This document shows, in pieces, positions 1 to 64,000 of a stretch of 64,000 bases of DNA. The notes beneath the pieces are model-generated. The model was given only the letters and a program-made list of their open reading frames with translations. It did no database searches and was not told the origin of the DNA. The stretch's first letter is position 1. Each line of letters opens with the position of its first letter. A program made the translations under genes and the position numbers. This stretch comes from Sandaracinus amylolyticus (GTDB lineage Bacteria > Myxococcota_A > Polyangia > Polyangiales > Sandaracinaceae), in assembly GCF_021631985.1 (NCBI RefSeq), contig NZ_CP070225.1:5952001-6016000 (forward strand), given 5' to 3'.

Positions 1-838
1 CTTCTATCTGCACGGCGCGACCTCGAACGGCATTCGCTCCAACCTGCCTGCCGTCGGATACCGCTCGATCTTCCAACAGCTCACGAGCGCGGGAGTCTCG
101 CACGCGAATTACTTCCACGACGTCGCCTGGGCAGTCGGCGGATACGCGAAGCTCACCGGCAACTTCGGCATCGATCGGTTCTTCGAGGACGCCGCGAACG
201 GTGCGCTTCCGAGCTTCTCGATCATCGATCCGCAGTTCTTCGGCGCGGGCGCGAACGACGATCACCCCGACCACGACATCCAGCTCGGACAGGCGCTGAT
301 CTCGAGCATCTATTCGGCGCTCGCCGCGAGCCCGCAGTGGAACCGACTGCTCTTCGTGATCACGTACGACGAGCACGGTGGCTTCTACGATCACGTCGCG
401 CCTCCGACGACCACCGACGAACGTGCGGAGTTCCGACAGCTCGGCTTCCGCGTGCCGTCGCTCGTGCTCGGTCCGCACGTCCGGCGCGGATGCGCGATCA
501 CCACGACGTTCGACCACGCGTCGGTGCTGCGCACGCTCCAGACCCGCTTCGGGATCGAGCCGCTCAACGAGCGCATGAACGCAGCGAACGATCTCTCGAG
601 CTGCATCCAGCCCTCGCTGATCGCCGCACCGGCCCCGCCGATCACGCTCCCGCGGCTCGCGATCTCGCGCTCGCGGCTGCTCTCGCGTCCTCCGAGCGCG
701 GCGCACGAAGAGCTCGTGGCCGCCCTCCGCGGAGTCCGGATCCCCGCGGGCATGGATCGACGCTCGTCGGGCATCGGCGAAACCGAGCACGTGCTCCGCT
801 GGGGCCACGAGCTCGGCGCGCTCCGCGTGATTCGATAG
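1..838 (+). CDS. Phosphoesterase family protein (phospholipase C-like), 5' partial
   Basis: The reading frame is open from base 2 to the TAG at 836-838, so the N-terminus lies outside the window; about 278 C-terminal residues are visible. The segment FVITYDEHGGFYDHVAPP (about residues 118-135 of the visible part), with DDHPDHD upstream, is the signature of the phosphoesterase family of bacterial phospholipases C and acid phosphatases. The Asp, Glu and His residues of this motif normally bind catalytic metals. The later FDHASVLRTLQTRFG segment also fits the family. Such enzymes are usually secreted and cleave phosphodiesters of phospholipids, but the signal peptide and substrate cannot be judged from this fragment. 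The next gene starts 71 bp downstream on the same strand. Confidence 0.85.
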   Translation, partial: FYLHGATSNGIRSNLPAVGYRSIFQQLTSAGVSHANYFHDVAWAVGGYAKLTGNFGIDRFFEDAANGALPSFSIIDPQFFGAGANDDHPDHDIQLGQALISSIYSALAASPQWNRLLFVITYDEHGGFYDHVAPPTTTDERAEFRQLGFRVPSLVLGPHVRRGCAITTTFDHASVLRTLQTRFGIEPLNERMNAANDLSSCIQPSLIAAPAPPITLPRLAISRSRLLSRPPSAAHEELVAALRGVRIPAGMDRRSSGIGETEHVLRWGHELGALRVIR

Positions 839-909
839 CTCGCGTGGACGAGCGCGAGTCGGCGGCTCGTCACATCGTGTCGCGCCGGAGCAGGTGCTAG
901 TCGTTCGCC

Positions 910-2280
910 GTGCAGCCCCTGTCTCGGAGATCGCTCCCCGCACGACCGCGCTTGGCGCTCTTGCTCGGTCCGGGCCTGGTCTGGATGGCGCTCGCACAAG
1001 GCAGCGGCGAGCTGATCTGGTGGCCGTACATCGTCGCGAAGTACGGCCTCGCGTTCTTGTTCCTGCTGGTCCCTGCGTGTCTCCTGCAGTTCCCAGTCAC
1101 GTTCGAGATCGCGCGCTACACGCTGCTGACCGGCGAAGGCATCCTCCGCGGCTTCATCCGGCTCCATCGCACGTTCGGCATCGCGCTCTGGGTGCTCTTC
1201 ACGATCTCGTTCCTGTGGTTCGGCGCGTTCGCGTCGGCGGGCGGGACCGCGATCGCGGCGCTGACCGAGTTCCCGCGCGATTGGTCGCAGAGCGCGCGGA
1301 GCCTCTTCTGGGCACAGCTCTCGATCGTCGTGTTCACGATCGCGCTCCTCTGGGCGCGCCGCACCTATCGACTGATCGAGTCGTTCATGAAGATCGTCGC
1401 GGCGGTCTCCGTGATCGGAATGGTCGCGGCCTGCCTGCATCCCGCGGTCGGCGCCGCGGCCGGTGAGTTCGTGCGCGGCATCGTGGTCCCGGACTTCGAC
1501 GCGATGCGCGCCTTCGATCGCGAGGACGCATCGAAGCTCCTGACCGCCGTCGCGTTCGCGGGGCTCGGCGGATTCTGGACGCTCTTCTATTCGTACTGGA
1601 TGCGCGAGAAGGGCATCGGCATGGCGGCTGGTGATGCGGGCCCCGCCCTCCCCGCGAGCGAGCCCGACGCACCCGCGCGACTCCGTGCCTGGCATCGATA
1701 TCTCTCGATCGAGAGCCTGACCGGGATCCTCGGCAATCTCTTCACGACGCTGCTCTCGTGCCTGCTCGCGTTCGCGATCCTGCGGCCCCGCGGATTGATG
1801 CCCGATCAGTTCGACATCGCCGTCGTGCAGAGCGAGTTCTTCGCGGCGAGCTGGGGCACCGCGGGCCGCTTGCTCTTCCTCGTGATCGCCGGCGCGTTCC
1901 TCGCGGACACCTGGCTCGCCACCGTCGACTCGGTCGCGCGCATCCATCTCGACGCGGCGAGCGCGCTCTGGCCGACGTTCGCGAAGCAGGATCAGCAGGT
2001 CTGGTATCGACGCATGGTGCTCGCGCTGGCCGTGATCACCTCGATCACGATGTACTTCGATCAGCCGGGCACGCTGATCGTCATCAGCGCGCTGATCGGA
2101 TTCGGAGGCACCGTGCTCTATTGCGCGGGCCTGGTCGCGCTCAACCACGTGTATCTGCGCGCACAGCTCCCGCGCGAGCTGCGCAGCCGCCCGCTCGCGA
2201 TCGGCGCGATCGTCTTCGCGACGGTGAGCTATCTGCTCCTCGCGATCGTCTACCTGCTCGTCCGCTACGAAATCGTCTGA
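910..2280 (+). CDS. Nramp-related multispanning transporter
   Basis: A 456-residue, very hydrophobic protein with about eleven predicted membrane segments, starting at GTG 910. The opening GPGLVWMALAQGSGELIWWP resembles the first helix of the large Nramp-like group in which the DPG-N metal motif is replaced by a GSGELI-type motif. By family it would be an ion or solute symporter of the inner membrane. Because the classical DPGN residues are missing, divalent-metal transport should not be assumed. It follows the phosphoesterase on the same strand, and its 3' end overlaps the convergent gene at 2265-2735 by 16 bp. Confidence 0.7.
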   Translation: MQPLSRRSLPARPRLALLLGPGLVWMALAQGSGELIWWPYIVAKYGLAFLFLLVPACLLQFPVTFEIARYTLLTGEGILRGFIRLHRTFGIALWVLFTISFLWFGAFASAGGTAIAALTEFPRDWSQSARSLFWAQLSIVVFTIALLWARRTYRLIESFMKIVAAVSVIGMVAACLHPAVGAAAGEFVRGIVVPDFDAMRAFDREDASKLLTAVAFAGLGGFWTLFYSYWMREKGIGMAAGDAGPALPASEPDAPARLRAWHRYLSIESLTGILGNLFTTLLSCLLAFAILRPRGLMPDQFDIAVVQSEFFAASWGTAGRLLFLVIAGAFLADTWLATVDSVARIHLDAASALWPTFAKQDQQVWYRRMVLALAVITSITMYFDQPGTLIVISALIGFGGTVLYCAGLVALNHVYLRAQLPRELRSRPLAIGAIVFATVSYLLLAIVYLLVRYEIV

Positions 2281-2735
2281 CCTTCCAGCTCGCGGATCGC
2301 TGCGAGCAGGCTCGTCACGTCGACGCGATTGCGGTGATGCATCTTCGTCGTGTCTCGATTGGCCGCACGGATCTGATCGTCGGTCGCAGTCCAGATCTGA
2401 TCGAGGTGCAGGTGGAACGTGCCCAGCTGCCAGCGCTGCTCGCCGACCCGCCCCTCGGTCGGCACCGCGACACGACGCTCTCCGGGCGCGCTGAAGAGCG
2501 GCGCCCACTTCCCGATCCCGTTCCCGTGCTCGAGGCAGAGGAACGTGTGCGGCTGCCGCACGCGTCGGTGGTGCAGGGCCGTGTGGCTCGCACCGGCCCG
2601 CGCGAGCAGGTCGGGATCCAACACCAGCGCGAGCCCGGGCGAGAGCTCCTTCTTGCCGAGCGCGTCCAAGGGGCGCGAAGCCTTCGCGCGCGGCGCGAGA
2701 ACGTCAAGCGCGGCAGTCGTCGGGCCACGCGTCAC
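2265..2735 (-). CDS. Small hypothetical protein ending the exporter operon
   Basis: A 156-residue protein that I do not recognise. Its GTG start shares a GTGA overlap with the stop of the ABC protein at 2732-4855, so it is probably translated by coupling and belongs to the four-gene exporter operon. There is no signal peptide, transmembrane segment or Cys cluster. The N-terminal third is Ala/Leu-rich; the middle holds LEHGNGIGKW and the sequence continues with WQLGTFHLHLDQIW. Its stop overlaps the end of the convergent Nramp-like gene. A role as a soluble accessory factor for export or immunity is conceivable from position alone. Confidence 0.6.
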   Translation of the reverse strand: MTRGPTTAALDVLAPRAKASRPLDALGKKELSPGLALVLDPDLLARAGASHTALHHRRVRQPHTFLCLEHGNGIGKWAPLFSAPGERRVAVPTEGRVGEQRWQLGTFHLHLDQIWTATDDQIRAANRDTTKMHHRNRVDVTSLLAAIRELEGQTIS

Positions 2736-4855
2736 GGATGCGCGATCACCATCACGGCCGGAGCGCGCTCCAGCGTCGCGTGCACGCAGTGCTCGAGCGT
2801 CTCGGGATCCAGCGCGCCGAAGCTCTCGTCCAGCACCAGCACCCGCGCGCTCTGCGCCAGCAGCGCCCGCGCGAGGAACACGCGGCTGCGCTCACCGTGC
2901 GAGAGCTGCCAACCACTGTCGCCGACCTGCTGCATCAGACCGGCAGGCATCCGATCGATCAACGGCCCGAGCCCCAATGCGCGACAGACATCCTCCGCGC
3001 GCGCCAGATCTGCGTTGCTCGCCGGCCATCGATCACCGAGCAACAGGTTGAACCCCAGCGTGCCCGCGAAGACGTGGTTGTCGTGGAATTGCGGGACCAG
3101 CGCGATGCGCCTCCGCCACTCGTCCTCACCGAGCGTCTTCGTGTCGAGCCCTTGGCAGAGCACGAGGCCCGCGCTCGGCTCTCGCACTGCGGCCATCAGC
3201 TGCGCGAGCGTGCTCTTTCCGCCGCCCGAGGGCCCCACGCACAAGATCCGGTCCTTCGCGTCGATCCGCAGCGTCGCGTTCTTCAGCGCAGGCTCGAGCC
3301 GTCCCTCGTAGCGCAGCGTCGCGCCCCGTACTTCGAGCGTCGCGACGGTCGACTCGTCGGCGCCGTCGGGCCCGATCGCGAGCGAAGGATCTCCAGGGAT
3401 CGCGCGGGTCTCACCGGCGCGCAGCAGCACGGCGAGCCGATCGGCGCCGATCGCGGCGCGAGCGAGCTGCTCGACGCCGGTGCCCAGCGCAGCGAGCGCG
3501 CGTTGCGCGAGCAGCGCGCCGAACACCGCGGTCGCGAGCGACGTCTGGCTCGCACCGACGATGAACGGATGCGCGAGCGCGGCGACCGCGAGCACCAGAT
3601 ATGCGCGTGACAGCGCCCGCACCGGGAGCTCGGCGGCATCACTGCTGCGCGCGAGCGACGTCGCGGCGCCGAGCGCGACGTCCTCCTCTTCGTGCCAACG
3701 ATCGGAGGGCTCCTGTGCGAGGCGCGTGCGGTGCCCGACCATCCGCTCGACGAGGTCGTGCGTGAGACCGATGCGCGCATCGATCCACGCTCGTCGCCGC
3801 CGCATGAAGCGCGCGATCGCGGCCGCACCGATCACGAGCACCACCGCGAGCGCCACGAGCGTCGGATACGCGCCGCCGAGCGCGAGCACGACGGCAGCGA
3901 CCGAGAGCTCCACGAGCGCGAGCGCCGACGCGACACCACCGTCGAGCGCGAGCGACTCGACCGCCTCCGACTCGAGCACACGCGCGAGGAGCTGGCCGGC
4001 GCCCTCGCGCCGAATCGCGTCGCGATCGATGCGCAGCGCGCCCCACAGCAGACGCTGCTTCAAGACTCGCGCGGCGCGGATCGCGAAGCGACCCTGCGCC
4101 GTCGCCGCGAGCGCGCGCAACGGAACCCGCGAGAGCGCGAGCAGCGCCGCTGCGGCGAGCCACCCGGGATCGACCCGTCCACCGAGCACGCCGCTCCCGA
4201 GCGCGACCCACGCGAGCACGAGCGCGATCGACCCGAGCACGTGCGCGAGCAGCAGCGACACGAGCGGCGACGTCAGGCGCGCCTCGCGGACGAGCGTGCG
4301 CAGCGGTGCCGAGGGGTGCGGGCGGATCATGAACGCGCGGCGCACGTGCGCATGCGCGACGAGCTGATCACGGAGCGCGCGGCGTGCGCGCGACCCACTC
4401 CGCGCCTTCGCACCGGCCGACTCCAGCAGTCCATCGACGAGCTGATCGCCGAGCGCGTCGAATTCCCGCGCGACGTGCGCCCGCACTTCCTCGAGCGCGA
4501 ACGTGCTCGTCTCGTGATCGGGCAGGAGCACACGAAGCCGATCGCCCTCGCGTCCCACGACCGCGAGCCACCGATGCTCGTGCTCGTCGATCGACACGAT
4601 CGCGGGCGCCAGGCTCGCGAGCATCGTCGCGGTCTCCGGATAGCGCGAGTCGATCGACTCCGCATCGACGTGGAGCACGTCCGCGACACGCTCGATCCAC
4701 CGATCGATCGCCGGCCCGACGAGGCGCGCCCGCGCTGGCACCACGATCCCGTGAGGTACCGGATCGCCAGTAAAACCCGCACGGTTCGCGAGCGCGGCCA
4801 TCGCCTCGTGCACCCGCTCGATCGGCCACGACGCGCGCTCCAGCGCATCGCTCAC
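2732..4855 (-). CDS. ABC transporter permease-ATPase with degenerate N-terminal domain
   Basis: A 707-residue half-transporter. Residues 1-150 look like a C39-type domain without the catalytic Cys, residues about 195-450 form a membrane domain, and the rest is an ATPase domain. Walker A (GPSGGGKST, about 541), an LSHGE signature (about 651) and Walker B (RVLVLDESFGALD, about 671) are present. The protein stops two residues after starting the switch region (VMVIAHP), so the usual 30-50 residues after the switch His are missing. It overlaps the upstream exporter by ATGA and the downstream small gene by GTGA. It probably forms a heterodimer with the C39 exporter, acting mainly as the non-proteolytic partner. 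Confidence 0.8.
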   Translation of the reverse strand: MSDALERASWPIERVHEAMAALANRAGFTGDPVPHGIVVPARARLVGPAIDRWIERVADVLHVDAESIDSRYPETATMLASLAPAIVSIDEHEHRWLAVVGREGDRLRVLLPDHETSTFALEEVRAHVAREFDALGDQLVDGLLESAGAKARSGSRARRALRDQLVAHAHVRRAFMIRPHPSAPLRTLVREARLTSPLVSLLLAHVLGSIALVLAWVALGSGVLGGRVDPGWLAAAALLALSRVPLRALAATAQGRFAIRAARVLKQRLLWGALRIDRDAIRREGAGQLLARVLESEAVESLALDGGVASALALVELSVAAVVLALGGAYPTLVALAVVLVIGAAAIARFMRRRRAWIDARIGLTHDLVERMVGHRTRLAQEPSDRWHEEEDVALGAATSLARSSDAAELPVRALSRAYLVLAVAALAHPFIVGASQTSLATAVFGALLAQRALAALGTGVEQLARAAIGADRLAVLLRAGETRAIPGDPSLAIGPDGADESTVATLEVRGATLRYEGRLEPALKNATLRIDAKDRILCVGPSGGGKSTLAQLMAAVREPSAGLVLCQGLDTKTLGEDEWRRRIALVPQFHDNHVFAGTLGFNLLLGDRWPASNADLARAEDVCRALGLGPLIDRMPAGLMQQVGDSGWQLSHGERSRVFLARALLAQSARVLVLDESFGALDPETLEHCVHATLERAPAVMVIAHP

Positions 4856-7500
4856 GGCGCCGTCTCCTCACGCAGCTCGCCGCGCGAGACCCGGATCCGA
4901 CGAAAGACGTCCTCGCCCCAGAGCCGATCGGCGAGCGCGACGTCGGCGTCGAAGAGCGCGCGATATCGAGATCCCTCGACCGCGAGCAGCTCGGCCGGCG
5001 TCCCGTCCTCGATCACCTCTCCGTCCTCGATCACCAGCACGCGATCGAAGCTCGAGGTGTCGCGCACGTCGTGGGTCACCGCGAGCAACGTCGCGCTCCG
5101 GAAGATGCGCCGCGCGTTGTCGGTCAGCGCGCGCCGCGCTTCGCGGTCGAGCCCGCGGAACGGCTCGTCGAGGAGCGCGAGCCGCACGTTCGAGCGCAAG
5201 AATGCTCGCGCGGCGCGCACGCGTTGTCCCTCGCCGCCAGAGAGCAGCGCGCCGCCTTCCCCGAGCGCAGCCGCGAGCCCATCGGGCAGACGCTCGAGGA
5301 TCGGAAGGAGCTGCGCCTCGTCGAGCACGCTCCCCGGCGCGACCGCGGGGTCGTCCGCGCCGTAGCGGAGATTCGCGAGGAGCGATCGATTCCAGAGCTG
5401 CACCGCGGGGTCGATCCACGCGACCTCGCGGCGCAGGAGCGCGAGGCGCGTCGCATCGAGCGCGACGCCGTCGACACGCACTTCGCCGTGGATCGGACTG
5501 TAGAACCCGAGCAGCGTCGCGAGCAGCGAGCTCTTCCCCGCGCCCGACTGCCCGACGATCGCGACGTGCTGGCCCGGCGCGATCGCGAGATCGACCTCGT
5601 GCAGCACCCGATGGCCACCCGCGCGCACCTCGACGTGATCGAGCTCGATCGCGATCGGCCCTCGCGCCGAGCCGCTCGCGACGACCTCGGGCACGGGATC
5701 CTCGGGCGCCTCGAGGGGCTCGAGCAACCGCAAGAACGTGCCGCGCACGTGAGGATAGAGACGCGCCGAGAGCGCCACTTGCTCTCCGAACGTCGGAATC
5801 GCGAGCGCCCAGTACGCGACGAGCAGCGAGCCCCCGAGCGAGCCTCCGCGCGCGAGATATCCGCCGATCAGCACGATCGCGAGCGCCGCGCCCGAGAGCG
5901 CGACGATTGTCTCGACGCGCACTGCCGCGCTCAGCATCGAGCGCGCCGATCGCTGCCACTCGACGAGCAGGCTCTCGTGCTCTCGACGCACCGCGCGCTC
6001 GGCGGAGTGCGCGCGCACGGCGGTGATCCCGAGCAATGCGTCGAGGTAGTAACGCGCGATCGCGCCGAGGTGCGTCTGCACGCGGAGCTCGCGCTCCGAG
6101 AGCACCGGCACGAACACGAGAGGAAGGACGATCGCGAGCACGGCCGATCCGATCGCGATCGGTGCGCCCGCCGGATCGATCCACACCAGGCCGATCACGG
6201 TCGCGATCAGTCCGAAGAACGCCGCGAGCAGCGAGGTGCCGAGCCGCGGGAGCGCCTGGAGCGACGAGAGCGAGTGGCTCCGCTGGGCCATGTCCGATGT
6301 GAGCCGGCTCTGGAAGAAACGATCGGGGAGGCGCGGGATCTTCGTCTGCAGCGCGACACGAAGCCGCGCTTCGAGTCGTCGGCCGAGCGTCTGCACCATC
6401 GCGGTCTGCGGCAGCTCGAGCGCCATCGTGGTCGCGAGGAGGCCGATCGTCGCGAGCACCGCGCCGATGCGCTGCTCACGCAGCGGAAGCATCGCCCCGA
6501 GATCGAGCAGACCTCGCAGCAGCAACGCTTCCACGAGCGCTCCGAGCGCCGCCATCGCGATCGCGATCGTGCACGCCATCGGCGCGACGACTCCGTCCTT
6601 CGCCAGCACGCGGACGAGCTCTCGGAGCGCGTTCGGACGTGCCTCGTCGAGCGCGCGACGCAGGACCTCGGACTCCGCCGCGGCCGGCGCCTCGAGCTCG
6701 TCCTTCCGCGCCGCGCCGAGCATGCCCTTCGCGCGCAGCACGACCGCCCCCCGCATGATCACGTGCGGCTCGTCGCTCTCGTCGTCGGGCGCGGGATACG
6801 CGGTCCACATCCGCTCGGGGATGACGGTCGGATCCTCCGCAGCACGACGGGCGAGCGCGGCGACGATTCCCGACGCCGATCCGCGCTCGAGCTCTCCCGC
6901 GGTCGCGAGCGCCGTCGCGACACGCACGGCGGCATCGAGCGCGGCGATGCCCCACGGCCCGGGATCGGCCGAGGCCGTCGCCCACAGCGCGGCCCGCTCC
7001 GCGCTCGCGATGCCGATCGACTCCATCCGTCGATCGAGCACGACCGACATCTCTCTCGAGCCTGCGTACTCGCGGAACGCAGCCGCGGGAACCGGCATCC
7101 GATGCTGGAAGAGATCGCGCTGGAGCAGCGTGACCGTCGTCCAGCGGCGTCCGGTCGCGGGATCCATCACCTGCACGAAGGGCCCGTGACGGCGATAGAT
7201 CACGACGAAGTGGGTGAACCCACTCGGGAGCCGCACGATCACGATCGCGGGCAGCGACGCGCTCTCCGGCACGAGCACGTGATCGTAAGGAACGAGCAAT
7301 TGCTCGGCGTCGAGCCCGAGCGCGCGCGCGACCTCCTCGAGCGTGTCGATCGACGTGCCGTCGACGTCGGTGTGACAGGCCTCGCGCAGTCGCCCGTAGC
7401 CCACGTGCACGCCGAAGCCTTCGAGCAGGCACTTCAGGGCCGCAGGACCGCAGTCCATCGACGACGTCTGCACGACCTCGGGCGCGAGCCACCGCATCAT
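4852..7500 (-). CDS. C39 peptidase-containing ABC exporter (bacteriocin/RiPP type)
   Basis: An 882-residue exporter with all three modules. The N-terminal C39 peptidase has Gln11, Cys17 in QTSSMDCGPAAL, His97 in GFTHFVVIY and Asp113 in VMDPATG, so its catalytic set is complete. A membrane domain follows, after a long insert around residues 150-310, and then an ATPase domain with Walker A GQSGAGKSS (about 650), LLSGGEGQ (about 752), Walker B LALLDEP (about 774) and switch His (about 810). C39 exporters cut leader peptides, usually after a Gly-Gly-like pair, and pump the core out. It lies between the HlyD adaptor and the second ABC gene, each joined by 4-nt overlaps, and faces the RiPP genes. 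Confidence 0.9.
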   Translation of the reverse strand: MMRWLAPEVVQTSSMDCGPAALKCLLEGFGVHVGYGRLREACHTDVDGTSIDTLEEVARALGLDAEQLLVPYDHVLVPESASLPAIVIVRLPSGFTHFVVIYRRHGPFVQVMDPATGRRWTTVTLLQRDLFQHRMPVPAAAFREYAGSREMSVVLDRRMESIGIASAERAALWATASADPGPWGIAALDAAVRVATALATAGELERGSASGIVAALARRAAEDPTVIPERMWTAYPAPDDESDEPHVIMRGAVVLRAKGMLGAARKDELEAPAAAESEVLRRALDEARPNALRELVRVLAKDGVVAPMACTIAIAMAALGALVEALLLRGLLDLGAMLPLREQRIGAVLATIGLLATTMALELPQTAMVQTLGRRLEARLRVALQTKIPRLPDRFFQSRLTSDMAQRSHSLSSLQALPRLGTSLLAAFFGLIATVIGLVWIDPAGAPIAIGSAVLAIVLPLVFVPVLSERELRVQTHLGAIARYYLDALLGITAVRAHSAERAVRREHESLLVEWQRSARSMLSAAVRVETIVALSGAALAIVLIGGYLARGGSLGGSLLVAYWALAIPTFGEQVALSARLYPHVRGTFLRLLEPLEAPEDPVPEVVASGSARGPIAIELDHVEVRAGGHRVLHEVDLAIAPGQHVAIVGQSGAGKSSLLATLLGFYSPIHGEVRVDGVALDATRLALLRREVAWIDPAVQLWNRSLLANLRYGADDPAVAPGSVLDEAQLLPILERLPDGLAAALGEGGALLSGGEGQRVRAARAFLRSNVRLALLDEPFRGLDREARRALTDNARRIFRSATLLAVTHDVRDTSSFDRVLVIEDGEVIEDGTPAELLAVEGSRYRALFDADVALADRLWGEDVFRRIRVSRGELREETAP

Positions 7501-8726
7501 CGCGCGCCCTCTCCCATCGATCCGTAGACGTCTCCGTCGAGCGCCTGGCCGACCGCGCGCAACACGAGCTCGAGCGGGCTCACGCGCTCGACGGCCACTT
7601 CGACGCTGCCCTCGAGACCGTGGGTGATCGGGATGCAGCTCGGTGCGCGCTGCACGTCGAGCTCGACGCGCACGAGCCCTTCACGCGGCTCGTTGCCCAC
7701 GCGCGCGACGACGAGCTCGATCATCCCGAATCGCGTCCACGGAAACGCATTCATGCGCATCTGCGCGCGCTGTCCTGGTGAGACCCGACCGAGCGCGCTG
7801 CCCGCCGCGAAGTGGCCCACGACGCGCAGCGGACCGTCGGGGACCAGCGCCACCAGACGCTGGCCTTCGGTGACGACCGAGCCCGGCCTCAGCTCCGAGA
7901 GCTCGCCGACCGTCCCCGCGACCGGCGCGACGATGCGGCGTCGCGCGAGCTCGACCTCCAGCCGCTGGATCTGCGCTTCTTCCGCCGCGTGCTCTCCCCG
8001 CAGGCGCACTCGCTCGCGTCGCAGGCTCTCGAGACGAACGACCGCGTCCGCCGCGCGCGTGCGCGCGTCCGCGGCGATTCGCTGCGTCGCGTGCGCAGCC
8101 GCGAGCGCTTGGGACGCGTGCACCTCCGCCTCCACCACGGCACGCGCGAGATCGCGCTCGGAGGTCGCGCCCGCAGATCCGAGACGTGCGATGCGCGCCT
8201 GCTCCACGCGCGCCCACCGCGCCTCGGCGTCCGCGCGCTCGCGCTCGGCGTCGGCCTCGGCCACCGCACCGCGCGAGCCACGGCCGATCGCGTCGACGAG
8301 CCCTCGCGCCGCGTCGATCTCCTCGTCGATCGCGGCGAGCTGGGCCGCGAGCGCGTCGCGCATGGCGACCGACTCACGCTGCGCGGCGAGGATCTCCGCC
8401 GACTCGAGCTCGATCAGGACGTCGCCCGCGACGACTCGCTGACCGAGCTCCACGTGGACGGCGAGAACGCGCTCCGTCAGCGGAGCGCCGACGACGTGCG
8501 CCGCGGCAGTCGACTCGATCCGCGAGTCCGTCGAGACGTCCCAGAGCGTCACTCGCGCGAGGTGGGCCCAGGCGGCCCAGACCGCGATCACGAGGCCGAT
8601 TCCCAGGACGATCAGCGAAGCTCCGCGCGCGTGCTCACCCTCGAGAGAGCGAATCGATCGAGAGAAGTGTGTCGCCAATCGCGCCCGCCCCGGACTGAGT
8701 CGCAACCATAGCATCGCGCCCCGCAT
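7497..8726 (-). CDS. HlyD-family periplasmic adaptor of the exporter
   Basis: A membrane-fusion protein of about 409 residues. I place the start at ATG 8726; ATG 8714 is an alternative, and a longer in-frame extension to 8831 looks unlikely. One membrane helix (about ILVLGIGLVIAVWAAW-type sequence near residue 40) is followed by a lipoyl-like half motif (VLAVHVELGQRVVAGDVLIEL), a long Ala/Arg/Glu-rich coiled-coil hairpin, and the second half (IVAPVAGTVGELSELRPGSVV). HlyD adaptors link an inner-membrane ABC exporter to an outer-membrane channel. The gene opens the operon, and its stop overlaps the start of the C39 exporter by 4 nt. No outer-membrane channel gene is visible in the window. Confidence 0.85.
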   Translation of the reverse strand: MRGAMLWLRLSPGRARLATHFSRSIRSLEGEHARGASLIVLGIGLVIAVWAAWAHLARVTLWDVSTDSRIESTAAAHVVGAPLTERVLAVHVELGQRVVAGDVLIELESAEILAAQRESVAMRDALAAQLAAIDEEIDAARGLVDAIGRGSRGAVAEADAERERADAEARWARVEQARIARLGSAGATSERDLARAVVEAEVHASQALAAAHATQRIAADARTRAADAVVRLESLRRERVRLRGEHAAEEAQIQRLEVELARRRIVAPVAGTVGELSELRPGSVVTEGQRLVALVPDGPLRVVGHFAAGSALGRVSPGQRAQMRMNAFPWTRFGMIELVVARVGNEPREGLVRVELDVQRAPSCIPITHGLEGSVEVAVERVSPLELVLRAVGQALDGDVYGSMGEGAR

Positions 8727-9203
8727 TGCCAGTCCCACTCTGCTCGTTTCGCACGACCGACTGCCGAAGGACCATTTCACCGCAATCCACCAGACCAGCC
8801 GCTCCGACAACCACGTACCAAGAGTACGCACTCAGTCCGTTCACAAGTGGCGCCCTATCGGAACCGCATGCCTGCGGGAAGCGATTCATCGTGCCCGGAG
8901 TAGGGAGATCGAATGAACGAGGGCGCGCCGGCGACACAGGGGCTCTCGCCGGGGGCCACGATCGCCGCGAGTCGCCAACCGGCGACGACGTGGCTGCAGC
9001 GCATTGCGCGCATCGCGGAGACACGCGAAAAGCGCGTCAGTCGCAGACGCTCCAGGCGAGCTGTAAATCTGATCTCGACTCTCCCTTTCCGAGCGCGACG
9101 ACCTGAATTGTCGATTGACGACGTCGAGAACCGATTTCAATGTGGACTCGTGACATCGGATAGGCCGCTGTCACCTGAGCAGTAAGAAAGAACGAGAAAG
9201 ACG
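8727..9203. other. Divergent intergenic region between exporter and RiPP operons
   Basis: This 477-bp stretch separates two operons that point away from each other, so it must hold promoters in both directions. Base composition is less GC-rich near 9070-9150 than in the flanking genes. A 90-codon frame at 8913-9185 (+) follows a decent GGGAG ribosome site but has an unconvincing Arg-rich translation and no recognisable family, so I do not call it a gene. Confidence 0.5.
9115..9143 (+). promoter_or_regulatory. Candidate promoter of the RiPP operon
   Basis: TTGACG at 9115-9120 matches a -35 box well. After a 17-bp spacer, CAATGT at 9138-9143 is a weak -10 match. The position, about 60 bp before the precursor start, is right. 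The weak -10 box makes this tentative. Confidence 0.3.
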
Positions 9204-9284
9204 ATGAACAGCAAGAAGGCGAAGAAGCTCGTGGTCAAGACCGGTCTCCGCGCGGGCGTCGCCCGTCCGATCGTCGTCTGCTGA
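9204..9284 (+). CDS. RiPP precursor peptide with C-terminal Cys
   Basis: A 26-codon gene from ATG 9204 to TGA 9282-9284, preceded by a purine-rich tract (GAACGAGAAAGACG) that can act as ribosome site. The peptide begins MNSKKAKKL, passes through the hydrophobic stretch LVVKTGLRAG and ends ARPIVVC. Its single Cys is the very last residue. The Lys-rich start and LVVKTG strand look like a leader for RRE-type recognition, and the C-terminal Cys is the substrate type of TglHI-like MNIO enzymes. It sits directly before the MNIO gene with a hairpin between, the usual place for a precursor. There is no Gly-Gly pair; the only AG is in LRAG. Size and position give the call, not homology. Confidence 0.75.
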   Translation: MNSKKAKKLVVKTGLRAGVARPIVVC

Positions 9285-9290
9285 GTTGAT

Positions 9291-9329
9291 GCGGGCAACG
9301 GAGTGCACCCGTTGCCCGCACTCTCTTTT
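9291..9329 (+). terminator. Hairpin after the precursor gene, probable attenuator
   Basis: Arms GCGGGCAACGG (9291-9301) and CCGTTGCCCGC (9309-9319) pair perfectly over 11 bp around a 7-nt loop, and a pyrimidine run ending TTTT follows. It begins 7 nt after the precursor stop and precedes the MNIO ribosome site. A leaky terminator here would let the precursor be made in excess over the enzymes. Confidence 0.8.
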
Positions 9330-9377
9330 CTCCGACGTCGGGTGCGAGAAGGCGCAGCGGAGCGGAAGGCAGAGCGA

Positions 9378-10352
9378 GTGGTCACGAACGCGACAATCTC
9401 CGACTCCTCCATTCCGCAGCTCGGTGTCGGGCTCCAGTTCAATCCCGAGATCTACGACTGGTTTCCGTTCGCGCGGCATCAGGTCGACGCGTACGAGGTC
9501 CTGCTCGACGCGGTCATGGCCCCTCTCGATGGGCGAGTCGTCATGGTTCCCGGAGGCGCCGAACAGCTCGAGTCGCTGGCGAAGCTCGCGCCGCTGGTCG
9601 CGCACTCGAACTATGGATGTGATTTCGGCTTCGACCCGCTCGAGGAGACTCCGGCGGTTCGCCGGCACGTCCCGATCGCGCGCCGAATCGCGAGCCCGTG
9701 GGTGTCCAATCACTGCTTCTATGCCGACGGCTCGTGGTCGGACATCTGGAGCAGTCCGCTCCAATTCTCGCGAGCGGAAGTGGAACGAGTCGGGCGTCGC
9801 GCGCGGGCGCTGAGCGAGCTCTACGGAACCCCGCTCGCACACGAAAATGCCGCGTACTACGTCGCTTGCCCGGGCAGCGAGATGCGCGAGGCCGAGTTCC
9901 TCGCGGCGCTGGTCGATCGCGCGGGAACGCACCTTCACCTCGATCTCCACAACGTCTACACGAACTCCGTCAATCATCCGGGGTTCGACGCGTGGGAATA
10001 TCTCGCGACGATTCCGCTCGATCGCGTCATCGCCATTCACCTGGCGGGCGGCAGCTACCACGACGGCGTCTATCACGACTGGCACGACAGCCCGGTGCCC
10101 GAGCCCGTATGGGAGATGCTCCAGCACGTGCTCGAGCACACCCGCGTCGGCGCGGTGTTCCTCGAGTTCCAGGGTCGTGGCCACCACGACGCGACGAGAG
10201 TGCTCGACCGCGAGCGCGACCTCGACATGATCCTCGCCGACCTCGCGCGCGCACGGCGCACGTGGGACGCGGCGTACGGGCAGCGCAGCCGTCGAACGAC
10301 GCGCAGTGGAGCGCAACCGATCGAAGCACGAGAGGTCTGCGGTGGACGCTGA
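9378..10352 (+). CDS. MNIO (DUF692) multinuclear iron oxidase
   Basis: A protein of about 324 residues in a TIM-barrel family (DUF692) that uses two or three iron atoms to oxidise Cys, Asp or other residues in RiPP precursors (MbnB, TglH and BufB are members). Family landmarks are LGVGLQFNPEI near the start, HENAAYY (about 155), THLHLDLHNVYTN (about 184-196), IAIHLAGG (about 221) and VFLEFQGRGHH (about 263); the His, Asp, Asn and Glu residues there are the expected metal ligands. I chose GTG 9378 because GGAAGG lies ahead of it, whereas the earlier in-frame GTG 9303 lies inside the hairpin. It is the catalytic centre of the proposed RiPP pathway. Confidence 0.9.
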   Translation: MVTNATISDSSIPQLGVGLQFNPEIYDWFPFARHQVDAYEVLLDAVMAPLDGRVVMVPGGAEQLESLAKLAPLVAHSNYGCDFGFDPLEETPAVRRHVPIARRIASPWVSNHCFYADGSWSDIWSSPLQFSRAEVERVGRRARALSELYGTPLAHENAAYYVACPGSEMREAEFLAALVDRAGTHLHLDLHNVYTNSVNHPGFDAWEYLATIPLDRVIAIHLAGGSYHDGVYHDWHDSPVPEPVWEMLQHVLEHTRVGAVFLEFQGRGHHDATRVLDRERDLDMILADLARARRTWDAAYGQRSRRTTRSGAQPIEAREVCGGR

Positions 10353-11166
10353 GCTCGTCTGGCGGACCTGGCGGCGAATCCTGCGCGAGCCGGTGCTCCA
10401 AGAGAGTCTGTTCTCGGGCGCGTTCGACGCAGGCGCCCACGGCCTCTCGGACGCCGAGGCACGGATCGCCGCCGAGTATGCGGCCCATCGAACGATGACG
10501 CGCTGGGCCGTCGAGACCTATCAGTTCCGTCTGGAGCGCGGAGCGCTGTTCGCCTGGGGCACGGGCGCGCCGCTCACGCTGCGCCTCCTCGAGTCGGCGA
10601 GAGTCGACACGCGCGAGGTCGCGCGGCGATATCTGCGCTCGGTCGGTCATCGGGACGATGGTCCCTACGTCTATCGATCGTGCGCGGCCCTGCTCGGATA
10701 TCTTCGGGGCGCGGAGCTGAGCGCCCGGCCGATCGAGCTCGACGACACCATCGCCCTCGAGAGCGCCGTCGTCTCGCTGATCCGAGACCTCGCAGACGCA
10801 CCGGAGTCGTTGTGGGCCGACGACGCGGAGACGCGCTCGGGCGTGCGCTACGTGCAGTCGGGCACCGGTCGCGTCGTCTCGACGTCTCACGCGATCGCGG
10901 CTTGGCTCGCCGAGCCCGAGCTCGTCGCGGCCGACAGCGCAGAGCGAGAGCCCGAGCACTTCCTCGTCTACGTGCCGTCGCTCGAGAGCGACTACGACAT
11001 CGCCGAGCTCTCGGGCGCCGCGAAGCGGCTGTTCGACGCGTTCGCACAGCCTCGCTCGTACGACGAGGCGAGGTCGTCGCTGCCGGCCGATGACGACGAC
11101 GAATACGATTCGGCGCTCGAGACGTTCCTGACCCTCGGCGTCGTCCGCGCGGAGGCGATGACATGA
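10342..11166 (+). CDS. MNIO partner protein with RRE-like C-terminus
   Basis: A soluble protein of about 274 residues. GTG 10342 has GAGAGG six bases upstream and overlaps the MNIO gene by 11 bp; GTG 10306 is in frame but has no ribosome site. The first 130 residues are helical and Arg-rich. The last 65 (DIAELSGAAKRLFDAFAQP onward) have the pattern of a PqqD-like winged helix, the peptide-binding RRE fold. MNIO enzymes normally work with such a partner (MbnC, TglI), which binds the precursor leader. I recognise it from position and this C-terminal pattern rather than from close sequence similarity. It overlaps the cupin gene by 4 nt. Confidence 0.65.
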   Translation: MDAELVWRTWRRILREPVLQESLFSGAFDAGAHGLSDAEARIAAEYAAHRTMTRWAVETYQFRLERGALFAWGTGAPLTLRLLESARVDTREVARRYLRSVGHRDDGPYVYRSCAALLGYLRGAELSARPIELDDTIALESAVVSLIRDLADAPESLWADDAETRSGVRYVQSGTGRVVSTSHAIAAWLAEPELVAADSAEREPEHFLVYVPSLESDYDIAELSGAAKRLFDAFAQPRSYDEARSSLPADDDDEYDSALETFLTLGVVRAEAMT

Positions 11167-11492
11167 AGATCGAGTCGGTCCCGTTCACCACCACGGACCT
11201 GCGCACGATCGCGCCGACGGTCCACGCGGGACTCCGCGGAGAGGCGATCTGGCGCACGTTCGAGATGGGAAACGTCCGCGTGCGGCGCGTCGAGTACACG
11301 CCCGGCTACGAAGCGGACCACTGGTGCGAACGGGGCCACGTGCTGCACGTGCTCGAAGGCACGCTCGTCACGCACTTGGCCGACGGCCGCGTGATCACGC
11401 TGACCGAGGGGATGACCTACGTCGTCGCGGAAGGCGCGGAGCCGCATCGTTCGTGCGCACCGAGCGGCGCCACCCTCTTCGTCGTGGACTAG
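11163..11492 (+). CDS. DHCW-motif cupin
   Basis: A 109-residue single-domain cupin. The segment ADHWCERGHVLHVLEG (about residues 50-65) is the defining motif of the DHCW cupins, and RVRRVEYTPGYEADHW and GMTYVVAEGAEPHRS also match that family. Cupins of this kind have His and Cys residues that could bind a metal; no reaction is firmly established for the group. It starts inside the stop of the partner gene (ATGA) and ends 2 bp before the chorismate mutase. In this operon it might protect or deliver metal or modify the peptide, which is inference from context. Confidence 0.8.
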   Translation: MKIESVPFTTTDLRTIAPTVHAGLRGEAIWRTFEMGNVRVRRVEYTPGYEADHWCERGHVLHVLEGTLVTHLADGRVITLTEGMTYVVAEGAEPHRSCAPSGATLFVVD

Positions 11493-11494
11493 AG

Positions 11495-11794
11495 ATGAGC
11501 ACGGACTCGCTCGCCGAGCTGAGGCGACGGATCGACGAGGCCGATCTGGCGCTCCTCGAAGCGCTCGCTGCGCGGCGACGCGCCGTCCTGGCAATTGCCG
11601 ACGTCAAACGACGGCATGGAATCGCCGTGATCCAGCCCGATCGATTTCTCGCGCTCGTCAATGATCGAATCGCGACCGGACTGAGCCTCGGTCTGTCACC
11701 TGCGTTCGTGCAGACGCTCTTCGAGCGGATCCACGAGCAGGCGATCGCAGATCAGCTCGGTGTGGTGTGCAGTGAGGAGAGAGCTTCGAAATGA
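11495..11794 (+). CDS. AroQ-type chorismate mutase
   Basis: A 99-residue all-helical protein of the monofunctional AroQ family, which rearranges chorismate to prephenate. Expected active-site positions are present: Arg10 in LRRRID, Arg27 in AARRRAVL, Lys38 in ADVKRRHG, Asp49 and Arg50 in QPDRF, and Glu/Gln in ERIHEQAI. The related PchB fold (isochorismate pyruvate lyase) cannot be fully excluded. No other aromatic amino acid gene is near, so a housekeeping role is unlikely. It overlaps the next gene, a carboxy-SAM synthase homologue that consumes prephenate, by 4 nt (ATGA), which suggests that it supplies that enzyme. Confidence 0.85.
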   Translation: MSTDSLAELRRRIDEADLALLEALAARRRAVLAIADVKRRHGIAVIQPDRFLALVNDRIATGLSLGLSPAFVQTLFERIHEQAIADQLGVVCSEERASK

Positions 11795-12552
11795 CCCATC
11801 GACTCGTCGCAGAGCCGACACCGCACGAGCCGGGCACCACCGCGACCACGGTCGGCGACGGAATCGCCGCGGCCAATGCGTCGTGGACGTTCGGGGCCGA
11901 CGTGCCCAAGACGTTCAGCGCGCACGTCCGGCGCTCGGTCCCGCTCTACGACGTGGGGCACGACCTCGTCTGTCAGCTGAGCGACTTCTTCGTTCGCAAC
12001 GAGTCCGTCTGCTACGAGATCGGTGTCTCGGCGGGTGACCTCACGGCGAAGCTCGCGCGGCACAACCGGGCCAAGGATGCGCGCTGGGTCGGCATCGACA
12101 TCGAGCCCGGGATGATCGAGAAGGCGCGCGAGAACCTGGCCGGCGTTCCCAACGTCTCGCTGCACGTCGCCGATGCGGTGCATTACGACTTCGAGAAGTC
12201 CGACTTCATCGTCTCGTATTATTCGCTGCAATTCGTGCCGCCCAAATGGCGCCAGGAAATGCTGACGAAGCTCTACGACTCGCTCAACTGGGGCGGCGCG
12301 CTGGTGTTGTTCGAGAAGGTGCGCGCCTGTGACGCGCGCTTCCAGGACATCGCGACCACGCTCTACACCGAGTTCAAGATCCGCCAGCAGTTCGCGCCGG
12401 ACGAGATCGTCGCGAAGACGCGCAGTCTGAAGGGCGTGCTCGAGCCCTTCTCCACGCAGGGCAACCTCGACCTGCTGCGGCGCGCGGGTTTCACCGACGT
12501 GATGTCGATCATGAAGTACGTCTGCTTCGAAGGCTTCGTGGCGATCAAATGA
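11791..12552 (+). CDS. CmoA-type carboxy-S-adenosylmethionine synthase
   Basis: A 253-residue class I methyltransferase-fold protein that resembles CmoA along its length. Shared features are SWTFGADV (about 31-38) with RRSVPLY (47-53), the SAM loop EIGVSAGDLT, the acidic VGIDIEPGMIEKAR, YYSLQFVPP, LNWGGALVLFEK and the closing CFEGFVAIK. CmoA converts SAM plus prephenate to carboxy-SAM and phenylpyruvate; its carboxylate-binding Arg199 corresponds to Arg211 here, in KTRSLKGVL. A housekeeping CmoA would accompany CmoB and tRNA modification; here it lies between a chorismate mutase and another methyltransferase, with 4-nt overlaps on both sides. That points to carboxy-SAM for peptide tailoring. 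Confidence 0.85.
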   Translation: MTHRLVAEPTPHEPGTTATTVGDGIAAANASWTFGADVPKTFSAHVRRSVPLYDVGHDLVCQLSDFFVRNESVCYEIGVSAGDLTAKLARHNRAKDARWVGIDIEPGMIEKARENLAGVPNVSLHVADAVHYDFEKSDFIVSYYSLQFVPPKWRQEMLTKLYDSLNWGGALVLFEKVRACDARFQDIATTLYTEFKIRQQFAPDEIVAKTRSLKGVLEPFSTQGNLDLLRRAGFTDVMSIMKYVCFEGFVAIK

Positions 12553-13412
12553 GCGACGGCGCGATCGTCTACGGCACTCGTGAGCACTGGGATCGTGTCG
12601 CGGGGGTGCGCGGCGTGGCGTCGACCGACGTCAGCGTGGCTCTGGGGTCGTCGATGCTCGAGGGTCGTTCGCTCGGCCGACGCCGGGTCCTCGACGTCGG
12701 CACCGGCAACGGGAATCTGCCCATTCGCGCGGCGCTCGCAGGCGCCCAGGCGCTCGGCATCGACATCACGGAGCCGGGAGTGCGGCTCGCGGCGGCGAAC
12801 GCCGACAGCAAGCTCGAGGACCCCGACGTGCGCGCGCGCGTCTCGTTCCGCGCGATGGATGCTTCGGCCCTCGATCTGCCCGATCGCTCCGTCGATCTGA
12901 TCACGGTGCTCAAGACGATCTGGTGTCTGCCCGACATCCCCGCTGCGTGTCGCGAGCTGCGGCGTGTGCTCGCGCCGGGGGGCGACCTCGTCATCCAGCT
13001 CTGGGGCTCCGCGGACGACTGCAGTCTGCTCATGGTCGGTGCGTCACTGCTCGCCGAGTACGTGACCGGGATGCACATGCCGGCGGGCTATCGCGGCCCG
13101 TTCGGCGTCACGCCGCGGTACATGCGTGGAGTCCTGACGCGCGCAGGATTCACGCGCTTCTCGGTCCGCCGGCACTCGTTCGAGGCCGAATTCAGCTCGC
13201 CCGACGAGTACTGGACGCTCGTGCGATCGCTCGCGGGCAGTGCGTATTACGCGCTCACGCTGCTCGGCCCCGAGCAACGCAGTGAGCTCGATGCGCGCCT
13301 CTGGGAAGCGCTCGAGCCGGTGCGCGAGGGCGACCACGCGTCGCTCGATCTCGAGTGGCTCGTGCTGACGACTGGATACGACGAGAAGCTCCGCCTCGTG
13401 GACGAGCGCTGA
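12549..13412 (+). CDS. Class I methyltransferase, predicted carboxymethyltransferase
   Basis: A 287-residue SAM-dependent enzyme of the UbiE type. Motif I is VLDVGTGNGNLP (about 47-58), the acidic loop ALGIDITEPG follows, then FRAMDASALDLPDRSVDLITVLK and the post motif LRRVLAPGGDLVIQLWG. Its start overlaps the stop of the carboxy-SAM synthase by ATGA, so the two are probably made in equal amounts. By analogy with the tgl pathway, where a methyltransferase homologue uses carboxy-SAM on a peptide thiol, I infer transfer of a carboxymethyl group to the modified C-terminal Cys. Ordinary methylation remains possible. It is the last gene of the RiPP operon. Confidence 0.75.
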   Translation: MSDGAIVYGTREHWDRVAGVRGVASTDVSVALGSSMLEGRSLGRRRVLDVGTGNGNLPIRAALAGAQALGIDITEPGVRLAAANADSKLEDPDVRARVSFRAMDASALDLPDRSVDLITVLKTIWCLPDIPAACRELRRVLAPGGDLVIQLWGSADDCSLLMVGASLLAEYVTGMHMPAGYRGPFGVTPRYMRGVLTRAGFTRFSVRRHSFEAEFSSPDEYWTLVRSLAGSAYYALTLLGPEQRSELDARLWEALEPVREGDHASLDLEWLVLTTGYDEKLRLVDER

Positions 13413-13426
13413 AGTCGCCTCCTCGC

Positions 13427-13478
13427 TGACGTCCGTCGCTGACAGGTGTCATTGACACTCGTCACTGACATCCGCCAG
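13427..13478 (+). repeat. Four tandem 13-bp operator-like repeats before tetR
   Basis: TGAC recurs at 13427, 13440, 13453 and 13466, exactly 13 bp apart. The units read TGACGTCCGTCGC, TGACAGGTGTCAT, TGACACTCGTCAC and TGACATCCGCCAG. The second contains the perfect inverted repeat TGACA-GG-TGTCA, and GTGTCA-T-TGACAC (13446-13458) spans the second and third. The array ends 24 bp before the TetR start and probably serves as its autoregulatory operator. Confidence 0.65.
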
Positions 13479-13502
13479 TGTGCGCGTCGGGGGCGGACGA
13501 AC

Positions 13503-14156
13503 GTGTCGACGCGCGAGCTGCAGCGGCTCCAGACGCGACAGCGCATCTACGAGCACGCGATCGCGATCTTCCGGCGCGACGGCGTCGCGCCGTGCCGCAC
13601 CGACGACATCGCGAAGGCCGCAGGGGTCAGCCGCGGCGCGTTCTACTTCCACTTCCCGACGAAGGAGCACGTGCTCCTCGAGCGGATGCGCGAGACCGAG
13701 TCGCTGATCTGCGACGCGATCGACGTGCTCCCCGCGGACACACCCGTGGTGCAGGTGCTGGGGACACTGCACGAGGCGCTGGGGCGGATCTGGGAGCCCG
13801 ATCCGCAGCTCCTTCCCGACGTGGTCGCGGTCGCGCTGCGCTTCACCGCGACGACGATGTCGGATCAGCAGGCGACCGCGCTCCGATCGACCGTCGCAGC
13901 GCGCTTTCGCGCCGCGGCCGAGCGCGGAGAGCTCTCGGGTCGGCTCCCGCCCGAGACGCTCGGCGACCTCTACCTCGGGCACATGCTCGCGGGACTGCTC
14001 GCTTGGTACGCGAGCCCGGTGCTCCCGGTGCGCAGCGTGCTCGACGCGGTCACCGACCTCTTCTGGAACGGCGCGCGCGCACCGACCTCGGCCGCGCCTC
14101 CGCGCGCGACGAAGACGAACGCGAAGAAGAAGAAGAAGAAGGAGCGAAGACGATGA
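13503..14156 (+). CDS. TetR-family transcriptional regulator
   Basis: A 217-residue regulator with start GTG 13503, preceded by GGGGGCGGA; an earlier frame-open GTG at 13446 lies inside the operator repeats and is rejected. The N-terminal helix-turn-helix is typical (TDDIAKAAGVSRGAFYFHFPTKEHV-like, broken here at about residues 35-60). The remainder is a ligand-binding helical domain with ALRFTATTMSDQ. The C-terminus is a Lys/Arg tail (KKKKKKERRR) encoded by a GAA/AAG microsatellite that also acts as a purine-rich leader for the next gene. It overlaps the P450 gene by ATGA, so it probably controls itself and the P450 through the 13-bp repeats. Confidence 0.9.
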   Translation: MSTRELQRLQTRQRIYEHAIAIFRRDGVAPCRTDDIAKAAGVSRGAFYFHFPTKEHVLLERMRETESLICDAIDVLPADTPVVQVLGTLHEALGRIWEPDPQLLPDVVAVALRFTATTMSDQQATALRSTVAARFRAAAERGELSGRLPPETLGDLYLGHMLAGLLAWYASPVLPVRSVLDAVTDLFWNGARAPTSAAPPRATKTNAKKKKKKERRR

Positions 14157-15544
14157 CTCGAACGCTCGTCGGATCCCGTGCAGCGACCGCGCGGCGCGAG
14201 CCTCCGCGCGTCTCGCGCTGGAGCAGCATCCCCGAGCTGCCGTGGGCGGGCAGCGCGCTCGCGTTCACACGCCGTCCGATCACGTTCCTCGAGCGCGCGC
14301 ACGCCGAGTGCGCATCGGACATCGTGCGCTTCGGCTATTTCGGCAAGACGCTCTATTCGGTGCGCGGCCGCGAGGCGACCGAGCTCTTCTTCGACAGTGT
14401 GAACCTCGACCTCAAAGGCGGCTTCGTCGAGATCTTCGGAGGCCTGCTCCCCAAACGCTTCCTCGGCGAAGAGGACGACGATCTCTACGCGTTCAGCAAG
14501 AAGCGCTCGGTGTTCAACTTCGGCGCGTACCTCGACGCAGTGCACGTGAGCACCGACGAGGTCCTGCGCGAGCTCGGCAAGAGCGGCGAGATCGATCTCT
14601 TCGAGCTCTCTTCGCAGCTCTCGTTCCGCGCGGCCTCGCGCTTCATGCTGGGCGAGACGATCGCGTCGCCCGGGTTCTTCGCGCGGTGGCGCGAGCTCTT
14701 CTTCGCGACGAATCCGGTCGAGTCGCTCGGTCGGTTCCAGTGGAACCTCGTCAATCCGCTGTTCTGGCGAAAACAGAACGAGCTCTTCGCCGAGCTCGAG
14801 GCGCTGCTCGCGCGGCTCATCGACGCGAAGGACCCGGTGCCGCCCGGCGAGGAGCGGAGCTTCCTCGAGCTCGCGCTCAATACCGTCTATGCGCGCAAGT
14901 CGCGCGAGCAGGCGGTGGCGCACGTCTACATGATGTTCCTCGCCGCGTATCTGAATCCGACGCTCACGCTGGGATGGACGCTCGTCGATCTGCTGCGTCG
15001 TGATCGCGAGAACCCCCACCGCTTCTCGGTGCAGGACGAGCTGCGCCGCGCGCATGCACGCCATCCCGACGGTCCTCTGCCGCGCGCTGCGCTCGACGAG
15101 CTCTCGATCCTGCAACTCTGCGTGATGGAGACGTTGCGACTGCGCATCCGCGCGGTGAACGTGCGCAAGATCGTGAACGAGCCATTCGTGTTCCGCGGCT
15201 GCGAGATCCCGGTGGGCGCGCTCGTCTGCAACTCACCGACGTTCGCGCATCTCGATCCCGAGAGCTACGACGCGCCGCTCGAGCATCGCCCCGAGCGCTG
15301 GCTCGGCACCCCGGAGCTCGAGCGCGCGACGATGACCGCGCGATACATGCCGTTCGGGACGTTCGCGCACATCTGCCCGGGCAAGAAGCTGAGCCACGTC
15401 TGGCTCAAGGTCGCGATCAGCGAGCTGTTCCGGCGCTTCGACGTCGAGATCGCGGGCTCGATCCCGAACGTGCGCGAGGGGATCATGCCGGTGCTCGCCG
15501 ATCGCGACGGGCCGTGCATCGCGCGATATCGACGACGCGCCTGA
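14153..15544 (+). CDS. Cytochrome P450, atypical
   Basis: A 463-residue P450. The K-helix ExxR is METLRLR, the PERW motif is EHRPERWLG, and the haem-Cys loop is MPFGTFAHICPGKKLS, with Cys in the expected place but Phe where the family usually has Gly. The I-helix reads FLAAYLNPTLTLGW and lacks the usual AGxxT oxygen-activation residues. P450s without that Thr are often peroxide isomerases (CYP74, prostacyclin synthase) rather than oxygenases, so a non-oxygenase reaction is possible. No redox partner is nearby. It is coupled to the TetR gene by a 4-nt overlap. Whether it acts on the RiPP or on an unrelated lipid is unknown. Confidence 0.85.
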   Translation: MTRTLVGSRAATARREPPRVSRWSSIPELPWAGSALAFTRRPITFLERAHAECASDIVRFGYFGKTLYSVRGREATELFFDSVNLDLKGGFVEIFGGLLPKRFLGEEDDDLYAFSKKRSVFNFGAYLDAVHVSTDEVLRELGKSGEIDLFELSSQLSFRAASRFMLGETIASPGFFARWRELFFATNPVESLGRFQWNLVNPLFWRKQNELFAELEALLARLIDAKDPVPPGEERSFLELALNTVYARKSREQAVAHVYMMFLAAYLNPTLTLGWTLVDLLRRDRENPHRFSVQDELRRAHARHPDGPLPRAALDELSILQLCVMETLRLRIRAVNVRKIVNEPFVFRGCEIPVGALVCNSPTFAHLDPESYDAPLEHRPERWLGTPELERATMTARYMPFGTFAHICPGKKLSHVWLKVAISELFRRFDVEIAGSIPNVREGIMPVLADRDGPCIARYRRRA

Positions 15545-15644
15545 GTCAGATTCGTTGCCCCGCTCGCGTCCCCTGATAAAGACGGGACCGCGCTCGCATG
15601 GGAGTCGTCCATCGTGGACGGAATGCGGCGCGGAGGAGGCGCAG

Positions 15645-18482
15645 ATGAAGGGGAGCAGAAGGATGCTGGCGCGCGCGATGGGCGTGCTGCTGGTGCTCGG
15701 CATCGCGAGCGGCTGCGGATCGGGTGGCCCAGCGGTCGGCGCGGTGAGCGCCGAGTTGAGCGTGACGACGAGCGGCAGCGTGCGCGACAGCGAGGGCACG
15801 CCGATCGCCGACGCACGCATCGACTTCCTACAGGGAGGGATCCCGCAGGGCTCGGTCACGACGGGGCCCGACGGCACGTGGTCTGTCGCGATCGAAGAGG
15901 GCACCTACGACGTCGTGATCACGCCGCCGCCCGAGAGCGTGTTCGTCGCGCAGACGCTCTCGGGTCAGGTGATCGCCGAGGGCACGACGTTGCAGATCGT
16001 GCTCGTCGCGGCGTCGATGGTGCACTACACGGCGCAGCTGCGCGATCGTGAGGGCGCTCCGCTCGTCGAGCAGTGGGTGTGCCTGGCCGGGCTCGTCACG
16101 AGCACGTGTGGGATCACCGATGCGGCGGGCGACGTGCGGCTCGCGGTCTTGCCGGGCAGCTACGATGTCGGGGTCCAGATCGCCGACCGAGCCTCGAGCC
16201 CGCTGTTCCCCGAGCACGTGAGCTTCTCGCGGCCGGTGCCGACCCTCACGGCCGACACGACGGAGACGTTCACGATCCAGAACCGCGCGCTCACCGGGAT
16301 CGTGGTGGATCCCGACGGCAACCCGGTTCCGAACGCGTCGGTCGCGGCCTTCGGAGACGTGGCGATCCCCGACGCGTCGGGTCGGTTCAGCGACTGGGCG
16401 CGCACCGACGCATCGGGACGCTTCGCGCTCGGCGTGATGCAGGCCACGGTGGAGCTCCACGTCGCTCCCGAGCCGGGGTCGGGCGTCGCGAGGACACAGA
16501 TCTGGACCCCGGTCGACGGAGACACCGACATCGTGGTCACGCTGTCGCGGCCGGTGCTCTGGACCGGCCACCTCCGTGATCGTGACGGCGCGGGGATCCC
16601 CCGCGTCACCGTATGCCTCCGTGGGTCCAACTCGTCTTGTGGGGCCACCGATGACGCGGGCGACGTGCAACTCGAGGTGGTGCCGGGCAGCTACAGCATC
16701 GGGATCGACGGCATCGATGAATTCTCGACGCCGCAGCTGCCGCCGCAGGTGATGCTCACGCTGCCGGGGCCGACGCTGAGCGCCGACACGACGGAGTGGA
16801 TCACGATCGAGAACCGCGTGATCACGGGCGTGGTGGTCGACGCCGACGGCAACCCGGTCCCGAACGCGAGGCTCGGCGCCACCGGTCACCCGACGATCCC
16901 CGACGCGTCCGGGGAGTTCTCCGACGCGGCGAGCACCGATGCGTCGGGGCGCTTCGCGTTGCGCACGCTGCAGGGCGCGCTGGAGATCCGCGTCGAGCCG
17001 GAGGTCGGGTCGGTCGCCGGGCCGACGTCGATCTCGATGATCGTCGACGACGATACCGACATCGTGATCACGCTTCCACGGACGGTCGTGTGGACCGGCC
17101 AGCTCCGCGATCGACACGGCGCTGCGCTCGTGGGCGCGAACGTGTGTTTGATCGCATCCACCGGGACGTGCGGGTTCACCGATGGCGCGGGCGACGTGCG
17201 CCTCGCCGTCGTACCGGGCACCTACAGCGTGTCGATCGACAGCAACGATCCAGCGGCCAATCCTCAGCTGCCCGAGATCACCGTGCTCTCGCTGCCGGGG
17301 CCGACGCTGACCGCCGACGCGACGCAGACGATCGTCATCGAGGACCGCGAGCTCGTCGGCGTGGTGCTCGACGTCGACGGCAACCCGGTTCCCAACGCGT
17401 CGCTCATCGCCGGCGGCTGGATCACCGTGCCCGACGGATGGGGCTGGTTCCGCGAGACGTCGCAGACCGACGCGTCGGGGCGGTTCGCGATGAGCGCGCT
17501 CGAAGGCACGATCGAGGTCCACGTCTCGCCCGATCCCGCGAGCGGGCTCTCGGCGTTCGGCCTCCAGGGCGTCGTCGTGGACGGCGACACGTCGCTGGCG
17601 GTGCTGCTCCAGTTCCTGACTGATTCGGTCGAAGCGTCGGTCGGCGCGGGCGAGACCGTGAGCACCGATCACGAAGGCGACGGGGCGGTGCCCGCCGATC
17701 CCGTCGAGACGTCGCTCACCTCGCCGGTGCCCGGCACCGTGACGATTCGGGAGGCGCCGATCACCGAGACCGCGCCTCTCGGCTACGCGTTCCTCACGCA
17801 GCAGGTGAACGTGACGGCGCCCGCGTCGACCGCGGATGCGCCGCTCGTGATCACGTTCGCGATCGACGGCTCGCGCATCCCGCTCGGTCAGGACGAGACG
17901 ACGCTGCAGCTCTTCGCGAGCGGCGCGAAGGTGCCGGCGTGCACGGGAGCGCCGGGCGTCGCGGCGCCCGATCCGTGCGTCGCGAGCCGCACGCGCGACG
18001 GCGACGACGTGGTGGTCACCGCGCTCACCTCGCACGCGGGCGCGTGGAACGTCGGCGTGCGCCGCATCGGCGATGCCGATCAGGATGGTCTGCTCGACGA
18101 CGTCGACGTGTGCCCGGCCGACGCCGAGGATCCCGACGGCTTCCTCGACGACGACGGCTGCCCCGATCTCGACGACGACGGCGACGGAGTGCCCGACGCG
18201 ATCGATCTCTGCGCGCACGAGCCCGAGGATCTCGACGGGTTCGAGGACGACGACGGCTGCGCCGAAGAGGGCCCCGACACCGGTACGAGCTGCGCCGATC
18301 TCGACGGAGACGGGCGGGTGACCGTGCGCGACCTGGTCGGCGTCGCGCGCGCGATGGGGAGCTCGCTCGGCGAGCGCCGGTATCGCGACGACGCCGATCT
18401 CGATCGCGACGGGGACGTCGACGTGGCCGACCTGCACCTCGTGCGCGCTCAGCGCGGCACGGCGTGCACGTCGTCGCCGTGA
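15645..18482 (+). CDS. Large secreted lipoprotein with carboxypeptidase-regulatory-like repeats, TSP3 and dockerin-like C-terminus
   Basis: A 945-residue lipoprotein starting at ATG 15645 behind GGAGGAGG. The signal peptide ends in IASGCGSG (lipobox). After a CarboxypepD-regulatory-like domain come three repeats of about 178 residues starting near residues 126, 304 and 481. Each opens with a WTGxLRDRxGA-type segment, a Cys pair, and a GDVxLxVxPGxY strand. The C-terminus has calcium-binding thrombospondin type 3 stretches (DADQDGLLDDVDVCP and copies) and then a dockerin-like pair (DLDGDGRVTVRDL; DLDRDGDVDVADL). It is probably a surface or adhesive protein. A clear terminator follows. Confidence 0.8.
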   Translation: MKGSRRMLARAMGVLLVLGIASGCGSGGPAVGAVSAELSVTTSGSVRDSEGTPIADARIDFLQGGIPQGSVTTGPDGTWSVAIEEGTYDVVITPPPESVFVAQTLSGQVIAEGTTLQIVLVAASMVHYTAQLRDREGAPLVEQWVCLAGLVTSTCGITDAAGDVRLAVLPGSYDVGVQIADRASSPLFPEHVSFSRPVPTLTADTTETFTIQNRALTGIVVDPDGNPVPNASVAAFGDVAIPDASGRFSDWARTDASGRFALGVMQATVELHVAPEPGSGVARTQIWTPVDGDTDIVVTLSRPVLWTGHLRDRDGAGIPRVTVCLRGSNSSCGATDDAGDVQLEVVPGSYSIGIDGIDEFSTPQLPPQVMLTLPGPTLSADTTEWITIENRVITGVVVDADGNPVPNARLGATGHPTIPDASGEFSDAASTDASGRFALRTLQGALEIRVEPEVGSVAGPTSISMIVDDDTDIVITLPRTVVWTGQLRDRHGAALVGANVCLIASTGTCGFTDGAGDVRLAVVPGTYSVSIDSNDPAANPQLPEITVLSLPGPTLTADATQTIVIEDRELVGVVLDVDGNPVPNASLIAGGWITVPDGWGWFRETSQTDASGRFAMSALEGTIEVHVSPDPASGLSAFGLQGVVVDGDTSLAVLLQFLTDSVEASVGAGETVSTDHEGDGAVPADPVETSLTSPVPGTVTIREAPITETAPLGYAFLTQQVNVTAPASTADAPLVITFAIDGSRIPLGQDETTLQLFASGAKVPACTGAPGVAAPDPCVASRTRDGDDVVVTALTSHAGAWNVGVRRIGDADQDGLLDDVDVCPADAEDPDGFLDDDGCPDLDDDGDGVPDAIDLCAHEPEDLDGFEDDDGCAEEGPDTGTSCADLDGDGRVTVRDLVGVARAMGSSLGERRYRDDADLDRDGDVDVADLHLVRAQRGTACTSSP

Positions 18483-18490
18483 GAGACACG

Positions 18491-18527
18491 AAAGCCCCGC
18501 GAGACATCGCGGGGCTTTCTCTTTTTT
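18491..18527 (+). terminator. Rho-independent terminator
   Basis: A 12-bp stem (AAAGCCCCGCGA at 18491-18502 with TCGCGGGGCTTT at 18507-18518), a 4-nt loop and the tail CTCTTTTTT follow the large lipoprotein gene by 8 bp. Confidence 0.93.
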
Positions 18528-18545
18528 CCCGGCGATGGGATGTGA

Positions 18546-19340
18546 CTACGGACAGAGGAGGCGGACCGAGCGGATGCGCAGCGTCGAGTCGACGTTCGGG
18601 TCGTTGGTCTGATCACCGATCGCAATCGTGCCGTTCGTCGTGTAGCCCGCGCGCGTGAGCACGGGAGCTCCGTCGATCGAGAGCTCCGCGGCGCCGCTCG
18701 CGTCCACCGCGAGAACGTACGTGTGATATTCGCCGTTCGTGATCGCGAGGGGTGAAGACGCGGAGTCGTCGGCCCATCCGACCGCGTTCGCGTCGACGTA
18801 GATCATCTGTGCTCGCTCGGCCGGAATGCCGAAAAGCGGTGTGAACGAGCCGAGGATCGCCGCGGCGCTGTCCCCCTGGTTGTGAGGAGTCACCGAGTCG
18901 ATCCGCATCTCGATCTCGAGCCGGTACGGCTCGCCGGGAACGACTGCGCCCGCGCGAGTGAGCAAGAGATGACCGCTCGTGCGCGCGCCGCCGCTCGCCG
19001 TGGTGGTCTCGAGCTGCACGTGGTCCGCGCCGTAGGTGAGCGTCGCGGGGTCCCCCATCGCAGTGGTCCAGCCCTGCGAGGCGATGTCGGCGCCGCCCAC
19101 GAGCAGCGTCGTGGGGCACGTCGCGGCATCGACACTGCCAGCGTCCACGCCCGCATCGGTCGGCTCCTCACCGGCATCGCTCCCGGCGTCGATGTCGGCT
19201 GCGTCCGGCGGCGCGACGAATGCGTCGATCGACACGGCCGCGTCCGAGGCCTGCGCATCGACGCCGGCGTCGGTGCTGCTCGACGGGTCGTCGCCACAGC
19301 CGAGCAGCACCAGCACGAGCAGAGAGCAGAGTGATCGCAT
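18546..19340 (-). CDS. Secreted lipoprotein with Asp-Ala linker
   Basis: A 264-residue lipoprotein whose signal peptide MRSLCSLLVLVLLGCGDD ends in a lipobox Cys. A low-complexity linker of Asp, Ala, Gly and Ser (about residues 20-72) carries a beta-rich domain of about 185 residues with one Cys near its start (ATCPTTLL) and one at the end (LLCP), which may form a disulfide. The domain looks like a jelly-roll or concanavalin-like fold (EPYRLEIEMRID, YHTYVLAVDASGAAELSIDG), so carbohydrate binding is possible but unproven. It is a single gene, ending just beyond the terminator of the convergent lipoprotein gene. Confidence 0.75.
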   Translation of the reverse strand: MRSLCSLLVLVLLGCGDDPSSSTDAGVDAQASDAAVSIDAFVAPPDAADIDAGSDAGEEPTDAGVDAGSVDAATCPTTLLVGGADIASQGWTTAMGDPATLTYGADHVQLETTTASGGARTSGHLLLTRAGAVVPGEPYRLEIEMRIDSVTPHNQGDSAAAILGSFTPLFGIPAERAQMIYVDANAVGWADDSASSPLAITNGEYHTYVLAVDASGAAELSIDGAPVLTRAGYTTNGTIAIGDQTNDPNVDSTLRIRSVRLLCP

Positions 19341-19388
19341 GCCTGTCGCTACGACGTTCGGCGCGCGATCACAAGAACGCGGCCTCGC

Positions 19389-21788
<2,400 letters not shown>

Positions 21789-21874
21789 GGGCTCGATGAT
21801 GGCGTGGCGAGAGGTGGTTCGGCACGGCCCGTCCCTCGAGGACGAGCCGGTCGAGTCGTTCGGAGGAGACGCGC

Positions 21875-22294
21875 TCAGGGCTTCGCGTGCAGGCGGCGCC
21901 AGAGGACGTACGAGAGCGCCCAGAGCACACCGGTGCCCGCGGCCCAGCCCCACGCGTCGGGGCCATCGCCCACCGAGACGTGCGCGACGATCGCGGAGAC
22001 GATCGTGATCGCGAATCCGGCGTAGGCCCACTCCTTGAGCCGCGAGGGCACGGGCGCCAGCAGCAGCGCGATGCCGAGGAGCTTCGCCCACGAGAGCTCC
22101 ACCCGGAAGTAGTCGGGGAAGCCGAGATGCGCGAACGCGTCCGCCACCTGCGGCAGGCTCAGCTGCGCGTAGGCGGTGAAGCCCATCTGCAAGCAGAAGA
22201 GCGCGGTGACGATCCAGAACGCGACGGTCTCGAGCTTGCGCGTGGTCGGCGCGACGACGAGGGCCGGCTTCGGCAGCGTGGCTTCCATGTGCAT
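21875..22294 (-). CDS. DoxX-like small membrane protein
   Basis: A 139-residue protein with four predicted membrane helices (TVAFWIVTALFCLQMGFTAY, LLGIALLLAPV, YAGFAITIVSAIVAHV, GVLWALSYVLW). ATG 22294 follows GAGAGGAG. The pattern FPDYFRVELSWAKLLGIALLLAP is characteristic of DoxX-like proteins found next to VOC and AraC genes. The function is not established. It lies 8 bp after the VOC gene and probably shares its transcript. Confidence 0.8.
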   Translation of the reverse strand: MHMEATLPKPALVVAPTTRKLETVAFWIVTALFCLQMGFTAYAQLSLPQVADAFAHLGFPDYFRVELSWAKLLGIALLLAPVPSRLKEWAYAGFAITIVSAIVAHVSVGDGPDAWGWAAGTGVLWALSYVLWRRLHAKP

Positions 22295-22302
22295 CGCTCC
22301 TC

Positions 22303-22707
22303 TCAGCGCGCCTGGACCAGCTTCCAGCCGTTGCCCGCGGGATCGCGGAAGCTCGCGTCGACGCTGCCGAAGCGCTCGACGGGCTCCTGCGTGAACTCGA
22401 CGCCGCGCGCCTTCATCCGATCGAACGTCGCGCGCACGTCGGCGACGACCAGCACGAGCGGGGGCATCGCGCCCTTCGCGACTGCCTCGCGCAGCGTCTG
22501 CGCGGTCGCTTCGTCGACCGTCGGCGGCCCCGGGACGAAGAGACCGAGCTGGAACGACGGCTGCTCGGGATGCTGCACCGTCAGCCACCGATAGTTGCCG
22601 TTCCTCGCGTCGGTGTGGACTCGGAATCCGACCTTCTCGGTGTAGAAGGCGAGCGCCTCGTCCTGATCGCTCACGTACAGCCCGACTACCTGAACACCCT
22701 GGCTCAT
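22303..22707 (-). CDS. VOC (glyoxalase/bleomycin-resistance) family protein
   Basis: A 134-residue vicinal oxygen chelate protein with two beta-alpha-beta-beta-beta halves. VGLYVSDQDEALAFYTEKVGFRVHTD opens the first half in recognisable form, and ERFGSVDASFRDPAGNGWKLVQ ends the second with the usual DPxGN. Members include dioxygenases, isomerases and drug-binding proteins, so the substrate is unknown. Its start overlaps the AraC gene stop by 4 nt. A VOC protein with its own AraC-type regulator and a DoxX-like gene is a common arrangement in soil bacteria. Confidence 0.88.
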   Translation of the reverse strand: MSQGVQVVGLYVSDQDEALAFYTEKVGFRVHTDARNGNYRWLTVQHPEQPSFQLGLFVPGPPTVDEATAQTLREAVAKGAMPPLVLVVADVRATFDRMKARGVEFTQEPVERFGSVDASFRDPAGNGWKLVQAR

Positions 22708-23177
22708 GTGACCTCCGTCGTGTCGGGGTCATTCGTACCGCCCGCCTCCTGCCGTCGCTTCTCCGAAACTGCGATCGTGAGATCGGGGCGGTGCGCGGCG
22801 TGGAGGAAGCAGGCCGGCACGCTCTCGAGGTCGTGCGGGGTGGCCTTCGCGCGGCTGCGGAAGTCGCCGGGGCTCTCGTCGGTGACGTCGCGGAACGTGC
22901 GACCGAAGGTGCCGAGGCTCTTCCAGCCCGTTCGGAACGCGATCTCCGTGATCGGCAGGTCCGTGTCGCGGAGGAGCGCCTTCGCTCGCTCGATGCGCAG
23001 CGTGAGCAGGTAGCGGTGCGGCGGCACGCCGAAGGCTTCCTTGAACGACCGCGCGAAGTGGGCCTCCGAGACGCCGCTCACGCGCGCGAGCCGCGAGACG
23101 GGCCACTCCTCCTGCGAGGCAGCGTCCATGCGGTCCTTGGCGCGGAGCAGCCTCCGCAGCAGCTCCGGGTCCTGCAT
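22704..23177 (-). CDS. AraC-family DNA-binding protein
   Basis: A 157-residue protein with the two helix-turn-helix motifs of the AraC family at its N-terminal side: WPVSRLARVSGVSEAHFARSF and LPITEIAFRTGWKSLGTFGRTF, with FGVPPHRYLLTLRIERAK between. There is no separate sensor domain; a 40-residue polar tail follows. It is the first gene of the three-gene operon with VOC and DoxX-like proteins, overlapping the next by 4 nt, and probably regulates it. Confidence 0.88.
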   Translation of the reverse strand: MQDPELLRRLLRAKDRMDAASQEEWPVSRLARVSGVSEAHFARSFKEAFGVPPHRYLLTLRIERAKALLRDTDLPITEIAFRTGWKSLGTFGRTFRDVTDESPGDFRSRAKATPHDLESVPACFLHAAHRPDLTIAVSEKRRQEAGGTNDPDTTEVT

Positions 23178-23267
23178 CGAGCCCGAACTCTACCAGAACG
23201 TGATCGACGCCCAACCCGCGCCACCTACTCGGGATTCTGGGCTCGAGCGGCGTGTACTCTCACCCAT

Positions 23268-24395
23268 GTGCGCACTCGTGCTCTGCTCTCCGCGGTGTTC
23301 GCCGTCGCGCACGTCGGGTGTGGTGGGAACGCCTCCGTTCCGACCGCCAGCCATACGACGACCGAGCGCCCGGCGAGCGCCCCGCCGCCGCAGCTCGCTG
23401 CGCTCTGGCATCGTGTCGTCGCGGCAGAGCACGCGTGGCTGTCCCGCGACACCGTCGTCATCCATCACCGCGGCGGCGTCGTGTGGGGCCGCGATGCACG
23501 CACCGGTGCGAGCCGCTGGATCCACGGGTACGCGGAGGATCGGACCGTCGACGCCGACGACGACGCGGTGCTCGTCGCGGATCCCGGCGAGATGACGTGC
23601 CTCGACCCCCGCACCGGCGAGCCACGGTGGAGCCTGGAGCTGGAGCGTGCAGAGACGATCGACGGGCTCGCGATCGCGGGCCCCATCGCTGCGATCGCGT
23701 ACCGAGCGGGACCACGCGAGGCGCTCCGCGCGACCCCGAGCCCCTCGCACGTTCGCGTGCTCGCCTTGGCCGACGGCGCGACGGTCGCCGACCACGCGTT
23801 CGCCGACGTGACGAGCGTCGAACGCGATGCCGACCGAGAGCTGGTGATCGTGCGCGGCGACCCGAGCTTCGCATGGGTGAACGACACGACGCTCGCGCCG
23901 GTCGGAGACGACGCGTGCTTCGTGACCGACGACGTCGTGCTCGCTGGTCCCGACTGCGGGCTCGTCGACGACTTCGAGTCGTCTCGACGACTCGTGGAGG
24001 CCCGATCGACGCGCGACGCGACCACGCGCTGGACACGCGCCGTGCACCGCACCTTCCCGGGCCCGGTCGTGCTCCACACGAGCGACGCGGTGCTGCTCGC
24101 TTCGGAGGACGGGGAGCTCGAGCTGGTCGATCTCGAGACCGGCGCATCGCGATGGACGCTGAGGCTCGACGAGCCCGTCCGGAGCGCGTCCGGATGGATT
24201 CCCGCAGCGGCCGAAGGCACTCATGCGGTCCTCGGGCTCCGGACCTCACCTGCGCGCCTCGTGGTGATCGATCTCGCGCGAGGTGTCGTGCTGCGTGAAG
24301 TGCTCGCGCCGAGCGAGGTCGGGTACCTGCAGCTCTCCGGAGGGCTCTTATTGTCGTTCACCGACGCCGAGCTCTGGGTCGCCGAGCTCGACTGA
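23268..24395 (+). CDS. PQQ-like beta-propeller lipoprotein
   Basis: A protein of about 375 residues, started at GTG 23268 because the resulting N-terminus RTRALLSAVFAVAHVGCGG is a lipoprotein signal peptide. The body repeats the PQQ/WD-like blade signature: VVWGRDARTGASRWI, TCLDPRTGEPRWSLEL and ELVDLETGASRWTLRL. These blades form a propeller like BamB, usually for protein contacts rather than cofactor binding when, as here, no catalytic residues are seen. A TACTCT hexamer lies 7 bp before the start, so the transcript may be nearly leaderless. It is divergent from the AraC operon and convergent with the next gene. Confidence 0.75.
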   Translation: MRTRALLSAVFAVAHVGCGGNASVPTASHTTTERPASAPPPQLAALWHRVVAAEHAWLSRDTVVIHHRGGVVWGRDARTGASRWIHGYAEDRTVDADDDAVLVADPGEMTCLDPRTGEPRWSLELERAETIDGLAIAGPIAAIAYRAGPREALRATPSPSHVRVLALADGATVADHAFADVTSVERDADRELVIVRGDPSFAWVNDTTLAPVGDDACFVTDDVVLAGPDCGLVDDFESSRRLVEARSTRDATTRWTRAVHRTFPGPVVLHTSDAVLLASEDGELELVDLETGASRWTLRLDEPVRSASGWIPAAAEGTHAVLGLRTSPARLVVIDLARGVVLREVLAPSEVGYLQLSGGLLLSFTDAELWVAELD

Positions 24396-24417
24396 GCGCC
24401 GCCGTCGACGCGCTCGA

Positions 24418-24918
24418 TCAGTCGTGGAGCCGTCCCTCGAGGACGAGCGCCCACGCGAGGCACACGAACGACGCGACGTTCGCGACGGCGCGCGCGAGGT
24501 TCCACCGGACCCACGGAGCCTCGAACGCGCGACGCACCGCGGCGAGGTCGGGGATGCGATCGACGGGACCGGCCGCCGCGAGTCGATCGTTGAGCGGGAC
24601 GTTGAAGGCGATCGTGATGACGAGCACCAGCGCGTACAGCACTGCCGCGGCCACGATCCACGGCAGGACCGCGCGCGCGTCGGGACCGCGATGCATCACC
24701 GCGGCGGCGATCGTGAGCACCATCGATCCGCCGAACGAGAGCGCGAACCATCCGTTGAGGATCGCGACGTTGATCTCCTGCATCGTCGAGACGAACGTGC
24801 GGTCGTCGGCGCGCGCGAGGCCCGGCATCACCGAGCACACGTATCCATAGAAGAGCCCGGCAGCGAGGCCCGTCGCGGTCGTCGCCGCGAGCAACACGAA
24901 CGTTCGGAGTCCCGGCAT
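24418..24918 (-). CDS. DUF1772-like (anthrone oxygenase family) membrane protein
   Basis: A 166-residue protein with four membrane helices, started at ATG 24918. The pattern LLAATTATGLAAGLFYGYVCSVMPGL, then TMQEINVAILNGWFALSFGG, a polar FNVPLNDRLA segment and a WVRWNLARAVAN motif, is characteristic of the DUF1772 family. A few fungal members act as anthrone oxygenases, but bacterial ones are mostly uncharacterised. The gene stands alone; 22 bp separate its stop from the convergent propeller lipoprotein. Confidence 0.8.
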   Translation of the reverse strand: MPGLRTFVLLAATTATGLAAGLFYGYVCSVMPGLARADDRTFVSTMQEINVAILNGWFALSFGGSMVLTIAAAVMHRGPDARAVLPWIVAAAVLYALVLVITIAFNVPLNDRLAAAGPVDRIPDLAAVRRAFEAPWVRWNLARAVANVASFVCLAWALVLEGRLHD

Positions 24919-25070
24919 CGCGCGCGGAGCATGATCCGACGCGGCGAGGCGTGCCGTCGTTTTCGTGGACCGCGCGCCGCGCGACTCTCGAGCGTGCGTG
25001 TCGGTGGGCCCGCCCTTGCGGCCGAGGTGCCGTTCGAAGATCCTCCGGCTCTTCCTTGGGGGCGTGAAGT

Positions 25071-26009
25071 ATGGCCAGGCTCGCGTGGATCGGAGTCGCG
25101 CTCGTGCTCGCGAGCTGTGCGAGCGGCGGCGGCGGGCCGCTCGACGACGCAGGGTCCGCACCGACCGATGCGGGTGCCGTCGATGCGGCGATCGCGATCG
25201 ACGCCGGGACCGATGCAGGCGTGGCGCTCGACGCCGGTCGAGCCGACGGTGGAAGGCCGGACGGCGGCCCGCCCGACGGCGGCCCCGTCGACGCCGGGCC
25301 GCCGGACGCGGGGCCGATCACGTTGCCGGTCACCGACGCGCTGCTCGTGCACTTCGACGCACGCGACGTGCTCGGCGACGGAAGCGCGCCCGGAGCGACG
25401 CCTGCCGCGTGGCTCGATCTCACCGGCGGCAACGACGCCGCGTGCACCAACGCGCGGTGGGAGGCGGACGGGCTCGCCACGGGACACCCCGCGATTCGCA
25501 CCGTGAGCACCGCCGCGAGCCACTGCGCGTTCCCGATTCCCGATCTCGGCGATCTCTCGATCTTCGTCGTGCTCCGCACCTCCGACACGCGCGTCGGACA
25601 GGAGTGGTGGACCTCACCGGTGATCGTCGGTGGCGATCGCGCGGACGAGTGGGACGACGGCGCGTTCTTCCTCTCGGGTGGCCGCGCCGGGTTCGCGCGG
25701 CGCGACGCGCGCCCGCGCTTCGACTCGACGCGATCGATCGCCGACGGCGCGCCCCACGCGATCTCACTCGTGCGCGTGGCCGCCTCGGGCGTGGTCACGT
25801 TCCGCGCCGACGACTTCCCGCTCGAGACCGGCAGCGCGCCCAGCGGTGGAATCTCCGAGCCCAACACGTGGCGCGTCGGTCGCCACGACAACGAAGCCGA
25901 GGGGCGAATCGCTGCGTCGTTCGGAGAGGTGCTGATCTATTCGCGCGCACTCTCGCCCGCGGAGCGCGCGTCGGTGCACGACTACCTCGCTGCGCGGTGG
26001 AGCCTCTGA
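25071..26009 (+). CDS. Secreted lipoprotein with LamG/concanavalin-like domain
   Basis: A 312-residue lipoprotein: signal peptide MARLAWIGVALVLASCASG with lipobox Cys, then an Asp-Ala-Gly-Pro linker (about residues 20-85), then a domain of about 220 residues. The domain opens with DALLVHFDARDVLGDG, continues with LSIFVVLRTSD, and ends IYSRALSPAERASVHDYLAARW, which is the typical closing segment of LamG-like domains. Such domains bind glycans or mediate contacts. The linker composition is the same as in the lipoprotein at 18546-19340, so the two probably use the same surface anchoring. Confidence 0.8.
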   Translation: MARLAWIGVALVLASCASGGGGPLDDAGSAPTDAGAVDAAIAIDAGTDAGVALDAGRADGGRPDGGPPDGGPVDAGPPDAGPITLPVTDALLVHFDARDVLGDGSAPGATPAAWLDLTGGNDAACTNARWEADGLATGHPAIRTVSTAASHCAFPIPDLGDLSIFVVLRTSDTRVGQEWWTSPVIVGGDRADEWDDGAFFLSGGRAGFARRDARPRFDSTRSIADGAPHAISLVRVAASGVVTFRADDFPLETGSAPSGGISEPNTWRVGRHDNEAEGRIAASFGEVLIYSRALSPAERASVHDYLAARWSL

Positions 26010-26090
26010 GCGATGCCGTGATCGCTGGCGCAGTCCGCGCCGCGTGCATATCATCGCGCGCCCGGTGACACGGGCAGGAGAGGCCAACAC

Positions 26091-27134
26091 ATGACGATCT
26101 CGGAGAACCCAACCGACGCGCTGCGGCGCGTGGTTGCAGCGGTGGTATTCACGCTCCTCGGCGGCTGCGGCGCCGAGACGCTCGGGGAAGGCGAGAGCTG
26201 CACCGCCGACACCGAGTGTGGCGTCGGCGCGTGTGTCGAGCTCGACGGACGCCGCACCTGCTCGATCGCTTGCGCGCCGGGCGACGCGTGCCCCGATGCG
26301 TTCGACGGAAGCGCGCGCACGTGCCGCGAGAGCTCGTATTGCGGCGCGCCCTGCACGTTCACCGGATCGCGCGAAGGCCAGGCCTGCCGCGACGGAGCGG
26401 TGGTGGAGTGCGCGAGCCTCGAGCCCGCCGACGCGTGCTCGGATTGCGGCTGCGCGATGTTCGGTGGCGGGATCTGCGTCGCAGGGACGGGCTGCGTCCA
26501 GCCGGGGCCCGAGGGCGCCGCGTGCACCGAAGATCGCTTCTGCGAGAGCGGGCTCTGCGATCCTGCGTCCGGCACCTGCGTCGCGCCGAGCGCCGACGGC
26601 GAGGCCTGCGCGGAGGATCGGTTCTGCCAGAGCGGCCTCTGCAACCCGCTCACCGACACCTGCACGTCACTGCTCGCAGCGGGCGCCGCGTGTGACGCCG
26701 ACCGCTACTGCGCCTCCGGGCTCTGCGGGACGACGTCGCGCGTCTGTGTGGTGCCGGGCGCGATCGACGATCCGTGCTCGATCGATCGTGAGTGCCAGTC
26801 GCAGAACTGCAGCACGGACGGTGATGCGACACGCGTGGGCGTCTGTCGTCAGCCGCTCGGCGAGGAATGCGACGTCGACCACTGCAATCGCTGCGTCGGC
26901 CGCGATCTCAGCTTCGGATTCCCGGGCTACTGCTCGCGGTCGGGATGCGACCCCGTGACGGCGCCCTGCGGTCCTCCGGTCGGCGCGTACAACCGTCGAT
27001 TCGACTGCCGCGCGAGCGTCGATGGTCCCTATTACTGCTACGAGACTTGCCCGACCGACCAAGACGAGGCGCTCGGCTACAACTGCCTCGACGACTTCGA
27101 CCTCTGTCACTGGCAGACGGGCTCCTGCTACTGA
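26091..27134 (+). CDS. Cys-rich secreted lipoprotein with repeated modules
   Basis: A 347-residue protein; its N-terminus ends in a lipobox (FTLLGGCGAE, about residue 26). It contains about 36 Cys residues arranged in repeated units of some 24 residues, such as CTEDRFCESGLCDPASGTC, CAEDRFCQSGLCNPLTDTC and CDADRYCASGLCGTTSRVC. This is a Dickkopf- or EGF-like disulfide knot repeat common in myxobacterial surface proteins. The function is unknown; the disulfides indicate an extracytoplasmic location. It shares a hairpin with the convergent peroxiredoxin-like gene downstream. Confidence 0.75.
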   Translation: MTISENPTDALRRVVAAVVFTLLGGCGAETLGEGESCTADTECGVGACVELDGRRTCSIACAPGDACPDAFDGSARTCRESSYCGAPCTFTGSREGQACRDGAVVECASLEPADACSDCGCAMFGGGICVAGTGCVQPGPEGAACTEDRFCESGLCDPASGTCVAPSADGEACAEDRFCQSGLCNPLTDTCTSLLAAGAACDADRYCASGLCGTTSRVCVVPGAIDDPCSIDRECQSQNCSTDGDATRVGVCRQPLGEECDVDHCNRCVGRDLSFGFPGYCSRSGCDPVTAPCGPPVGAYNRRFDCRASVDGPYYCYETCPTDQDEALGYNCLDDFDLCHWQTGSCY

Positions 27135-27147
27135 CTGCGACGCTGCC

Positions 27148-27178
27148 GAGCGTCATCGAATCGAACGCGATGACGCTC
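27148..27178. terminator. Hairpin between convergent genes, probable bidirectional terminator
   Basis: GAGCGTCATCG (27148-27158) and CGATGACGCTC (27168-27178) pair perfectly over 11 bp around a 9-nt loop. It lies between convergent stop codons at 27134 and 27177. There is no T run on either side, so termination is likely but not certain. Confidence 0.55.
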
Positions 27179-27773
27179 AGCTCGTCTCGGCGAAGAGCTG
27201 CGCGAGCGTCTTGCCGTACGGCCAGAAGGCAGACCGATCGCCACGCTTCCACGCCGCGCGGAGCTCGGGCGTCGTGATGTCCCAGTCGGGTCGGCAGCGG
27301 CGGAGCACCGCGCGGAGATCGTGGCGCAGCTCCTCGCTCGTCGGTCGGCCGAAGAACCAATAGCCGACGTAGATCGAGTGCACGACCAGGCCCGGCGCGA
27401 GCACGAGCGTGTGCGGGATCATCGGATCGTGCATCGGATCGGTGTACTCGGCGATGTCGAGATCCTTCTGCACGACTCGCTCGGGATCCGAGAGGAAGGG
27501 CCAGTGCGCGCCGAGCCCGCTCCGGAGCTCGTTCGTCGCGAGGAGATCGTCGGTCGTGATCGTGACGAGCCGGCAATAGCCGACCTCGATCTCGCGGTGG
27601 AGCTCCACGAGCGACTCGTGCTGGCGCCGATCCTTCGGACAGTATCCACCGCGCCCGAGCACGACGATCATCGGATCGGAGCCCTGGAGACCGCTGAGCC
27701 GGCGCCGAGCGCCGGTGTGATCGCGTAGCTCGTAGTCGGGGAAGACCGCGCCGGGGACGATGTCGGACCGCAT
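27177..27773 (-). CDS. Peroxiredoxin-like (redoxin/AhpC-TSA) protein
   Basis: A 198-residue thioredoxin-fold protein from ATG 27773; GTG 27791 would add six residues. The start IVPGAVFPDYELRDHTGA and the segment MIVVLGRGGYCPKDRRQH fit the AhpC/TSA group, with Cys in the place of the peroxidatic residue. The usual PxxxTxxC is changed to GRGGYC, so peroxidase activity is uncertain. Related proteins with this GxGxxCPKDRRQ motif are common in actinobacteria and myxobacteria and are annotated only as redoxins. It is convergent with the Cys-rich lipoprotein and divergent from the NmrA-like gene. Confidence 0.75.
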   Translation of the reverse strand: MRSDIVPGAVFPDYELRDHTGARRRLSGLQGSDPMIVVLGRGGYCPKDRRQHESLVELHREIEVGYCRLVTITTDDLLATNELRSGLGAHWPFLSDPERVVQKDLDIAEYTDPMHDPMIPHTLVLAPGLVVHSIYVGYWFFGRPTSEELRHDLRAVLRRCRPDWDITTPELRAAWKRGDRSAFWPYGKTLAQLFAETS

Positions 27774-27916
27774 GGGGCCGCATCTCGCCACCCCACGCGT
27801 CGCCGCAACTCACGTCGACACTCGCGTGCATGCGGACTACGGGCTCGCGACCCCGGGGCACAGACCAAGAGATGTCGGCGAGCCCGCCGGCCCGTCTCCC
27901 AGGGTGAGGTACGGAC

Positions 27917-28690
27917 ATGAAGATCGTCGTCATCGGAGGCACTGGCCTCATCGGCACGAAGCTGGTGAACAGGCTCCGTCGAGAGGGGCACGAGGTCGTC
28001 GCGGCATCACCCGCGTCGGGAGTCAACGCGATGACCGGCGAAGGGCTCGCGGAAGCGCTCGCCGGCGCGCAGGTCGTCGTCGACGTCGCGAACTCGCCCT
28101 CGTTCGAAGACCGCGCGGTCCTGGAGTTCTTCGAGACGTCTTGCCGCAACCTGATGGCCGCGGAGTCGGCCGCCGGCGTGAGGCATCACGTCGCACTCTC
28201 CATCGTCGGCGCCGACCGCCTTCCGGAGAGTGGTTATCTGCGCGCGAAAGTCGCTCAAGAGCAAGTGATCAAGGCGTCCAAAGTGCCCTTCACGATCGTC
28301 CGCTCGACTCAGTTCTTCGAGTTCATGAACGGCATCGCGCAAGTGGCCACGACGGGACAGACCGTTCGCCTGTCGCCGGCGACCCTGCAGCCCATCGCCG
28401 CCGACGACGTGGCGGCAGCGCTCGCCGAAGTCGCGGTCGGAGCGCCCGCGAACGGCACGATCGAGATCGCCGGCCCGGAACGACTGGGCCTGGACGAGCT
28501 CGTCCGACGTTTGCTCCGCGCGGCGAACGACCCGCGTCAGGTGGTCGTCGACGTGCACGCGCGCTATTTCGGGACCGAGCTGAACGATCGATCTTTGACC
28601 CCGAGCGGCAGCCCGCGACTCGGCCCGACGCGCTTCGCAGACTGGCTCAGTCGCTCGGTCCCGAGCAGCGCAGCCCCGAAGCACGCGTGA
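27917..28690 (+). CDS. NmrA-like NAD(P)-binding SDR protein
   Basis: A 257-residue atypical short-chain dehydrogenase. The nucleotide-binding loop GGTGLIGTKLV lies at residues 7-17; HHVALSIVGADRLPESGYLRAKVAQE carries the YLRAK pattern where classical enzymes have YxxxK. VPFTIVRSTQFFEF and QPIAADDVAAALAEV complete the NmrA/NAD-dependent epimerase-like pattern. Members are reductases or redox sensors; the substrate is unknown. The gene ends 12 bp before the left end of the IS630 insertion and seems intact. Confidence 0.85.
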   Translation: MKIVVIGGTGLIGTKLVNRLRREGHEVVAASPASGVNAMTGEGLAEALAGAQVVVDVANSPSFEDRAVLEFFETSCRNLMAAESAAGVRHHVALSIVGADRLPESGYLRAKVAQEQVIKASKVPFTIVRSTQFFEFMNGIAQVATTGQTVRLSPATLQPIAADDVAAALAEVAVGAPANGTIEIAGPERLGLDELVRRLLRAANDPRQVVVDVHARYFGTELNDRSLTPSGSPRLGPTRFADWLSRSVPSSAAPKHA

Positions 28691-28702
28691 CGGAGTCGAC
28701 TA

Positions 28703-28719
28703 GTGTCCCGACCGCGACG
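28703..28719 (+). repeat. Left terminal inverted repeat of the IS630 element
   Basis: GTGTCCCGACCGCGACG; matches the right end at 15 of 17 positions. Confidence 0.9.
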
Positions 28720-28773
28720 CGGTGATCACGTCGGCCCTTGCGCCGCGATCGGGAGTCTGATCTACAGCAGTCT

Positions 28774-29917
28774 GTGAAGCCGACTGCGAGGTTCACAGGG
28801 CTGGAGCTGTCCGAGGCAGACCGCGAGCTCCTTCGCGCGAGGGGGCGCGGTAGCCATCGGGAGCGACTCACGGCGCGCCAGTGGCGTCGGATCCGCACGC
28901 TGCTTCTCCTCGACGAGGGCATGTCGGTCCGAGCTACGGCGATCGCAGTCGGGGGTTACCCGCGAGAGGTTTCGCGTGTCGCCAAGCGCTATGCGGAGCG
29001 AGGTCTGGACGCGGCGTTGTCTGATGACCCGCGTCCGCACCCGGAGCGGAAGCTCGACAGCGCGCAGGAGGCCGCGATCGTCGCGATGGTCTGCGGCCCA
29101 CCGCCCGAAGGGCACGCGCGATGGACCGTGCGGCTCATCGCCGAACAAGTCGTGAAGCGAGGTGTCGTCGACGAGATCGGTCGCGAGACGGTCCGGGTCA
29201 CGCTCGCGAGCCACGGCCTCAAGCCGTGGCGGGAAAAAAATGTGGTGCGTCCCCGCCGTCGATGACGAGTTCATCGATCGGATGGAGGACGTGCTCGAGC
29301 TGTACGCACGCAAGCACGACGAACGAGAGCCCGTCGTGTGCCTGGACGAGCGCCCTGTGCCGCTGCGCGATGCGGCGCGAGACGGGACGGCCATGTCGCC
29401 GGGCAAGATCGCGCGCGTCGACTACGAGTACGTGCGGCGCGGAACAGCGAACATCTTCTGCATCATCGAAGCTCTGACCGGGCGACGGCTGACGCACGCC
29501 ACGCGCGATCGCGCCGGCCCATCGTTCGCGAAAGCGCTGAAGCGGATCGCGCGCCGCTACAAACGCGCTCGCACGATTCATCTGGTCGTCGACAACCTGA
29601 GCACGCACTCGGAGAAGTGCCTGATCGATGCGCTCGGGCCTCAGCAGGGCCGTGCGCTATGGCGGCGCTTCACGGTGCACTTCACGCCGAAGCACGCGAG
29701 CTGGCTCAACGCCGCCGAGATGGAGGTGAGCCTCGTCGTCCGCGAGTGCCTCGGCCGACGCCGTATCGGCGATCTCGCGACTCTGCGGCACGAAGTCAGC
29801 GCGTGGAATCGCCGCGCAGATCGTAAGCGTCGCGGCATCAACTGGACGTTTCGCGTCGCCGACGCCCGGCGCGTCTTCCGATACGCCGGGCTCGTTACGT
29901 CACGGTCGAGACACTAG
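28774..29917 (+). CDS. IS630-family transposase, two frames joined at an A7 run
   Basis: The first frame (GTG 28774 to 29265) holds the helix-turn-helix region (MSVRATAIAVGGYPREVSRV). The second frame, open to 29917, holds the DDE nuclease: Asp in VVCLDERPVPL, Asp in HLVVDNLSTHS and Glu in SWLNAAEMEVS. The frames meet at the seven A residues 29234-29240. Reading one A fewer gives the family sequence WREKMWCVP, so production of the full enzyme needs a +1 shift or polymerase slippage, or else the copy is disabled by a one-base insertion. The TAG stop uses the flanking TA target plus the next G, so it lies outside the element. Confidence 0.88.
29898..29914 (-). repeat. Right terminal inverted repeat of the IS630 element
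   Basis: Read inward on the minus strand it is GTGTCTCGACCGTGACG, the partner of the left end. Confidence 0.9.
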
Positions 29918-30071
29918 CACCTGCTCCGGCGGGCTCGCTGACGATGCGCGAGTGGCCGATCCCGCGACGCGCTCGCGAGGCGCACCGATCGTGCGTGATT
30001 CGTAGGGATGCGCGGTCGCCGTCTGCTCATTCCGGTCTCGACCTCCCGCGGGCGCTGCGCGCGCCGTTCGC

Positions 30072-30077
30072 TAGAAT
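30072..30077 (+). promoter_or_regulatory. Candidate -10 box of the membrane kinase gene
   Basis: TAGAAT lies 8 bp before GTG 30086, and no ribosome site is seen; transcription would begin almost at the start codon. Confidence 0.35.
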
Positions 30078-30085
30078 GAGCCGTC

Positions 30086-31606
30086 GTGGACGGCGACGTC
30101 ATTCTTCGCGATGTTCGATCGCACTCCACCAGCTCCGCCAACATCGATGAATCCGAGCACCTCGCGGCGGTTCTCCGCATGCGTCGCGTGGTGCTCGCGG
30201 CAGTCGTGCTCTGGGTTCTGGTCACCGCGACCGATGCGCTGACCGCGGGTCGGTTCTGGCCCGAGCGCGCGAGCGAGCTCGTCATGCTGCGGGTCGTCAG
30301 CGCGATGCTCGGGATCGCCACGTGGGTCTACCTGCGCGCGCGCGGCCCAGCGATGAGCGTCGTCGAGCTCCGCGCGGCGACGACCTTCTTCTTCACGATG
30401 CCGTGCGCGTTCCTGAGCGCGATGGCGGCGCTTACCGGTGGCGTCTACAGCCCGTATTACGGCGGCGTGTTCGCCGTGGTCGCGATCCGCGGCGCGACGG
30501 TACATGAGCCGTGGCAGACCGGCGCCTGGACACTCGCGTTCCCGACGCTCGCATACCCGGTGACGATGTGGATCTGGAGCTTCATCGAGCCCGACGTCGC
30601 TGCTCAGCTGGCCGACCCGAGAACGAGCGCGATGCTCGGCTTCAACACGATGAACCTCGTGTTCGCATACGGAGGCTTGGTCGTCGCGGGCCACTGGCTC
30701 TGGGAGCTGCGGCGCCAGGTGTTCGCCGCGCGCGTTCTCGGACGTTATCGCCTCGTGCGCAAGCTCGGCGCCGGAGGGATGGGAGAGGTCTGGCTCGCCC
30801 GCGACGCTGCGCTGCGACGCGACGTTGCGCTCAAGATCCTCCGCGTCGGCCGAGGACAGCTCACACCGCACTCCGTCGCGCGCTTCGAGCGCGAGGTGCG
30901 CGCGCTCGTCGATCTCTCGCATCCCAACGTCGTGCGGGTGTTCGACTACGGCGTGAGTGAGGACGGCATCTGGTACTACGTGATGGAGCAGCTCCACGGC
31001 GACACCCTCGTCGAGCTCGCGGCGCGCGAAGCTCCGATCGGTGCAGCGCGGGTCGTCGACCTCGTCGCGCAGGCCGCCAGCGCGCTCGGGGAGGCGCACC
31101 GACGCGGGATCGTGCACCGCGACATCAAGCCCGCGAACGTGTTCGTCACGGTGACGCCGGAGGGGCGCGATGTCGTCAAGGTGCTCGACTTTGGCATCGC
31201 CAAGGTCGACGAGCCGAGCTCGGAGGCATCGCTGACCAGCACCGGGGTGGTGCTGGGCACGCCGAGCTGGTTCGCGCCCGAAAGCGTGACCGGCGCGCCG
31301 GCGGGTCCCCCGGCCGATGTGTGGGGGCTCGGCGCGGTCGCATATCTGCTGCTCACGGGGCACCGGCCGATCGAAGCAAACGGCGCGCTCGAGTACGCGA
31401 GCGCCGTGCTGCAGCGCGCGATTCCGCGCCCCTCGGAGCACCTCGGCGCCCCGATGCCGCGCGAGCTCGAGGACATCGTCATGCGCTGCCTCGCACGCGA
31501 TCCGTCCGACCGCTTCTCGGACGCCGAGGAGCTCGTGCGCGCGCTGGACGCGTTGCGTCTGCACGAAACGACGTCGGTCAGCGATGCAGTCAGCGCGTCA
31601 GTCTGA
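30086..31606 (+). CDS. Membrane-anchored Ser/Thr protein kinase
   Basis: A 506-residue protein with an unusual layout: about six membrane helices in residues 33-215, then a Pkn-type kinase domain (about 218-495) in the cytosol. Kinase landmarks are the glycine loop LGAGGMGEVWLAR, the Lys in DVALKILR, the catalytic HRDIKPAN, the DFG in VLDFGIAK, and the GTPSWFAPES activation segment. All catalytic residues are present. In most bacterial kinases the sensor is C-terminal; here the membrane part precedes the kinase and may sense a membrane or small-molecule signal. The start GTG 30086 lacks a ribosome site. The gene lies right after the IS element. Confidence 0.9.
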   Translation: MDGDVILRDVRSHSTSSANIDESEHLAAVLRMRRVVLAAVVLWVLVTATDALTAGRFWPERASELVMLRVVSAMLGIATWVYLRARGPAMSVVELRAATTFFFTMPCAFLSAMAALTGGVYSPYYGGVFAVVAIRGATVHEPWQTGAWTLAFPTLAYPVTMWIWSFIEPDVAAQLADPRTSAMLGFNTMNLVFAYGGLVVAGHWLWELRRQVFAARVLGRYRLVRKLGAGGMGEVWLARDAALRRDVALKILRVGRGQLTPHSVARFEREVRALVDLSHPNVVRVFDYGVSEDGIWYYVMEQLHGDTLVELAAREAPIGAARVVDLVAQAASALGEAHRRGIVHRDIKPANVFVTVTPEGRDVVKVLDFGIAKVDEPSSEASLTSTGVVLGTPSWFAPESVTGAPAGPPADVWGLGAVAYLLLTGHRPIEANGALEYASAVLQRAIPRPSEHLGAPMPRELEDIVMRCLARDPSDRFSDAEELVRALDALRLHETTSVSDAVSASV

Positions 31607-31826
31607 CCGAGCCACCGATCGTGAGCAGTGCGCTCCGGGTGCCGCGGGCGCGCGGTGCTCTGCGCACGAGGCTGCCAGGCTGATTGGCGTTCTCGAATCA
31701 CCGATACCCCGGATCGCACCGCATCCGACACCAAACGCGCTTGGTGCGCGAAAGCCGGCTGGAGCGATGGCGCAGGCGTCATGACGGACCGCCTCGGCCG
31801 TCGCTCAGCAGCCTGCTAGCTTCGGA

Positions 31827-32615
31827 GTGGATGGACCCGCGAATGTCGAGATCGCCCCCGGGAGCCACGGACCGTTGAGCTCGCCGGCGCGGTTGGACGG
31901 CACATTGTTCGTGTCGGAGACGCGACTTCTCTACGTGGGTCCGCTCGTCGCCACGACGCTCCACGCCCATCACGCAGCCCAGATCGTCATCGCGCCGCAG
32001 GGGCTGCACATCGAAGACGGTGCCGACGGCCGCATTCACACTCGCGCGGCCGTCATTCCCCCGCGCATGCCCCACGGACACGGCGCGTGTGCACACGCTG
32101 CGCTCCTCTTCCTCGACGGAGACGACGTCGCGAGCCGCGCGCTCTCTCGTGACGCCGAGCCTCGGTGCACGACGTGGGACCGCGACGCGCTCGACGTGAG
32201 CGTCCCTCGCGATCCCACGCGGGAGACCGCGCGCGCCCTCATGACCGAGATCCTTACCGCCCTCGAGGTGCGTCAGCCGCCGGGACCGCGACACCCGGCA
32301 GCACGTCGGATGTGCGCGTCACTCGATGGCTCGGACCACGCCGGTCTCGCGAGCCTCTCGCACGAGGCGGGGCTCTCACCGCGGCAGATGCGTCATGCAT
32401 TCGCGCGCGACGTCGGGCTGCCGATGCGTGCCTATCAGCGGTGGAAGCGCCTGCGCCGCGCCATCGCCGCGGTGGAGGGAGGAGCGAGCCTGAGCACGGC
32501 CGCAGCGTCCGCCGGATTCGCCGACAGCGCCCACCTCAGCCGGGTATTTCGTGAGCAGTTCGGAATGACACCGACGCAGGGGCTGAGCTCGGTCAGGTGG
32601 CAGACGCTCGACTGA
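31827..32615 (+). CDS. AraC-family transcriptional regulator with cupin sensor
   Basis: A 262-residue regulator, started at GTG 31827. Residues about 20-115 form a cupin-like sensor domain (TLHAHHAAQIVIAPQG, AVIPPRMPHGHGA with clustered His). The C-terminal third holds the two AraC helix-turn-helix motifs: GLASLSHEAGLSPRQMRHAF and SLSTAAASAGFADSAHLSRVF followed by REQFGMTPTQG. It is a one-component sensor for an unknown small molecule. The 3' end overlaps the convergent DinB gene by 23 bp, so the two may be reciprocally expressed. A TAGCTT hexamer lies 4 bp before the start. Confidence 0.85.
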   Translation: MDGPANVEIAPGSHGPLSSPARLDGTLFVSETRLLYVGPLVATTLHAHHAAQIVIAPQGLHIEDGADGRIHTRAAVIPPRMPHGHGACAHAALLFLDGDDVASRALSRDAEPRCTTWDRDALDVSVPRDPTRETARALMTEILTALEVRQPPGPRHPAARRMCASLDGSDHAGLASLSHEAGLSPRQMRHAFARDVGLPMRAYQRWKRLRRAIAAVEGGASLSTAAASAGFADSAHLSRVFREQFGMTPTQGLSSVRWQTLD

Positions 32616-33087
32616 CGAGGAACTCGGGGAATCCGTCTCTTCGGCGCGGCATTCCGCACTGGTACATGATGGCGTCCACGTTTCCTCGATGATGAGTCGT
32701 GTGAGTGACCACGTGGAGGATCATCGTGGCGGCGCTCATCCTCACGACCTTCCCGTCGGTGAAGCGCACGTCGTGAGGTCGTGCGAGCTCCTCGCCTCGG
32801 AGCGACGCGGCGATGTCCACGTACCAGCGGTCGATGGTCTCCGATGCGCGATCGAGCTCGTCGAGCGTGGGAAGGACCGCGCTCTGCGTGGACGCATAGC
32901 CGTGCGCGACGCCCTGGAGATGAGACTGGAAGATGCGACCGACGACCTGCACGTGATCGAGGAGCCGCACGATCAACGATGCTGCGTTCTGCGACTCGAA
33001 GGACTCGACCTCGCGAAGCGCGGCGAAGAGCTCTCGGTTGGCCCACGCGGCGTGAGCGACGATCGTCTGGAGCGGCTGAGTGTTCAT
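32593..33087 (-). CDS. DinB-family putative metal-dependent protein
   Basis: A 164-residue four-helix protein from ATG 33087 (MNTQPLQTIVAHAAWANREL). DinB/YfiT folds bind a metal with three His: one near DHVQVVGRI and two in HVVTHTTHHRGNVDAIMYQCG. Members act as thiol transferases (for bacillithiol or mycothiol) or are uncharacterised damage-induced proteins; a function cannot be assigned here. It runs convergent to the AraC gene with overlapping 3' ends. Confidence 0.85.
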   Translation of the reverse strand: MNTQPLQTIVAHAAWANRELFAALREVESFESQNAASLIVRLLDHVQVVGRIFQSHLQGVAHGYASTQSAVLPTLDELDRASETIDRWYVDIAASLRGEELARPHDVRFTDGKVVRMSAATMILHVVTHTTHHRGNVDAIMYQCGMPRRRDGFPEFLVSRASAT

Positions 33088-33161
33088 ACGTCCGACCGTG
33101 GGTGACAATCGGACCGAGCGCTTGAATGCAACGGCGGGCTCGAGCCCGTGGCGCAATGAGC

Positions 33162-33191
33162 AAAAAGCCCCGCGCTTTCGCGCGAGGCTTT
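33162..33191 (-). terminator. Rho-independent terminator of the iron locus
   Basis: Read on the minus strand, AAAGCCTCGCGC pairs with GCGCGGGGCTTT around a short GAAA-type loop (one mispair), followed by TTG-preceded Ts (five Ts in total). It lies 33 bp after the lipoprotein stop at 33224. Confidence 0.88.
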
Positions 33192-33223
33192 GCGGCCATC
33201 GCTGCCCTACTCGGCTCTCCGTC

Positions 33224-34462
33224 TCAGCGCAGCTTCACGAACTGATACGACCAGCCGGGAAGCCGGACGCCGGGCGTCGCCTGCCCGTTCGCGACCTCGT
33301 AGATCTGCGTCGCGTAGCCCTCTGCTTCACCGCCGGGGACCATCAGGAACAGGCGTTCGTCGAACTGGACCGGAGTGAACGCGCCGCCGTTGAAGTCGAT
33401 CCCCTCGAGGGGCGCACCGCTGCTCGGGTCGTCGAGATCGAAGCTCCAGATGCGCCAGTTCAGCGTTCCGAGGTAGCTCCACGGGTTCGTGGTCTCGTCG
33501 AACGACGTGCGCTCCTCGTAGAACGCCGACGCGAGGGCCTGCCCGTCGCCGACATAAGTGAACATCGCGCCGTGATGACCCTCGGTGGCGTCGGAGTAGT
33601 CGAGCGTCCACTCCGGGTCGAAGCGAGTCTCACCGGGCGCGATGCGCAGCACACAGCTCTCGGGCGCGTCGCGCATGATCGTGCCCGCCAGCGGCCACAG
33701 CCAATTGCTGAAGTAGATGTTGCCCGCCTCGTCCTCGTGGACGAGGTTGCCCGGCACCGGACAGCGGGTCTCGGTCACGACCTCGAGCAGCTCGTCCGTG
33801 TCGGTGTCGTAGATGGCGAGCAGGAAATCGGTCGAGTACTCGGCAGTGTCGTAGTTGACCCAGTTGAACGTGCGGAACAGCAGGTTCCCGCGCACGGCGG
33901 CCGGCGAGCCCTCGAGCGAGAGACCCTCGCGAAGGAGGTTGTCGGGCGGCGCGATCTCGCCCGTGATCTCCATCGTGGTCGGGTTCCAGATGACCGTCCG
34001 CCCGTCGGCGAAGATCATCAGATACGCCTTGGTCGGGCTCAGGAACGTCACCGCCCAGTCGTCGATGACCGCCGACTCGATGCCGTAGCTCGCGAAGCTG
34101 ACGCGGCCCTCTTCGACGAGCTCGCCACCGTCGTCGACGCTGTAGCGGATCACGGTGGGCGACTGCGCTTCACCGACGAAGAGCCAGCCGTTGTACGCCT
34201 GGAGATGCGCGCGGCCGCCGCCGTACTCGCGCGTCCGAGTCGTGTCGATCTCGTCGATGTCGAGCGAGTCGAGCAGGGCGAGATAGCTCGTCGATCCGAC
34301 GTCGTCGTAGACCTCGTACATCACGGCGTAGAGCGGGCCTTCTGGCCCCGGGCCGCCGCCCGTGTCGTCGTCGCCGCCGCAGCCGGAGGTGCTCGCGAGC
34401 ATCCCCGCCAGCAGCAGCGCTGCTGCGAAGGCATGTCCACGGGTCGGCGAAATCGCGCTCAT
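33224..34462 (-). CDS. Secreted lipoprotein of the TonB-receptor locus
   Basis: A 412-residue lipoprotein; the signal peptide ends at the lipobox STSGCGGDDD, about residue 28. The body is beta-rich with Trp/Tyr-Asp motifs and could be a propeller (LLDSLDIDEIDTTRTREY, VIWNPTTMEITGEI, RIWSFDLDDPSSG). It resembles DUF4374/MxcI-type proteins that accompany siderophore receptors in myxobacteria, which I recall only loosely. It is the last gene of the TonB locus, 82 bp after the receptor, with its own Fur-box-like repeat ahead and a terminator behind. A role in iron or siderophore binding is inferred from this context. Confidence 0.7.
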   Translation of the reverse strand: MSAISPTRGHAFAAALLLAGMLASTSGCGGDDDTGGGPGPEGPLYAVMYEVYDDVGSTSYLALLDSLDIDEIDTTRTREYGGGRAHLQAYNGWLFVGEAQSPTVIRYSVDDGGELVEEGRVSFASYGIESAVIDDWAVTFLSPTKAYLMIFADGRTVIWNPTTMEITGEIAPPDNLLREGLSLEGSPAAVRGNLLFRTFNWVNYDTAEYSTDFLLAIYDTDTDELLEVVTETRCPVPGNLVHEDEAGNIYFSNWLWPLAGTIMRDAPESCVLRIAPGETRFDPEWTLDYSDATEGHHGAMFTYVGDGQALASAFYEERTSFDETTNPWSYLGTLNWRIWSFDLDDPSSGAPLEGIDFNGGAFTPVQFDERLFLMVPGGEAEGYATQIYEVANGQATPGVRLPGWSYQFVKLR

Positions 34463-34505
34463 CGTCTTGATCCTTTCGAGCGAAGCCGTCCCAGGATAGA
34501 CGAAG

Positions 34506-34532
34506 TGAGAACGACTCGCAATGTCATTCTCA
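34506..34532. promoter_or_regulatory. Fur-box-like inverted repeat upstream of the lipoprotein gene
   Basis: TGAGAA (34506-34511) and TTCTCA (34527-34532) form a 6-bp inverted repeat with a 15-bp spacer; on the minus strand GAGAATGAC begins the site. It lies 44 bp before the lipoprotein start and shares TGAGAAT with the site at 38571. Confidence 0.45.
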
Positions 34533-34544
34533 GGTGACCACGGC

Positions 34545-36716
34545 TCAGAAGTCCGCCGTCACGCGAACGAAGAACGAGCGTCCCGGGCGCTGCGCGCCGT
34601 AGAGGTCGAAGAGCGCCGCGTCCGCGAGGTTCTGGACCTCGAACGACGTCGAGATGCGCGGCGGCCCGTCGACCACGTACGTGAGCCACACGTCCTGCGC
34701 GAGCTGCGACGAGATGGTCTCCTTGGTGTCGCGGCTCCCCTGCGACTCCCACCCGCGGAAGAACTCGTGGATGTAGCGGCCGCGCCAGCCGAGCGTGAGG
34801 TGATCGCGATGACCGAGGACGCCGCGCGCGTGGAGCTCGGCCGCGAAGTTCGCGAAGAAGAAGGGCCGGTTGGGGAGGCGATCCCCACGCGTCATCGCGA
34901 AGGTCCCCTCGGTGCTCGTGTTGCGATCGTCCTGGAGCGTCGCGTTCGCGGCCAGCACGGCCCAGTCGCCGGGGCTCGTCCAACGGAGCGCGCCCTCGGT
35001 CCCGACGACCAGCGCGCCGTAGACGTTCTGATAGGCGAAGTTCCGCTGCGTCCCGAGGAGGACGATCATGTTCTCCCGCGCTCGGACGAAGCCGGCGAGG
35101 CTCGCCTCGAAGCGCCCGGCGTCTCCCGTGGCGAGATCGAGCGAGCCCTCGACCGTCGCGTTGTGGCTGCGCTCCGGGACGAGATCGAGATTCGGTTGGA
35201 CGAGGACTCCGTCGCCGAACACCTCGTACGGCTCGGGCAGCCGTGTGGCGTACTCGTACGTCGCGCGCACCAGGACGCCGTCGGTGATGCGATAACGCGC
35301 CGCGCCTCCGGCGCCGAGATCGTGCGTGCTCCGATCGTGGCGCACGACGATCGAGTCGCGCGGGAGGATCTCCTCCGACGCGCTGACGTAGACGTAGTCC
35401 TTCACGAAGAGCGTCGTCTCGAGCGCGTCGTCGAAGACGCTCATCCGGTGCTCGATCCCCGAGATCATCGTGAACAGGTCGCGCTGCGCGGTGAGCGGAT
35501 CGCGCGCCATCGGATCGGCCTGGATGCGCTCGTCGCCGGAGCGGCTCGTGAATTCGGGGGTGACGTTCGCGACGAAGAGATGCTCGGGCGTGAGCTGGAA
35601 CGAGAGCGTGAGGCGCGCGGGGATCGCGTCTTCCGAGACCACCTGCTCGCGCGGGCGCGGGTCGATCTCGCCACGGACCCGCCGCTCGCGGACCCGCTGG
35701 CCGCGCCAGTCGTAGATCCAGGTCGACTGGTCGTTGAAGGTGATGTCGCGGCGCGTGTAGCCCGCGAACGCGTCGATCGACCACTGCGAGTCGATCGTGT
35801 GCGAGTAGCGAAGGAGCCCGCCCGCCGAGACCTCGCCGTACGTCACGTCGCCGTAGGGCACGGTCATCACGGGGTTGTGCTGGAGCTCGCGGTCGTACTC
35901 GCTCACGAACCCACGGAGCAGGAGGCGATCGGCGAAGGGAACGCCCACCAGCCCGACCTCCGTCGCGATGCCGTACGCGTCGTACGCGTCGTGGAATCGG
36001 GGAAGGCGCGCCGGTGACAGCCGGCCCCGGGCGTCGGTCACGTCGACGTCGACCAGGTAGTCGTTGTCCGCGTGATCGACGAACGCGCTCGCGCCCGCGT
36101 AGAAGCCGGACCCATCGTGGCGGTAGCCGCCGTCGACGTAGCCGCGGTAGGTGCCCCACGAGCCGGCGAGCAGCGACGCCGTGGCGTGAGGAACGAAGTA
36201 CGCCTGGTCGCGGACCAGGTTGATCACACCGCCGAGCGCATCGCTGCCGAGCCGGATCGGAACGGCGCCGCGATAGATCTCGACGCGCTCGACCATCGAG
36301 AGCGGCACGTTGGAGATCCCGAGGCCGAACCCGGCGAGCTCGAGCGGGACACCGTCGAGGAAGTAGCGGATGCCGGCGTCGCAGATCCCGTGGATGCAGA
36401 TGCGCGCGCTCGATCCGAGCCCGCCACCGCGGCGCACCGAGATGCCCTCTTGTCGCGCGAGGACCTCGCCGGCATCGGCGGTCTGCGCGCGGACCACGTC
36501 GGTCTCGATCACGTGCACCGAGTCGGCCGACTCCGAGATCTCGTCGGCCTCGGTCATCGCCGAGACGACGACGTCGCCGGTGATCAGATCTTCTTCCTCG
36601 AAGTCGGCGGGAAGCTCGGACGTCGGAGCAGGCTCCTCGGGTTGCTCCTGCGCGAGCGCGCGCGACGCGGAGGCCCCGAGCGCGAGCGAGAACAGCACGA
36701 CGAGGTGGCGGCGCAT
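34545..36716 (-). CDS. TonB-dependent outer-membrane receptor
   Basis: A 723-residue receptor starting at ATG 36716. A Sec signal peptide (MRRHLVVLFSLALGASASRALAQ) is followed by the plug domain: VVVSAMTEADEI is the TonB-box-like region, and VLARQEGISVRRGGGLGSSA, RYFLDGVPLELAGFGLG and VERVEIYRGAVPIRLGSDALGGVINL are the plug motifs. The rest is a 22-strand barrel ending in RSFFVRVTADF with the terminal Phe of outer-membrane proteins. Two Cys in the plug (ICIHGICD) may form a disulfide. It begins 1 bp after the PepSY gene stop. With PepSY and Fur-like sites around, uptake of ferric siderophore or haem is the best guess. Confidence 0.93.
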   Translation of the reverse strand: MRRHLVVLFSLALGASASRALAQEQPEEPAPTSELPADFEEEDLITGDVVVSAMTEADEISESADSVHVIETDVVRAQTADAGEVLARQEGISVRRGGGLGSSARICIHGICDAGIRYFLDGVPLELAGFGLGISNVPLSMVERVEIYRGAVPIRLGSDALGGVINLVRDQAYFVPHATASLLAGSWGTYRGYVDGGYRHDGSGFYAGASAFVDHADNDYLVDVDVTDARGRLSPARLPRFHDAYDAYGIATEVGLVGVPFADRLLLRGFVSEYDRELQHNPVMTVPYGDVTYGEVSAGGLLRYSHTIDSQWSIDAFAGYTRRDITFNDQSTWIYDWRGQRVRERRVRGEIDPRPREQVVSEDAIPARLTLSFQLTPEHLFVANVTPEFTSRSGDERIQADPMARDPLTAQRDLFTMISGIEHRMSVFDDALETTLFVKDYVYVSASEEILPRDSIVVRHDRSTHDLGAGGAARYRITDGVLVRATYEYATRLPEPYEVFGDGVLVQPNLDLVPERSHNATVEGSLDLATGDAGRFEASLAGFVRARENMIVLLGTQRNFAYQNVYGALVVGTEGALRWTSPGDWAVLAANATLQDDRNTSTEGTFAMTRGDRLPNRPFFFANFAAELHARGVLGHRDHLTLGWRGRYIHEFFRGWESQGSRDTKETISSQLAQDVWLTYVVDGPPRISTSFEVQNLADAALFDLYGAQRPGRSFFVRVTADF

Positions 36717-36717
36717 C

Positions 36718-38304
36718 TCAGGCCTCGCGAAGCTCGGATTCGGCGAGCACCACGCCGCGCGCGACGCCTCGACCGATGCGCAGCCCCGCGACGATCGCGC
36801 CCACGCCGACGACCACGAACGTGAGGTCGATCCACCACGCAGCCCCGAGCGCGTCGCCGAGCGCGAGGACCGCGGCGATCGGCGCGAGAACACACGCGAC
36901 ACCGAGCGCGACGAGCCCCATCCGGAGCACGTCGCGGAACGAGCGCCGCGCCGCGTGCCAGACGACGAATGGAGGCGCGAGCAGCAGCGCGATCGCCATG
37001 ACCGCGTACGGCGCGATGCCGATCGCGTTCGCGAGCGCCCACGCGTGCACCGCGATCGCCGCGCCGAGCGGGAGCCCGAGGCCCGCACCGATCGTGAGCA
37101 CGCCCGCGATGCGTCCCGCGCGCGCCTCGGCGCCGCCGCTCCGACGCACGCTCCAGATGCCGAGGCCGGTCAGCGCGAGCGACGCGGCGAGCGCGCCGAA
37201 GAGCATCCACAGCGCGCGCACCAGACCGCCGCCGAAGTTGCCGAAGTGGAGCGCCGCCATCCACTGGTAGAGCGATCCACCGAACGACGCGCCGCTCCCG
37301 AAGCCCGCACGCTCGCTCCGCCACGTGCCGTCGCCGTCGTAGCGATGCGAGACGTCGTACTGCGGGCCCCAGAGCGGGCTCGTGTACACGGTGATGTGCG
37401 CGTCGCTGCGGCCCCACCGCGCGACTTCGATCCAGCCGACGCTGCGATGCTCGGCCTCGATGCGTCGCCTCGCGTCGGTGACCGCGATGCCGAGCGACGT
37501 GTCGGCGGGCACGGCGGAGGTCTCTGCCGCCGGCTCGGGCGCGCCGGAGAACGCGCGATCGAGCGCGGCCTCGTCTCCTCCGAACGCAGCGTCGGTGAGG
37601 AGCGGGAAGACGAGCGCGCCGCCGAACGAGAGGAACGCGCCGGTGAGCGAGAGCACCGCGGTGAACGGGAGCGTCCACACCGCGACCACGGTGTGGAGGT
37701 CGTGCAGGAGCTTCCTCGGGGCCGCGGTGCTGCGAACGCGCGTGGCGTGACGGAAGAACGGCCGGTGCACGAAGAGGCCGGTCACGACCAGGAGGAGGAG
37801 CCCGAAGCCGACGCAGCCCGTCGCCCAGAGCCCGGTTTGCTCGGGCAGGAAGAGGCGCACGTGGAGGTCGACGAAGAAGCGCGAGAGCGCCTCGCGCGGT
37901 GAGGGCTCGAACACCTCGTCGTCGGTGCCGCGACGTCGCTCGAGCTCGTCCCAGCTCGTCGGATCGAAGTACACGAGCGTGCCTCGCTCGATCGGCGCGC
38001 CGCTCGGGTCGACGGTGTGGTGATGCATCCACGCGACGACCGAGCCGTGCGAGGTCCAGAGCGCGACGTCCTCGAGGTGCTGCGGGTCGACCGTCGCGGC
38101 GGTGCGCGCGATCGCGTGCTCGAGCGCCGTCGCGTCGACGTCGTGGAGCTCGGGGTGCGGTCGATCGCGATGGGCCCACGTGTCGAGGTCCTCCGCGAAC
38201 ACCACGATCGCGCCCGAGCCGATCACCACGAAGCCGAGCAGGCCGACGAGGAGCCCGCTCCACGTGTGCACCTCGAAGAAGCGTCGTCGGATGGGCGCGC
38301 TCAC
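36718..38304 (-). CDS. PepSY-associated membrane protein
   Basis: A 528-residue inner-membrane protein starting at GTG 38304, which overlaps the upstream gene's stop (GTGA). The family pattern is clear: RRRFFEVHTWSGLLVGLLGFVVIGSGAIVVF at the N-terminus (HTWSG), FVDLHVRLFLPE, a second membrane pair with KLLHDLHTVVAVWTLPFTAVLSLTG, and MAALHFGNFGG. The conserved His residues probably bind haem or metal. Such PepSY-TM proteins are thought to reduce ferric siderophores at the inner membrane. A long helical C-terminal part with about six helices makes it larger than most members. It precedes the TonB receptor in the operon. Confidence 0.9.
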   Translation of the reverse strand: MSAPIRRRFFEVHTWSGLLVGLLGFVVIGSGAIVVFAEDLDTWAHRDRPHPELHDVDATALEHAIARTAATVDPQHLEDVALWTSHGSVVAWMHHHTVDPSGAPIERGTLVYFDPTSWDELERRRGTDDEVFEPSPREALSRFFVDLHVRLFLPEQTGLWATGCVGFGLLLLVVTGLFVHRPFFRHATRVRSTAAPRKLLHDLHTVVAVWTLPFTAVLSLTGAFLSFGGALVFPLLTDAAFGGDEAALDRAFSGAPEPAAETSAVPADTSLGIAVTDARRRIEAEHRSVGWIEVARWGRSDAHITVYTSPLWGPQYDVSHRYDGDGTWRSERAGFGSGASFGGSLYQWMAALHFGNFGGGLVRALWMLFGALAASLALTGLGIWSVRRSGGAEARAGRIAGVLTIGAGLGLPLGAAIAVHAWALANAIGIAPYAVMAIALLLAPPFVVWHAARRSFRDVLRMGLVALGVACVLAPIAAVLALGDALGAAWWIDLTFVVVGVGAIVAGLRIGRGVARGVVLAESELREA

Positions 38305-38585
38305 CGCGACATCACGAAGGGCAGGAGGCTCGCGGCCGAGAGCGCGGTGAGCGCGGCGATCGGCATCGCGCTGCGATCGCGGCGGACCTGGAGGACGAGG
38401 AACGCCGCGGCCCAGATCGCGGGGAACACGACCACTGGGACGACGACGTGATCCACCCCGCCGCCGGGAGGCACCCACCGCGTCATGCCGACGGCGACGC
38501 AGACGGCGGCGACGAGCCCGGCGGCGAGCCGGATCGCGACGCCGAACACCGCGGGCAGCCACGTGCGAATGCGAGTGATTCTCAC
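38301..38585 (-). CDS. Small membrane protein, first gene of the TonB/PepSY operon
   Basis: A protein of about 94 residues with three membrane helices (LAAGLVAAVCVAVGM, VVVPVVVFPAIWAAAFLVL, LTALSAASLLPFV). The start is uncertain: GTG 38585 gives the natural-looking MRITRIRTWLPAVFGV but lies inside the palindrome at 38571-38589, so it would be a leaderless start; GTG 38549 is the next choice. Small membrane proteins of this kind (DUF3649-like) commonly precede PepSY proteins in iron operons. It overlaps the PepSY gene by 4 nt. Confidence 0.6.
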   Translation of the reverse strand: MRITRIRTWLPAVFGVAIRLAAGLVAAVCVAVGMTRWVPPGGGVDHVVVPVVVFPAIWAAAFLVLQVRRDRSAMPIAALTALSAASLLPFVMSR

Positions 38586-38589
38586 TCGC
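38571..38589. promoter_or_regulatory. Perfect 19-bp palindrome, Fur-type operator
   Basis: GCGAGTGA-TTC-TCACTCGC is an exact 8-3-8 palindrome. On the minus strand it reads GTGAGAATCACTCGC, close to TGAGAAT half sites of Fur operators. It lies directly downstream of the -10 box of the operon, where a repressor would block initiation. Confidence 0.65.
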
Positions 38590-38592
38590 GCG

Positions 38593-38621
38593 AAAGTGAC
38601 GGGACGACCTAGCACTGTCAA
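38593..38621 (-). promoter_or_regulatory. Promoter of the TonB/PepSY operon
   Basis: On the minus strand a consensus -35 TTGACA (38616-38621) is followed after 17 bp by CACTTT (38593-38598), a weak -10. Initiation would fall near 38586, at the edge of the Fur-like palindrome. Confidence 0.55.
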
Positions 38622-38779
38622 GGGACGAGGCCGCGCCACCTAGTACACGAGGGTGAACACCCGACCGATCCACGCGCTCGTCGGGAGCGACCGTCTCGGT
38701 CCGACCGACTTGCCAGACGAGGTGACTGACTCGCGGTTCCCGAGAGTCTCAGGATGTGCGGCGGCACATCGCGCGCGTG

Positions 38780-39739
38780 TCACTCCACGACCGTCCCATC
38801 GCTCGCCCGCAGGTGCGCGAGCGCGCCGTGGTGGCGAACGACCCGGAGCGCGAGCTCGCCGTGCCGGCGCGACACGCGCTGGAGGACGACGGCACGAGCC
38901 GGACGTTTGCGCGGCAGGACCATCGAGCGCGCGCGCTCGGGTGCGATCCCCAGCAGCTCGGTGAGCGCCCGCGCGAGGTCGTCGGGGCGCGGACCCGGAT
39001 CGTCGATCTCGAGCCGGAGCGATTCCTTGCGGGCCGAGAGCGCGATCACCTCGGCGGGATCGCTCTCGTTGTCGATCCACTCGAAGAGCTCGAACGAGAT
39101 GCCGAGCCCTTCGGCCATCGCGGCGGCGCGCAGGGCGCGGCTGGCGCGCGTGACGTCGTAGGGCGCGACCAACGCTTCGCGCCCGCCGTGCTCGTTCGGG
39201 ACGAAGTGGATGCCTCGCGAGACCGTGGCCCAGCGATCCTCGAGCGACGCCTTCACCTCGGGGTCCACGCTCACCTTCGCCTCGAAGCGCGCGAGCGCTT
39301 CGTGCGCACGAAGGTGGTTCTCGGGCCTCCAGCCGTCCTTCATCCAGACGTGAGCCCGCAGCACGAGCGGGCCATGAGCGTGGATCAGCTCGGCCTGCAC
39401 ATGGCCGCCGTGTTTGGCGATCCACGCGACGAACGCCGAGGGCATCTCCGCGGCGTAGCTCTCCATCAGCACCTGCGCGCCGAGGACCTCGCAGCGCATG
39501 CCTTCTCGCCACGGGACCCAGCCGGTCTGCATCGGCAGGCCGTGCTTCTGGGCGAACGCCATGAACGGCGAAGGATCGTTCGATGGCGGTTCCTGCTCCA
39601 CCCACGCATCGTGCGCGGCGAGCGCCTCGTTCAGCTCGGCAGCCGCGAGCTCGGCGACTCCGGCGTCGTGGAAGGAGCCGAGCAGTACGTACGCGCCGCT
39701 ATTGTTGCTGGCCCACGCTCGGAACAAGCGGATGCGCAT
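38780..39739 (-). CDS. Unknown protein paired with a radical SAM enzyme
   Basis: A protein of about 319 residues that I cannot place in a named family. It starts MRIRLFRAWASNNSGAYVLL and contains HGGHVQAELIHAHGPLVLRAHVW, followed by a central SRGIHFVPNEHGGREALVAPYD. There is no signal peptide or membrane helix. The start overlaps the stop of the radical SAM gene (TGATG; GTG 39742 is an alternative), so the two are probably translated together. Such tight pairing suggests a substrate-binding or partner subunit for the radical SAM enzyme, or the enzyme's substrate; this is inference. Proteins with the same first 20 residues seem to recur in myxobacteria. Confidence 0.65.
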   Translation of the reverse strand: MRIRLFRAWASNNSGAYVLLGSFHDAGVAELAAAELNEALAAHDAWVEQEPPSNDPSPFMAFAQKHGLPMQTGWVPWREGMRCEVLGAQVLMESYAAEMPSAFVAWIAKHGGHVQAELIHAHGPLVLRAHVWMKDGWRPENHLRAHEALARFEAKVSVDPEVKASLEDRWATVSRGIHFVPNEHGGREALVAPYDVTRASRALRAAAMAEGLGISFELFEWIDNESDPAEVIALSARKESLRLEIDDPGPRPDDLARALTELLGIAPERARSMVLPRKRPARAVVLQRVSRRHGELALRVVRHHGALAHLRASDGTVVE

Positions 39740-40758
39740 CACCGTGCCTCCATCACGACGGGGAGCGAACGACGGGTGTCGAGCCCGTAATCGAGATCGC
39801 GAGCGCAGCCCGGCGCTGTCGTCGCGATCGACATCGCCTCGCGGCGTTCACGCCAGATCTGCATCACGTCGTCGGCGGTCTCGAAGGGCCACGCGAGGTG
39901 GTGGAACGAGCACGCAGCGACCTGGCGATCGCTGGTGATCACCAGGTGATCGACCCCGGCGGCACAGGCGCGGAGATCGCGGCCGAGCGCGCGCGGCACG
40001 CTCGGGAGACGATCGCCCCAGCACACGTCGAGCTTCAGCTCGGCGCGTCCGGCGAGGGCGCGCATCAGCGCTTGCACGTCGGCATCGAGCGCGGCGAGGG
40101 CCGCACGATCGAGGTGGAGCGATGCATCGTGCCCGTTGTACGAGAGGAGCAGGACGTCGCGCGCTCCGAGCTCGACGAGCTCGAGCATCCGATCGACGAC
40201 GTACGGAGCGCGCGGCCGCGTGACCAGGTAGTTGATGCCGAAGCGTGCGTCGTTCTCGGCGAGCAGTCGCACCTGAGCGCGCCAGTCGGAGTCGTCGTAG
40301 ATCGAGAGTCGGATCTGTCCGACCTTGCCCCTGATCTCGCGCAGGAGCGCGCTGTCGAGCCGGGTGCCATTGGTCGTGAAGCTCACCGCGAGCGGCGTCT
40401 CGCCGTGGAGGCGCGTCACCAAATCGGCGAACCCCTTGAGCACGAGGGGCTCGCCGCCCCCGAACGCCACTTCGAGCGTCCCCCAGGCCGCCATGTCCGA
40501 TAGGAACCGGAACGCGCTCTCGGCTGTCCACGCACTCTTCGCGTCGACGTCGCGCGAGCAGAACGCGCACGCGAGGTTGCAGTGGTTCGTCAGCGCGAAC
40601 TGCAGCACGCGCGGAGCCCGCCGGCGCAGGTGCGTCGTCTCCTCTCCGTCGATCAGCGCGTTCAGCCCCGTCTCGCGATCGAAGAGGAGGAGTGCGCCGT
40701 CGAGCTCGTAGCGCCGCATGTGGCGGAGCCAGGCGGGGATCGGGATGTCGTCGTGCAT
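39739..40758 (-). CDS. Radical SAM protein with SPASM-like C-terminus
   Basis: A 339-residue enzyme from ATG 40758. The cluster-binding motif is CNLACAFC (Cys60, Cys64, Cys67), followed by FGGGEPLVLKG, SFTTNGTRLD and LSIYDDSD, the standard half-barrel landmarks. Further Cys residues near the end (LDVCWGD, LRACAAG, VAACSFHH, PGCARD) are spaced like a SPASM or twitch auxiliary cluster. A stretch of 50 residues before the core (YELDGALLLFDRETGLNALIDGEE) resembles the leader-like region of peptide-maturing members. No small precursor gene is evident beside it. It probably modifies a peptide or protein together with the downstream gene product. Confidence 0.85.
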   Translation of the reverse strand: MHDDIPIPAWLRHMRRYELDGALLLFDRETGLNALIDGEETTHLRRRAPRVLQFALTNHCNLACAFCSRDVDAKSAWTAESAFRFLSDMAAWGTLEVAFGGGEPLVLKGFADLVTRLHGETPLAVSFTTNGTRLDSALLREIRGKVGQIRLSIYDDSDWRAQVRLLAENDARFGINYLVTRPRAPYVVDRMLELVELGARDVLLLSYNGHDASLHLDRAALAALDADVQALMRALAGRAELKLDVCWGDRLPSVPRALGRDLRACAAGVDHLVITSDRQVAACSFHHLAWPFETADDVMQIWRERREAMSIATTAPGCARDLDYGLDTRRSLPVVMEAR

Positions 40759-41019
40759 CGAGGGCGAGTGTCGCAAGGTGTTCGAGAATACGCCGATTCG
40801 ATCTCCGTCAGGCATTCTCGGCGGCTGGTGAGCTGACGCGACGGCCCCGAGTAGGCTCGAACGTGAGGCGGCAGTTCGTCGAGCTCGCGACATCGACGCT
40901 CCCGCTCACACGAGCCGCATGGACCGCGTGATTGCGGCGCGCTTTCGAGACATCGGTGTTGACCGGCTGGTCGCGGCGTTGACCACTCGGTCGCTCCAGT
41001 GTTGGCATGTGGAGGGCCG

Positions 41020-41856
41020 GTGCACTTGGATGTTGTTGGACGTCGACGACGCGCAGCGACAGATCGCACGGAGCGATCGCTCCGTTTCGAATACCGCCTG
41101 ACTCCGCTCGAGCAGTACGAGCCGTGGAACGCCGAGCGTGCCGTGTCGTGGTTCGAGCTCACCGATGGCGAGCAGGTCGTGCGCCTGGGGGAGCAGGAGA
41201 TCTTCTCGTCGCAGATCTCCGTTGCGGAGGAACATGGGCAGCGGCGGTGGCTCGACTACTCCGTCGTCCGGATGTGGGAGGACCTCCTCGAGCTCTTCCC
41301 GTACGCCAAGGAGCCAGTGCCGCGCGAGATCGCACGTCGGCTCGATCCCGGTGCGGGATGGGATTCGTGGCGCGACCAAGCATGGAAGGTGATCGACGCG
41401 GCGGATGGCTCCATGGCCGCTGAGCTCGAAGAGGCGTTCAACTGGGGCAGGCGCCGCACGCTCGATGTCGGTCATCTGGTCGCCGCGCCTCGACTGACGT
41501 TTGCCCGCGTCGACGATATCGTGATCGTGACCTGCGAGCCGCGAGGCGACACGAGCGCGATGGGCTGGCACTGGCTGTGTGAGCCTGCCCGCGTCGAGCT
41601 GCCACTCCAGTCGTTGGTCGACGAGGTCGAACGCTTCTCGCGCACGCTTCTCGCGGAAATGGCTCAGCGTGTCGCCGCGAGTGGCGCGGGAGCGCTCGCG
41701 GGGCGCGCCATCGTCGACCTCACCTCATTGAACGCGCAGCACGTCCGGCGAGAGGAACAACTCGCAGCCGCGCTCCGCGCGGTGGCCAGCGAGGATGAAG
41801 GCTGGGACCGGATCTCCCACGCGCTGCACGCGCTGGATCGCGCGATCGGGCAGTGA
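41020..41856 (+). CDS. DUF5984-like hypothetical protein
   Basis: A cytosolic protein of about 278 residues. GTG 41020 has GGAGGG just ahead; GTG 40999 and TTG 41026 are alternatives. The core FEYRLTPLEQYEPWNAERAVSWFELTDGEQ with SVVRMWEDLLELFP and LDVGHLVAAPRL fits the DUF5984 family, which has no known function and often lies near toxin-immunity genes. It is the first gene of a plus-strand stretch opposite the radical SAM operon and ends 20 bp before the convergent gene. Confidence 0.6.
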   Translation: MHLDVVGRRRRAATDRTERSLRFEYRLTPLEQYEPWNAERAVSWFELTDGEQVVRLGEQEIFSSQISVAEEHGQRRWLDYSVVRMWEDLLELFPYAKEPVPREIARRLDPGAGWDSWRDQAWKVIDAADGSMAAELEEAFNWGRRRTLDVGHLVAAPRLTFARVDDIVIVTCEPRGDTSAMGWHWLCEPARVELPLQSLVDEVERFSRTLLAEMAQRVAASGAGALAGRAIVDLTSLNAQHVRREEQLAAALRAVASEDEGWDRISHALHALDRAIGQ

Positions 41857-41876
41857 GAGCGACTCCTCGCCGACGG

Positions 41877-43193
41877 CTACTCCGCGATAGGAACATCGGG
41901 CGCGGGACGGCGACGGAGCCGATCGGCGAGCGCGCGAATCGCATTCGAGATCGCGAAGGCTTCGCGATCGAGCACGGCGTGATCGATCTCGTCGAACGAG
42001 AAGCCCAAGGCTCTGCTGGACTCGGGAGCGGCGGGCACCAGCTCGCGCGCGCGACGTCGCGCCAGCTCGCTGGAGCTCGCTGCGAGCGCTCGCGCGGCGC
42101 GGCGTCGATTGGCGGCGTCCGCGCCCTGGTCGCGCAGCAAGGATTCCAGCTCGCGGTGGCACCACGGTTCGTCGAGTGCGACGAGCAGTTCCGCTGTGTC
42201 CTCGGCGCAGGCGGGTGAGCCTCGAAGCGCGCGGCGGAGCACCGGCAGTGCGTCGTGCGGCGCGTGCTCCAGGAGCAGAAACGCGAGCTGGTCCAGCATG
42301 GGGTTTCCGACGTATCCCGCGACGCGTTCGACCGCTGCGAATCGATGCACGACCGCGAGCGCTTTGGCCGAATGGCCGGTATCGAAGGCCAGCAAGTGCC
42401 GAGCGACTGCACACGCGACGAAGGGATGGTGCTCCGCGGGGTCGAGGCGTTCGCTGAGCTCCACAGCCACTGCGATCACGTCCAACCCACGCCTCGTGCA
42501 GGCGTCGAGGAGCGACGCCGACATCGCGTCGGGGGTGTCGACATGACCTCGAGCCAAGTGCACGAGGGTCTCGTCCGACACCAGCGCGCCGATGCCGGCG
42601 ACGGCCGCGCTCCGGCGGCGATCGTGCAGCAGCGAGCTGAGCCACGCGACGTGAGCGGGACCGCTGGGCGCGGCGCGGTCGCCGGCCAGCATCCGCTCCA
42701 CAGCGCGAGCCAGAGTCTCGTCATCGAGGAGCGCGACGTGTACGTGCGCGCTCTCCAGCACGTCACAGAGGCGGACCGTATGCTGCGAGGCCGAATGTTC
42801 GACGATGCCGTCGCGCAGGAGCTCGTCGAGCGCCGCGACGACGAGGTGCTGCGTCGGCAGCCAGCGGCGCAGCTCGGCCTCGGGCGCTCGCTGCGTTGCT
42901 TCGACGCGGTGGGCGAAGAAGTGCGGGTCGATCGAGCGGGGCGTGTCGGCCGCGAAGTCCATGTCGACGACCTCGCCCAGTGGGCCCTTGAGACAGAGGC
43001 CGATGCCGTGATGACGTGCCCACCATCCCGGCGCGCCCGGTACCTCGGCGTCCTCGCCAGCCAGCTTTGCGGCGACCTCGACGAGCCACGTTTGACGAGC
43101 TCGCTGACGGCACAGACAAACAGCCAGCCAGACCCGCCAGGGCGCTCCTGGCCCGAGCGCATTTGCCACCGTCTCGAGGTCCGTGAGGCGCAT
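41877..43193 (-). CDS. Hypothetical protein with DUF6896-like N-terminus and HEAT-like repeats
   Basis: A protein of about 438 residues, started at ATG 43193 (MRLTDLETVANALG). The N-terminal 100 residues include WWARHHGIGLCLKGPLGEVVDMDFAAD with a similar pattern to DUF6896. The rest is Ala/Leu/Arg-rich helical repeat (HEAT/PBS-like: LLVALDEPWCHRELESLLRDQG and related units), suggesting a scaffold. No signal peptide or catalytic motif is visible. It ends 20 bp from the convergent DUF5984-like gene. Function unknown. Confidence 0.6.
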   Translation of the reverse strand: MRLTDLETVANALGPGAPWRVWLAVCLCRQRARQTWLVEVAAKLAGEDAEVPGAPGWWARHHGIGLCLKGPLGEVVDMDFAADTPRSIDPHFFAHRVEATQRAPEAELRRWLPTQHLVVAALDELLRDGIVEHSASQHTVRLCDVLESAHVHVALLDDETLARAVERMLAGDRAAPSGPAHVAWLSSLLHDRRRSAAVAGIGALVSDETLVHLARGHVDTPDAMSASLLDACTRRGLDVIAVAVELSERLDPAEHHPFVACAVARHLLAFDTGHSAKALAVVHRFAAVERVAGYVGNPMLDQLAFLLLEHAPHDALPVLRRALRGSPACAEDTAELLVALDEPWCHRELESLLRDQGADAANRRRAARALAASSSELARRRARELVPAAPESSRALGFSFDEIDHAVLDREAFAISNAIRALADRLRRRPAPDVPIAE

Positions 43194-43486
43194 GAGAGGA
43201 TCGTACGCCGCGAGCGAGTATCGGGCGACAACGCTCGTTGCTTCGCGCCGCGACGGCGCGTGCCGCGGCATCACGTCAAAACGCACTCTGCGAGCTACAC
43301 CGGACGATCCGCCGTCGAGGCGACCCGCGCGTGCGCTCGTGCCTCCCGCAGTACCGGCGCTGTCTGGGGCTCATCGAGCGACACGGGTGGATCCGCGGTG
43401 ATCCCACTCGCGCCGATCGCGGAGCGCACCGGCAGGTGGTTGCCACGGGTCGAACGCATTCGCGACCAGACTCCGATCGAGCGGGG

Positions 43487-45748
43487 TCAGGGCGCGATCT
43501 CGCGATCGTCAGCGTCGGCGATCGATTGCGCGAGATCACGGATCCATTCGTCGCGCGCTGCTTCGTCGTCGTCGACCCAGAACGTATTCGCCGGGTCCAG
43601 CGCGTCGGCCCAGAGGTCGCACACTCGTGCTTGGATGTCGCGTTCGCGCTGGCGCAGCTGCACGCGATACGTCCCGCCATCTGCGAGCATCACGCGACCC
43701 CAGACCCATTCCGCTGCAGCTCGCGTGGTTTCCACGCGCGCGCCCTCGTCGACGGCGACGCGGCCGACGACCCGACGATCTCGCAATGCGCGGAGAACGA
43801 GCGCGCGCAGCGCCGGGATCGCAGCGAGCCGGCGATCGCGGAGGTATTGCAGCACGAGTGCTGTCGGCGGCGACGGCGAGCGACTCGGAGCGAATGGAGG
43901 ACGCGCGAATACACGCTCTGCGAGTCGCGCGACGGCAGGATGATCGGGCGCGCGACTGAGCACTCGCAGCGGGTGATCCGTCTCGGCGGGCTGGTACGCG
44001 TCCAGCGCGTCGAGGATGGCGGGGATGAACGGGCCGAGAGAGGCCGCCAGGTCGTCGAGGCACGGGCATGCCGCGACACCCGCGCACCGTCTCGCGAACG
44101 CAGCGAGCCCAGAGCCCACGCTCGGGTCGGCGTTCCATGCGGCGCGCGCGAGAGAGCAGGCTTCGACCGGTGCGCCAAGACGCAGCGCATCCTCCGCACG
44201 GCGCATCGCCAGCCCGCCGAGCTGGGCTTCGCCGGCGACGTCTCGACGCGCTTCGTCGGTGCGCCGTCTTTCGGACGAATGCGTGCCGGGGGCGCGCCAC
44301 CCGTAGTAGTTGCCGCGAATCCAGATCGCCGCGTCTGCCCATGCACCCGGATCGAGCCCGTCCTCGCGCAGCATCGCGAGCGAACGCTCGATGGGGCCCC
44401 CCGCCGCTTGCGCCCACCACGCCCGGAGGTGCGCGGCGAACCGCGACCAGCTCTGTGCGGAGTCGAGCTCGTAGACTTCCACGTCGATAGGGAATGAAGC
44501 GCCTACGATCTCCTCGAGCACGTACATGGCTACGTCACGAACCGAGACGATTCGGCGGTCACGGCCGAAGTCACGAAAGAACTGCACCGACCGCGTGAGT
44601 CGCGCGTCGTGCTCGATGGCATCGATCAGGAACGGGACCGCCGAGGTCCCGGCTCGTATGAGCGCGGTGACCTGCGTCTCGGCGCCCAGAGAGACACCAC
44701 CCGGCTGACCGAGCTGAAGGCCGTCGACTTCGTCGAGCGACGCGATGAGCGCTGGGACGATGTCGGCGCGAACCGGCCCGTCTGGTGGCACGTCGGGCAC
44801 GATCGATCGCGGCACGAGTGCACGGCGTTCCTGGTCCGCGCGCAGCGCGCGAACCGTGGCGAGGCCACCGCGAGCGCGCTGGCGAGGTGCTTGGTCGATC
44901 GATTCGTACAGGCGCAGGACCTGTAGAGCGAGGCAGTCGTCGCCCTGCATGTGGGCGAGCAGTGCACGATTCAATGGGCCGAACGCGAGCCACTCCGCGG
45001 CGACGTCGTCGGACTCCACGACCTCGGCCGAAGCGAGGAACCGCTCGTGCTCGGCCATCTCCTCGGCGACCGTGGTTGCGATCTGGAACGCGAGCTCCGG
45101 ATGTTCTCGCTCGAGCGCGACCACGGCCAGGAGCTCCGGACAGAACGTCTGTTCGCGGACGCGTCGGGCCATTTCATGGAACGGATGGCCATCGTGCGAG
45201 CACCGGGTCTCGGGCCGCTCCGCCGCGAGGAACGAACGGCACTGGTCGGCCAGATCCACCTCAGGACCGACCGCGACCGCGGCGTGCCACTCGCCGAACA
45301 GCCAGACCAAGGGCCGCTCACCAGCGACCCATGGTGGGCGAACGAATCCGAACGCTCGTACCCGACCGCCGTGATCCCAGACCGTACCTGCCCAGATCTC
45401 GACCTCGTGGAACCGGAGCTCGCGAGGGTCAGGTCCGATCTCGAGCGCCTCCCGAGCGGCCGTGACGATTGCTTGGGGCAATGGTTGCGCAGGGCTCCAG
45501 TCCGCTTCTCGTCGCGTCAGCCCGGGTAGCTCCGGCGTGCACGCGATCCGCCCGAAGTCGTTCCAACCGGGGCTCGGTGCGAGGCTCCGCTCCGCTTCCG
45601 GCCCGCGCCAACACTCGCTCGCCGACGCTGTGTCGTCGTCGCGCACGGCGGGCTCGGCTGTGTCGCTCGTCGGCGCGCCGTTCGCGACACGAGCGGCCGT
45701 TGCGCAACCGAGCGTGAGCACCGCAAGGGCGATGAAGACGCTGCGCAC
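43487..45748 (-). CDS. Large lipoprotein with HEAT-like helical repeats
   Basis: A 753-residue protein from GTG 45748: signal peptide RSVFIALAVLTLGCATA with lipobox Cys. The mature part starts with a domain of about 250 residues rich in Trp and paired Cys (VRREQTFCPELLAVVALE-type), then alpha-helical stretches that look like HEAT or TPR repeats (PSVGSGLAAFARRCAGVAAC, LVLQYLRDRRLAAIPALRAL). There is no recognised family name. The 293-bp region ahead of the previous gene (43194-43486) shows no convincing gene. It may be a surface-exposed or periplasmic scaffold; function unknown. Confidence 0.6.
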   Translation of the reverse strand: MRSVFIALAVLTLGCATAARVANGAPTSDTAEPAVRDDDTASASECWRGPEAERSLAPSPGWNDFGRIACTPELPGLTRREADWSPAQPLPQAIVTAAREALEIGPDPRELRFHEVEIWAGTVWDHGGRVRAFGFVRPPWVAGERPLVWLFGEWHAAVAVGPEVDLADQCRSFLAAERPETRCSHDGHPFHEMARRVREQTFCPELLAVVALEREHPELAFQIATTVAEEMAEHERFLASAEVVESDDVAAEWLAFGPLNRALLAHMQGDDCLALQVLRLYESIDQAPRQRARGGLATVRALRADQERRALVPRSIVPDVPPDGPVRADIVPALIASLDEVDGLQLGQPGGVSLGAETQVTALIRAGTSAVPFLIDAIEHDARLTRSVQFFRDFGRDRRIVSVRDVAMYVLEEIVGASFPIDVEVYELDSAQSWSRFAAHLRAWWAQAAGGPIERSLAMLREDGLDPGAWADAAIWIRGNYYGWRAPGTHSSERRRTDEARRDVAGEAQLGGLAMRRAEDALRLGAPVEACSLARAAWNADPSVGSGLAAFARRCAGVAACPCLDDLAASLGPFIPAILDALDAYQPAETDHPLRVLSRAPDHPAVARLAERVFARPPFAPSRSPSPPTALVLQYLRDRRLAAIPALRALVLRALRDRRVVGRVAVDEGARVETTRAAAEWVWGRVMLADGGTYRVQLRQRERDIQARVCDLWADALDPANTFWVDDDEAARDEWIRDLAQSIADADDREIAP

Positions 45749-46007
45749 GCTCTCGAGAGTACCGCGTGGGCGCACGAACGGTGGCCGGGCATCGCGAGCG
45801 ATGCCGTCGAGCTCGAGCTGGGGTCGACCCCGCGACTCGCGCGCCGAGAGCTCGTGCCTCGGCGCCGTCGTCCGCGCCCAACGGGCCGACGCGCTCGTCT
45901 GTTGTCTCGGCCCAACAGCACGCGCCGCGATCCCGCACGATCGCCGCCCTCTTCGCGACCTCCTGCCGTGGACCGCGGCTTGCGAACCACGTCGCGCAGG
46001 AGGCGCG

Positions 46008-47795
46008 ATGTCCCTTCGCACGAGATCCATCTGCGTCGTCGCCGCGCTCGCGCTCGGGGCGTGCATCGGCGACCTCGACGACGCACCGGCGGGCCCGGGG
46101 GGCGGTGCCGTTCCCCGACCGCCAGGGACCACCCGCCCGCCGCGTGGGCCGCTCTACGCGTGCGACGATCCCAGCGCGGTCGCGCCCGAGCTCCCGCTCC
46201 GCCGGCTGACGAGCACGCAGCTCCGCAACACGCTGGTGCATCTCGTCGAGTCGAGCGCGCCCTCGAGCAGCGCCGCGATCCTCGGCTCGATCGCGCCCGC
46301 GATGGAGCGGCTGCCCGCCGACTCCGGCGCGAGCGCCGAGGGATCGCGGCACGCCGGCTTCCGCAGGCTCGATCAGGCGGTGCAGCAGCAGCACGTCGAG
46401 GTGCTCTACGACGTCGGGGTCGCGCTCGGCGCGGCGTTCACCGGGGAGCCGGCGCGCGTCGGCGAGATCTTCGGCGCGTGCGCGTCCGACGCCGACGAGT
46501 CGAACGACGGCGTGTGCGTGCGATCGTTCGTGCGCGCCTTCGGCGAGCGCGCGTTCCGGCGCCCGCTGACCGACGAGGACGTCGAGCTCCTCGCGAGCGC
46601 GGCCGATCCCCTGCCGATCACCGCGGACGCGCTCGCGAACGTCGTCGCGCTGATCGTCAATTCGCCCGAGCTGTTCTACCTGCCCGAGCACGGCCAGGAC
46701 GGCGCCGTCGGCGCGACCGTTCCGCTCGACGCGTTCGAGCTCGCGGCGCGCCTCTCCTATCACTTCTGGAGCGCGCCTCCCGACGACGAGCTCCTCGAGG
46801 CGGCGCGCACCGGCGCGCTGCTCCGAGACGACGAGTACGAGCGTCAGCTCGATCGCCTCGTCACCGATCCGCGCGCCGACGAGGCGTTCGCCGAGTTCTT
46901 CTCCGACTGGCTCCGGCTCGGCGAGGTCGCCGACCTCGACGTCCAGGTCGGGCGGCCACGCTTCGACGCATTCGCGGGCACCGACGTTCCGACACCCGAG
47001 CTCCGCACGGCGATGATCGACGACGTGCTCGAGGCGGCGCGCGCCAACCTGCGCGCGGGATCGAGCCTCTCCGATCTGCTGCTCGATCGCCGCTCCTACA
47101 CGCGCGACCCGCTGCTCGCGCGCATCTACGGCACCAGCCCGTGGGACGGATCCGGCGAGCCTCCGACGCCGCCGGGCGCCCGCGCCGGCCTCCTGACGCG
47201 CCCCGCGTTCCTCGCGACCGGCACGCCCACGACGCGGCCGATCATGAAGGGCGTGCTCGTGCGCATGGCCTTGATGTGCGAGGCGGTGCCGCCGCCTCCT
47301 GCCAACGCCGACGCGGTGCGGCCCGAAGCGAGCGCGCTCGCGACCACGCGCGACGCGACCGAGGCGCTCACGCAGGCGCCCGGCACGGCGTGCGCAGGCT
47401 GTCACGCCACCGCGATCAACCCGCTCGGCTTCGCGACCGAGGGCTTCGACGCGCTCGGCCGCGAGCGCACGGTCGAGCGCATCTTCGGAGAGGACGGCGC
47501 GCTCCTCGCAGAGCTCCCGATCGACACGCACGTCGTGCCGAACGTGATCTTCGGCGATCCCGCGGAGGCCGAGGGCGCCGAGGATCTCACGCGTCTCCTC
47601 GACGAGAGCGGACGCGTGCACTCGTGCATGGCGCGCGAGTATTTCCGCTTCACGTTCCAGAGGACCGAGAACGCGCGCGGCGACGGCTGCTCGCTCGCAG
47701 CGATCGAGGAGGCGGTGCTCGGCGGCGCCTCGCTCACCGAGATCTTCGCGAGCAGCGCGCGCCTGCGCACGTTCCGAGAGAGGAGCTTCGAATGA
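46008..47795 (+). CDS. DUF1592/DUF1588/DUF1585 family secreted protein with CxxCH
   Basis: A 595-residue lipoprotein (MSLRTRSICVVAALALGAC, lipobox) preceded by GGAGG at ATG 46008. It contains the domain string typical of planctomycetes and myxobacteria: LRRLTSTQLRNTLVHL (DUF1587-like), FVRAFGERAFRRPLTDEDV (DUF1595-like), ARLSYHFWSAPPDDELLEAA (DUF1592), RPAFLATGTPTTRPIMKGVLVRMALMC (DUF1588), and CAGCHATAINPLGFATEGFDALG with the haem-type CxxCH (DUF1585 region). These proteins always occur with a DUF1552 partner, which follows here with an ATGA overlap. The pair is thought to work in cell-surface degradation, but its reaction is unknown. Confidence 0.9.
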   Translation: MSLRTRSICVVAALALGACIGDLDDAPAGPGGGAVPRPPGTTRPPRGPLYACDDPSAVAPELPLRRLTSTQLRNTLVHLVESSAPSSSAAILGSIAPAMERLPADSGASAEGSRHAGFRRLDQAVQQQHVEVLYDVGVALGAAFTGEPARVGEIFGACASDADESNDGVCVRSFVRAFGERAFRRPLTDEDVELLASAADPLPITADALANVVALIVNSPELFYLPEHGQDGAVGATVPLDAFELAARLSYHFWSAPPDDELLEAARTGALLRDDEYERQLDRLVTDPRADEAFAEFFSDWLRLGEVADLDVQVGRPRFDAFAGTDVPTPELRTAMIDDVLEAARANLRAGSSLSDLLLDRRSYTRDPLLARIYGTSPWDGSGEPPTPPGARAGLLTRPAFLATGTPTTRPIMKGVLVRMALMCEAVPPPPANADAVRPEASALATTRDATEALTQAPGTACAGCHATAINPLGFATEGFDALGRERTVERIFGEDGALLAELPIDTHVVPNVIFGDPAEAEGAEDLTRLLDESGRVHSCMAREYFRFTFQRTENARGDGCSLAAIEEAVLGGASLTEIFASSARLRTFRERSFE

Positions 47796-49336
47796 CCTCC
47801 CGCAGGATGTTCCTCCGCGGCGCCGGCGGTGCCGCGCTCGCGATCCCGTTCCTCCCGTCGCTGCTCGAGGGAGGCACCGCGCACGCGCAGGATCGCGGGC
47901 GCACGAGCTTCGTCGCGTTCCTCTCGCAGCACGGCGGCGTGTCCGCCGGGAACATGTACCCGGCCGACGCGACGCTCACCGATGTCGCGATGGCCGCCGA
48001 GGGCCACCACGAGGTACGACGCGGCCCGCTCTCGCTCGCGACGTCGGGCGGCATCGCGTCGCTGAGCCCCGTGCTCTCCGCATCGAGCTCGGTTCTCACT
48101 CCCGCGATCGCGAGCAAGATGAACGTGCTGCGCGGTCTCGACATCACCTACGACATCGCCCACCACTACTGCGGCGCGTCGCTCGGGAACCTCGCGATCA
48201 ACAGCTCGTCGGACGATCCGTACGATCGCGGCCCGCGGCGCTCGATCGATCAGGTGATGGCCTGGTCGAGCGCGGTCTATCCCGACCCGCGCGCCGTGCA
48301 GCTGCGCTCGTTCACGGTCGCGCAGAACCAGGCGGTGTCCTGGGGCTACCAGAACCCTGCGGCGGGCTCCGGGGCCATCCAGGCCGTCGGCGACTCGTGG
48401 ACGTCCGCCACGCTCTTCGATCGGCTCTTCCCGACGCCGACGGCGCCGCCCTCGTCTCCGCGACGGCGGCTCGTCGATCTCGTGTACGAGCGCTACCGGC
48501 GTCTGCGCGACGGACATCGCCGCCTGTCGAGCGGCGATCGCGAGCGGCTCGAGGCGCACATGGCGCGCATCGCGGAGCTCGAGCGCCGCCTCGGCGCGGC
48601 GCCGATCTCGTGCGCGAGCTCGCCCGAGCCACCGGAGGACAACGGGCCCCTGCTCCGCGGGGCGTACGACGGCCGTCCCGATCAGCACGTGCGCTACTTC
48701 CAGCTCTACAACGAGGTGCTCGCGGCCGCGCTCGCGTGCGGCGCGACGCGGATCGCGGTCCTCTGCGGCGACGCGTACGTCAACACGTTCTCGACCCATC
48801 CCAGCGCGAGCTGGCACGACGAGATCGCGCACCGCATCGTCGCGATGCAGGACGTCATGGTCGGCGCGCAGCGCCGCTTCTTCGCCGACGTCGTGCTCGA
48901 TCTCGCCTCGCGGCTCGAGTCGGTCGTGGAGGCCGACGGCGCGACGGCGCTCGACCGCTCTCTGATCGTGTGGATGCAGGAGCACAGCAACGTGACCCAC
49001 GACAACTTCTCGATCCCCGCGGTCACGCTGGGCTCGGCGGACGGGTTCTTCTCGACCGGCAACTACTGCGACTACCGCAACCGCACGCGCCTCTTCGAGC
49101 CGTGGGAAGACACGCCCGAGCGCAGCGCGCCGGGCCTCACGTACCAGCAATTCTGGGCGAACTGCCTCCAGGCGATGGGCGTGCCCCACGACGAGTGGGC
49201 CGAGCCCGATCACCCCGGCTACAGCGCGCGCTTCACGCACGTGATCAACGCCGACTTCCCGGTGCGGCCGGCGAGCGACTGGTCCGACGCGGTGTGGCGC
49301 ACGGCGGGCGACGTCCTGCCCTTCCTCGCGCGCTGA
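47792..49336 (+). CDS. DUF1552 family protein, Tat-exported
   Basis: A 514-residue protein with a Tat signal (TSRRMFLRGAGGAALAIPFLPSL). The body follows the DUF1552 pattern: FVAFLSQHGGVSAGNMYPAD, SKMNVLRGLDITYDIAHHYCGASLGN, SIDQVMAWSS, a coiled ERYRRLRDGHRRLSSGDRERL, then MQEHSNVTHDNFSIPAVTLG and FEPW. The fold belongs to the alkaline-phosphatase-like superfamily and the family is always next to DUF1588-type proteins. It overlaps the upstream partner by ATGA and probably shares its location outside the inner membrane. Confidence 0.9.
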   Translation: MTSRRMFLRGAGGAALAIPFLPSLLEGGTAHAQDRGRTSFVAFLSQHGGVSAGNMYPADATLTDVAMAAEGHHEVRRGPLSLATSGGIASLSPVLSASSSVLTPAIASKMNVLRGLDITYDIAHHYCGASLGNLAINSSSDDPYDRGPRRSIDQVMAWSSAVYPDPRAVQLRSFTVAQNQAVSWGYQNPAAGSGAIQAVGDSWTSATLFDRLFPTPTAPPSSPRRRLVDLVYERYRRLRDGHRRLSSGDRERLEAHMARIAELERRLGAAPISCASSPEPPEDNGPLLRGAYDGRPDQHVRYFQLYNEVLAAALACGATRIAVLCGDAYVNTFSTHPSASWHDEIAHRIVAMQDVMVGAQRRFFADVVLDLASRLESVVEADGATALDRSLIVWMQEHSNVTHDNFSIPAVTLGSADGFFSTGNYCDYRNRTRLFEPWEDTPERSAPGLTYQQFWANCLQAMGVPHDEWAEPDHPGYSARFTHVINADFPVRPASDWSDAVWRTAGDVLPFLAR

Positions 49337-49362
49337 CGAGCTCGTCCGCGCGCGTGCGAGCG

Positions 49363-50910
49363 ATGGGTCACGAGCGCCGGCACGAGGTGCGCTCTTCGGT
49401 TGACACTCCCGCGGTCGCCGAGGAATCTGGGCGGCGCCGTGCCGATCGCGATGCGCTGCCATCACCGCGGGGCGCCGTGAGAGCCGGCGATCGCATCTCC
49501 GGCCACGAGATCGTCGCGCCTGTCTCTGCGGGCGGCATGGCGACCGTGTACCTCGCACGGCGCGCGGGCGCGGCGGGCTTCGCCAAGCACGTCGCGATCA
49601 AGGTCGTGCACGCGCACCTCGCGCTCGATCGCACGTTCGTGAAGATGTTCCTCGCCGAGGCGCGCCTCTCCGCGCGCATCGAGCACCCGAACGTCGTCCA
49701 GGTGCACGACCTCGGCGAGCACGACGGCAGCTACTTCATGGTGATGGAGTACGTCGAGGGGTGCGCCCTCAGCGAGCTCCAACGGATGCTCGCCGAGGCG
49801 CAGCGCCGCCTGGCGCCCGAGGTCGCGGTTGCGATCGCGATGCGCGTCGCTGCGGGGCTGCACGCGGCGCACGAGCTCGCCGACGAGCACGGGAACAACC
49901 TCTGCGTCGTGCACCGCGACGTGTCGCCCCAGAACGTGCTCCTCGCGCGAAAGGGGCACGTGAAGCTGATCGACTTCGGGATCGCGAAGGCGGCCGAGCG
50001 CACCCAGAGCACGCAGGGCGGCGTGCTCAAGGGCAAGGTGCGCTACATGGCGCCCGAGCAGGCGTCGGGCAGCGAGATCGATCGTCGCGCCGACGTCTAC
50101 GCGCTGGGCGTCTTGCTCTGGGAGATGTTGACGGGGCGACGGCTCTTCGACGCTCCGACCGATCTGCTCGCGCTCAAGATGGTGCTCGACCCGAGGCCGC
50201 GCGCGCCGAGCGCGCTCGCGGGCGGCGTCCCGCCGGCGCTCGACGAGACGGTCCTCGCGGCGCTCGCGAAGGACCCGGCGCGAAGACCGGCGACCGCGCA
50301 AGCGTTCGGCGAGATGCTCGCGCGCGCCTTCCCGGCCGCGCTCGCGATCGACGCGCCGCGGATCGCCGAGATCGTCGGCGTGCTCACCGAGGAGGCGCGC
50401 GGCGACGCCGAGGATCGCCCCGACTCGACGTCGGGCGTCGCGCGGATGAGCGATGTCGCGCGCGAGCGCGTCGAGCAGCTCACGCTGCCGGCGCTCGCCG
50501 CGACCGCGGAGGCATCGGTGTCGAGCGGGGAGCCGGTCGTCCGCGGCTCGGGCCCGTCGCGCGTCGTCGCGCTCGCTGTGCTCGGTGCGGTCGCGATCGC
50601 GGCGTCGGCGGCGGCCTGGTACTCGTCGCGCGACGATCGCGCGGCCGCGGCGCCGCCGCTCGACGCACCGCCAGTCGGCGAGCTGCCGGCCGAGCGCGGC
50701 GAGATCGAGTCGGCACCGACGGTGCCCGTGCCGCCGGCCGCCACGGCCCCGCCCTCGCCCACGACGATGGATGCACCCGAGCCGCGCGCGGCCCCCGCGA
50801 CCGAGCGCACGACGCGACCGACGCGAAGGGTCGAACGATCCCGCCGCGCCGGCTCGCGCGCACGCGCCACGACGATCGACGACGTCCCGCTGGACACCGA
50901 GTTCGAATGA
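49363..50910 (+). CDS. Ser/Thr protein kinase with C-terminal membrane anchor
   Basis: A 515-residue kinase from ATG 49363. The domain (about 45-310) has SAGGMATVYLAR, KHVAIKVVH (Lys), VVHRDVSPQN, IDFGIAKA and RYMAPEQASG, so catalysis is likely. After a linker, one helix (VVALAVLGAVAIAASAAAWY, about 400) anchors it, and the last 90 residues are Pro/Ala/Glu-rich and basic, outside the membrane. HRDVSPQN in place of HRDLKPEN is common in myxobacterial kinases. It follows the DUF1552 gene by 26 bp and overlaps the next lipoprotein by ATGA. Confidence 0.9.
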   Translation: MGHERRHEVRSSVDTPAVAEESGRRRADRDALPSPRGAVRAGDRISGHEIVAPVSAGGMATVYLARRAGAAGFAKHVAIKVVHAHLALDRTFVKMFLAEARLSARIEHPNVVQVHDLGEHDGSYFMVMEYVEGCALSELQRMLAEAQRRLAPEVAVAIAMRVAAGLHAAHELADEHGNNLCVVHRDVSPQNVLLARKGHVKLIDFGIAKAAERTQSTQGGVLKGKVRYMAPEQASGSEIDRRADVYALGVLLWEMLTGRRLFDAPTDLLALKMVLDPRPRAPSALAGGVPPALDETVLAALAKDPARRPATAQAFGEMLARAFPAALAIDAPRIAEIVGVLTEEARGDAEDRPDSTSGVARMSDVARERVEQLTLPALAATAEASVSSGEPVVRGSGPSRVVALAVLGAVAIAASAAAWYSSRDDRAAAAPPLDAPPVGELPAERGEIESAPTVPVPPAATAPPSPTTMDAPEPRAAPATERTTRPTRRVERSRRAGSRARATTIDDVPLDTEFE

Positions 50911-51806
50911 GAGCCCCGCGAGCGATCCTCCCGCTCCTCGCGATCGCGACGCTCGTCTCGTGCGGCAACCCGCTGACGGAGCTCGTGGTCGTGATCACGT
51001 CGGACGTGACGGGCTCGATCTCGTCGGTGTCGATCCAGGTGACCGGCCCCGACGGCGAGCTCCTCGACACGCACGTGCCGCAGGAGGGCGCGCCGCTCGA
51101 GTGGCCGCTCACGCTCGGGCTCACGAGATCGGGCGCGCCCCATCACCCGCTCACGATCGACGTCCGCGGCGACGCGACGATCGGATCCGACGCGGTGCAG
51201 CTACAGCGCAGGGTCGTGACCGGCTTCGTTCCGGGCGAGCGCCGGCTCCTCGAGATCCACCTCGACGCCGCGTGCGACACGCCGTGCGTCGACGAGATCG
51301 ATCCCGAGGATCTCCCTCCTTTCGACGGCGAGATCCCGCCCTTCGACCCGAGCTGCGCCGCCGAGGACCTCGGAAGCGCGCTCGGGACGTTCGCTCGCGC
51401 GCTCGATCGCGACACCTCGCGGCCCGCGAGCTGCGAGCCCGGCGCCGGGCACGATCGGGTGTTCCGATGGCGCGCACCGAGCACCGGCCGCTTCGTGATC
51501 GACACGCTGCCGGGGTCGAACGTCGACTCCGTGATCGACGTGCGCCGCGAATGCGGAGGACCGTCGATCGCGTGTCAGGACGACGTCGGCCCCGACCGCC
51601 TCTGGTCGCACGTGGAGGTCGATCTCGACGCTGGAGAGACGATCCTCGTGTACGTGTACGGCTACTTCGACGACGCGCCGTTCGACCTGACGTTCAGCGC
51701 GGCGCCGCTGCCCGCGGAGCGGTGCACGGGCGGAGTCGACGACGATCGCGACGCGACGATCGACTGCGCGGATCCCGACTGCGACGGCGACGCGGCGTGT
51801 CTCTAG
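50907..51806 (+). CDS. Secreted lipoprotein coupled to a kinase
   Basis: A 299-residue protein whose signal peptide (ILPLLAIATLVSCGNP) ends in a lipobox. The mature part has a beta domain (LVVVITSDVTGSISSVSIQVTG), a paired-Cys middle (CDTPCVDEID), a C-terminal jelly-roll-like stretch (VFRWRAPSTGRFVIDTLPG, as in PPC-type domains), and a final DCADPDCDGDAACL Cys/Asp tail. It shares an ATGA overlap with the kinase ahead, so the two may act in one signalling or surface system. No family name is certain. Confidence 0.72.
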   Translation: MRAPRAILPLLAIATLVSCGNPLTELVVVITSDVTGSISSVSIQVTGPDGELLDTHVPQEGAPLEWPLTLGLTRSGAPHHPLTIDVRGDATIGSDAVQLQRRVVTGFVPGERRLLEIHLDAACDTPCVDEIDPEDLPPFDGEIPPFDPSCAAEDLGSALGTFARALDRDTSRPASCEPGAGHDRVFRWRAPSTGRFVIDTLPGSNVDSVIDVRRECGGPSIACQDDVGPDRLWSHVEVDLDAGETILVYVYGYFDDAPFDLTFSAAPLPAERCTGGVDDDRDATIDCADPDCDGDAACL

Positions 51807-51840
51807 CGCGCACGCCCTCGCGGTGATCGGCCGCGGCGCC

Positions 51841-52647
51841 TCAACGAATGTCCCACGTGCCGGGCGGGACGTTGCCGGTGTAGGGCTGCGGCGCGCTGCT
51901 CGAGACGCCGAAGACCACCCCGACGATCACGGCGGCGAGCACCACCACGCCCGCGGTCGTCCCGAGGACGATCCAGCCCGTGGGATCCTCGGCCGCACTC
52001 GGCGGTGGAGCGGTGATCGCGTCCTCGATGCGTCGCTCGCGCTCGTCGTCGGCGCTCGCGGCGCCGTCGCCCGTCAGCTCGAGCACGATCCGCTCGCGCT
52101 CGCCCTCGCGCAGGTGCACGGAGCTCCGCACGATCACGACGCCGCCACGGAGGACCGCGACGGTGTGCGGACCTGGGTCGAGCAGGATCTCGCGATCCGG
52201 CACCGCGCTCGCGCCGTCGATGTCGAGCGCGTCCTCCGGACCGAGCTCGCACCCGACCGTCAGCCGCGGGGTCGCGTCTTCGAGCCGCGCGAGGACCTCT
52301 TCCACTTCCGGTCGGCGCTGGCGGTCGCGCTCACTCGTGGCGGTGTCGAGCCACTGACGGTACGACGCGGCCGCCGCGAGCAAGCGCCCGGTCCGCCGCT
52401 GCGCTCCTGCGAGGTTCATGAGCACGCTCGGCTGTGGCGCGAGCTGGTGCGCACGGGCGAAACGATCGTGCGCGCTCGCCCAGTCCCCGGCGCGCGCCGC
52501 GCTCAGGCCCGCCTCGAACTCGGCGCGCCCCTCGTCGCGGCGCGCCGACGCTCCCGGGCCCTCCTGCGCAGCATCTCCCTGCGCCGCGGCGGGCCGCGGG
52601 CCGAGCAGGATCGTCGCGAGCAGCGCTGCGTGCGCGAGCCGACGCAT
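51841..52647 (-). CDS. TPR-containing secreted protein with C-terminal membrane helix
   Basis: A protein of about 268 residues from ATG 52647: signal peptide RRLAHAALLATILLGPRPAAAQ, then tetratricopeptide-like repeats (RAEFEAGLSAARAGDWASAHDRFARA, VLMNLAGAQRRTGRLLAAAASYRQW), a PEGA-like beta segment (ILLDPGPHTVAVLRGGVV), and a membrane helix near the C-terminus (TAGVVVLAAVIVGVVFGV). Such TPR-PEGA proteins are often coded beside Ser/Thr kinases in myxobacteria. It is divergent from the next kinase gene, with 54 bp between starts. Confidence 0.8.
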   Translation of the reverse strand: MRRLAHAALLATILLGPRPAAAQGDAAQEGPGASARRDEGRAEFEAGLSAARAGDWASAHDRFARAHQLAPQPSVLMNLAGAQRRTGRLLAAAASYRQWLDTATSERDRQRRPEVEEVLARLEDATPRLTVGCELGPEDALDIDGASAVPDREILLDPGPHTVAVLRGGVVIVRSSVHLREGERERIVLELTGDGAASADDERERRIEDAITAPPPSAAEDPTGWIVLGTTAGVVVLAAVIVGVVFGVSSSAPQPYTGNVPPGTWDIR

Positions 52648-52701
52648 CGAGGCGCGACCGTAGCACGCGGCCCGCGCGCGCATCGACTACGCTCGAGGCG
52701 A

Positions 52702-53676
52702 ATGAGCTCTCGACGGCGCTACGAGCTCTCGCGCCGGCTGGCAGCAGGCGGCACGGGCGAAGTCTGGGAAGCGCGCGTGCTCGACGGACCGCATGCCGGC
52801 CGGGACGTCGCGCTGAAGCGCGCGATCGCGGCGCTCCGCGACGACCCCGCAGTCCGGCGCATGCTCCGCGACGAGGCGAGGCTCCTCGTGACGCTCGAGC
52901 ATCCGAGCATCGTTCGCGCGCTCGACTTCGGCACCATCGACGGTGTCGAGCACGTCGCCTACGAGCTCGTGCGCGGCATCGACGCGGCGCGCGCAGCGAG
53001 CGTCTCCGCCGGTCGCTTCGCGGACGACGTGGGGCTCTTCATCGTGGAGCAGGTCGCGCACGCGCTCGATCACGCGCACTCGCGTTCGGGTCCCGACGGG
53101 CGATCGCTCGGCATCGTGCACCGCGACGTGTGCCCCGCGAACATCCTCGTGTCGTGGGAGGGGCGCGTGCTCCTCGCGGACTTCGGGATCGCGCGCGGCG
53201 CGCATCGCACCGACAGAACCATCACCGGTCACGTCAAGGGAACGAGCGGGTACATCGCGCCCGAGCAGATCCTCGGCGACGCGACCACGCAGGCCGTCGA
53301 CGTGTATGCGCTCGGCTCGACGCTGCACGCGCTGCTCGCGGGCGCGCCTCCGCTCACGTCGTGGCGCGCGACGAGCGCGTACGTCGGCGGCGGCGCGCTC
53401 CCGATCGCGGCGTCGATCGGGCGCGACGTCGCCGAGCTGATCGCGAGGTGTTGCGACGTCGACGCCGCGCGCCGTCCGAGCGCCGCCGAGGTGGCCGGCG
53501 CATCCCGAGCGCTCCGTCGCGGCGGCGATGGTGCGGATCTTCTCGCGCACACGTTCGAGACGATCCGCGAGGCGGTCGAGCGGCGCGGCCCGCTCGACGA
53601 TCTCCTCGCGGGCGTGTTCGACGAGCGCACCACACTGACGCTCGAGTCGGAGCTCGAGCCGGAAGAGCGTTCGTGA
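52702..53676 (+). CDS. Soluble Ser/Thr protein kinase
   Basis: A 324-residue kinase from ATG 52702. LAAGGTGEVWEAR is the glycine loop, DVALKRAIA carries the Lys, GIVHRDVCPANIL has the catalytic Asp but Val-Cys in place of the usual LK, and LADFGIARG the DFG. GTSGYIAPEQ ends the activation segment. No membrane helix or sensor domain follows, so it is probably cytosolic. The modified catalytic loop may lower activity but does not remove a key residue apart from the common HRDxK Lys. It lies 32 bp ahead of the FHA-sigma54 activator, a typical kinase target. Confidence 0.88.
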   Translation: MSSRRRYELSRRLAAGGTGEVWEARVLDGPHAGRDVALKRAIAALRDDPAVRRMLRDEARLLVTLEHPSIVRALDFGTIDGVEHVAYELVRGIDAARAASVSAGRFADDVGLFIVEQVAHALDHAHSRSGPDGRSLGIVHRDVCPANILVSWEGRVLLADFGIARGAHRTDRTITGHVKGTSGYIAPEQILGDATTQAVDVYALGSTLHALLAGAPPLTSWRATSAYVGGGALPIAASIGRDVAELIARCCDVDAARRPSAAEVAGASRALRRGGDGADLLAHTFETIREAVERRGPLDDLLAGVFDERTTLTLESELEPEERS

Positions 53677-53690
53677 GCGCGCTCGCTCGC

Positions 53691-53696
53691 TATACT
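53691..53696 (+). promoter_or_regulatory. Candidate -10 box of the FHA-sigma54 activator gene
   Basis: TATACT lies 11 bp before ATG 53708, and no ribosome site is seen. Transcription would begin within a few bases of the start codon. Confidence 0.4.
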
Positions 53697-53707
53697 GCCT
53701 CCTTCGC

Positions 53708-55039
53708 ATGAGCAGCTCGCAGCGCACCGAGCGGAGCGCTCGCGCCCGGCTCGCGGGCCCGGGGCGCCTGCGGATCACGGTGATGGAAGGACCGGACGCC
53801 GGCGCGACGGTCGAGCCGAGCACGTCGGGAGGAGCGTCGATCGGCGTCGCGCCCGACAACGTGCTCGTGCTCTCCGACCGCACCGTCAGCCGGTACCACG
53901 TCGAGCTCCGGCTCACGCGCGACGGGATCGACGTCGAGGATCTCGGCAGCCTGAACGGCACGTGGATCGGCGATGCGCGGGTACAGCGCGCGACCGTGCG
54001 CGCGGGGACGCGCATCCGCACTGGAGACACCGTCCTCCAGCTCGACGACGCGACGCTCCCGCTCGACGCGATGGCCGCCGACGAGAGTGACGTCGTTCCG
54101 GAGATCCGCGGCCTCGTCGCGGTGAGCCCCGCGATGAAGGCGCTGCTCCGGCTCCTGCATCAGCTCGCCCCGACGGAAGTGTCCGTGCTCGTGTCGGGCG
54201 AGACCGGCTGCGGCAAGGAGGTGGTCGCGCGCGCGCTCCACGACCTCGGCAAGCGCGCCGCGGGCCCCTTCGAGGTCGTCGACTGCGGCTCGATGCCGGC
54301 GACGTTGATCGCGTCCGAGCTCTTCGGGCACGAGCGCGGCGCGTTCACCGGCGCGGACAAGACGCGTGCGGGCGCCTTCGAGCGAGCACAGGGCGGCACG
54401 ATCTTCCTCGACGAGGTCGGCGAGCTGCCGCTCGAGCTCCAGCCGGTCCTCCTCGGGGCGCTCGAGCGCCGGCGGTTCCGTCGGCTCGGCGGGCAGAAGG
54501 AGATCGCGGTCGACGTCCGCGTCGTCTCCGCGACGCACCGCGATCTCCGTGCCGCAGTGAACGACGGGAGCTTCCGCGCCGACCTCTATTACCGGCTCGC
54601 CGTCGCGCGCGCGACGATCCCCCCGCTGCGCGAGCGCCCCGAGGACGTCGAGCCGCTGGTGCGCCACTTCGTCGACGAGATGACCGATGCACCGGGCGCG
54701 TTCCCGTTCGGCTTCGCGACGCTCGAGGCGCTGCGCGCGCACCGATGGACGGGCAATGTCCGAGAGCTGCGGAACGTCGTCGAGGCCGCGCTCGCGATCG
54801 GCCGCGTCCAGGTCGAGGGTCGCGAGGTCGCGCCCGACGACGGCGCGCTGACGAGGCGCGACGACGGAGCGCCGATCACCTACCGCGACGCGCGCGCCGC
54901 GGTGCTCGCACGCTTCGAGCGCGCGTACCTGTCCGAGCTGATCGAGGCGTGCGAGCACAACGCCTCCGAGGCCGCGCGCCGCGCGCGGGTGGATCGCCCG
55001 CACCTCCTGACACTGCTGCGCAAGCACGGCCTCCGATGA
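53708..55039 (+). CDS. FHA-domain sigma-54-dependent activator
   Basis: A 443-residue regulator. Residues about 22-115 form an FHA phosphothreonine-binding domain (SDRTVSRYHVELR, DLGSLNGTWIGD). Residues about 130-365 form the AAA+ module: Walker A GETGCGKE, the GAFTGA motif that contacts sigma-54, Walker B GGTIFLDEVGEL, and the arginine-finger region LYYRLAVARATIPPLRERPEDV. The C-terminal 45 residues include a Fis-type helix-turn-helix (ASEAARRARVDRPHLLTLLRKHG). FHA recognition suggests activation by the neighbouring Ser/Thr kinases. All residues needed for activation are present. Confidence 0.93.
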   Translation: MSSSQRTERSARARLAGPGRLRITVMEGPDAGATVEPSTSGGASIGVAPDNVLVLSDRTVSRYHVELRLTRDGIDVEDLGSLNGTWIGDARVQRATVRAGTRIRTGDTVLQLDDATLPLDAMAADESDVVPEIRGLVAVSPAMKALLRLLHQLAPTEVSVLVSGETGCGKEVVARALHDLGKRAAGPFEVVDCGSMPATLIASELFGHERGAFTGADKTRAGAFERAQGGTIFLDEVGELPLELQPVLLGALERRRFRRLGGQKEIAVDVRVVSATHRDLRAAVNDGSFRADLYYRLAVARATIPPLRERPEDVEPLVRHFVDEMTDAPGAFPFGFATLEALRAHRWTGNVRELRNVVEAALAIGRVQVEGREVAPDDGALTRRDDGAPITYRDARAAVLARFERAYLSELIEACEHNASEAARRARVDRPHLLTLLRKHGLR

Positions 55040-55337
55040 CGTCGTGGAGGCGCTCCTGCCGACTGGTGCGTGAGCTCGGGGGCAATGACGATGCGCTCGT
55101 CGACCACCGCGAGGAGGATGTGAGATCGCGATGTGCTCGAGTGCGGTCGTGCTGGTGAGCAGCCGAGAAGTACTGATCACGTCGACTCGACGCTTCCGAT
55201 TCGCCGCTTCCGCAAGCGCTCGCACGTCGACATCGAGAACGCGGTTCAACGGCGCTCTCGCACAGAGCAGGGCTCGTGCGCGGTGCAGCGCACGTCGCCT
55301 CCAATCTCGCCGTTCCGGCGGTGCGCGACCGAGATCC

Positions 55338-55823
55338 TCAATCCTCCCCTCGAAGGCCCTCGAGGAACTCGCGAAACGAACCTGCCAACTGAATCGCATC
55401 GAAATGCTCGTAATCACCATCGTCGCCAACCAGGACGACGCTGGGGTTCTGCGGACTCACTCGGTAGTCCAGCGCGAGCATCTGGTGCGCCTCCGACGCG
55501 ATCGTGACCACATCATCGGGAACTCCGAACGACTTACGATCCTCGTACGCATCGATCAGGCTTCCCGCGTTCGCCTTGTGCGCGACTCCAAAGAACATCA
55601 GGCCCACATAGTGAGTCCTGCTGGGGCCATCGAACCACGAGTATCTGCAGGTCCCGCCATCCTGGATCATCAAGATCGTGCGCAGATCCTCGGGAATCGG
55701 ATGTCCGATCACCCGCTCCGCATTGAGGAGGTCCTCCTCCGAAGCGCCCTCCACGGAGCGATGCCAATCGTCGGATGAAGACCAGAAGTCACGAATCTTT
55801 TCATCGATATTCAACACACGCAT
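55338..55823 (-). CDS. SMI1/KNR4-family protein
   Basis: A protein of about 161 residues from ATG 55823 (MRVLNIDEKIRDFW). The segments GASEEDLLNAERVIGHPIPEDLRTILMIQDGG and YDEHFDAIQLAGSFREFLEGL-like end fit the SMI1/KNR4 superfamily, a broad group in which bacterial members often act as immunity proteins against contact-dependent toxins. No toxin gene is visible next to it. It is intact, while a degenerate relative lies 180 bp upstream. The 298-bp stretch between 55040 and 55337 holds no gene. Confidence 0.75.
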   Translation of the reverse strand: MRVLNIDEKIRDFWSSSDDWHRSVEGASEEDLLNAERVIGHPIPEDLRTILMIQDGGTCRYSWFDGPSRTHYVGLMFFGVAHKANAGSLIDAYEDRKSFGVPDDVVTIASEAHQMLALDYRVSPQNPSVVLVGDDGDYEHFDAIQLAGSFREFLEGLRGED

Positions 55824-56006
55824 ACTTCCGATGCGAGTTTGCCGTCCGGCCCCACTCAGTCGAGCAGCCGTCCGGCGTGCTGGATTCGCGCACAGCCACC
55901 GCGTCGAGCTCGTGGCTCGGCCGGCCGCCGGCGATGTTCCGCCATGGCATTGTGATGAGGTCGGGAATACCACACGGCCGCGTCCAGCGCGGCCGTGCGG
56001 CGACGC

Positions 56007-56282
56007 TCAACGTGAGCGACGAACCTGCCAATCGTACCAGGAGAAATCGGTCAAGAGGAACGCGCCGATAGACCTGGCGCTCAGGTCTCGATGCGGATCG
56101 TCGTGATAGAACCGGATCACCTGACCTCGAACGCCGCCTGGACCAGGATCCAAGTCGAGGCACGGATAGTTCCCAGCGCCGCTCCGTGCAAGAGCTTGCC
56201 CGCGCTCCAGCGTTGCGTTTGCGCGGGGACCGGTCGTGGGTGTGCCGTTCGCGGCGAAGACAGACTCGACCTCCGTCAGGGG
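56007..56282 (-). pseudogene. SMI1/KNR4-type C-terminal remnant
   Basis: About 91 codons end in AGNYPCLDLDPGPGGVRGQV followed by IRFYHDDPHRDLSARSIGAFLL, the strongly conserved C-terminal part of the cell-wall-assembly SMI1/KNR4 proteins. There is no N-terminal half of the domain in the same frame, and no suitable start. It looks like a deletion product of a second immunity-type gene. Confidence 0.55.
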
Positions 56283-56367
56283 GCGCCGCCGCGCCCTCGG
56301 CGCGCTCTGGGGTTGACAGCATCTGGACCGAGACTCGCGATGCAGAATCGCTGTTGACCCGTCTGAG

Positions 56368-56402
56368 CTCTGGCTGCCCCGTTCGGGCCCAGAACCGGGC
56401 CT
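56368..56402 (-). repeat. Dispersed hairpin repeat, copy B
   Basis: On the minus strand this 35-bp sequence matches the plus-strand copy at 57471-57505 with 3 mismatches. Its centre (CCCGAACGGG) can fold into a short stem, like REP-type elements. Confidence 0.6.
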
Positions 56403-56550
56403 CTCGGACGCCGCTCGCGCTCTGCCGAACCCACAAACACGAAATGATGATCCGTTTCTGCTGCGAGTGATGTGGCGCGCGCATGACGACGTCGACGAGT
56501 ACGAAGGTCGAGCCGGCTGCACCGCGCACGTCCTAACCTTAGTCCTGGTA

Positions 56551-57279
56551 TCAGTGCTCGATTCGCCATCCGAGCGACGCGCAGGCTTCCTGCACCGCGC
56601 TCGTCATGCGCGGAGAGGCGTAGGCGGCGAGCTCGTGAGGGCCGCCGCGGGTCTGCGCGACGGGGCCGTGAGTGCCGCGCGGTGCAGCGGGCCAGGGTGA
56701 GGGCGCGTTGCGCGTATACCGATAGACGACGATCGCCACATCGGTTGAAGACTCGCAGAGCGCGTCCAATGCGGGCGCGAGGCTGCGCCACAGCTCAGGA
56801 GAGAGCGCGAAAGGGTCGATGTGGACGAGAAGCGGGCCGGTGTCTGTCCAGGGGTATCTCAGGGCCGCGACGGCCTCGTCGGCGATGTGCACATTGACGA
56901 GTCGTTCCTCGCGGACTTGCTCTTTGAGCTCGGCGCGCGTCACGACGTTGGCTTCGCCGAGCACCAGTGTGCTGCGCTGGTGCCCGAGCACGTCCAGCAT
57001 GAGCCCCGAGGAGCAGCGGTAGTGACTCGTGCGCGCGAGCGACGCCCGCTCCGCCGCCATGTATCGCGCGTATGCGGGATGCTCGGAGACGAGGCGCTCG
57101 ACGTGGGCACTCCACCGCTCGGGGTCGGCGAGCGGCGCGTGGAGGAGGAACGTGTGCGTGTCGACGTAGCGAACCCTCGTGCCCGCGAGCTTCTCCGCCA
57201 GCGCGATCAACGCGGCGTGCTTGAGGACATCGCCGAGGTTGCCGACGCTCCTGCTCTGGCGATTCGTGGGGCGAGCCAT
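56551..57279 (-). CDS. RlmJ-like methyltransferase-fold protein
   Basis: A protein of about 242 residues from ATG 57279. Its start RSVGNLGDVLKHAALIALAE matches the HAGNFADVLKH signature of RlmJ, which methylates A2030 of 23S rRNA. RVRYVDTHTFLLHAPLADP and the acidic LVHIDPFALSPELW follow, the latter in place of the DPP catalytic loop. The change from DPPY to DPFA and the divergence from RlmJ suggest another substrate. The gene is isolated in a decayed region; it starts with a normal frame and appears intact. Confidence 0.7.
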   Translation of the reverse strand: MARPTNRQSRSVGNLGDVLKHAALIALAEKLAGTRVRYVDTHTFLLHAPLADPERWSAHVERLVSEHPAYARYMAAERASLARTSHYRCSSGLMLDVLGHQRSTLVLGEANVVTRAELKEQVREERLVNVHIADEAVAALRYPWTDTGPLLVHIDPFALSPELWRSLAPALDALCESSTDVAIVVYRYTRNAPSPWPAAPRGTHGPVAQTRGGPHELAAYASPRMTSAVQEACASLGWRIEH

Positions 57280-57470
57280 GGTGTCGAGTTGGTCGACGAG
57301 TGTATGCGATGCACGAGCCGGAGAGGCGTTCGTGTTCGCCGGTGCGTAGACCGTGGCGCATGGCGAGCGTGAGAGTCTGGAAGAAGCGAATCGCGGAGCG
57401 GCGAGGGAGTGGTCTTCGGCCGATGCGCTGCTCCGTGCCGCACCTGGCCGCGCCGAGGCGTTGCAACTGC

Positions 57471-57505
57471 AGGCCCGGTTCTGGCCCCGAGCGGGGCAGA
57501 CAGAG
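57471..57505 (+). repeat. Dispersed hairpin repeat, copy A
   Basis: The plus-strand copy of the 35-bp repeat, with core CCCCGAGCGGGG that can form a 5-bp stem. The two copies are inverted and 1.07 kb apart, flanking the RlmJ-like gene. Confidence 0.6.
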
Positions 57506-57588
57506 GGCAGGGCGCCGGGAGCTCGCGAACGCGCGCATCTGCAACGCCAGTTCGTCGGGAGGATCGTGCGCGGTGCACTGCATCTCGC

Positions 57589-57770
57589 CCGGCACTCGAC
57601 ATCCCGGCGTCGACACGGCGGTCGTGGATCCGTGGAGGCGCGCCGCCAGTGATCGCGATCGCTCCCACGCCGCTCGACGCGAGCAGCCTCGCGACCAGGG
57701 TCGCCCATCTCGAGCGCCAGGTCATCCGACTGCGCGCGATCGTGCGCGCTCGAGCGGGCCTGGTGGCGTG
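57589..57770 (+). pseudogene. Degenerate transposase remnant (related to 60521-61185)
   Basis: About 60 codons read LDIPASTRRSWIRGGAPP followed by ASSLATRVAHLERQVIRL. They align with LGIPASTTRSW and ELEQKIARLELRAARLQ of the remnant at 60521-61185. Only the helix-turn-helix and coiled region is left; no DDE domain follows. The match is short and is made by eye. Confidence 0.35.
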
Positions 57771-57934
57771 GAGCCGCGCCGGATCTCCTTCGCTCATGCG
57801 CTCTCCACTGTCGCGCCGGAGCGAGTCGTTCCGCAGGCCTGCAAGACAGCGGATCGCCGCAGCAGTCGAACGACGGACCGGCACAGAGCTTGAGATCGCG
57901 GACGACCCGGTTCATCGTCGGAGGGGGCGGAAAC

Positions 57935-58630
57935 ATGTCGGGCGCATCACCTCGTCGGCCGCGTATTGAGCGCGGATGGTTGGCAGTCGTCCTCGCCTCC
58001 TGTGGCGCCAACCCCAGCCCGTCGGTCGAGCCCCGCCCGCAACCCGCTGCTCGCCGAGACGTCGCGACGTCCGAGACGCCGCTCGGAGAGGAAGGCAGCC
58101 CGACGCAAGCAACAGCGGTCGCGCCTCCGTTTGCGATTCGTCTGCACGAAGGCGTGTTCGTGCCCAGCGTGCTCGGCGCCCACGGTCAACGGATCACGTT
58201 GCCGATCTCGCCTCCCCGGGAGTACCCAGCGCGCCACGATCGGTTTCCCGCGGACGTCTACGAGATCGACCTGCCTCCGGGGGAGTACACCGTCGTCACG
58301 CACTACGATCCCGCGACTTGTGCGGGTCTAAGCATCCGGATCGGAGGTCCCGGGCCTTTCGACGAGCACGCACGAGACGCCGCGCTCGCTCCGCGAGGAT
58401 GGTTCCTTCCGATGCACAGCGAGCTCAGGAATGCGTTCGGGTGGTGGGGCTGCTCGATCAGCACTCGCGAGCGCACCAGCTTCCACCACCACTTCCTGGT
58501 CCCGCGTGCGGGCATCCAGTGGTTCGCGATCCGGGCTGACTACGCGGACGTGGGTGATTGTCGCGAGTACGACATCGGGATCTTCCGCGGCGCGCATCAT
58601 TGCGAGGAACCGGAGCCTCCACCTTACTGA
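57935..58630 (+). CDS. Hypothetical secreted lipoprotein
   Basis: A protein of about 231 residues; ATG 57935 gives a basic start and a hydrophobic stretch ending in a lipobox (LAVVLASCGANP, about residue 24). The mature part has a Pro/Ala/Glu linker and a beta-rich domain (FVPSVLGAHGQRITLPI, VYEIDLPPGEYTVVTHYD) with Cys residues that may pair. It is followed 2 bp later by the end of a convergent gene. No family is recognised; a surface role is inferred from the lipobox. Confidence 0.65.
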   Translation: MSGASPRRPRIERGWLAVVLASCGANPSPSVEPRPQPAARRDVATSETPLGEEGSPTQATAVAPPFAIRLHEGVFVPSVLGAHGQRITLPISPPREYPARHDRFPADVYEIDLPPGEYTVVTHYDPATCAGLSIRIGGPGPFDEHARDAALAPRGWFLPMHSELRNAFGWWGCSISTRERTSFHHHFLVPRAGIQWFAIRADYADVGDCREYDIGIFRGAHHCEEPEPPPY

Positions 58631-58632
58631 GC

Positions 58633-60066
58633 TCAGGGCGTGCTCGATCCAGAGGACAGGCCTCGATCTGCCGCCTCGCGCCATTCATCGAGCCTGCGCC
58701 TGAGCAGCACAGAGCAAGGTGCGGCCGCGAACTGTCGTTCGAGAGCCTCGTTCGCCGTTTCTCCGGACACGACCGGAGAGCGGTCTGCCGACGTGGGCGG
58801 CCGCAAGAAGAACGGCCCGGCACGATGCAGTGGAGACCGGACGAACTCGCGCTCCGTGTCGGGGAAGCGCTCGTGAGCCACGATCCCGTGGACACCCGCT
58901 CCGTAGGACTGGCGGGGCTGCACTCCCAACGGCGAGCCAGGGCTCGGAGGCGGTGAGAACACGCCGACCGAGAACAGCGTGAACGGCTCGCTCACCAGCA
59001 GTGGGATCGTTCGAGAGCCGCGCTCGACGATGAACCACAGCTGGATCGAGAGCGAATCGCGAATCTTGCGTAGGTCCCCTCCGCGCGTGCGGCCGCCGTC
59101 GTCCCACGTGCACCACGACGGAACGGTCGAGGTCGGCGAGTCCGTGTACTGCACGAAGAACGAGTCGGTAGTCGGGTTCCCGACGACAGCACTGCCTCCC
59201 TGTTCAAACCAAGGGTCGGCGAAACGCGCAAGGCCTCGACCCGCGTACACGTGCAGCTCGATCCCAGCTTCGAGTCGTTCCACCGCCTGGACTGCCGACC
59301 CGCCGAGCACGATCAGCGCCGGGTCGTGCACGAATGGACGCTCGCGCTGGGCAGAGGTGTCCAGGCGCTGTTGGTCGTCGTTCGCCAGCACGTCTCGCGC
59401 GAGCTTCTGTGCCTGCCGCGCCGAGTCTTCCGATGCGCGGGAGTAGGCGACCTGGGCCGCCGCTTCGAACGCGACGGTCCCGTACGAGGCGCTGACACGC
59501 ACGCCGGCCTGCGGAGCGAGCTCCGCCAGGCGACCGTCTCGCGCGGGCGGAGCGACAGCGACGGGCAGCTCGAGCGGTGCATCGAGCCAGCGCTTGGCAT
59601 CGCAGACGCGCTTCACGCCGCCGGCGCCGATGCGCTCGGCGAGGGCGAACGCCTGCATCGCACCGGCCAGCTCGCCCAGCAGCCCCCGCGAGCCGAGCGC
59701 GGTGACCTTGGCCGCGACCAGGCTGTCGTTGATCCGCTGCCGAGCGGCCGACCAGCTCTTCGATCGCAGAACATCGTCGGGATCACCGACCGTGCTCCGG
59801 AGCAACTCGTGCGGGGACGCGTCGTCCGACGCACCGATGACCGCGGCTCGTAGCGCTTCGAGCTCGCGAACGTGGGGGACCTCGTGGGGTTTGCGGACGA
59901 ATTGATCCGAGCCTGCGTAGGCCCGCAATGCGCTCGCGGCGGCATCCGGATCTCCGCTCGGCAACTCCGAGGTGATCGCGGCTGGTGTCGAGAGCGCCAC
60001 TCGTGGCCCGAGGTGTCGTGAGTCCGCCGGGCCGACGATCATCAGTCGCATGAGCTCCACCGACAT
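58633..60066 (-). CDS. Hypothetical protein, 477 residues
   Basis: Started at ATG 60066 behind GAGAGGAGCG. There is no signal peptide and no membrane helix. Ala-rich helical N-terminal half (LAGAMQAFALAERIGAGG, VAYSRASEDSARQAQKLARD) and a beta-rich C-terminal half (IELHVYAGRGLARFADPWF, LSIQLWFIVERGSRTIPLLVSEPF) suggest two domains. I do not recognise the family. Its base use is like the normal genes of the window. It is convergent with the lipoprotein gene at 57935-58630 and stands alone. Confidence 0.6.
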   Translation of the reverse strand: MSVELMRLMIVGPADSRHLGPRVALSTPAAITSELPSGDPDAAASALRAYAGSDQFVRKPHEVPHVRELEALRAAVIGASDDASPHELLRSTVGDPDDVLRSKSWSAARQRINDSLVAAKVTALGSRGLLGELAGAMQAFALAERIGAGGVKRVCDAKRWLDAPLELPVAVAPPARDGRLAELAPQAGVRVSASYGTVAFEAAAQVAYSRASEDSARQAQKLARDVLANDDQQRLDTSAQRERPFVHDPALIVLGGSAVQAVERLEAGIELHVYAGRGLARFADPWFEQGGSAVVGNPTTDSFFVQYTDSPTSTVPSWCTWDDGGRTRGGDLRKIRDSLSIQLWFIVERGSRTIPLLVSEPFTLFSVGVFSPPPSPGSPLGVQPRQSYGAGVHGIVAHERFPDTEREFVRSPLHRAGPFFLRPPTSADRSPVVSGETANEALERQFAAAPCSVLLRRRLDEWREAADRGLSSGSSTP

Positions 60067-60520
60067 CACGCGCTCCTCTCGGTTGGGGTCGGTGCAGGCC
60101 AATCCGAGCTCACCGCGCCCGTCAACGCGCGCCCGCCGCCTCGTCTGCGCCGATGTTCAGGATGCGTCGTCGTCGAACAGATCGCCGGCCGCGCGCTCGT
60201 CGCTCTCGGGCTCGCTCTCCGACTCGCTTTCGCCCTTCGCCTTGCGGGCGCGACGCTTCATCTCCTTGTCGCGGATCTCCGCCGCCTCGTCAGTGATTCG
60301 CGAGGAACGCATCGCGCGCGGTGTCACTGCCGTGCTGCGGCTCCGGACCTCCCCGCGCATCAGCGTTGCAGTTGCACGCGCCGATGTGCCCGGCGCTACG
60401 GTACAACCAAGCGCGTCGCAAACGACCAGGCGCTCGAACCGGCGCGAGCTCGTCGCGCGGTGTCCACGTCGACCGGTGGTCGCATCGACAACGAGCGCGA
60501 GCCGCACCACGTCGTAGCTC
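60067..60520. other. Gap before a transposase remnant
   Basis: This 454-bp stretch holds at most one very short possible gene (60157-60312, minus strand). I see no RNA gene, no repeat and no clear promoter in it. Confidence 0.4.
60157..60312 (-). CDS. Possible very small acidic protein
   Basis: A 51-codon frame from ATG 60312 (MRSSRITDEAAEIRDKEMKR) with a basic middle and a Glu/Ser/Asp tail (ESESESEPESDER). The frame stays open further upstream to ATG 60522. The tail is encoded by a simple TCG/CTC-type repeat, so it may be a chance frame. No ribosome site is seen. Confidence 0.25.
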   Translation of the reverse strand: MRSSRITDEAAEIRDKEMKRRARKAKGESESESEPESDERAAGDLFDDDAS

Positions 60521-61185
60521 ATGAGCGCCGCGGTCGCCGGTCGCCGTCGCTACGATCATCGGATCCGCAACGCCGTCGCGGAAGGACGCGGGCTGGCGAT
60601 CGCACAGAAGCTCGGGATCCCCGCGTCCACGACGCGCTCGTGGTCCGCCGCGGGCCGACTTCGGTGCTCGTTTCCGAGCACGACGGCGCCCAGCACGCCG
60701 AGCTCGAGCAGAAGATCGCTCGTCTCGAGCTGCGTGCCGCTCGTCTGCAGGCCGTGGTGCGACTGCTGGTCGTGCTCGTGCGCTCGATGGGGCTCCGGTT
60801 GGATGGCGTGCGCGTGCCGGACGGCGGGACGAACGCGCGCATCCTCGCCGCCGTCGATCGCGCCACTCCGACGCTCGGCCGCGCCACCGCACTTCGGGTG
60901 ATCGGTCTGGACGCCGACCGTGCTCGCGTGTGGCGGAGGCGGGCACTGGCATGCGCGCTCGACGACGCGCCGCCATGTCCGCGCGCGCAGCCGTCGCGGA
61001 TGACGCGTGATGAGCTCGCCGAGATGCGCGACCTCGTCGAGAGCGAGCGCTATCTACACCTCTCGACTCGTACGCTTGCGCTGCTCGCGAAGAGGCTTGG
61101 CCGCGTATTCGCGAGCTATGCGACGTGGAAGGGATTCCGCTCGGGAAGGCGCTGCACCGCGGAGGCGCTGCCCACGTGGAGCGTA
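60521..61185 (+). pseudogene. IS3/IS481-like transposase remnant, frameshifted and truncated
   Basis: Two adjacent frames make one protein-like sequence. The first gives RYDHRIRNAVAEGRGLAIAQ then KLGIPASTTRSW (helix-turn-helix), the second, after a shift near 60650, gives ELEQKIARLELRAARLQAVV, RMTRDELAEMRDLVESERY and RTLALLAKRLGRVFASYATW. These are the features of the N-terminal half of IS3/IS481-type transposases. No DDE catalytic domain follows; the frame ends where the PIN-like gene begins. It is a dead remnant. Confidence 0.55.
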
Positions 61186-61190
61186 AACCG

Positions 61191-61988
61191 TCAGCGTCGA
61201 TCGCGGCGCGGGTTCTCCGCGCGTCGCCTCGCAAACTCGGCCTCGAGGGTCTTCCAGTACGGCTCGTAGACGTCGAGCAGTTCGCTGGGCCGCATGACCT
61301 GGAGGCCCATGTCCAAGAGGCGGTCGCGCCGAGCCCAGAACGTCTTGCGGTCGGTCGTGAGAACAACGGGAATGTTAGACAGGAGCGCGTGGGTCGCAAC
61401 GAGCCTGTCTCCTCGGTCCGCGAGGAAACTCAGCGGTCCGTCGGCGGCGTGGAGTTCCTCGACCGACTGCACCCCCAGCCCACGCAGGATCAGCGGCGAC
61501 ACGCGCGCGCGTCCCTTCGCGAGAAGCAGCCCCTGGGCGATCCCCGGGTACGCGTCGTTGCTCCACTGTTCTTGGTGGCCCACGAGGAACTCGAGTAGAT
61601 CCCTGACGCTCCTGCCCTTCGGGCCCTGGAGAAGACCTGTCTCCTCGAGTGCAGCATCACACACGAGCCATGGATAGCCGCCGTACCACTCGAAGCGCTT
61701 GTACAGAATACCGACGTCGATGAGATCGTGTGCCAGGTCCGTTCCGTACTGGCGCACCAGCTCTGCCGTCGCGACGTCGTCCCATACCATCGGCCCGTTG
61801 GCCTCGAGTTGGCGATCGACCCAGTCCAGGTTCTGAAGAACGCACGTGTCCAGCAACTGCGGCTCGGGCGGCCGGAGCGCCTCGTCGATCAGGGCCCTGC
61901 GCCGCCCCGGATCTGCCTCCGCCGCAAGCCGTTCTTGAAGCTCGACGAGAGCTGTGTCGGGACCAGGCCCATGTGCTTTGTTCGTCAT
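61191..61988 (-). CDS. PIN-like domain protein
   Basis: A protein of about 265 residues from ATG 61988 (ATG-like start at 62000 also possible). LLDTCVLQNLDWVDRQL at about residue 45 resembles the first acidic motif of PIN nucleases, and ADRGDRLVATHALLSNIPVVLTTDRKTFW resembles the later acid pair. PIN proteins are metal-dependent RNases or DNases, often toxins. There is no small antitoxin gene directly beside it, and it is larger than VapC. It lies 207 bp downstream of the NTPase operon and may belong to it. Confidence 0.65.
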   Translation of the reverse strand: MTNKAHGPGPDTALVELQERLAAEADPGRRRALIDEALRPPEPQLLDTCVLQNLDWVDRQLEANGPMVWDDVATAELVRQYGTDLAHDLIDVGILYKRFEWYGGYPWLVCDAALEETGLLQGPKGRSVRDLLEFLVGHQEQWSNDAYPGIAQGLLLAKGRARVSPLILRGLGVQSVEELHAADGPLSFLADRGDRLVATHALLSNIPVVLTTDRKTFWARRDRLLDMGLQVMRPSELLDVYEPYWKTLEAEFARRRAENPRRDRR

Positions 61989-62195
61989 CGCAGTTCCCAC
62001 GCCAACGCAGTTTCATCGCGCCGAGCACTGCCGCGAGGAGGTAGGTCGCAGGATAAACGTCGTTGAGCTTCGCCCTGTCGAGCAGCGAACCGAGCGTGGC
62101 CGCTACCGGCGCAGCGCAGCGCGACTTCGACGCCCGAGATTTTCGGCGGCGCGATCCGCGAGCGCAATGGCCGTCGCGCATGTTCGCGTGCTGAC

Positions 62196-62759
62196 CTAGC
62201 TATTCGCAGGCTCACCCTTTGTGCGCGTCTTTCGCTCAGCGTCAAGGATGCCGCCGAGCAGGAATACGTCCAGGAGTTCGTGCGGCGCAAGAATGGGCGA
62301 AGGCAGCATTAGATCATCGTTACCGGGATGCATATGAGCCCGAAGTCCCCGCTCATCGTTGCGATGGCCGTCCTCGTTGTAGTCGAATCGTACCCATCGA
62401 GGGCTCGCACCCTCGCTGTAGACTCGCTCGCAATTGTAGGCGAACACCTCCAGACCGTCCGCGTGCGGGATGAGGATCGCCATGAAGAAGAGCCAGCCCC
62501 CGTCGGGCATCCGAAGGTCCACGAGCTCGCGCACACGCCCAAAATTGCGGCGTCCGCCGATTAGATCGAACGCGCCCTCCTTCTCGTCGCTCGGTTGCAC
62601 GCGCACCGCTCGGCTGATGTCATGGGCGCCGGCGCTGAGTCGTCCCTGGTTGCTCGCGACTATCAGGCGCTTGCGGATTGCTCGACGGAGGTAGTCCTCT
62701 GCGTCGTGGATGCCAATTATGGGCGCGCCTGCAGCGACTCGCTCGTGAAGCAGCTTCAT
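62196..62759 (-). CDS. Hypothetical protein, third gene of the NTPase operon
   Basis: A 187-residue soluble protein from ATG 62759, which overlaps the preceding gene's stop by ATGA. It starts MKLLHERVAAGAPIIGIHDAED and contains RMPDGGWLFFMAILIPHADG and LMLPSPILAPHELLDVFLLGG. I know no family for it. The tight coupling to the genes upstream suggests one functional unit. Confidence 0.65.
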   Translation of the reverse strand: MKLLHERVAAGAPIIGIHDAEDYLRRAIRKRLIVASNQGRLSAGAHDISRAVRVQPSDEKEGAFDLIGGRRNFGRVRELVDLRMPDGGWLFFMAILIPHADGLEVFAYNCERVYSEGASPRWVRFDYNEDGHRNDERGLRAHMHPGNDDLMLPSPILAPHELLDVFLLGGILDAERKTRTKGEPANS

Positions 62760-63325
62760 CCGCTCCTCCGAAGCAGATCGGCACGACCGATCAGCAGCAA
62801 CCACTCAGCAACTTCTGGATCCCCGGGCACATCGGATGCCTCCACTCGTTTTACGAGTTCAATATCCGACATCCCGTACTGCTGCCTCAGGGCTGAAAGA
62901 CGCAAGTCGCGTGCTTCGCTCGATAGATATTGATCCTCAGCCACTCTGTGCAGTTCGCCGCCGATCCAGCTGACGAAGTGTGGCGCGACATTCGGCAACG
63001 AGTTCAGTTCGTGGCTCGGGATGACGAGGACGGCAGGTTGATGCCGGAACAGTCTTGATCTCTCGCGATCCAACTCGAGTTCGGTACCCCACGGCGAGCT
63101 GACGACGATCACTTGCTGCCCATTCTGCGCCGATACGGTCGCGAGCGTGTCAGGCGTCGCAAGGTCCACCTCCTCGACTCCGCCCACCAAAGACGCAAGC
63201 TCTGCGACGAGCAGCCTTGCTTCCTCAGCGGGCTTGTCGCTGCCCACGATGAACCAGGAGCCTTGCCCCTCGGAAAGCGCGATCATCGCGGCTAGTTCGA
63301 ATCGGCCGAGTTCGCGGATATTCAC
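62756..63325 (-). CDS. Hypothetical protein, second gene of the NTPase operon
   Basis: A protein of about 189 residues from GTG 63325, which shares a GTGA overlap with the NTPase stop. GRFELAAMIALSEGQGSWFIVGSD, VIVVSSPWGTELELDRERS and AVLVIPSHELNSLPNVAPHF alternate strand and helix like a P-loop or ATPase-associated fold, but no Walker motif is present. It is a candidate regulatory or partner subunit of the ATPase ahead of it. Confidence 0.65.
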   Translation of the reverse strand: MNIRELGRFELAAMIALSEGQGSWFIVGSDKPAEEARLLVAELASLVGGVEEVDLATPDTLATVSAQNGQQVIVVSSPWGTELELDRERSRLFRHQPAVLVIPSHELNSLPNVAPHFVSWIGGELHRVAEDQYLSSEARDLRLSALRQQYGMSDIELVKRVEASDVPGDPEVAEWLLLIGRADLLRRSG

Positions 63326-64000
63326 GGGACCTCCGTCATCGCCCCGAGCAGCGGCTCTAGCGTCGGATGCACTACAAAGCGACCGCCACCCCAATCGAGA
63401 ATTCGTCGCGTCTCGAGGAGCGCGACGTCGCGATCGTTTCGAATCACGAAGGTTTTCTTCTCTGCGACTTTGCGCAACGCCGTGACCTGTGCGGAATCGA
63501 GCCCGACCGCGCGTCCACGACCGAACCGGTCCATCGCGCGCTCGATGTCTTCGGGACGAATCGTTGTCGCGCCGGCGACGTAAGCCTCCTCCGCGGAGAG
63601 CTTTCCGATCGCAACCAGGTCGCGAAGCACGCCTCCCGACGCTCTGGCGACCATGGCGCGCCCCTCTGCTGAGAGCATCTCGTCCGAGACACGCTTCGCG
63701 AGCATGTCGGCCAGGAACGTCAGTCCTTCGTTCTCGGGCTCGATCTCGCGCACGAAATGGACGTTGTTGTCGACCAGTTCACCGATTGCCCGTCCAGCGC
63801 CGTATTGGAATTGGATTGGACCGACTACAACCGCACCTAGGTTCGCTCGCTTCAGTGCTCGAAGGTCGTCCCGAACCGCCGCCTCGAAAGCCGCCGGCGT
63901 CTTGACGCGATCAAGCGAGTCGAAGAGAAAGACGCAGTGCCCCTGCGTGCCGACGATTGCGTCGCGCAGTGTGCGGAGATGCGGAATGCTCTCGGACACC
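63322..64000 (-). CDS. AAA/KAP-type NTPase, C-terminal part (5' partial)
   Basis: The frame runs off the right edge; about 226 C-terminal residues are visible. GHCVFLFDSLDRV is a Walker B-like strand, GAVVVGPIQFQYG a sensor-1-like strand, and ARASGGVLRDLVAIGK fits the sensor-2 helix region of AAA or STAND ATPases. The end (VTALRKVAEKKTFVIRNDRD followed by RRILDWGGGRFVVHPTLEPLL) looks like a winged helix. The Walker A part lies outside the window. It heads a set of at least three genes joined by 4-nt overlaps. Confidence 0.7.
   Translation of the reverse strand, partial: VSESIPHLRTLRDAIVGTQGHCVFLFDSLDRVKTPAAFEAAVRDDLRALKRANLGAVVVGPIQFQYGAGRAIGELVDNNVHFVREIEPENEGLTFLADMLAKRVSDEMLSAEGRAMVARASGGVLRDLVAIGKLSAEEAYVAGATTIRPEDIERAMDRFGRGRAVGLDSAQVTALRKVAEKKTFVIRNDRDVALLETRRILDWGGGRFVVHPTLEPLLGAMTEVP

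Follow-up and report, generated by a model that had tools for sequence, protein, structure and literature searches.

The window analyzed here, a stretch of 64,000 nucleotides from Sandaracinus amylolyticus, contains a tight operon that has no PEARL but is probably related to the thia-amino-acid pathways (tgl and tmo) and that would export a short peptide with a C-terminal 3-thiaglutamate. The more detailed version of this proposal, in which an encoded peptide ending in 3-thiaglutamate (S-carboxymethyl mercaptoglycine) is exported by a pathway with its own prephenate source, a carboxy-SAM synthase, and a carboxymethyl transferase derived from a thiol methyltransferase by way of an active-site Lys, stands at about even chances. 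The genes follow the order given in the initial annotation, and its gene list and near-complete overlap are confirmed by the coordinates and the family matches. The features are as follows.

9204 to 9284, plus strand: precursor gene, 26 amino acids
9290 to 9329, plus strand: 12-bp hairpin with a T-rich tail, between the precursor and MNIO genes
9378 to 10352, plus strand: MNIO, TglH type
10342 to 11166, plus strand: TglI-type partner with an RRE
11163 to 11492, plus strand: DHCW-motif cupin
11495 to 11794, plus strand: AroQ-fold chorismate mutase-like protein, proposed prephenate source
11791 to 12552, plus strand: CmoA/TglE-clade protein, proposed carboxy-SAM synthase
12549 to 13412, plus strand: class I methyltransferase, proposed S-carboxymethyl transferase

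From the MNIO gene on, neighboring genes overlap at four of the five junctions, and the cupin/AroQ junction is a 2-nt gap. A TetR gene (13446 to 14156) and a P450 gene (to 15544) flank the operon. Both were dropped as cluster members, being absent from the corresponding locus of a second species of the genus (the P450 query was read in one frame only).

The order of events that we infer from these sequences is the following. First, the ribosome would make the precursor with its Cys already at the C terminus, and the TglI-type partner would bind the leader. Second, the TglH-type MNIO would excise the beta carbon of this Cys, which would depart as formate, and the peptide would then end in 2-mercaptoglycine (−14 Da). 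Third, the AroQ-type protein would convert chorismate to prephenate, from which, together with SAM, the TglE-type CmoA would make carboxy-SAM. Fourth, the last methyltransferase would pass the carboxymethyl group on to the thiol formed in the second step (+58 Da), so that the last residue would become 3-thiaglutamate. Finally, a C39-ABC transporter would remove the leader, probably after Ala-Gly, and an HlyD protein and two ABC proteins would export the short peptide VARPIVV-3-thiaGlu.

Translation of the precursor gene gives MNSKKAKKLVVKTGLRAGVARPIVVC followed by a stop, which bears out the encoded C-terminal Cys that had been proposed earlier. The leader probably comprises residues 1 to 18 and the core VARPIVVC, with the predicted C39 cut site after Ala17-Gly18. 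The gene occurs in one copy per genome in both genus members. It is unrelated to the TglA-type carrier ending ...FDLDDIEVIESKVFA, which is of a kind present in PEARL loci. The hairpin directly behind it has a folding energy of −27 kcal/mol (z = −5.8), and the copy in the second species (−28.9 kcal/mol, z = −6.9) carries one compensatory pair, A-U to G-C. This hairpin probably acts as a partial terminator, allowing excess production of the precursor. The MNIO gene probably starts at the GTG at 9378; a longer frame from 9303 is unlikely because that start lies inside the hairpin and the region there is not conserved in the second species.

The best-defined step is the excision. The MNIO matches PF05114 (150.9 bits) and the TglH structure chain (409 bits, ∼59% identity). 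Compared with the TglH active-site residues (PMC10880893), it keeps all nine iron ligands (His71, His107, Glu151, Asp184, Asn187, His216, Asp229, His231, and Glu258) as well as the catalytic Asn73 (TglH numbering), so that 10 of the 10 tested residues are identical. Its partner matches the TglI structure chain (E = 2.2e-37, 132 bits) and NF058584, the latter at 137.1 bits, which is below the 450-bit equivalog cutoff of that TglI model. Together, these matches and residues bear out the TglHI-type pair of the initial annotation. Since TmoHI excises the beta carbon of a gene-encoded C-terminal Cys in Escherichia coli (PMC9303977), the reaction can proceed without a PEARL. Beta-carbon excision from the precursor's C-terminal Cys by the MNIO and its partner is thus a well-supported prediction. 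The earlier statement that the window has no PEARL also stood and can be widened, as none was found in the window, in the locus of the second species, or genome-wide in either genome, with three control genomes positive. A PF04738 search of the S. amylolyticus genome also gave no match, but its controls were equally silent.

The proposed carboxy-SAM synthase is placed by clade. The CmoA-like protein scores 135.8 bits against TIGR00740, below the 193.3-bit equivalog cutoff of this CmoA model, and it is 53 to 71% identical to the CmoAs of TglH-type clusters compared to 28 to 30% for E. coli and Haemophilus influenzae CmoA. One of these CmoAs comes from a P. cerasi cluster that also encodes an almost exact match to TglH as its MNIO. 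Arg199 of E. coli CmoA, a carboxylate ligand, is replaced by Thr in the window protein, and the TglE clade throughout has Thr, Ala, or Ser at this position followed by a conserved SLK. The gene is the sole one of its kind in the genome, with no CmoA orthologue elsewhere. On-site carboxy-SAM supply, which the initial annotation placed in its heading, is not new and does not set the operon apart from tgl: the synthase encoded there, TglE, is reported to produce carboxy-SAM (PMC10491745), and a same-clade CmoA is found in 27 of 31 further TglH-type loci. CmoA homologues on Paenibacillus, Aneurinibacillus, and Thermobispora plasmids adjoin cytosine methyltransferases and are 32 to 38% identical; they were set aside as belonging to a separate DNA modification context. 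No report of an MNIO with carboxy-SAM or with chorismate mutase was found in the open-access literature.

The source of the prephenate is less clear-cut. The AroQ-type protein matches PF01817 (CM_2) at 59.3 bits (cutoff, 27), and of the eight active-site residues of EcCM it keeps Arg11, Arg28, Lys39, Arg51, and Gln88. The other three are replaced (Asp48 by Gln, Glu52 by Phe, and Ser84 by Ala), and the same three positions are replaced in the lyase PchB, which is also the best solved-structure match. Both points would fit an isochorismate-pyruvate lyase or another chorismate-derived activity, with an aryl acid attached or used and the prephenate for CmoA coming from primary metabolism; the genome does hold two further CM domains. 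However, neither an isochorismate synthase nor an aryl-acid enzyme is among the Pfam matches of the scanned flanking genes, five of the mutase residues are kept, and there is an overlap with cmoA, the product of which takes prephenate as cosubstrate; such an activity is therefore improbable. Prephenate supply by the AroQ-type protein is the reading we prefer. Of the dedicated prephenate source claimed in the initial annotation, the on-site AroQ-type gene therefore stands and is new, while mutase activity is not settled by a sequence with Glu52, Asp48, and Ser84 replaced.

The last methyltransferase would perform the carboxymethyl transfer, and the main candidate feature is Lys122 at the end of strand 4. 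It lies two residues beyond the strand (residues 115 to 120) in a predicted model with a mean pLDDT of 69.5 and no ligand, in which it was located by secondary structure and motif alone. In M.MpeI N374K and in CmoX, the ability to use carboxy-SAM has been tied to a single active-site Lys or Arg (PMC12783734). At this donor-end position the window enzyme has Lys whereas three relatives from clusters without CmoA have Ser or Ala, a contrast of two close sequences with three. These nearest relatives, which probably S-methylate, belong to actinobacterial clusters that encode PEARL, TglH, TglI, and a TglG-like protease and lack CmoA and TglF. Structural neighbors include the RiPP enzyme LahSB and the S-methyltransferases TmtA and GtmA. 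Carboxy-SAM use is put conditionally here because the enzyme is not TglF- or CmoB-like and the clusters of its relatives lack CmoA. Indeed, these relatives and neighbors would suit a pathway in which TglHI-type excision occurs but the enzyme, like TmoS in tmo, only S-methylates with SAM; the peptide would then end in S-methyl mercaptoglycine, with carboxy-SAM used by an unlinked enzyme or not at all. We consider this unlikely, though it is the most serious of the alternatives: it would leave the cotranscribed CmoA and AroQ-type genes without a use, and Lys122 departs from those same relatives. Moreover, no TglF match was found in the window or the second species' locus, the only one elsewhere in the S. 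amylolyticus genome was weak (23%), and a genome-wide search with working positive controls found no TglF orthologue in either genome.

Carboxymethyl transfer, our preferred outcome, would be followed by processing and export. Upstream of the precursor gene lies a divergent three-gene block (2732 to 8831):

7497 to 8831, minus strand: HlyD-like adaptor (PF16576/PF13437), 83% identical in the second species
4852 to 7500, minus strand: C39 peptidase-ABC transporter (PF03412, 4e-19; nearest equivalog, NHLM ABC1), 89% identical in the second species
2732 to 4855, minus strand: second ABC transporter of the exporter (PF00005), 89% identical over 707 amino acids in the second species

The C39 exporter noted earlier is thus present, as part of a full exporter that is conserved together with the operon. 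All traits of a C39-processed RiPP, with cleavage predicted, are found here: a short precursor, an enzyme with an RRE partner, and a peptidase-exporter in one conserved block.

The gene set is beyond chance, because every operon gene and the exporter are syntenic in the second species and the precursor gene is identical there at 81 of 81 nt. This also bears on whether the operon is a decayed or recombined pearlin operon, with a true substrate encoded elsewhere and not by the short ORF. The absence of PEARL, TglF, TglG, and a TglA-type carrier from this locus would be expected of such a remnant, but all genes are open with 75 to 95% protein identity between the species, the precursor is perfectly conserved, and the hairpin change is compensatory, and hence decay appears very improbable. 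As had been suggested initially, conservation was checked more widely. The 31 further TglH-type loci were retrieved with an alignment of MNIOs as the query (a scan of genome contigs with the window partner as the sole query gave no matches). TglI is found in all 31, PEARL and a TglG-type membrane protease in 18 each, the DHCW cupin (here NF038084, 150.8 bits; cutoff, 70) in 9, and the AroQ-type gene in none. The exact set has been found in just two genomes, both of one genus. No TglG-type protease matched in the window or the second species' locus.

Several known systems share parts of this pathway. The closest is tgl of Pseudomonas syringae, a pearlin pathway to 3-thiaglutamate, with the same MNIO, partner, and synthase types and a C-terminal Cys substrate. 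New relative to tgl are the ribosomally encoded Cys, the AroQ-type gene, the C39/HlyD exporter, and a transferase from another family; the window also adds the cupin, lacks PEARL (TglB), TglF, and the TglA-type carrier, and its expected product is a peptide rather than a free amino acid. The tmo pathway (3-thiahomoleucine, Tistrella mobilis), likened by description, shares the excision followed by a methyltransferase (TmoS) acting on the thiol, but its enzymes include PEARL and a B12 radical SAM protein and its donor is SAM, whereas in the window carboxy-SAM would come from the CmoA; a search of the plasmid collection for the Tistrella tmo genes gave no match. Cys-rich TglH-type clusters with a radical SAM enzyme, for which no literature description was found, occur in Burkholderia, Bradyrhizobium, and Sphingomonas. 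They resemble the window in TglH/TglI, a TglE-clade CmoA, often a DHCW cupin, no PEARL, and a KKLxVK-like leader motif, but their precursors have many internal K/R/H-C-A-A repeats, their methyltransferase domain is another one, and they form a separate clade in an MNIO tree built with outgroups. Finally, CmoA/CmoX of phage DNA carboxymethylation and MccS/MccB of microcin C also combine a CmoA homologue with a carboxymethyl transferase unlike CmoB, but they modify a DNA cytosine or a peptide that bears a nucleotide instead of a peptide thiol.

In the known pathways to 3-thia-amino acids, PEARL first attaches a Cys to a carrier, and the products are later released as free, unstable amino acids. 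To our knowledge, Cys shortening and carboxymethylation have until now been found only on such a separately attached Cys. In the window, this chemistry seems to be applied to the final residue of the peptide itself, which could allow the export of a peptide ending in a glutamate-like thiahemiaminal. Three questions thereby become directly testable: do TglHI enzymes accept native substrates with an encoded Cys, can one lysine make an S-methyltransferase transfer carboxymethyl groups, and does carboxy-SAM synthesis draw on a chorismate mutase of its own? In the survey, most TglH-type MNIOs come with a CmoA homologue, so carboxy-SAM is probably in common use as a reagent across this RiPP branch.

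Analysis of the operon and its neighborhood found all seven genes named in the initial annotation, between 9204 and 13412, where it had placed them, beside a divergent exporter:

9204-9284, precursor gene
Up to 13412, genes for the MNIO, TglI-type partner, DHCW cupin, AroQ-type protein, CmoA-like protein, and last methyltransferase
Minus strand, divergent from the operon, HlyD, C39-peptidase ABC transporter, and second ABC protein

The precursor, MNSKKAKKLVVKTGLRAGVARPIVVC, is encoded once in both the window genome and G178, the genome of another species in the genus. Its gene is separated from that of the MNIO by a 12-bp hairpin (-27 kcal/mol, z -5.8) with a T-rich stretch behind it, and overlaps occur at four of the five gene junctions from the MNIO gene onward. 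The MNIO frame can be extended upstream to GTG 9303. However, this start was disfavored because it sits inside the hairpin, where G178 shows no conservation; translation likely begins at GTG 9378 instead.

Beta-carbon excision from the encoded C-terminal Cys is very probable and is the best-supported step of the pathway, for three reasons. First, the MNIO scores 409 bits against the solved TglH chain, with which it shares about 59% identity, and far less against the MNIO_BufB, HvfB, ApyH, and ChrH models; the partner matches TglI. Second, all nine iron ligands and the catalytic Asn73 reported for TglH (PMC10880893) are identical in the MNIO. Third, TglHI requires a C-terminal Cys, whose beta carbon is lost as formate (PMC9016710, PMC10880893), and in E. 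coli TmoHI removed the beta carbon from a C-terminal Cys that was encoded in the gene (PMC9303977).

The operon falls outside the pearlins because tests for PEARL and for the carrier were both negative. Three PEARL queries (tblastn) matched neither the window nor the G178 locus, and a genome-wide search, positive in three control genomes, found none in either genome. The carrier in PEARL loci ends in FDLDDIEVIESKVFA. An MNIO alignment was scanned against 84,980 species genomes, giving 31 TglH-type loci. All 31 contained TglI, compared to 27 with CmoA, 18 each with PEARL and TglG, 17 with TglF, 12 with a radical SAM gene, 9 with the DHCW cupin, which thus recurs in the family, 3 with a relative of the last methyltransferase, and none with an AroQ-type gene. 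The MNIO-CmoA-AroQ set, whose conservation the initial annotation had proposed checking, is therefore widely conserved for MNIO and CmoA and was encountered only in this genus once AroQ is included. A P. cerasi locus, whose MNIO hardly differs from TglH, amounts to the tgl cluster. In L020 (9995-11757), TglH and TglI stand by themselves, and the stretch examined contains neither CmoA nor PEARL, TglF, or a radical SAM gene.

The MNIO tree separates three lineages without settling their branching order: one from loci with PEARL, one from the Cys-rich/radical-SAM clusters, and one formed by the window and G178. TglH/TglI clusters with a radical SAM enzyme and CmoA but without PEARL (L008 10844-17345, L017, L024, L028, L031, and L033-L040) have precursors with many internal KCAA/RCAA/HCAA repeats, which suggests that TglHI-type chemistry may act on internal cysteines; no published description of them was found. 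The near-identical L035 and L037, from one metagenome project, were binned as Xanthobacteraceae and Binataceae, probably by mis-binning. The Cys-rich precursors bear VKKLSVK and the leader studied here bears KKLVVK, a short, suggestive likeness.

On-site carboxy-SAM, first taken as a special feature, proved common to this operon and tgl, where TglE is the dedicated synthase and TglF the transferase (PMC10491745). CmoA proteins from TglH-type clusters share 53-71% identity with the CmoA-like protein, compared to 28-30% for those of E. coli and H. influenzae. The genome has no other CmoA (next match, 26%, E 5.6e-4), so that carboxy-SAM, if made, is for this pathway. E. coli CmoA binds the carboxylate through Arg199 (PMC4482062). 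This residue is replaced by Thr here and by Thr, Ala, or Ser across the whole TglE clade, and plasmid CmoAs adjoining cytosine methyltransferases lack it too. Such homologues occur at L009 8001-8735, L010 8001-8675, and L012 8001-8690 (Paenibacillus, Aneurinibacillus, and Thermobispora plasmids), arranged as in the CmoA/CmoX system for DNA carboxymethylation. Judging by these residues, TglE-clade proteins must hold the carboxylate differently; TglE is reported as a synthase (PMC10491745) although its clade has no Arg199 equivalent.

The AroQ-type protein passes PF01817. Compared to the E. coli mutase, it retains Arg11, Arg28, Lys39, Arg51, and Gln88, with Asp48, Glu52, and Ser84 replaced. PchB departs at the same three positions, making a lyase a candidate, but no isochorismate synthase was among the Pfam matches in the flanking genes scanned. 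Since the gene stands directly upstream of cmoA, prephenate supply for CmoA is the simplest reading; the genome has two further CM domains.

Neither genome has a TglF orthologue (sole match, 23% identical, E 3e-4), which leaves the last gene, encoding a class I methyltransferase, as the only candidate transferase. Its survey relatives lie in actinobacterial clusters with PEARL and a TglG-like protease but without CmoA and TglF, which would fit S-methylation as by TmoS. L029, L030, and L043 (Actinokineospora and Streptomyces, around 10001-15920) have PEARL, TglH, TglI, a TglG-like protease, and one methyltransferase, with no CmoA or TglF; the product of these pearlin-like clusters is probably S-methyl mercaptoglycine. 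In the class I fold, the end of strand 4 lies close to the donor methyl. This end reads VLKTIW in the window and G178, compared to LLSAWW, LLSSWW, and CLASMW in three relatives. In CmoX the carboxymethyl group is in contact with an active-site Arg, and carboxy-SAM is accepted by the engineered variant M.MpeI N374K (PMC12783734). By analogy, comparing two sequences with three, Lys122 is predicted to be a similar switch to carboxy-SAM.

In G178 the entire block is present with gene order unchanged, at identities of 88% (MNIO), 75% (partner), 95% (cupin), 80% (AroQ-like), 92% (CmoA), 88% (methyltransferase), and 83-89% (exporter). The flanking genes tested were absent from the G178 locus, placing the block borders at about 2732 and 13412. 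Next to a TetR/P450 pair for which the G178 locus showed no counterpart, 15555-18482 encodes a large putative surface protein that has five CarboxypepD_reg repeats and ends in a dockerin-like region. A check of 379 genomes from the phylum and of 10 from the family found the partner gene in these two genomes alone. All 81 precursor bases are the same in G178, within a 91-base identical run (window 9194-9284 versus its locus L007). Chance is unlikely (about 3e-4 by codons and 8e-3 by four-fold sites) because elsewhere in the operon the codon is unchanged at only 73% of identical residues. In neighboring genes, by contrast, about a third of four-fold sites differ between the species. Gene conversion, RNA-level constraint, and codon selection are candidate sources of the identity. 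The hairpin shows a compensatory pair change, A-U to G-C.

In the proposed mechanism, the TglI-type partner would recognize the precursor leader, the MNIO and partner would excise the beta carbon of the C-terminal Cys, and the resulting residue would be carboxymethylated. The C39 peptidase, whose domain on direct reading retains the cysteine motif (QTSSMDCGPA) as well as the His and Asp farther along, would then cut the leader, perhaps after Ala17-Gly18, before export. The predicted product is VARPIVV followed by 3-thiaglutamate, and up to carboxymethylation the operon would work like tgl.
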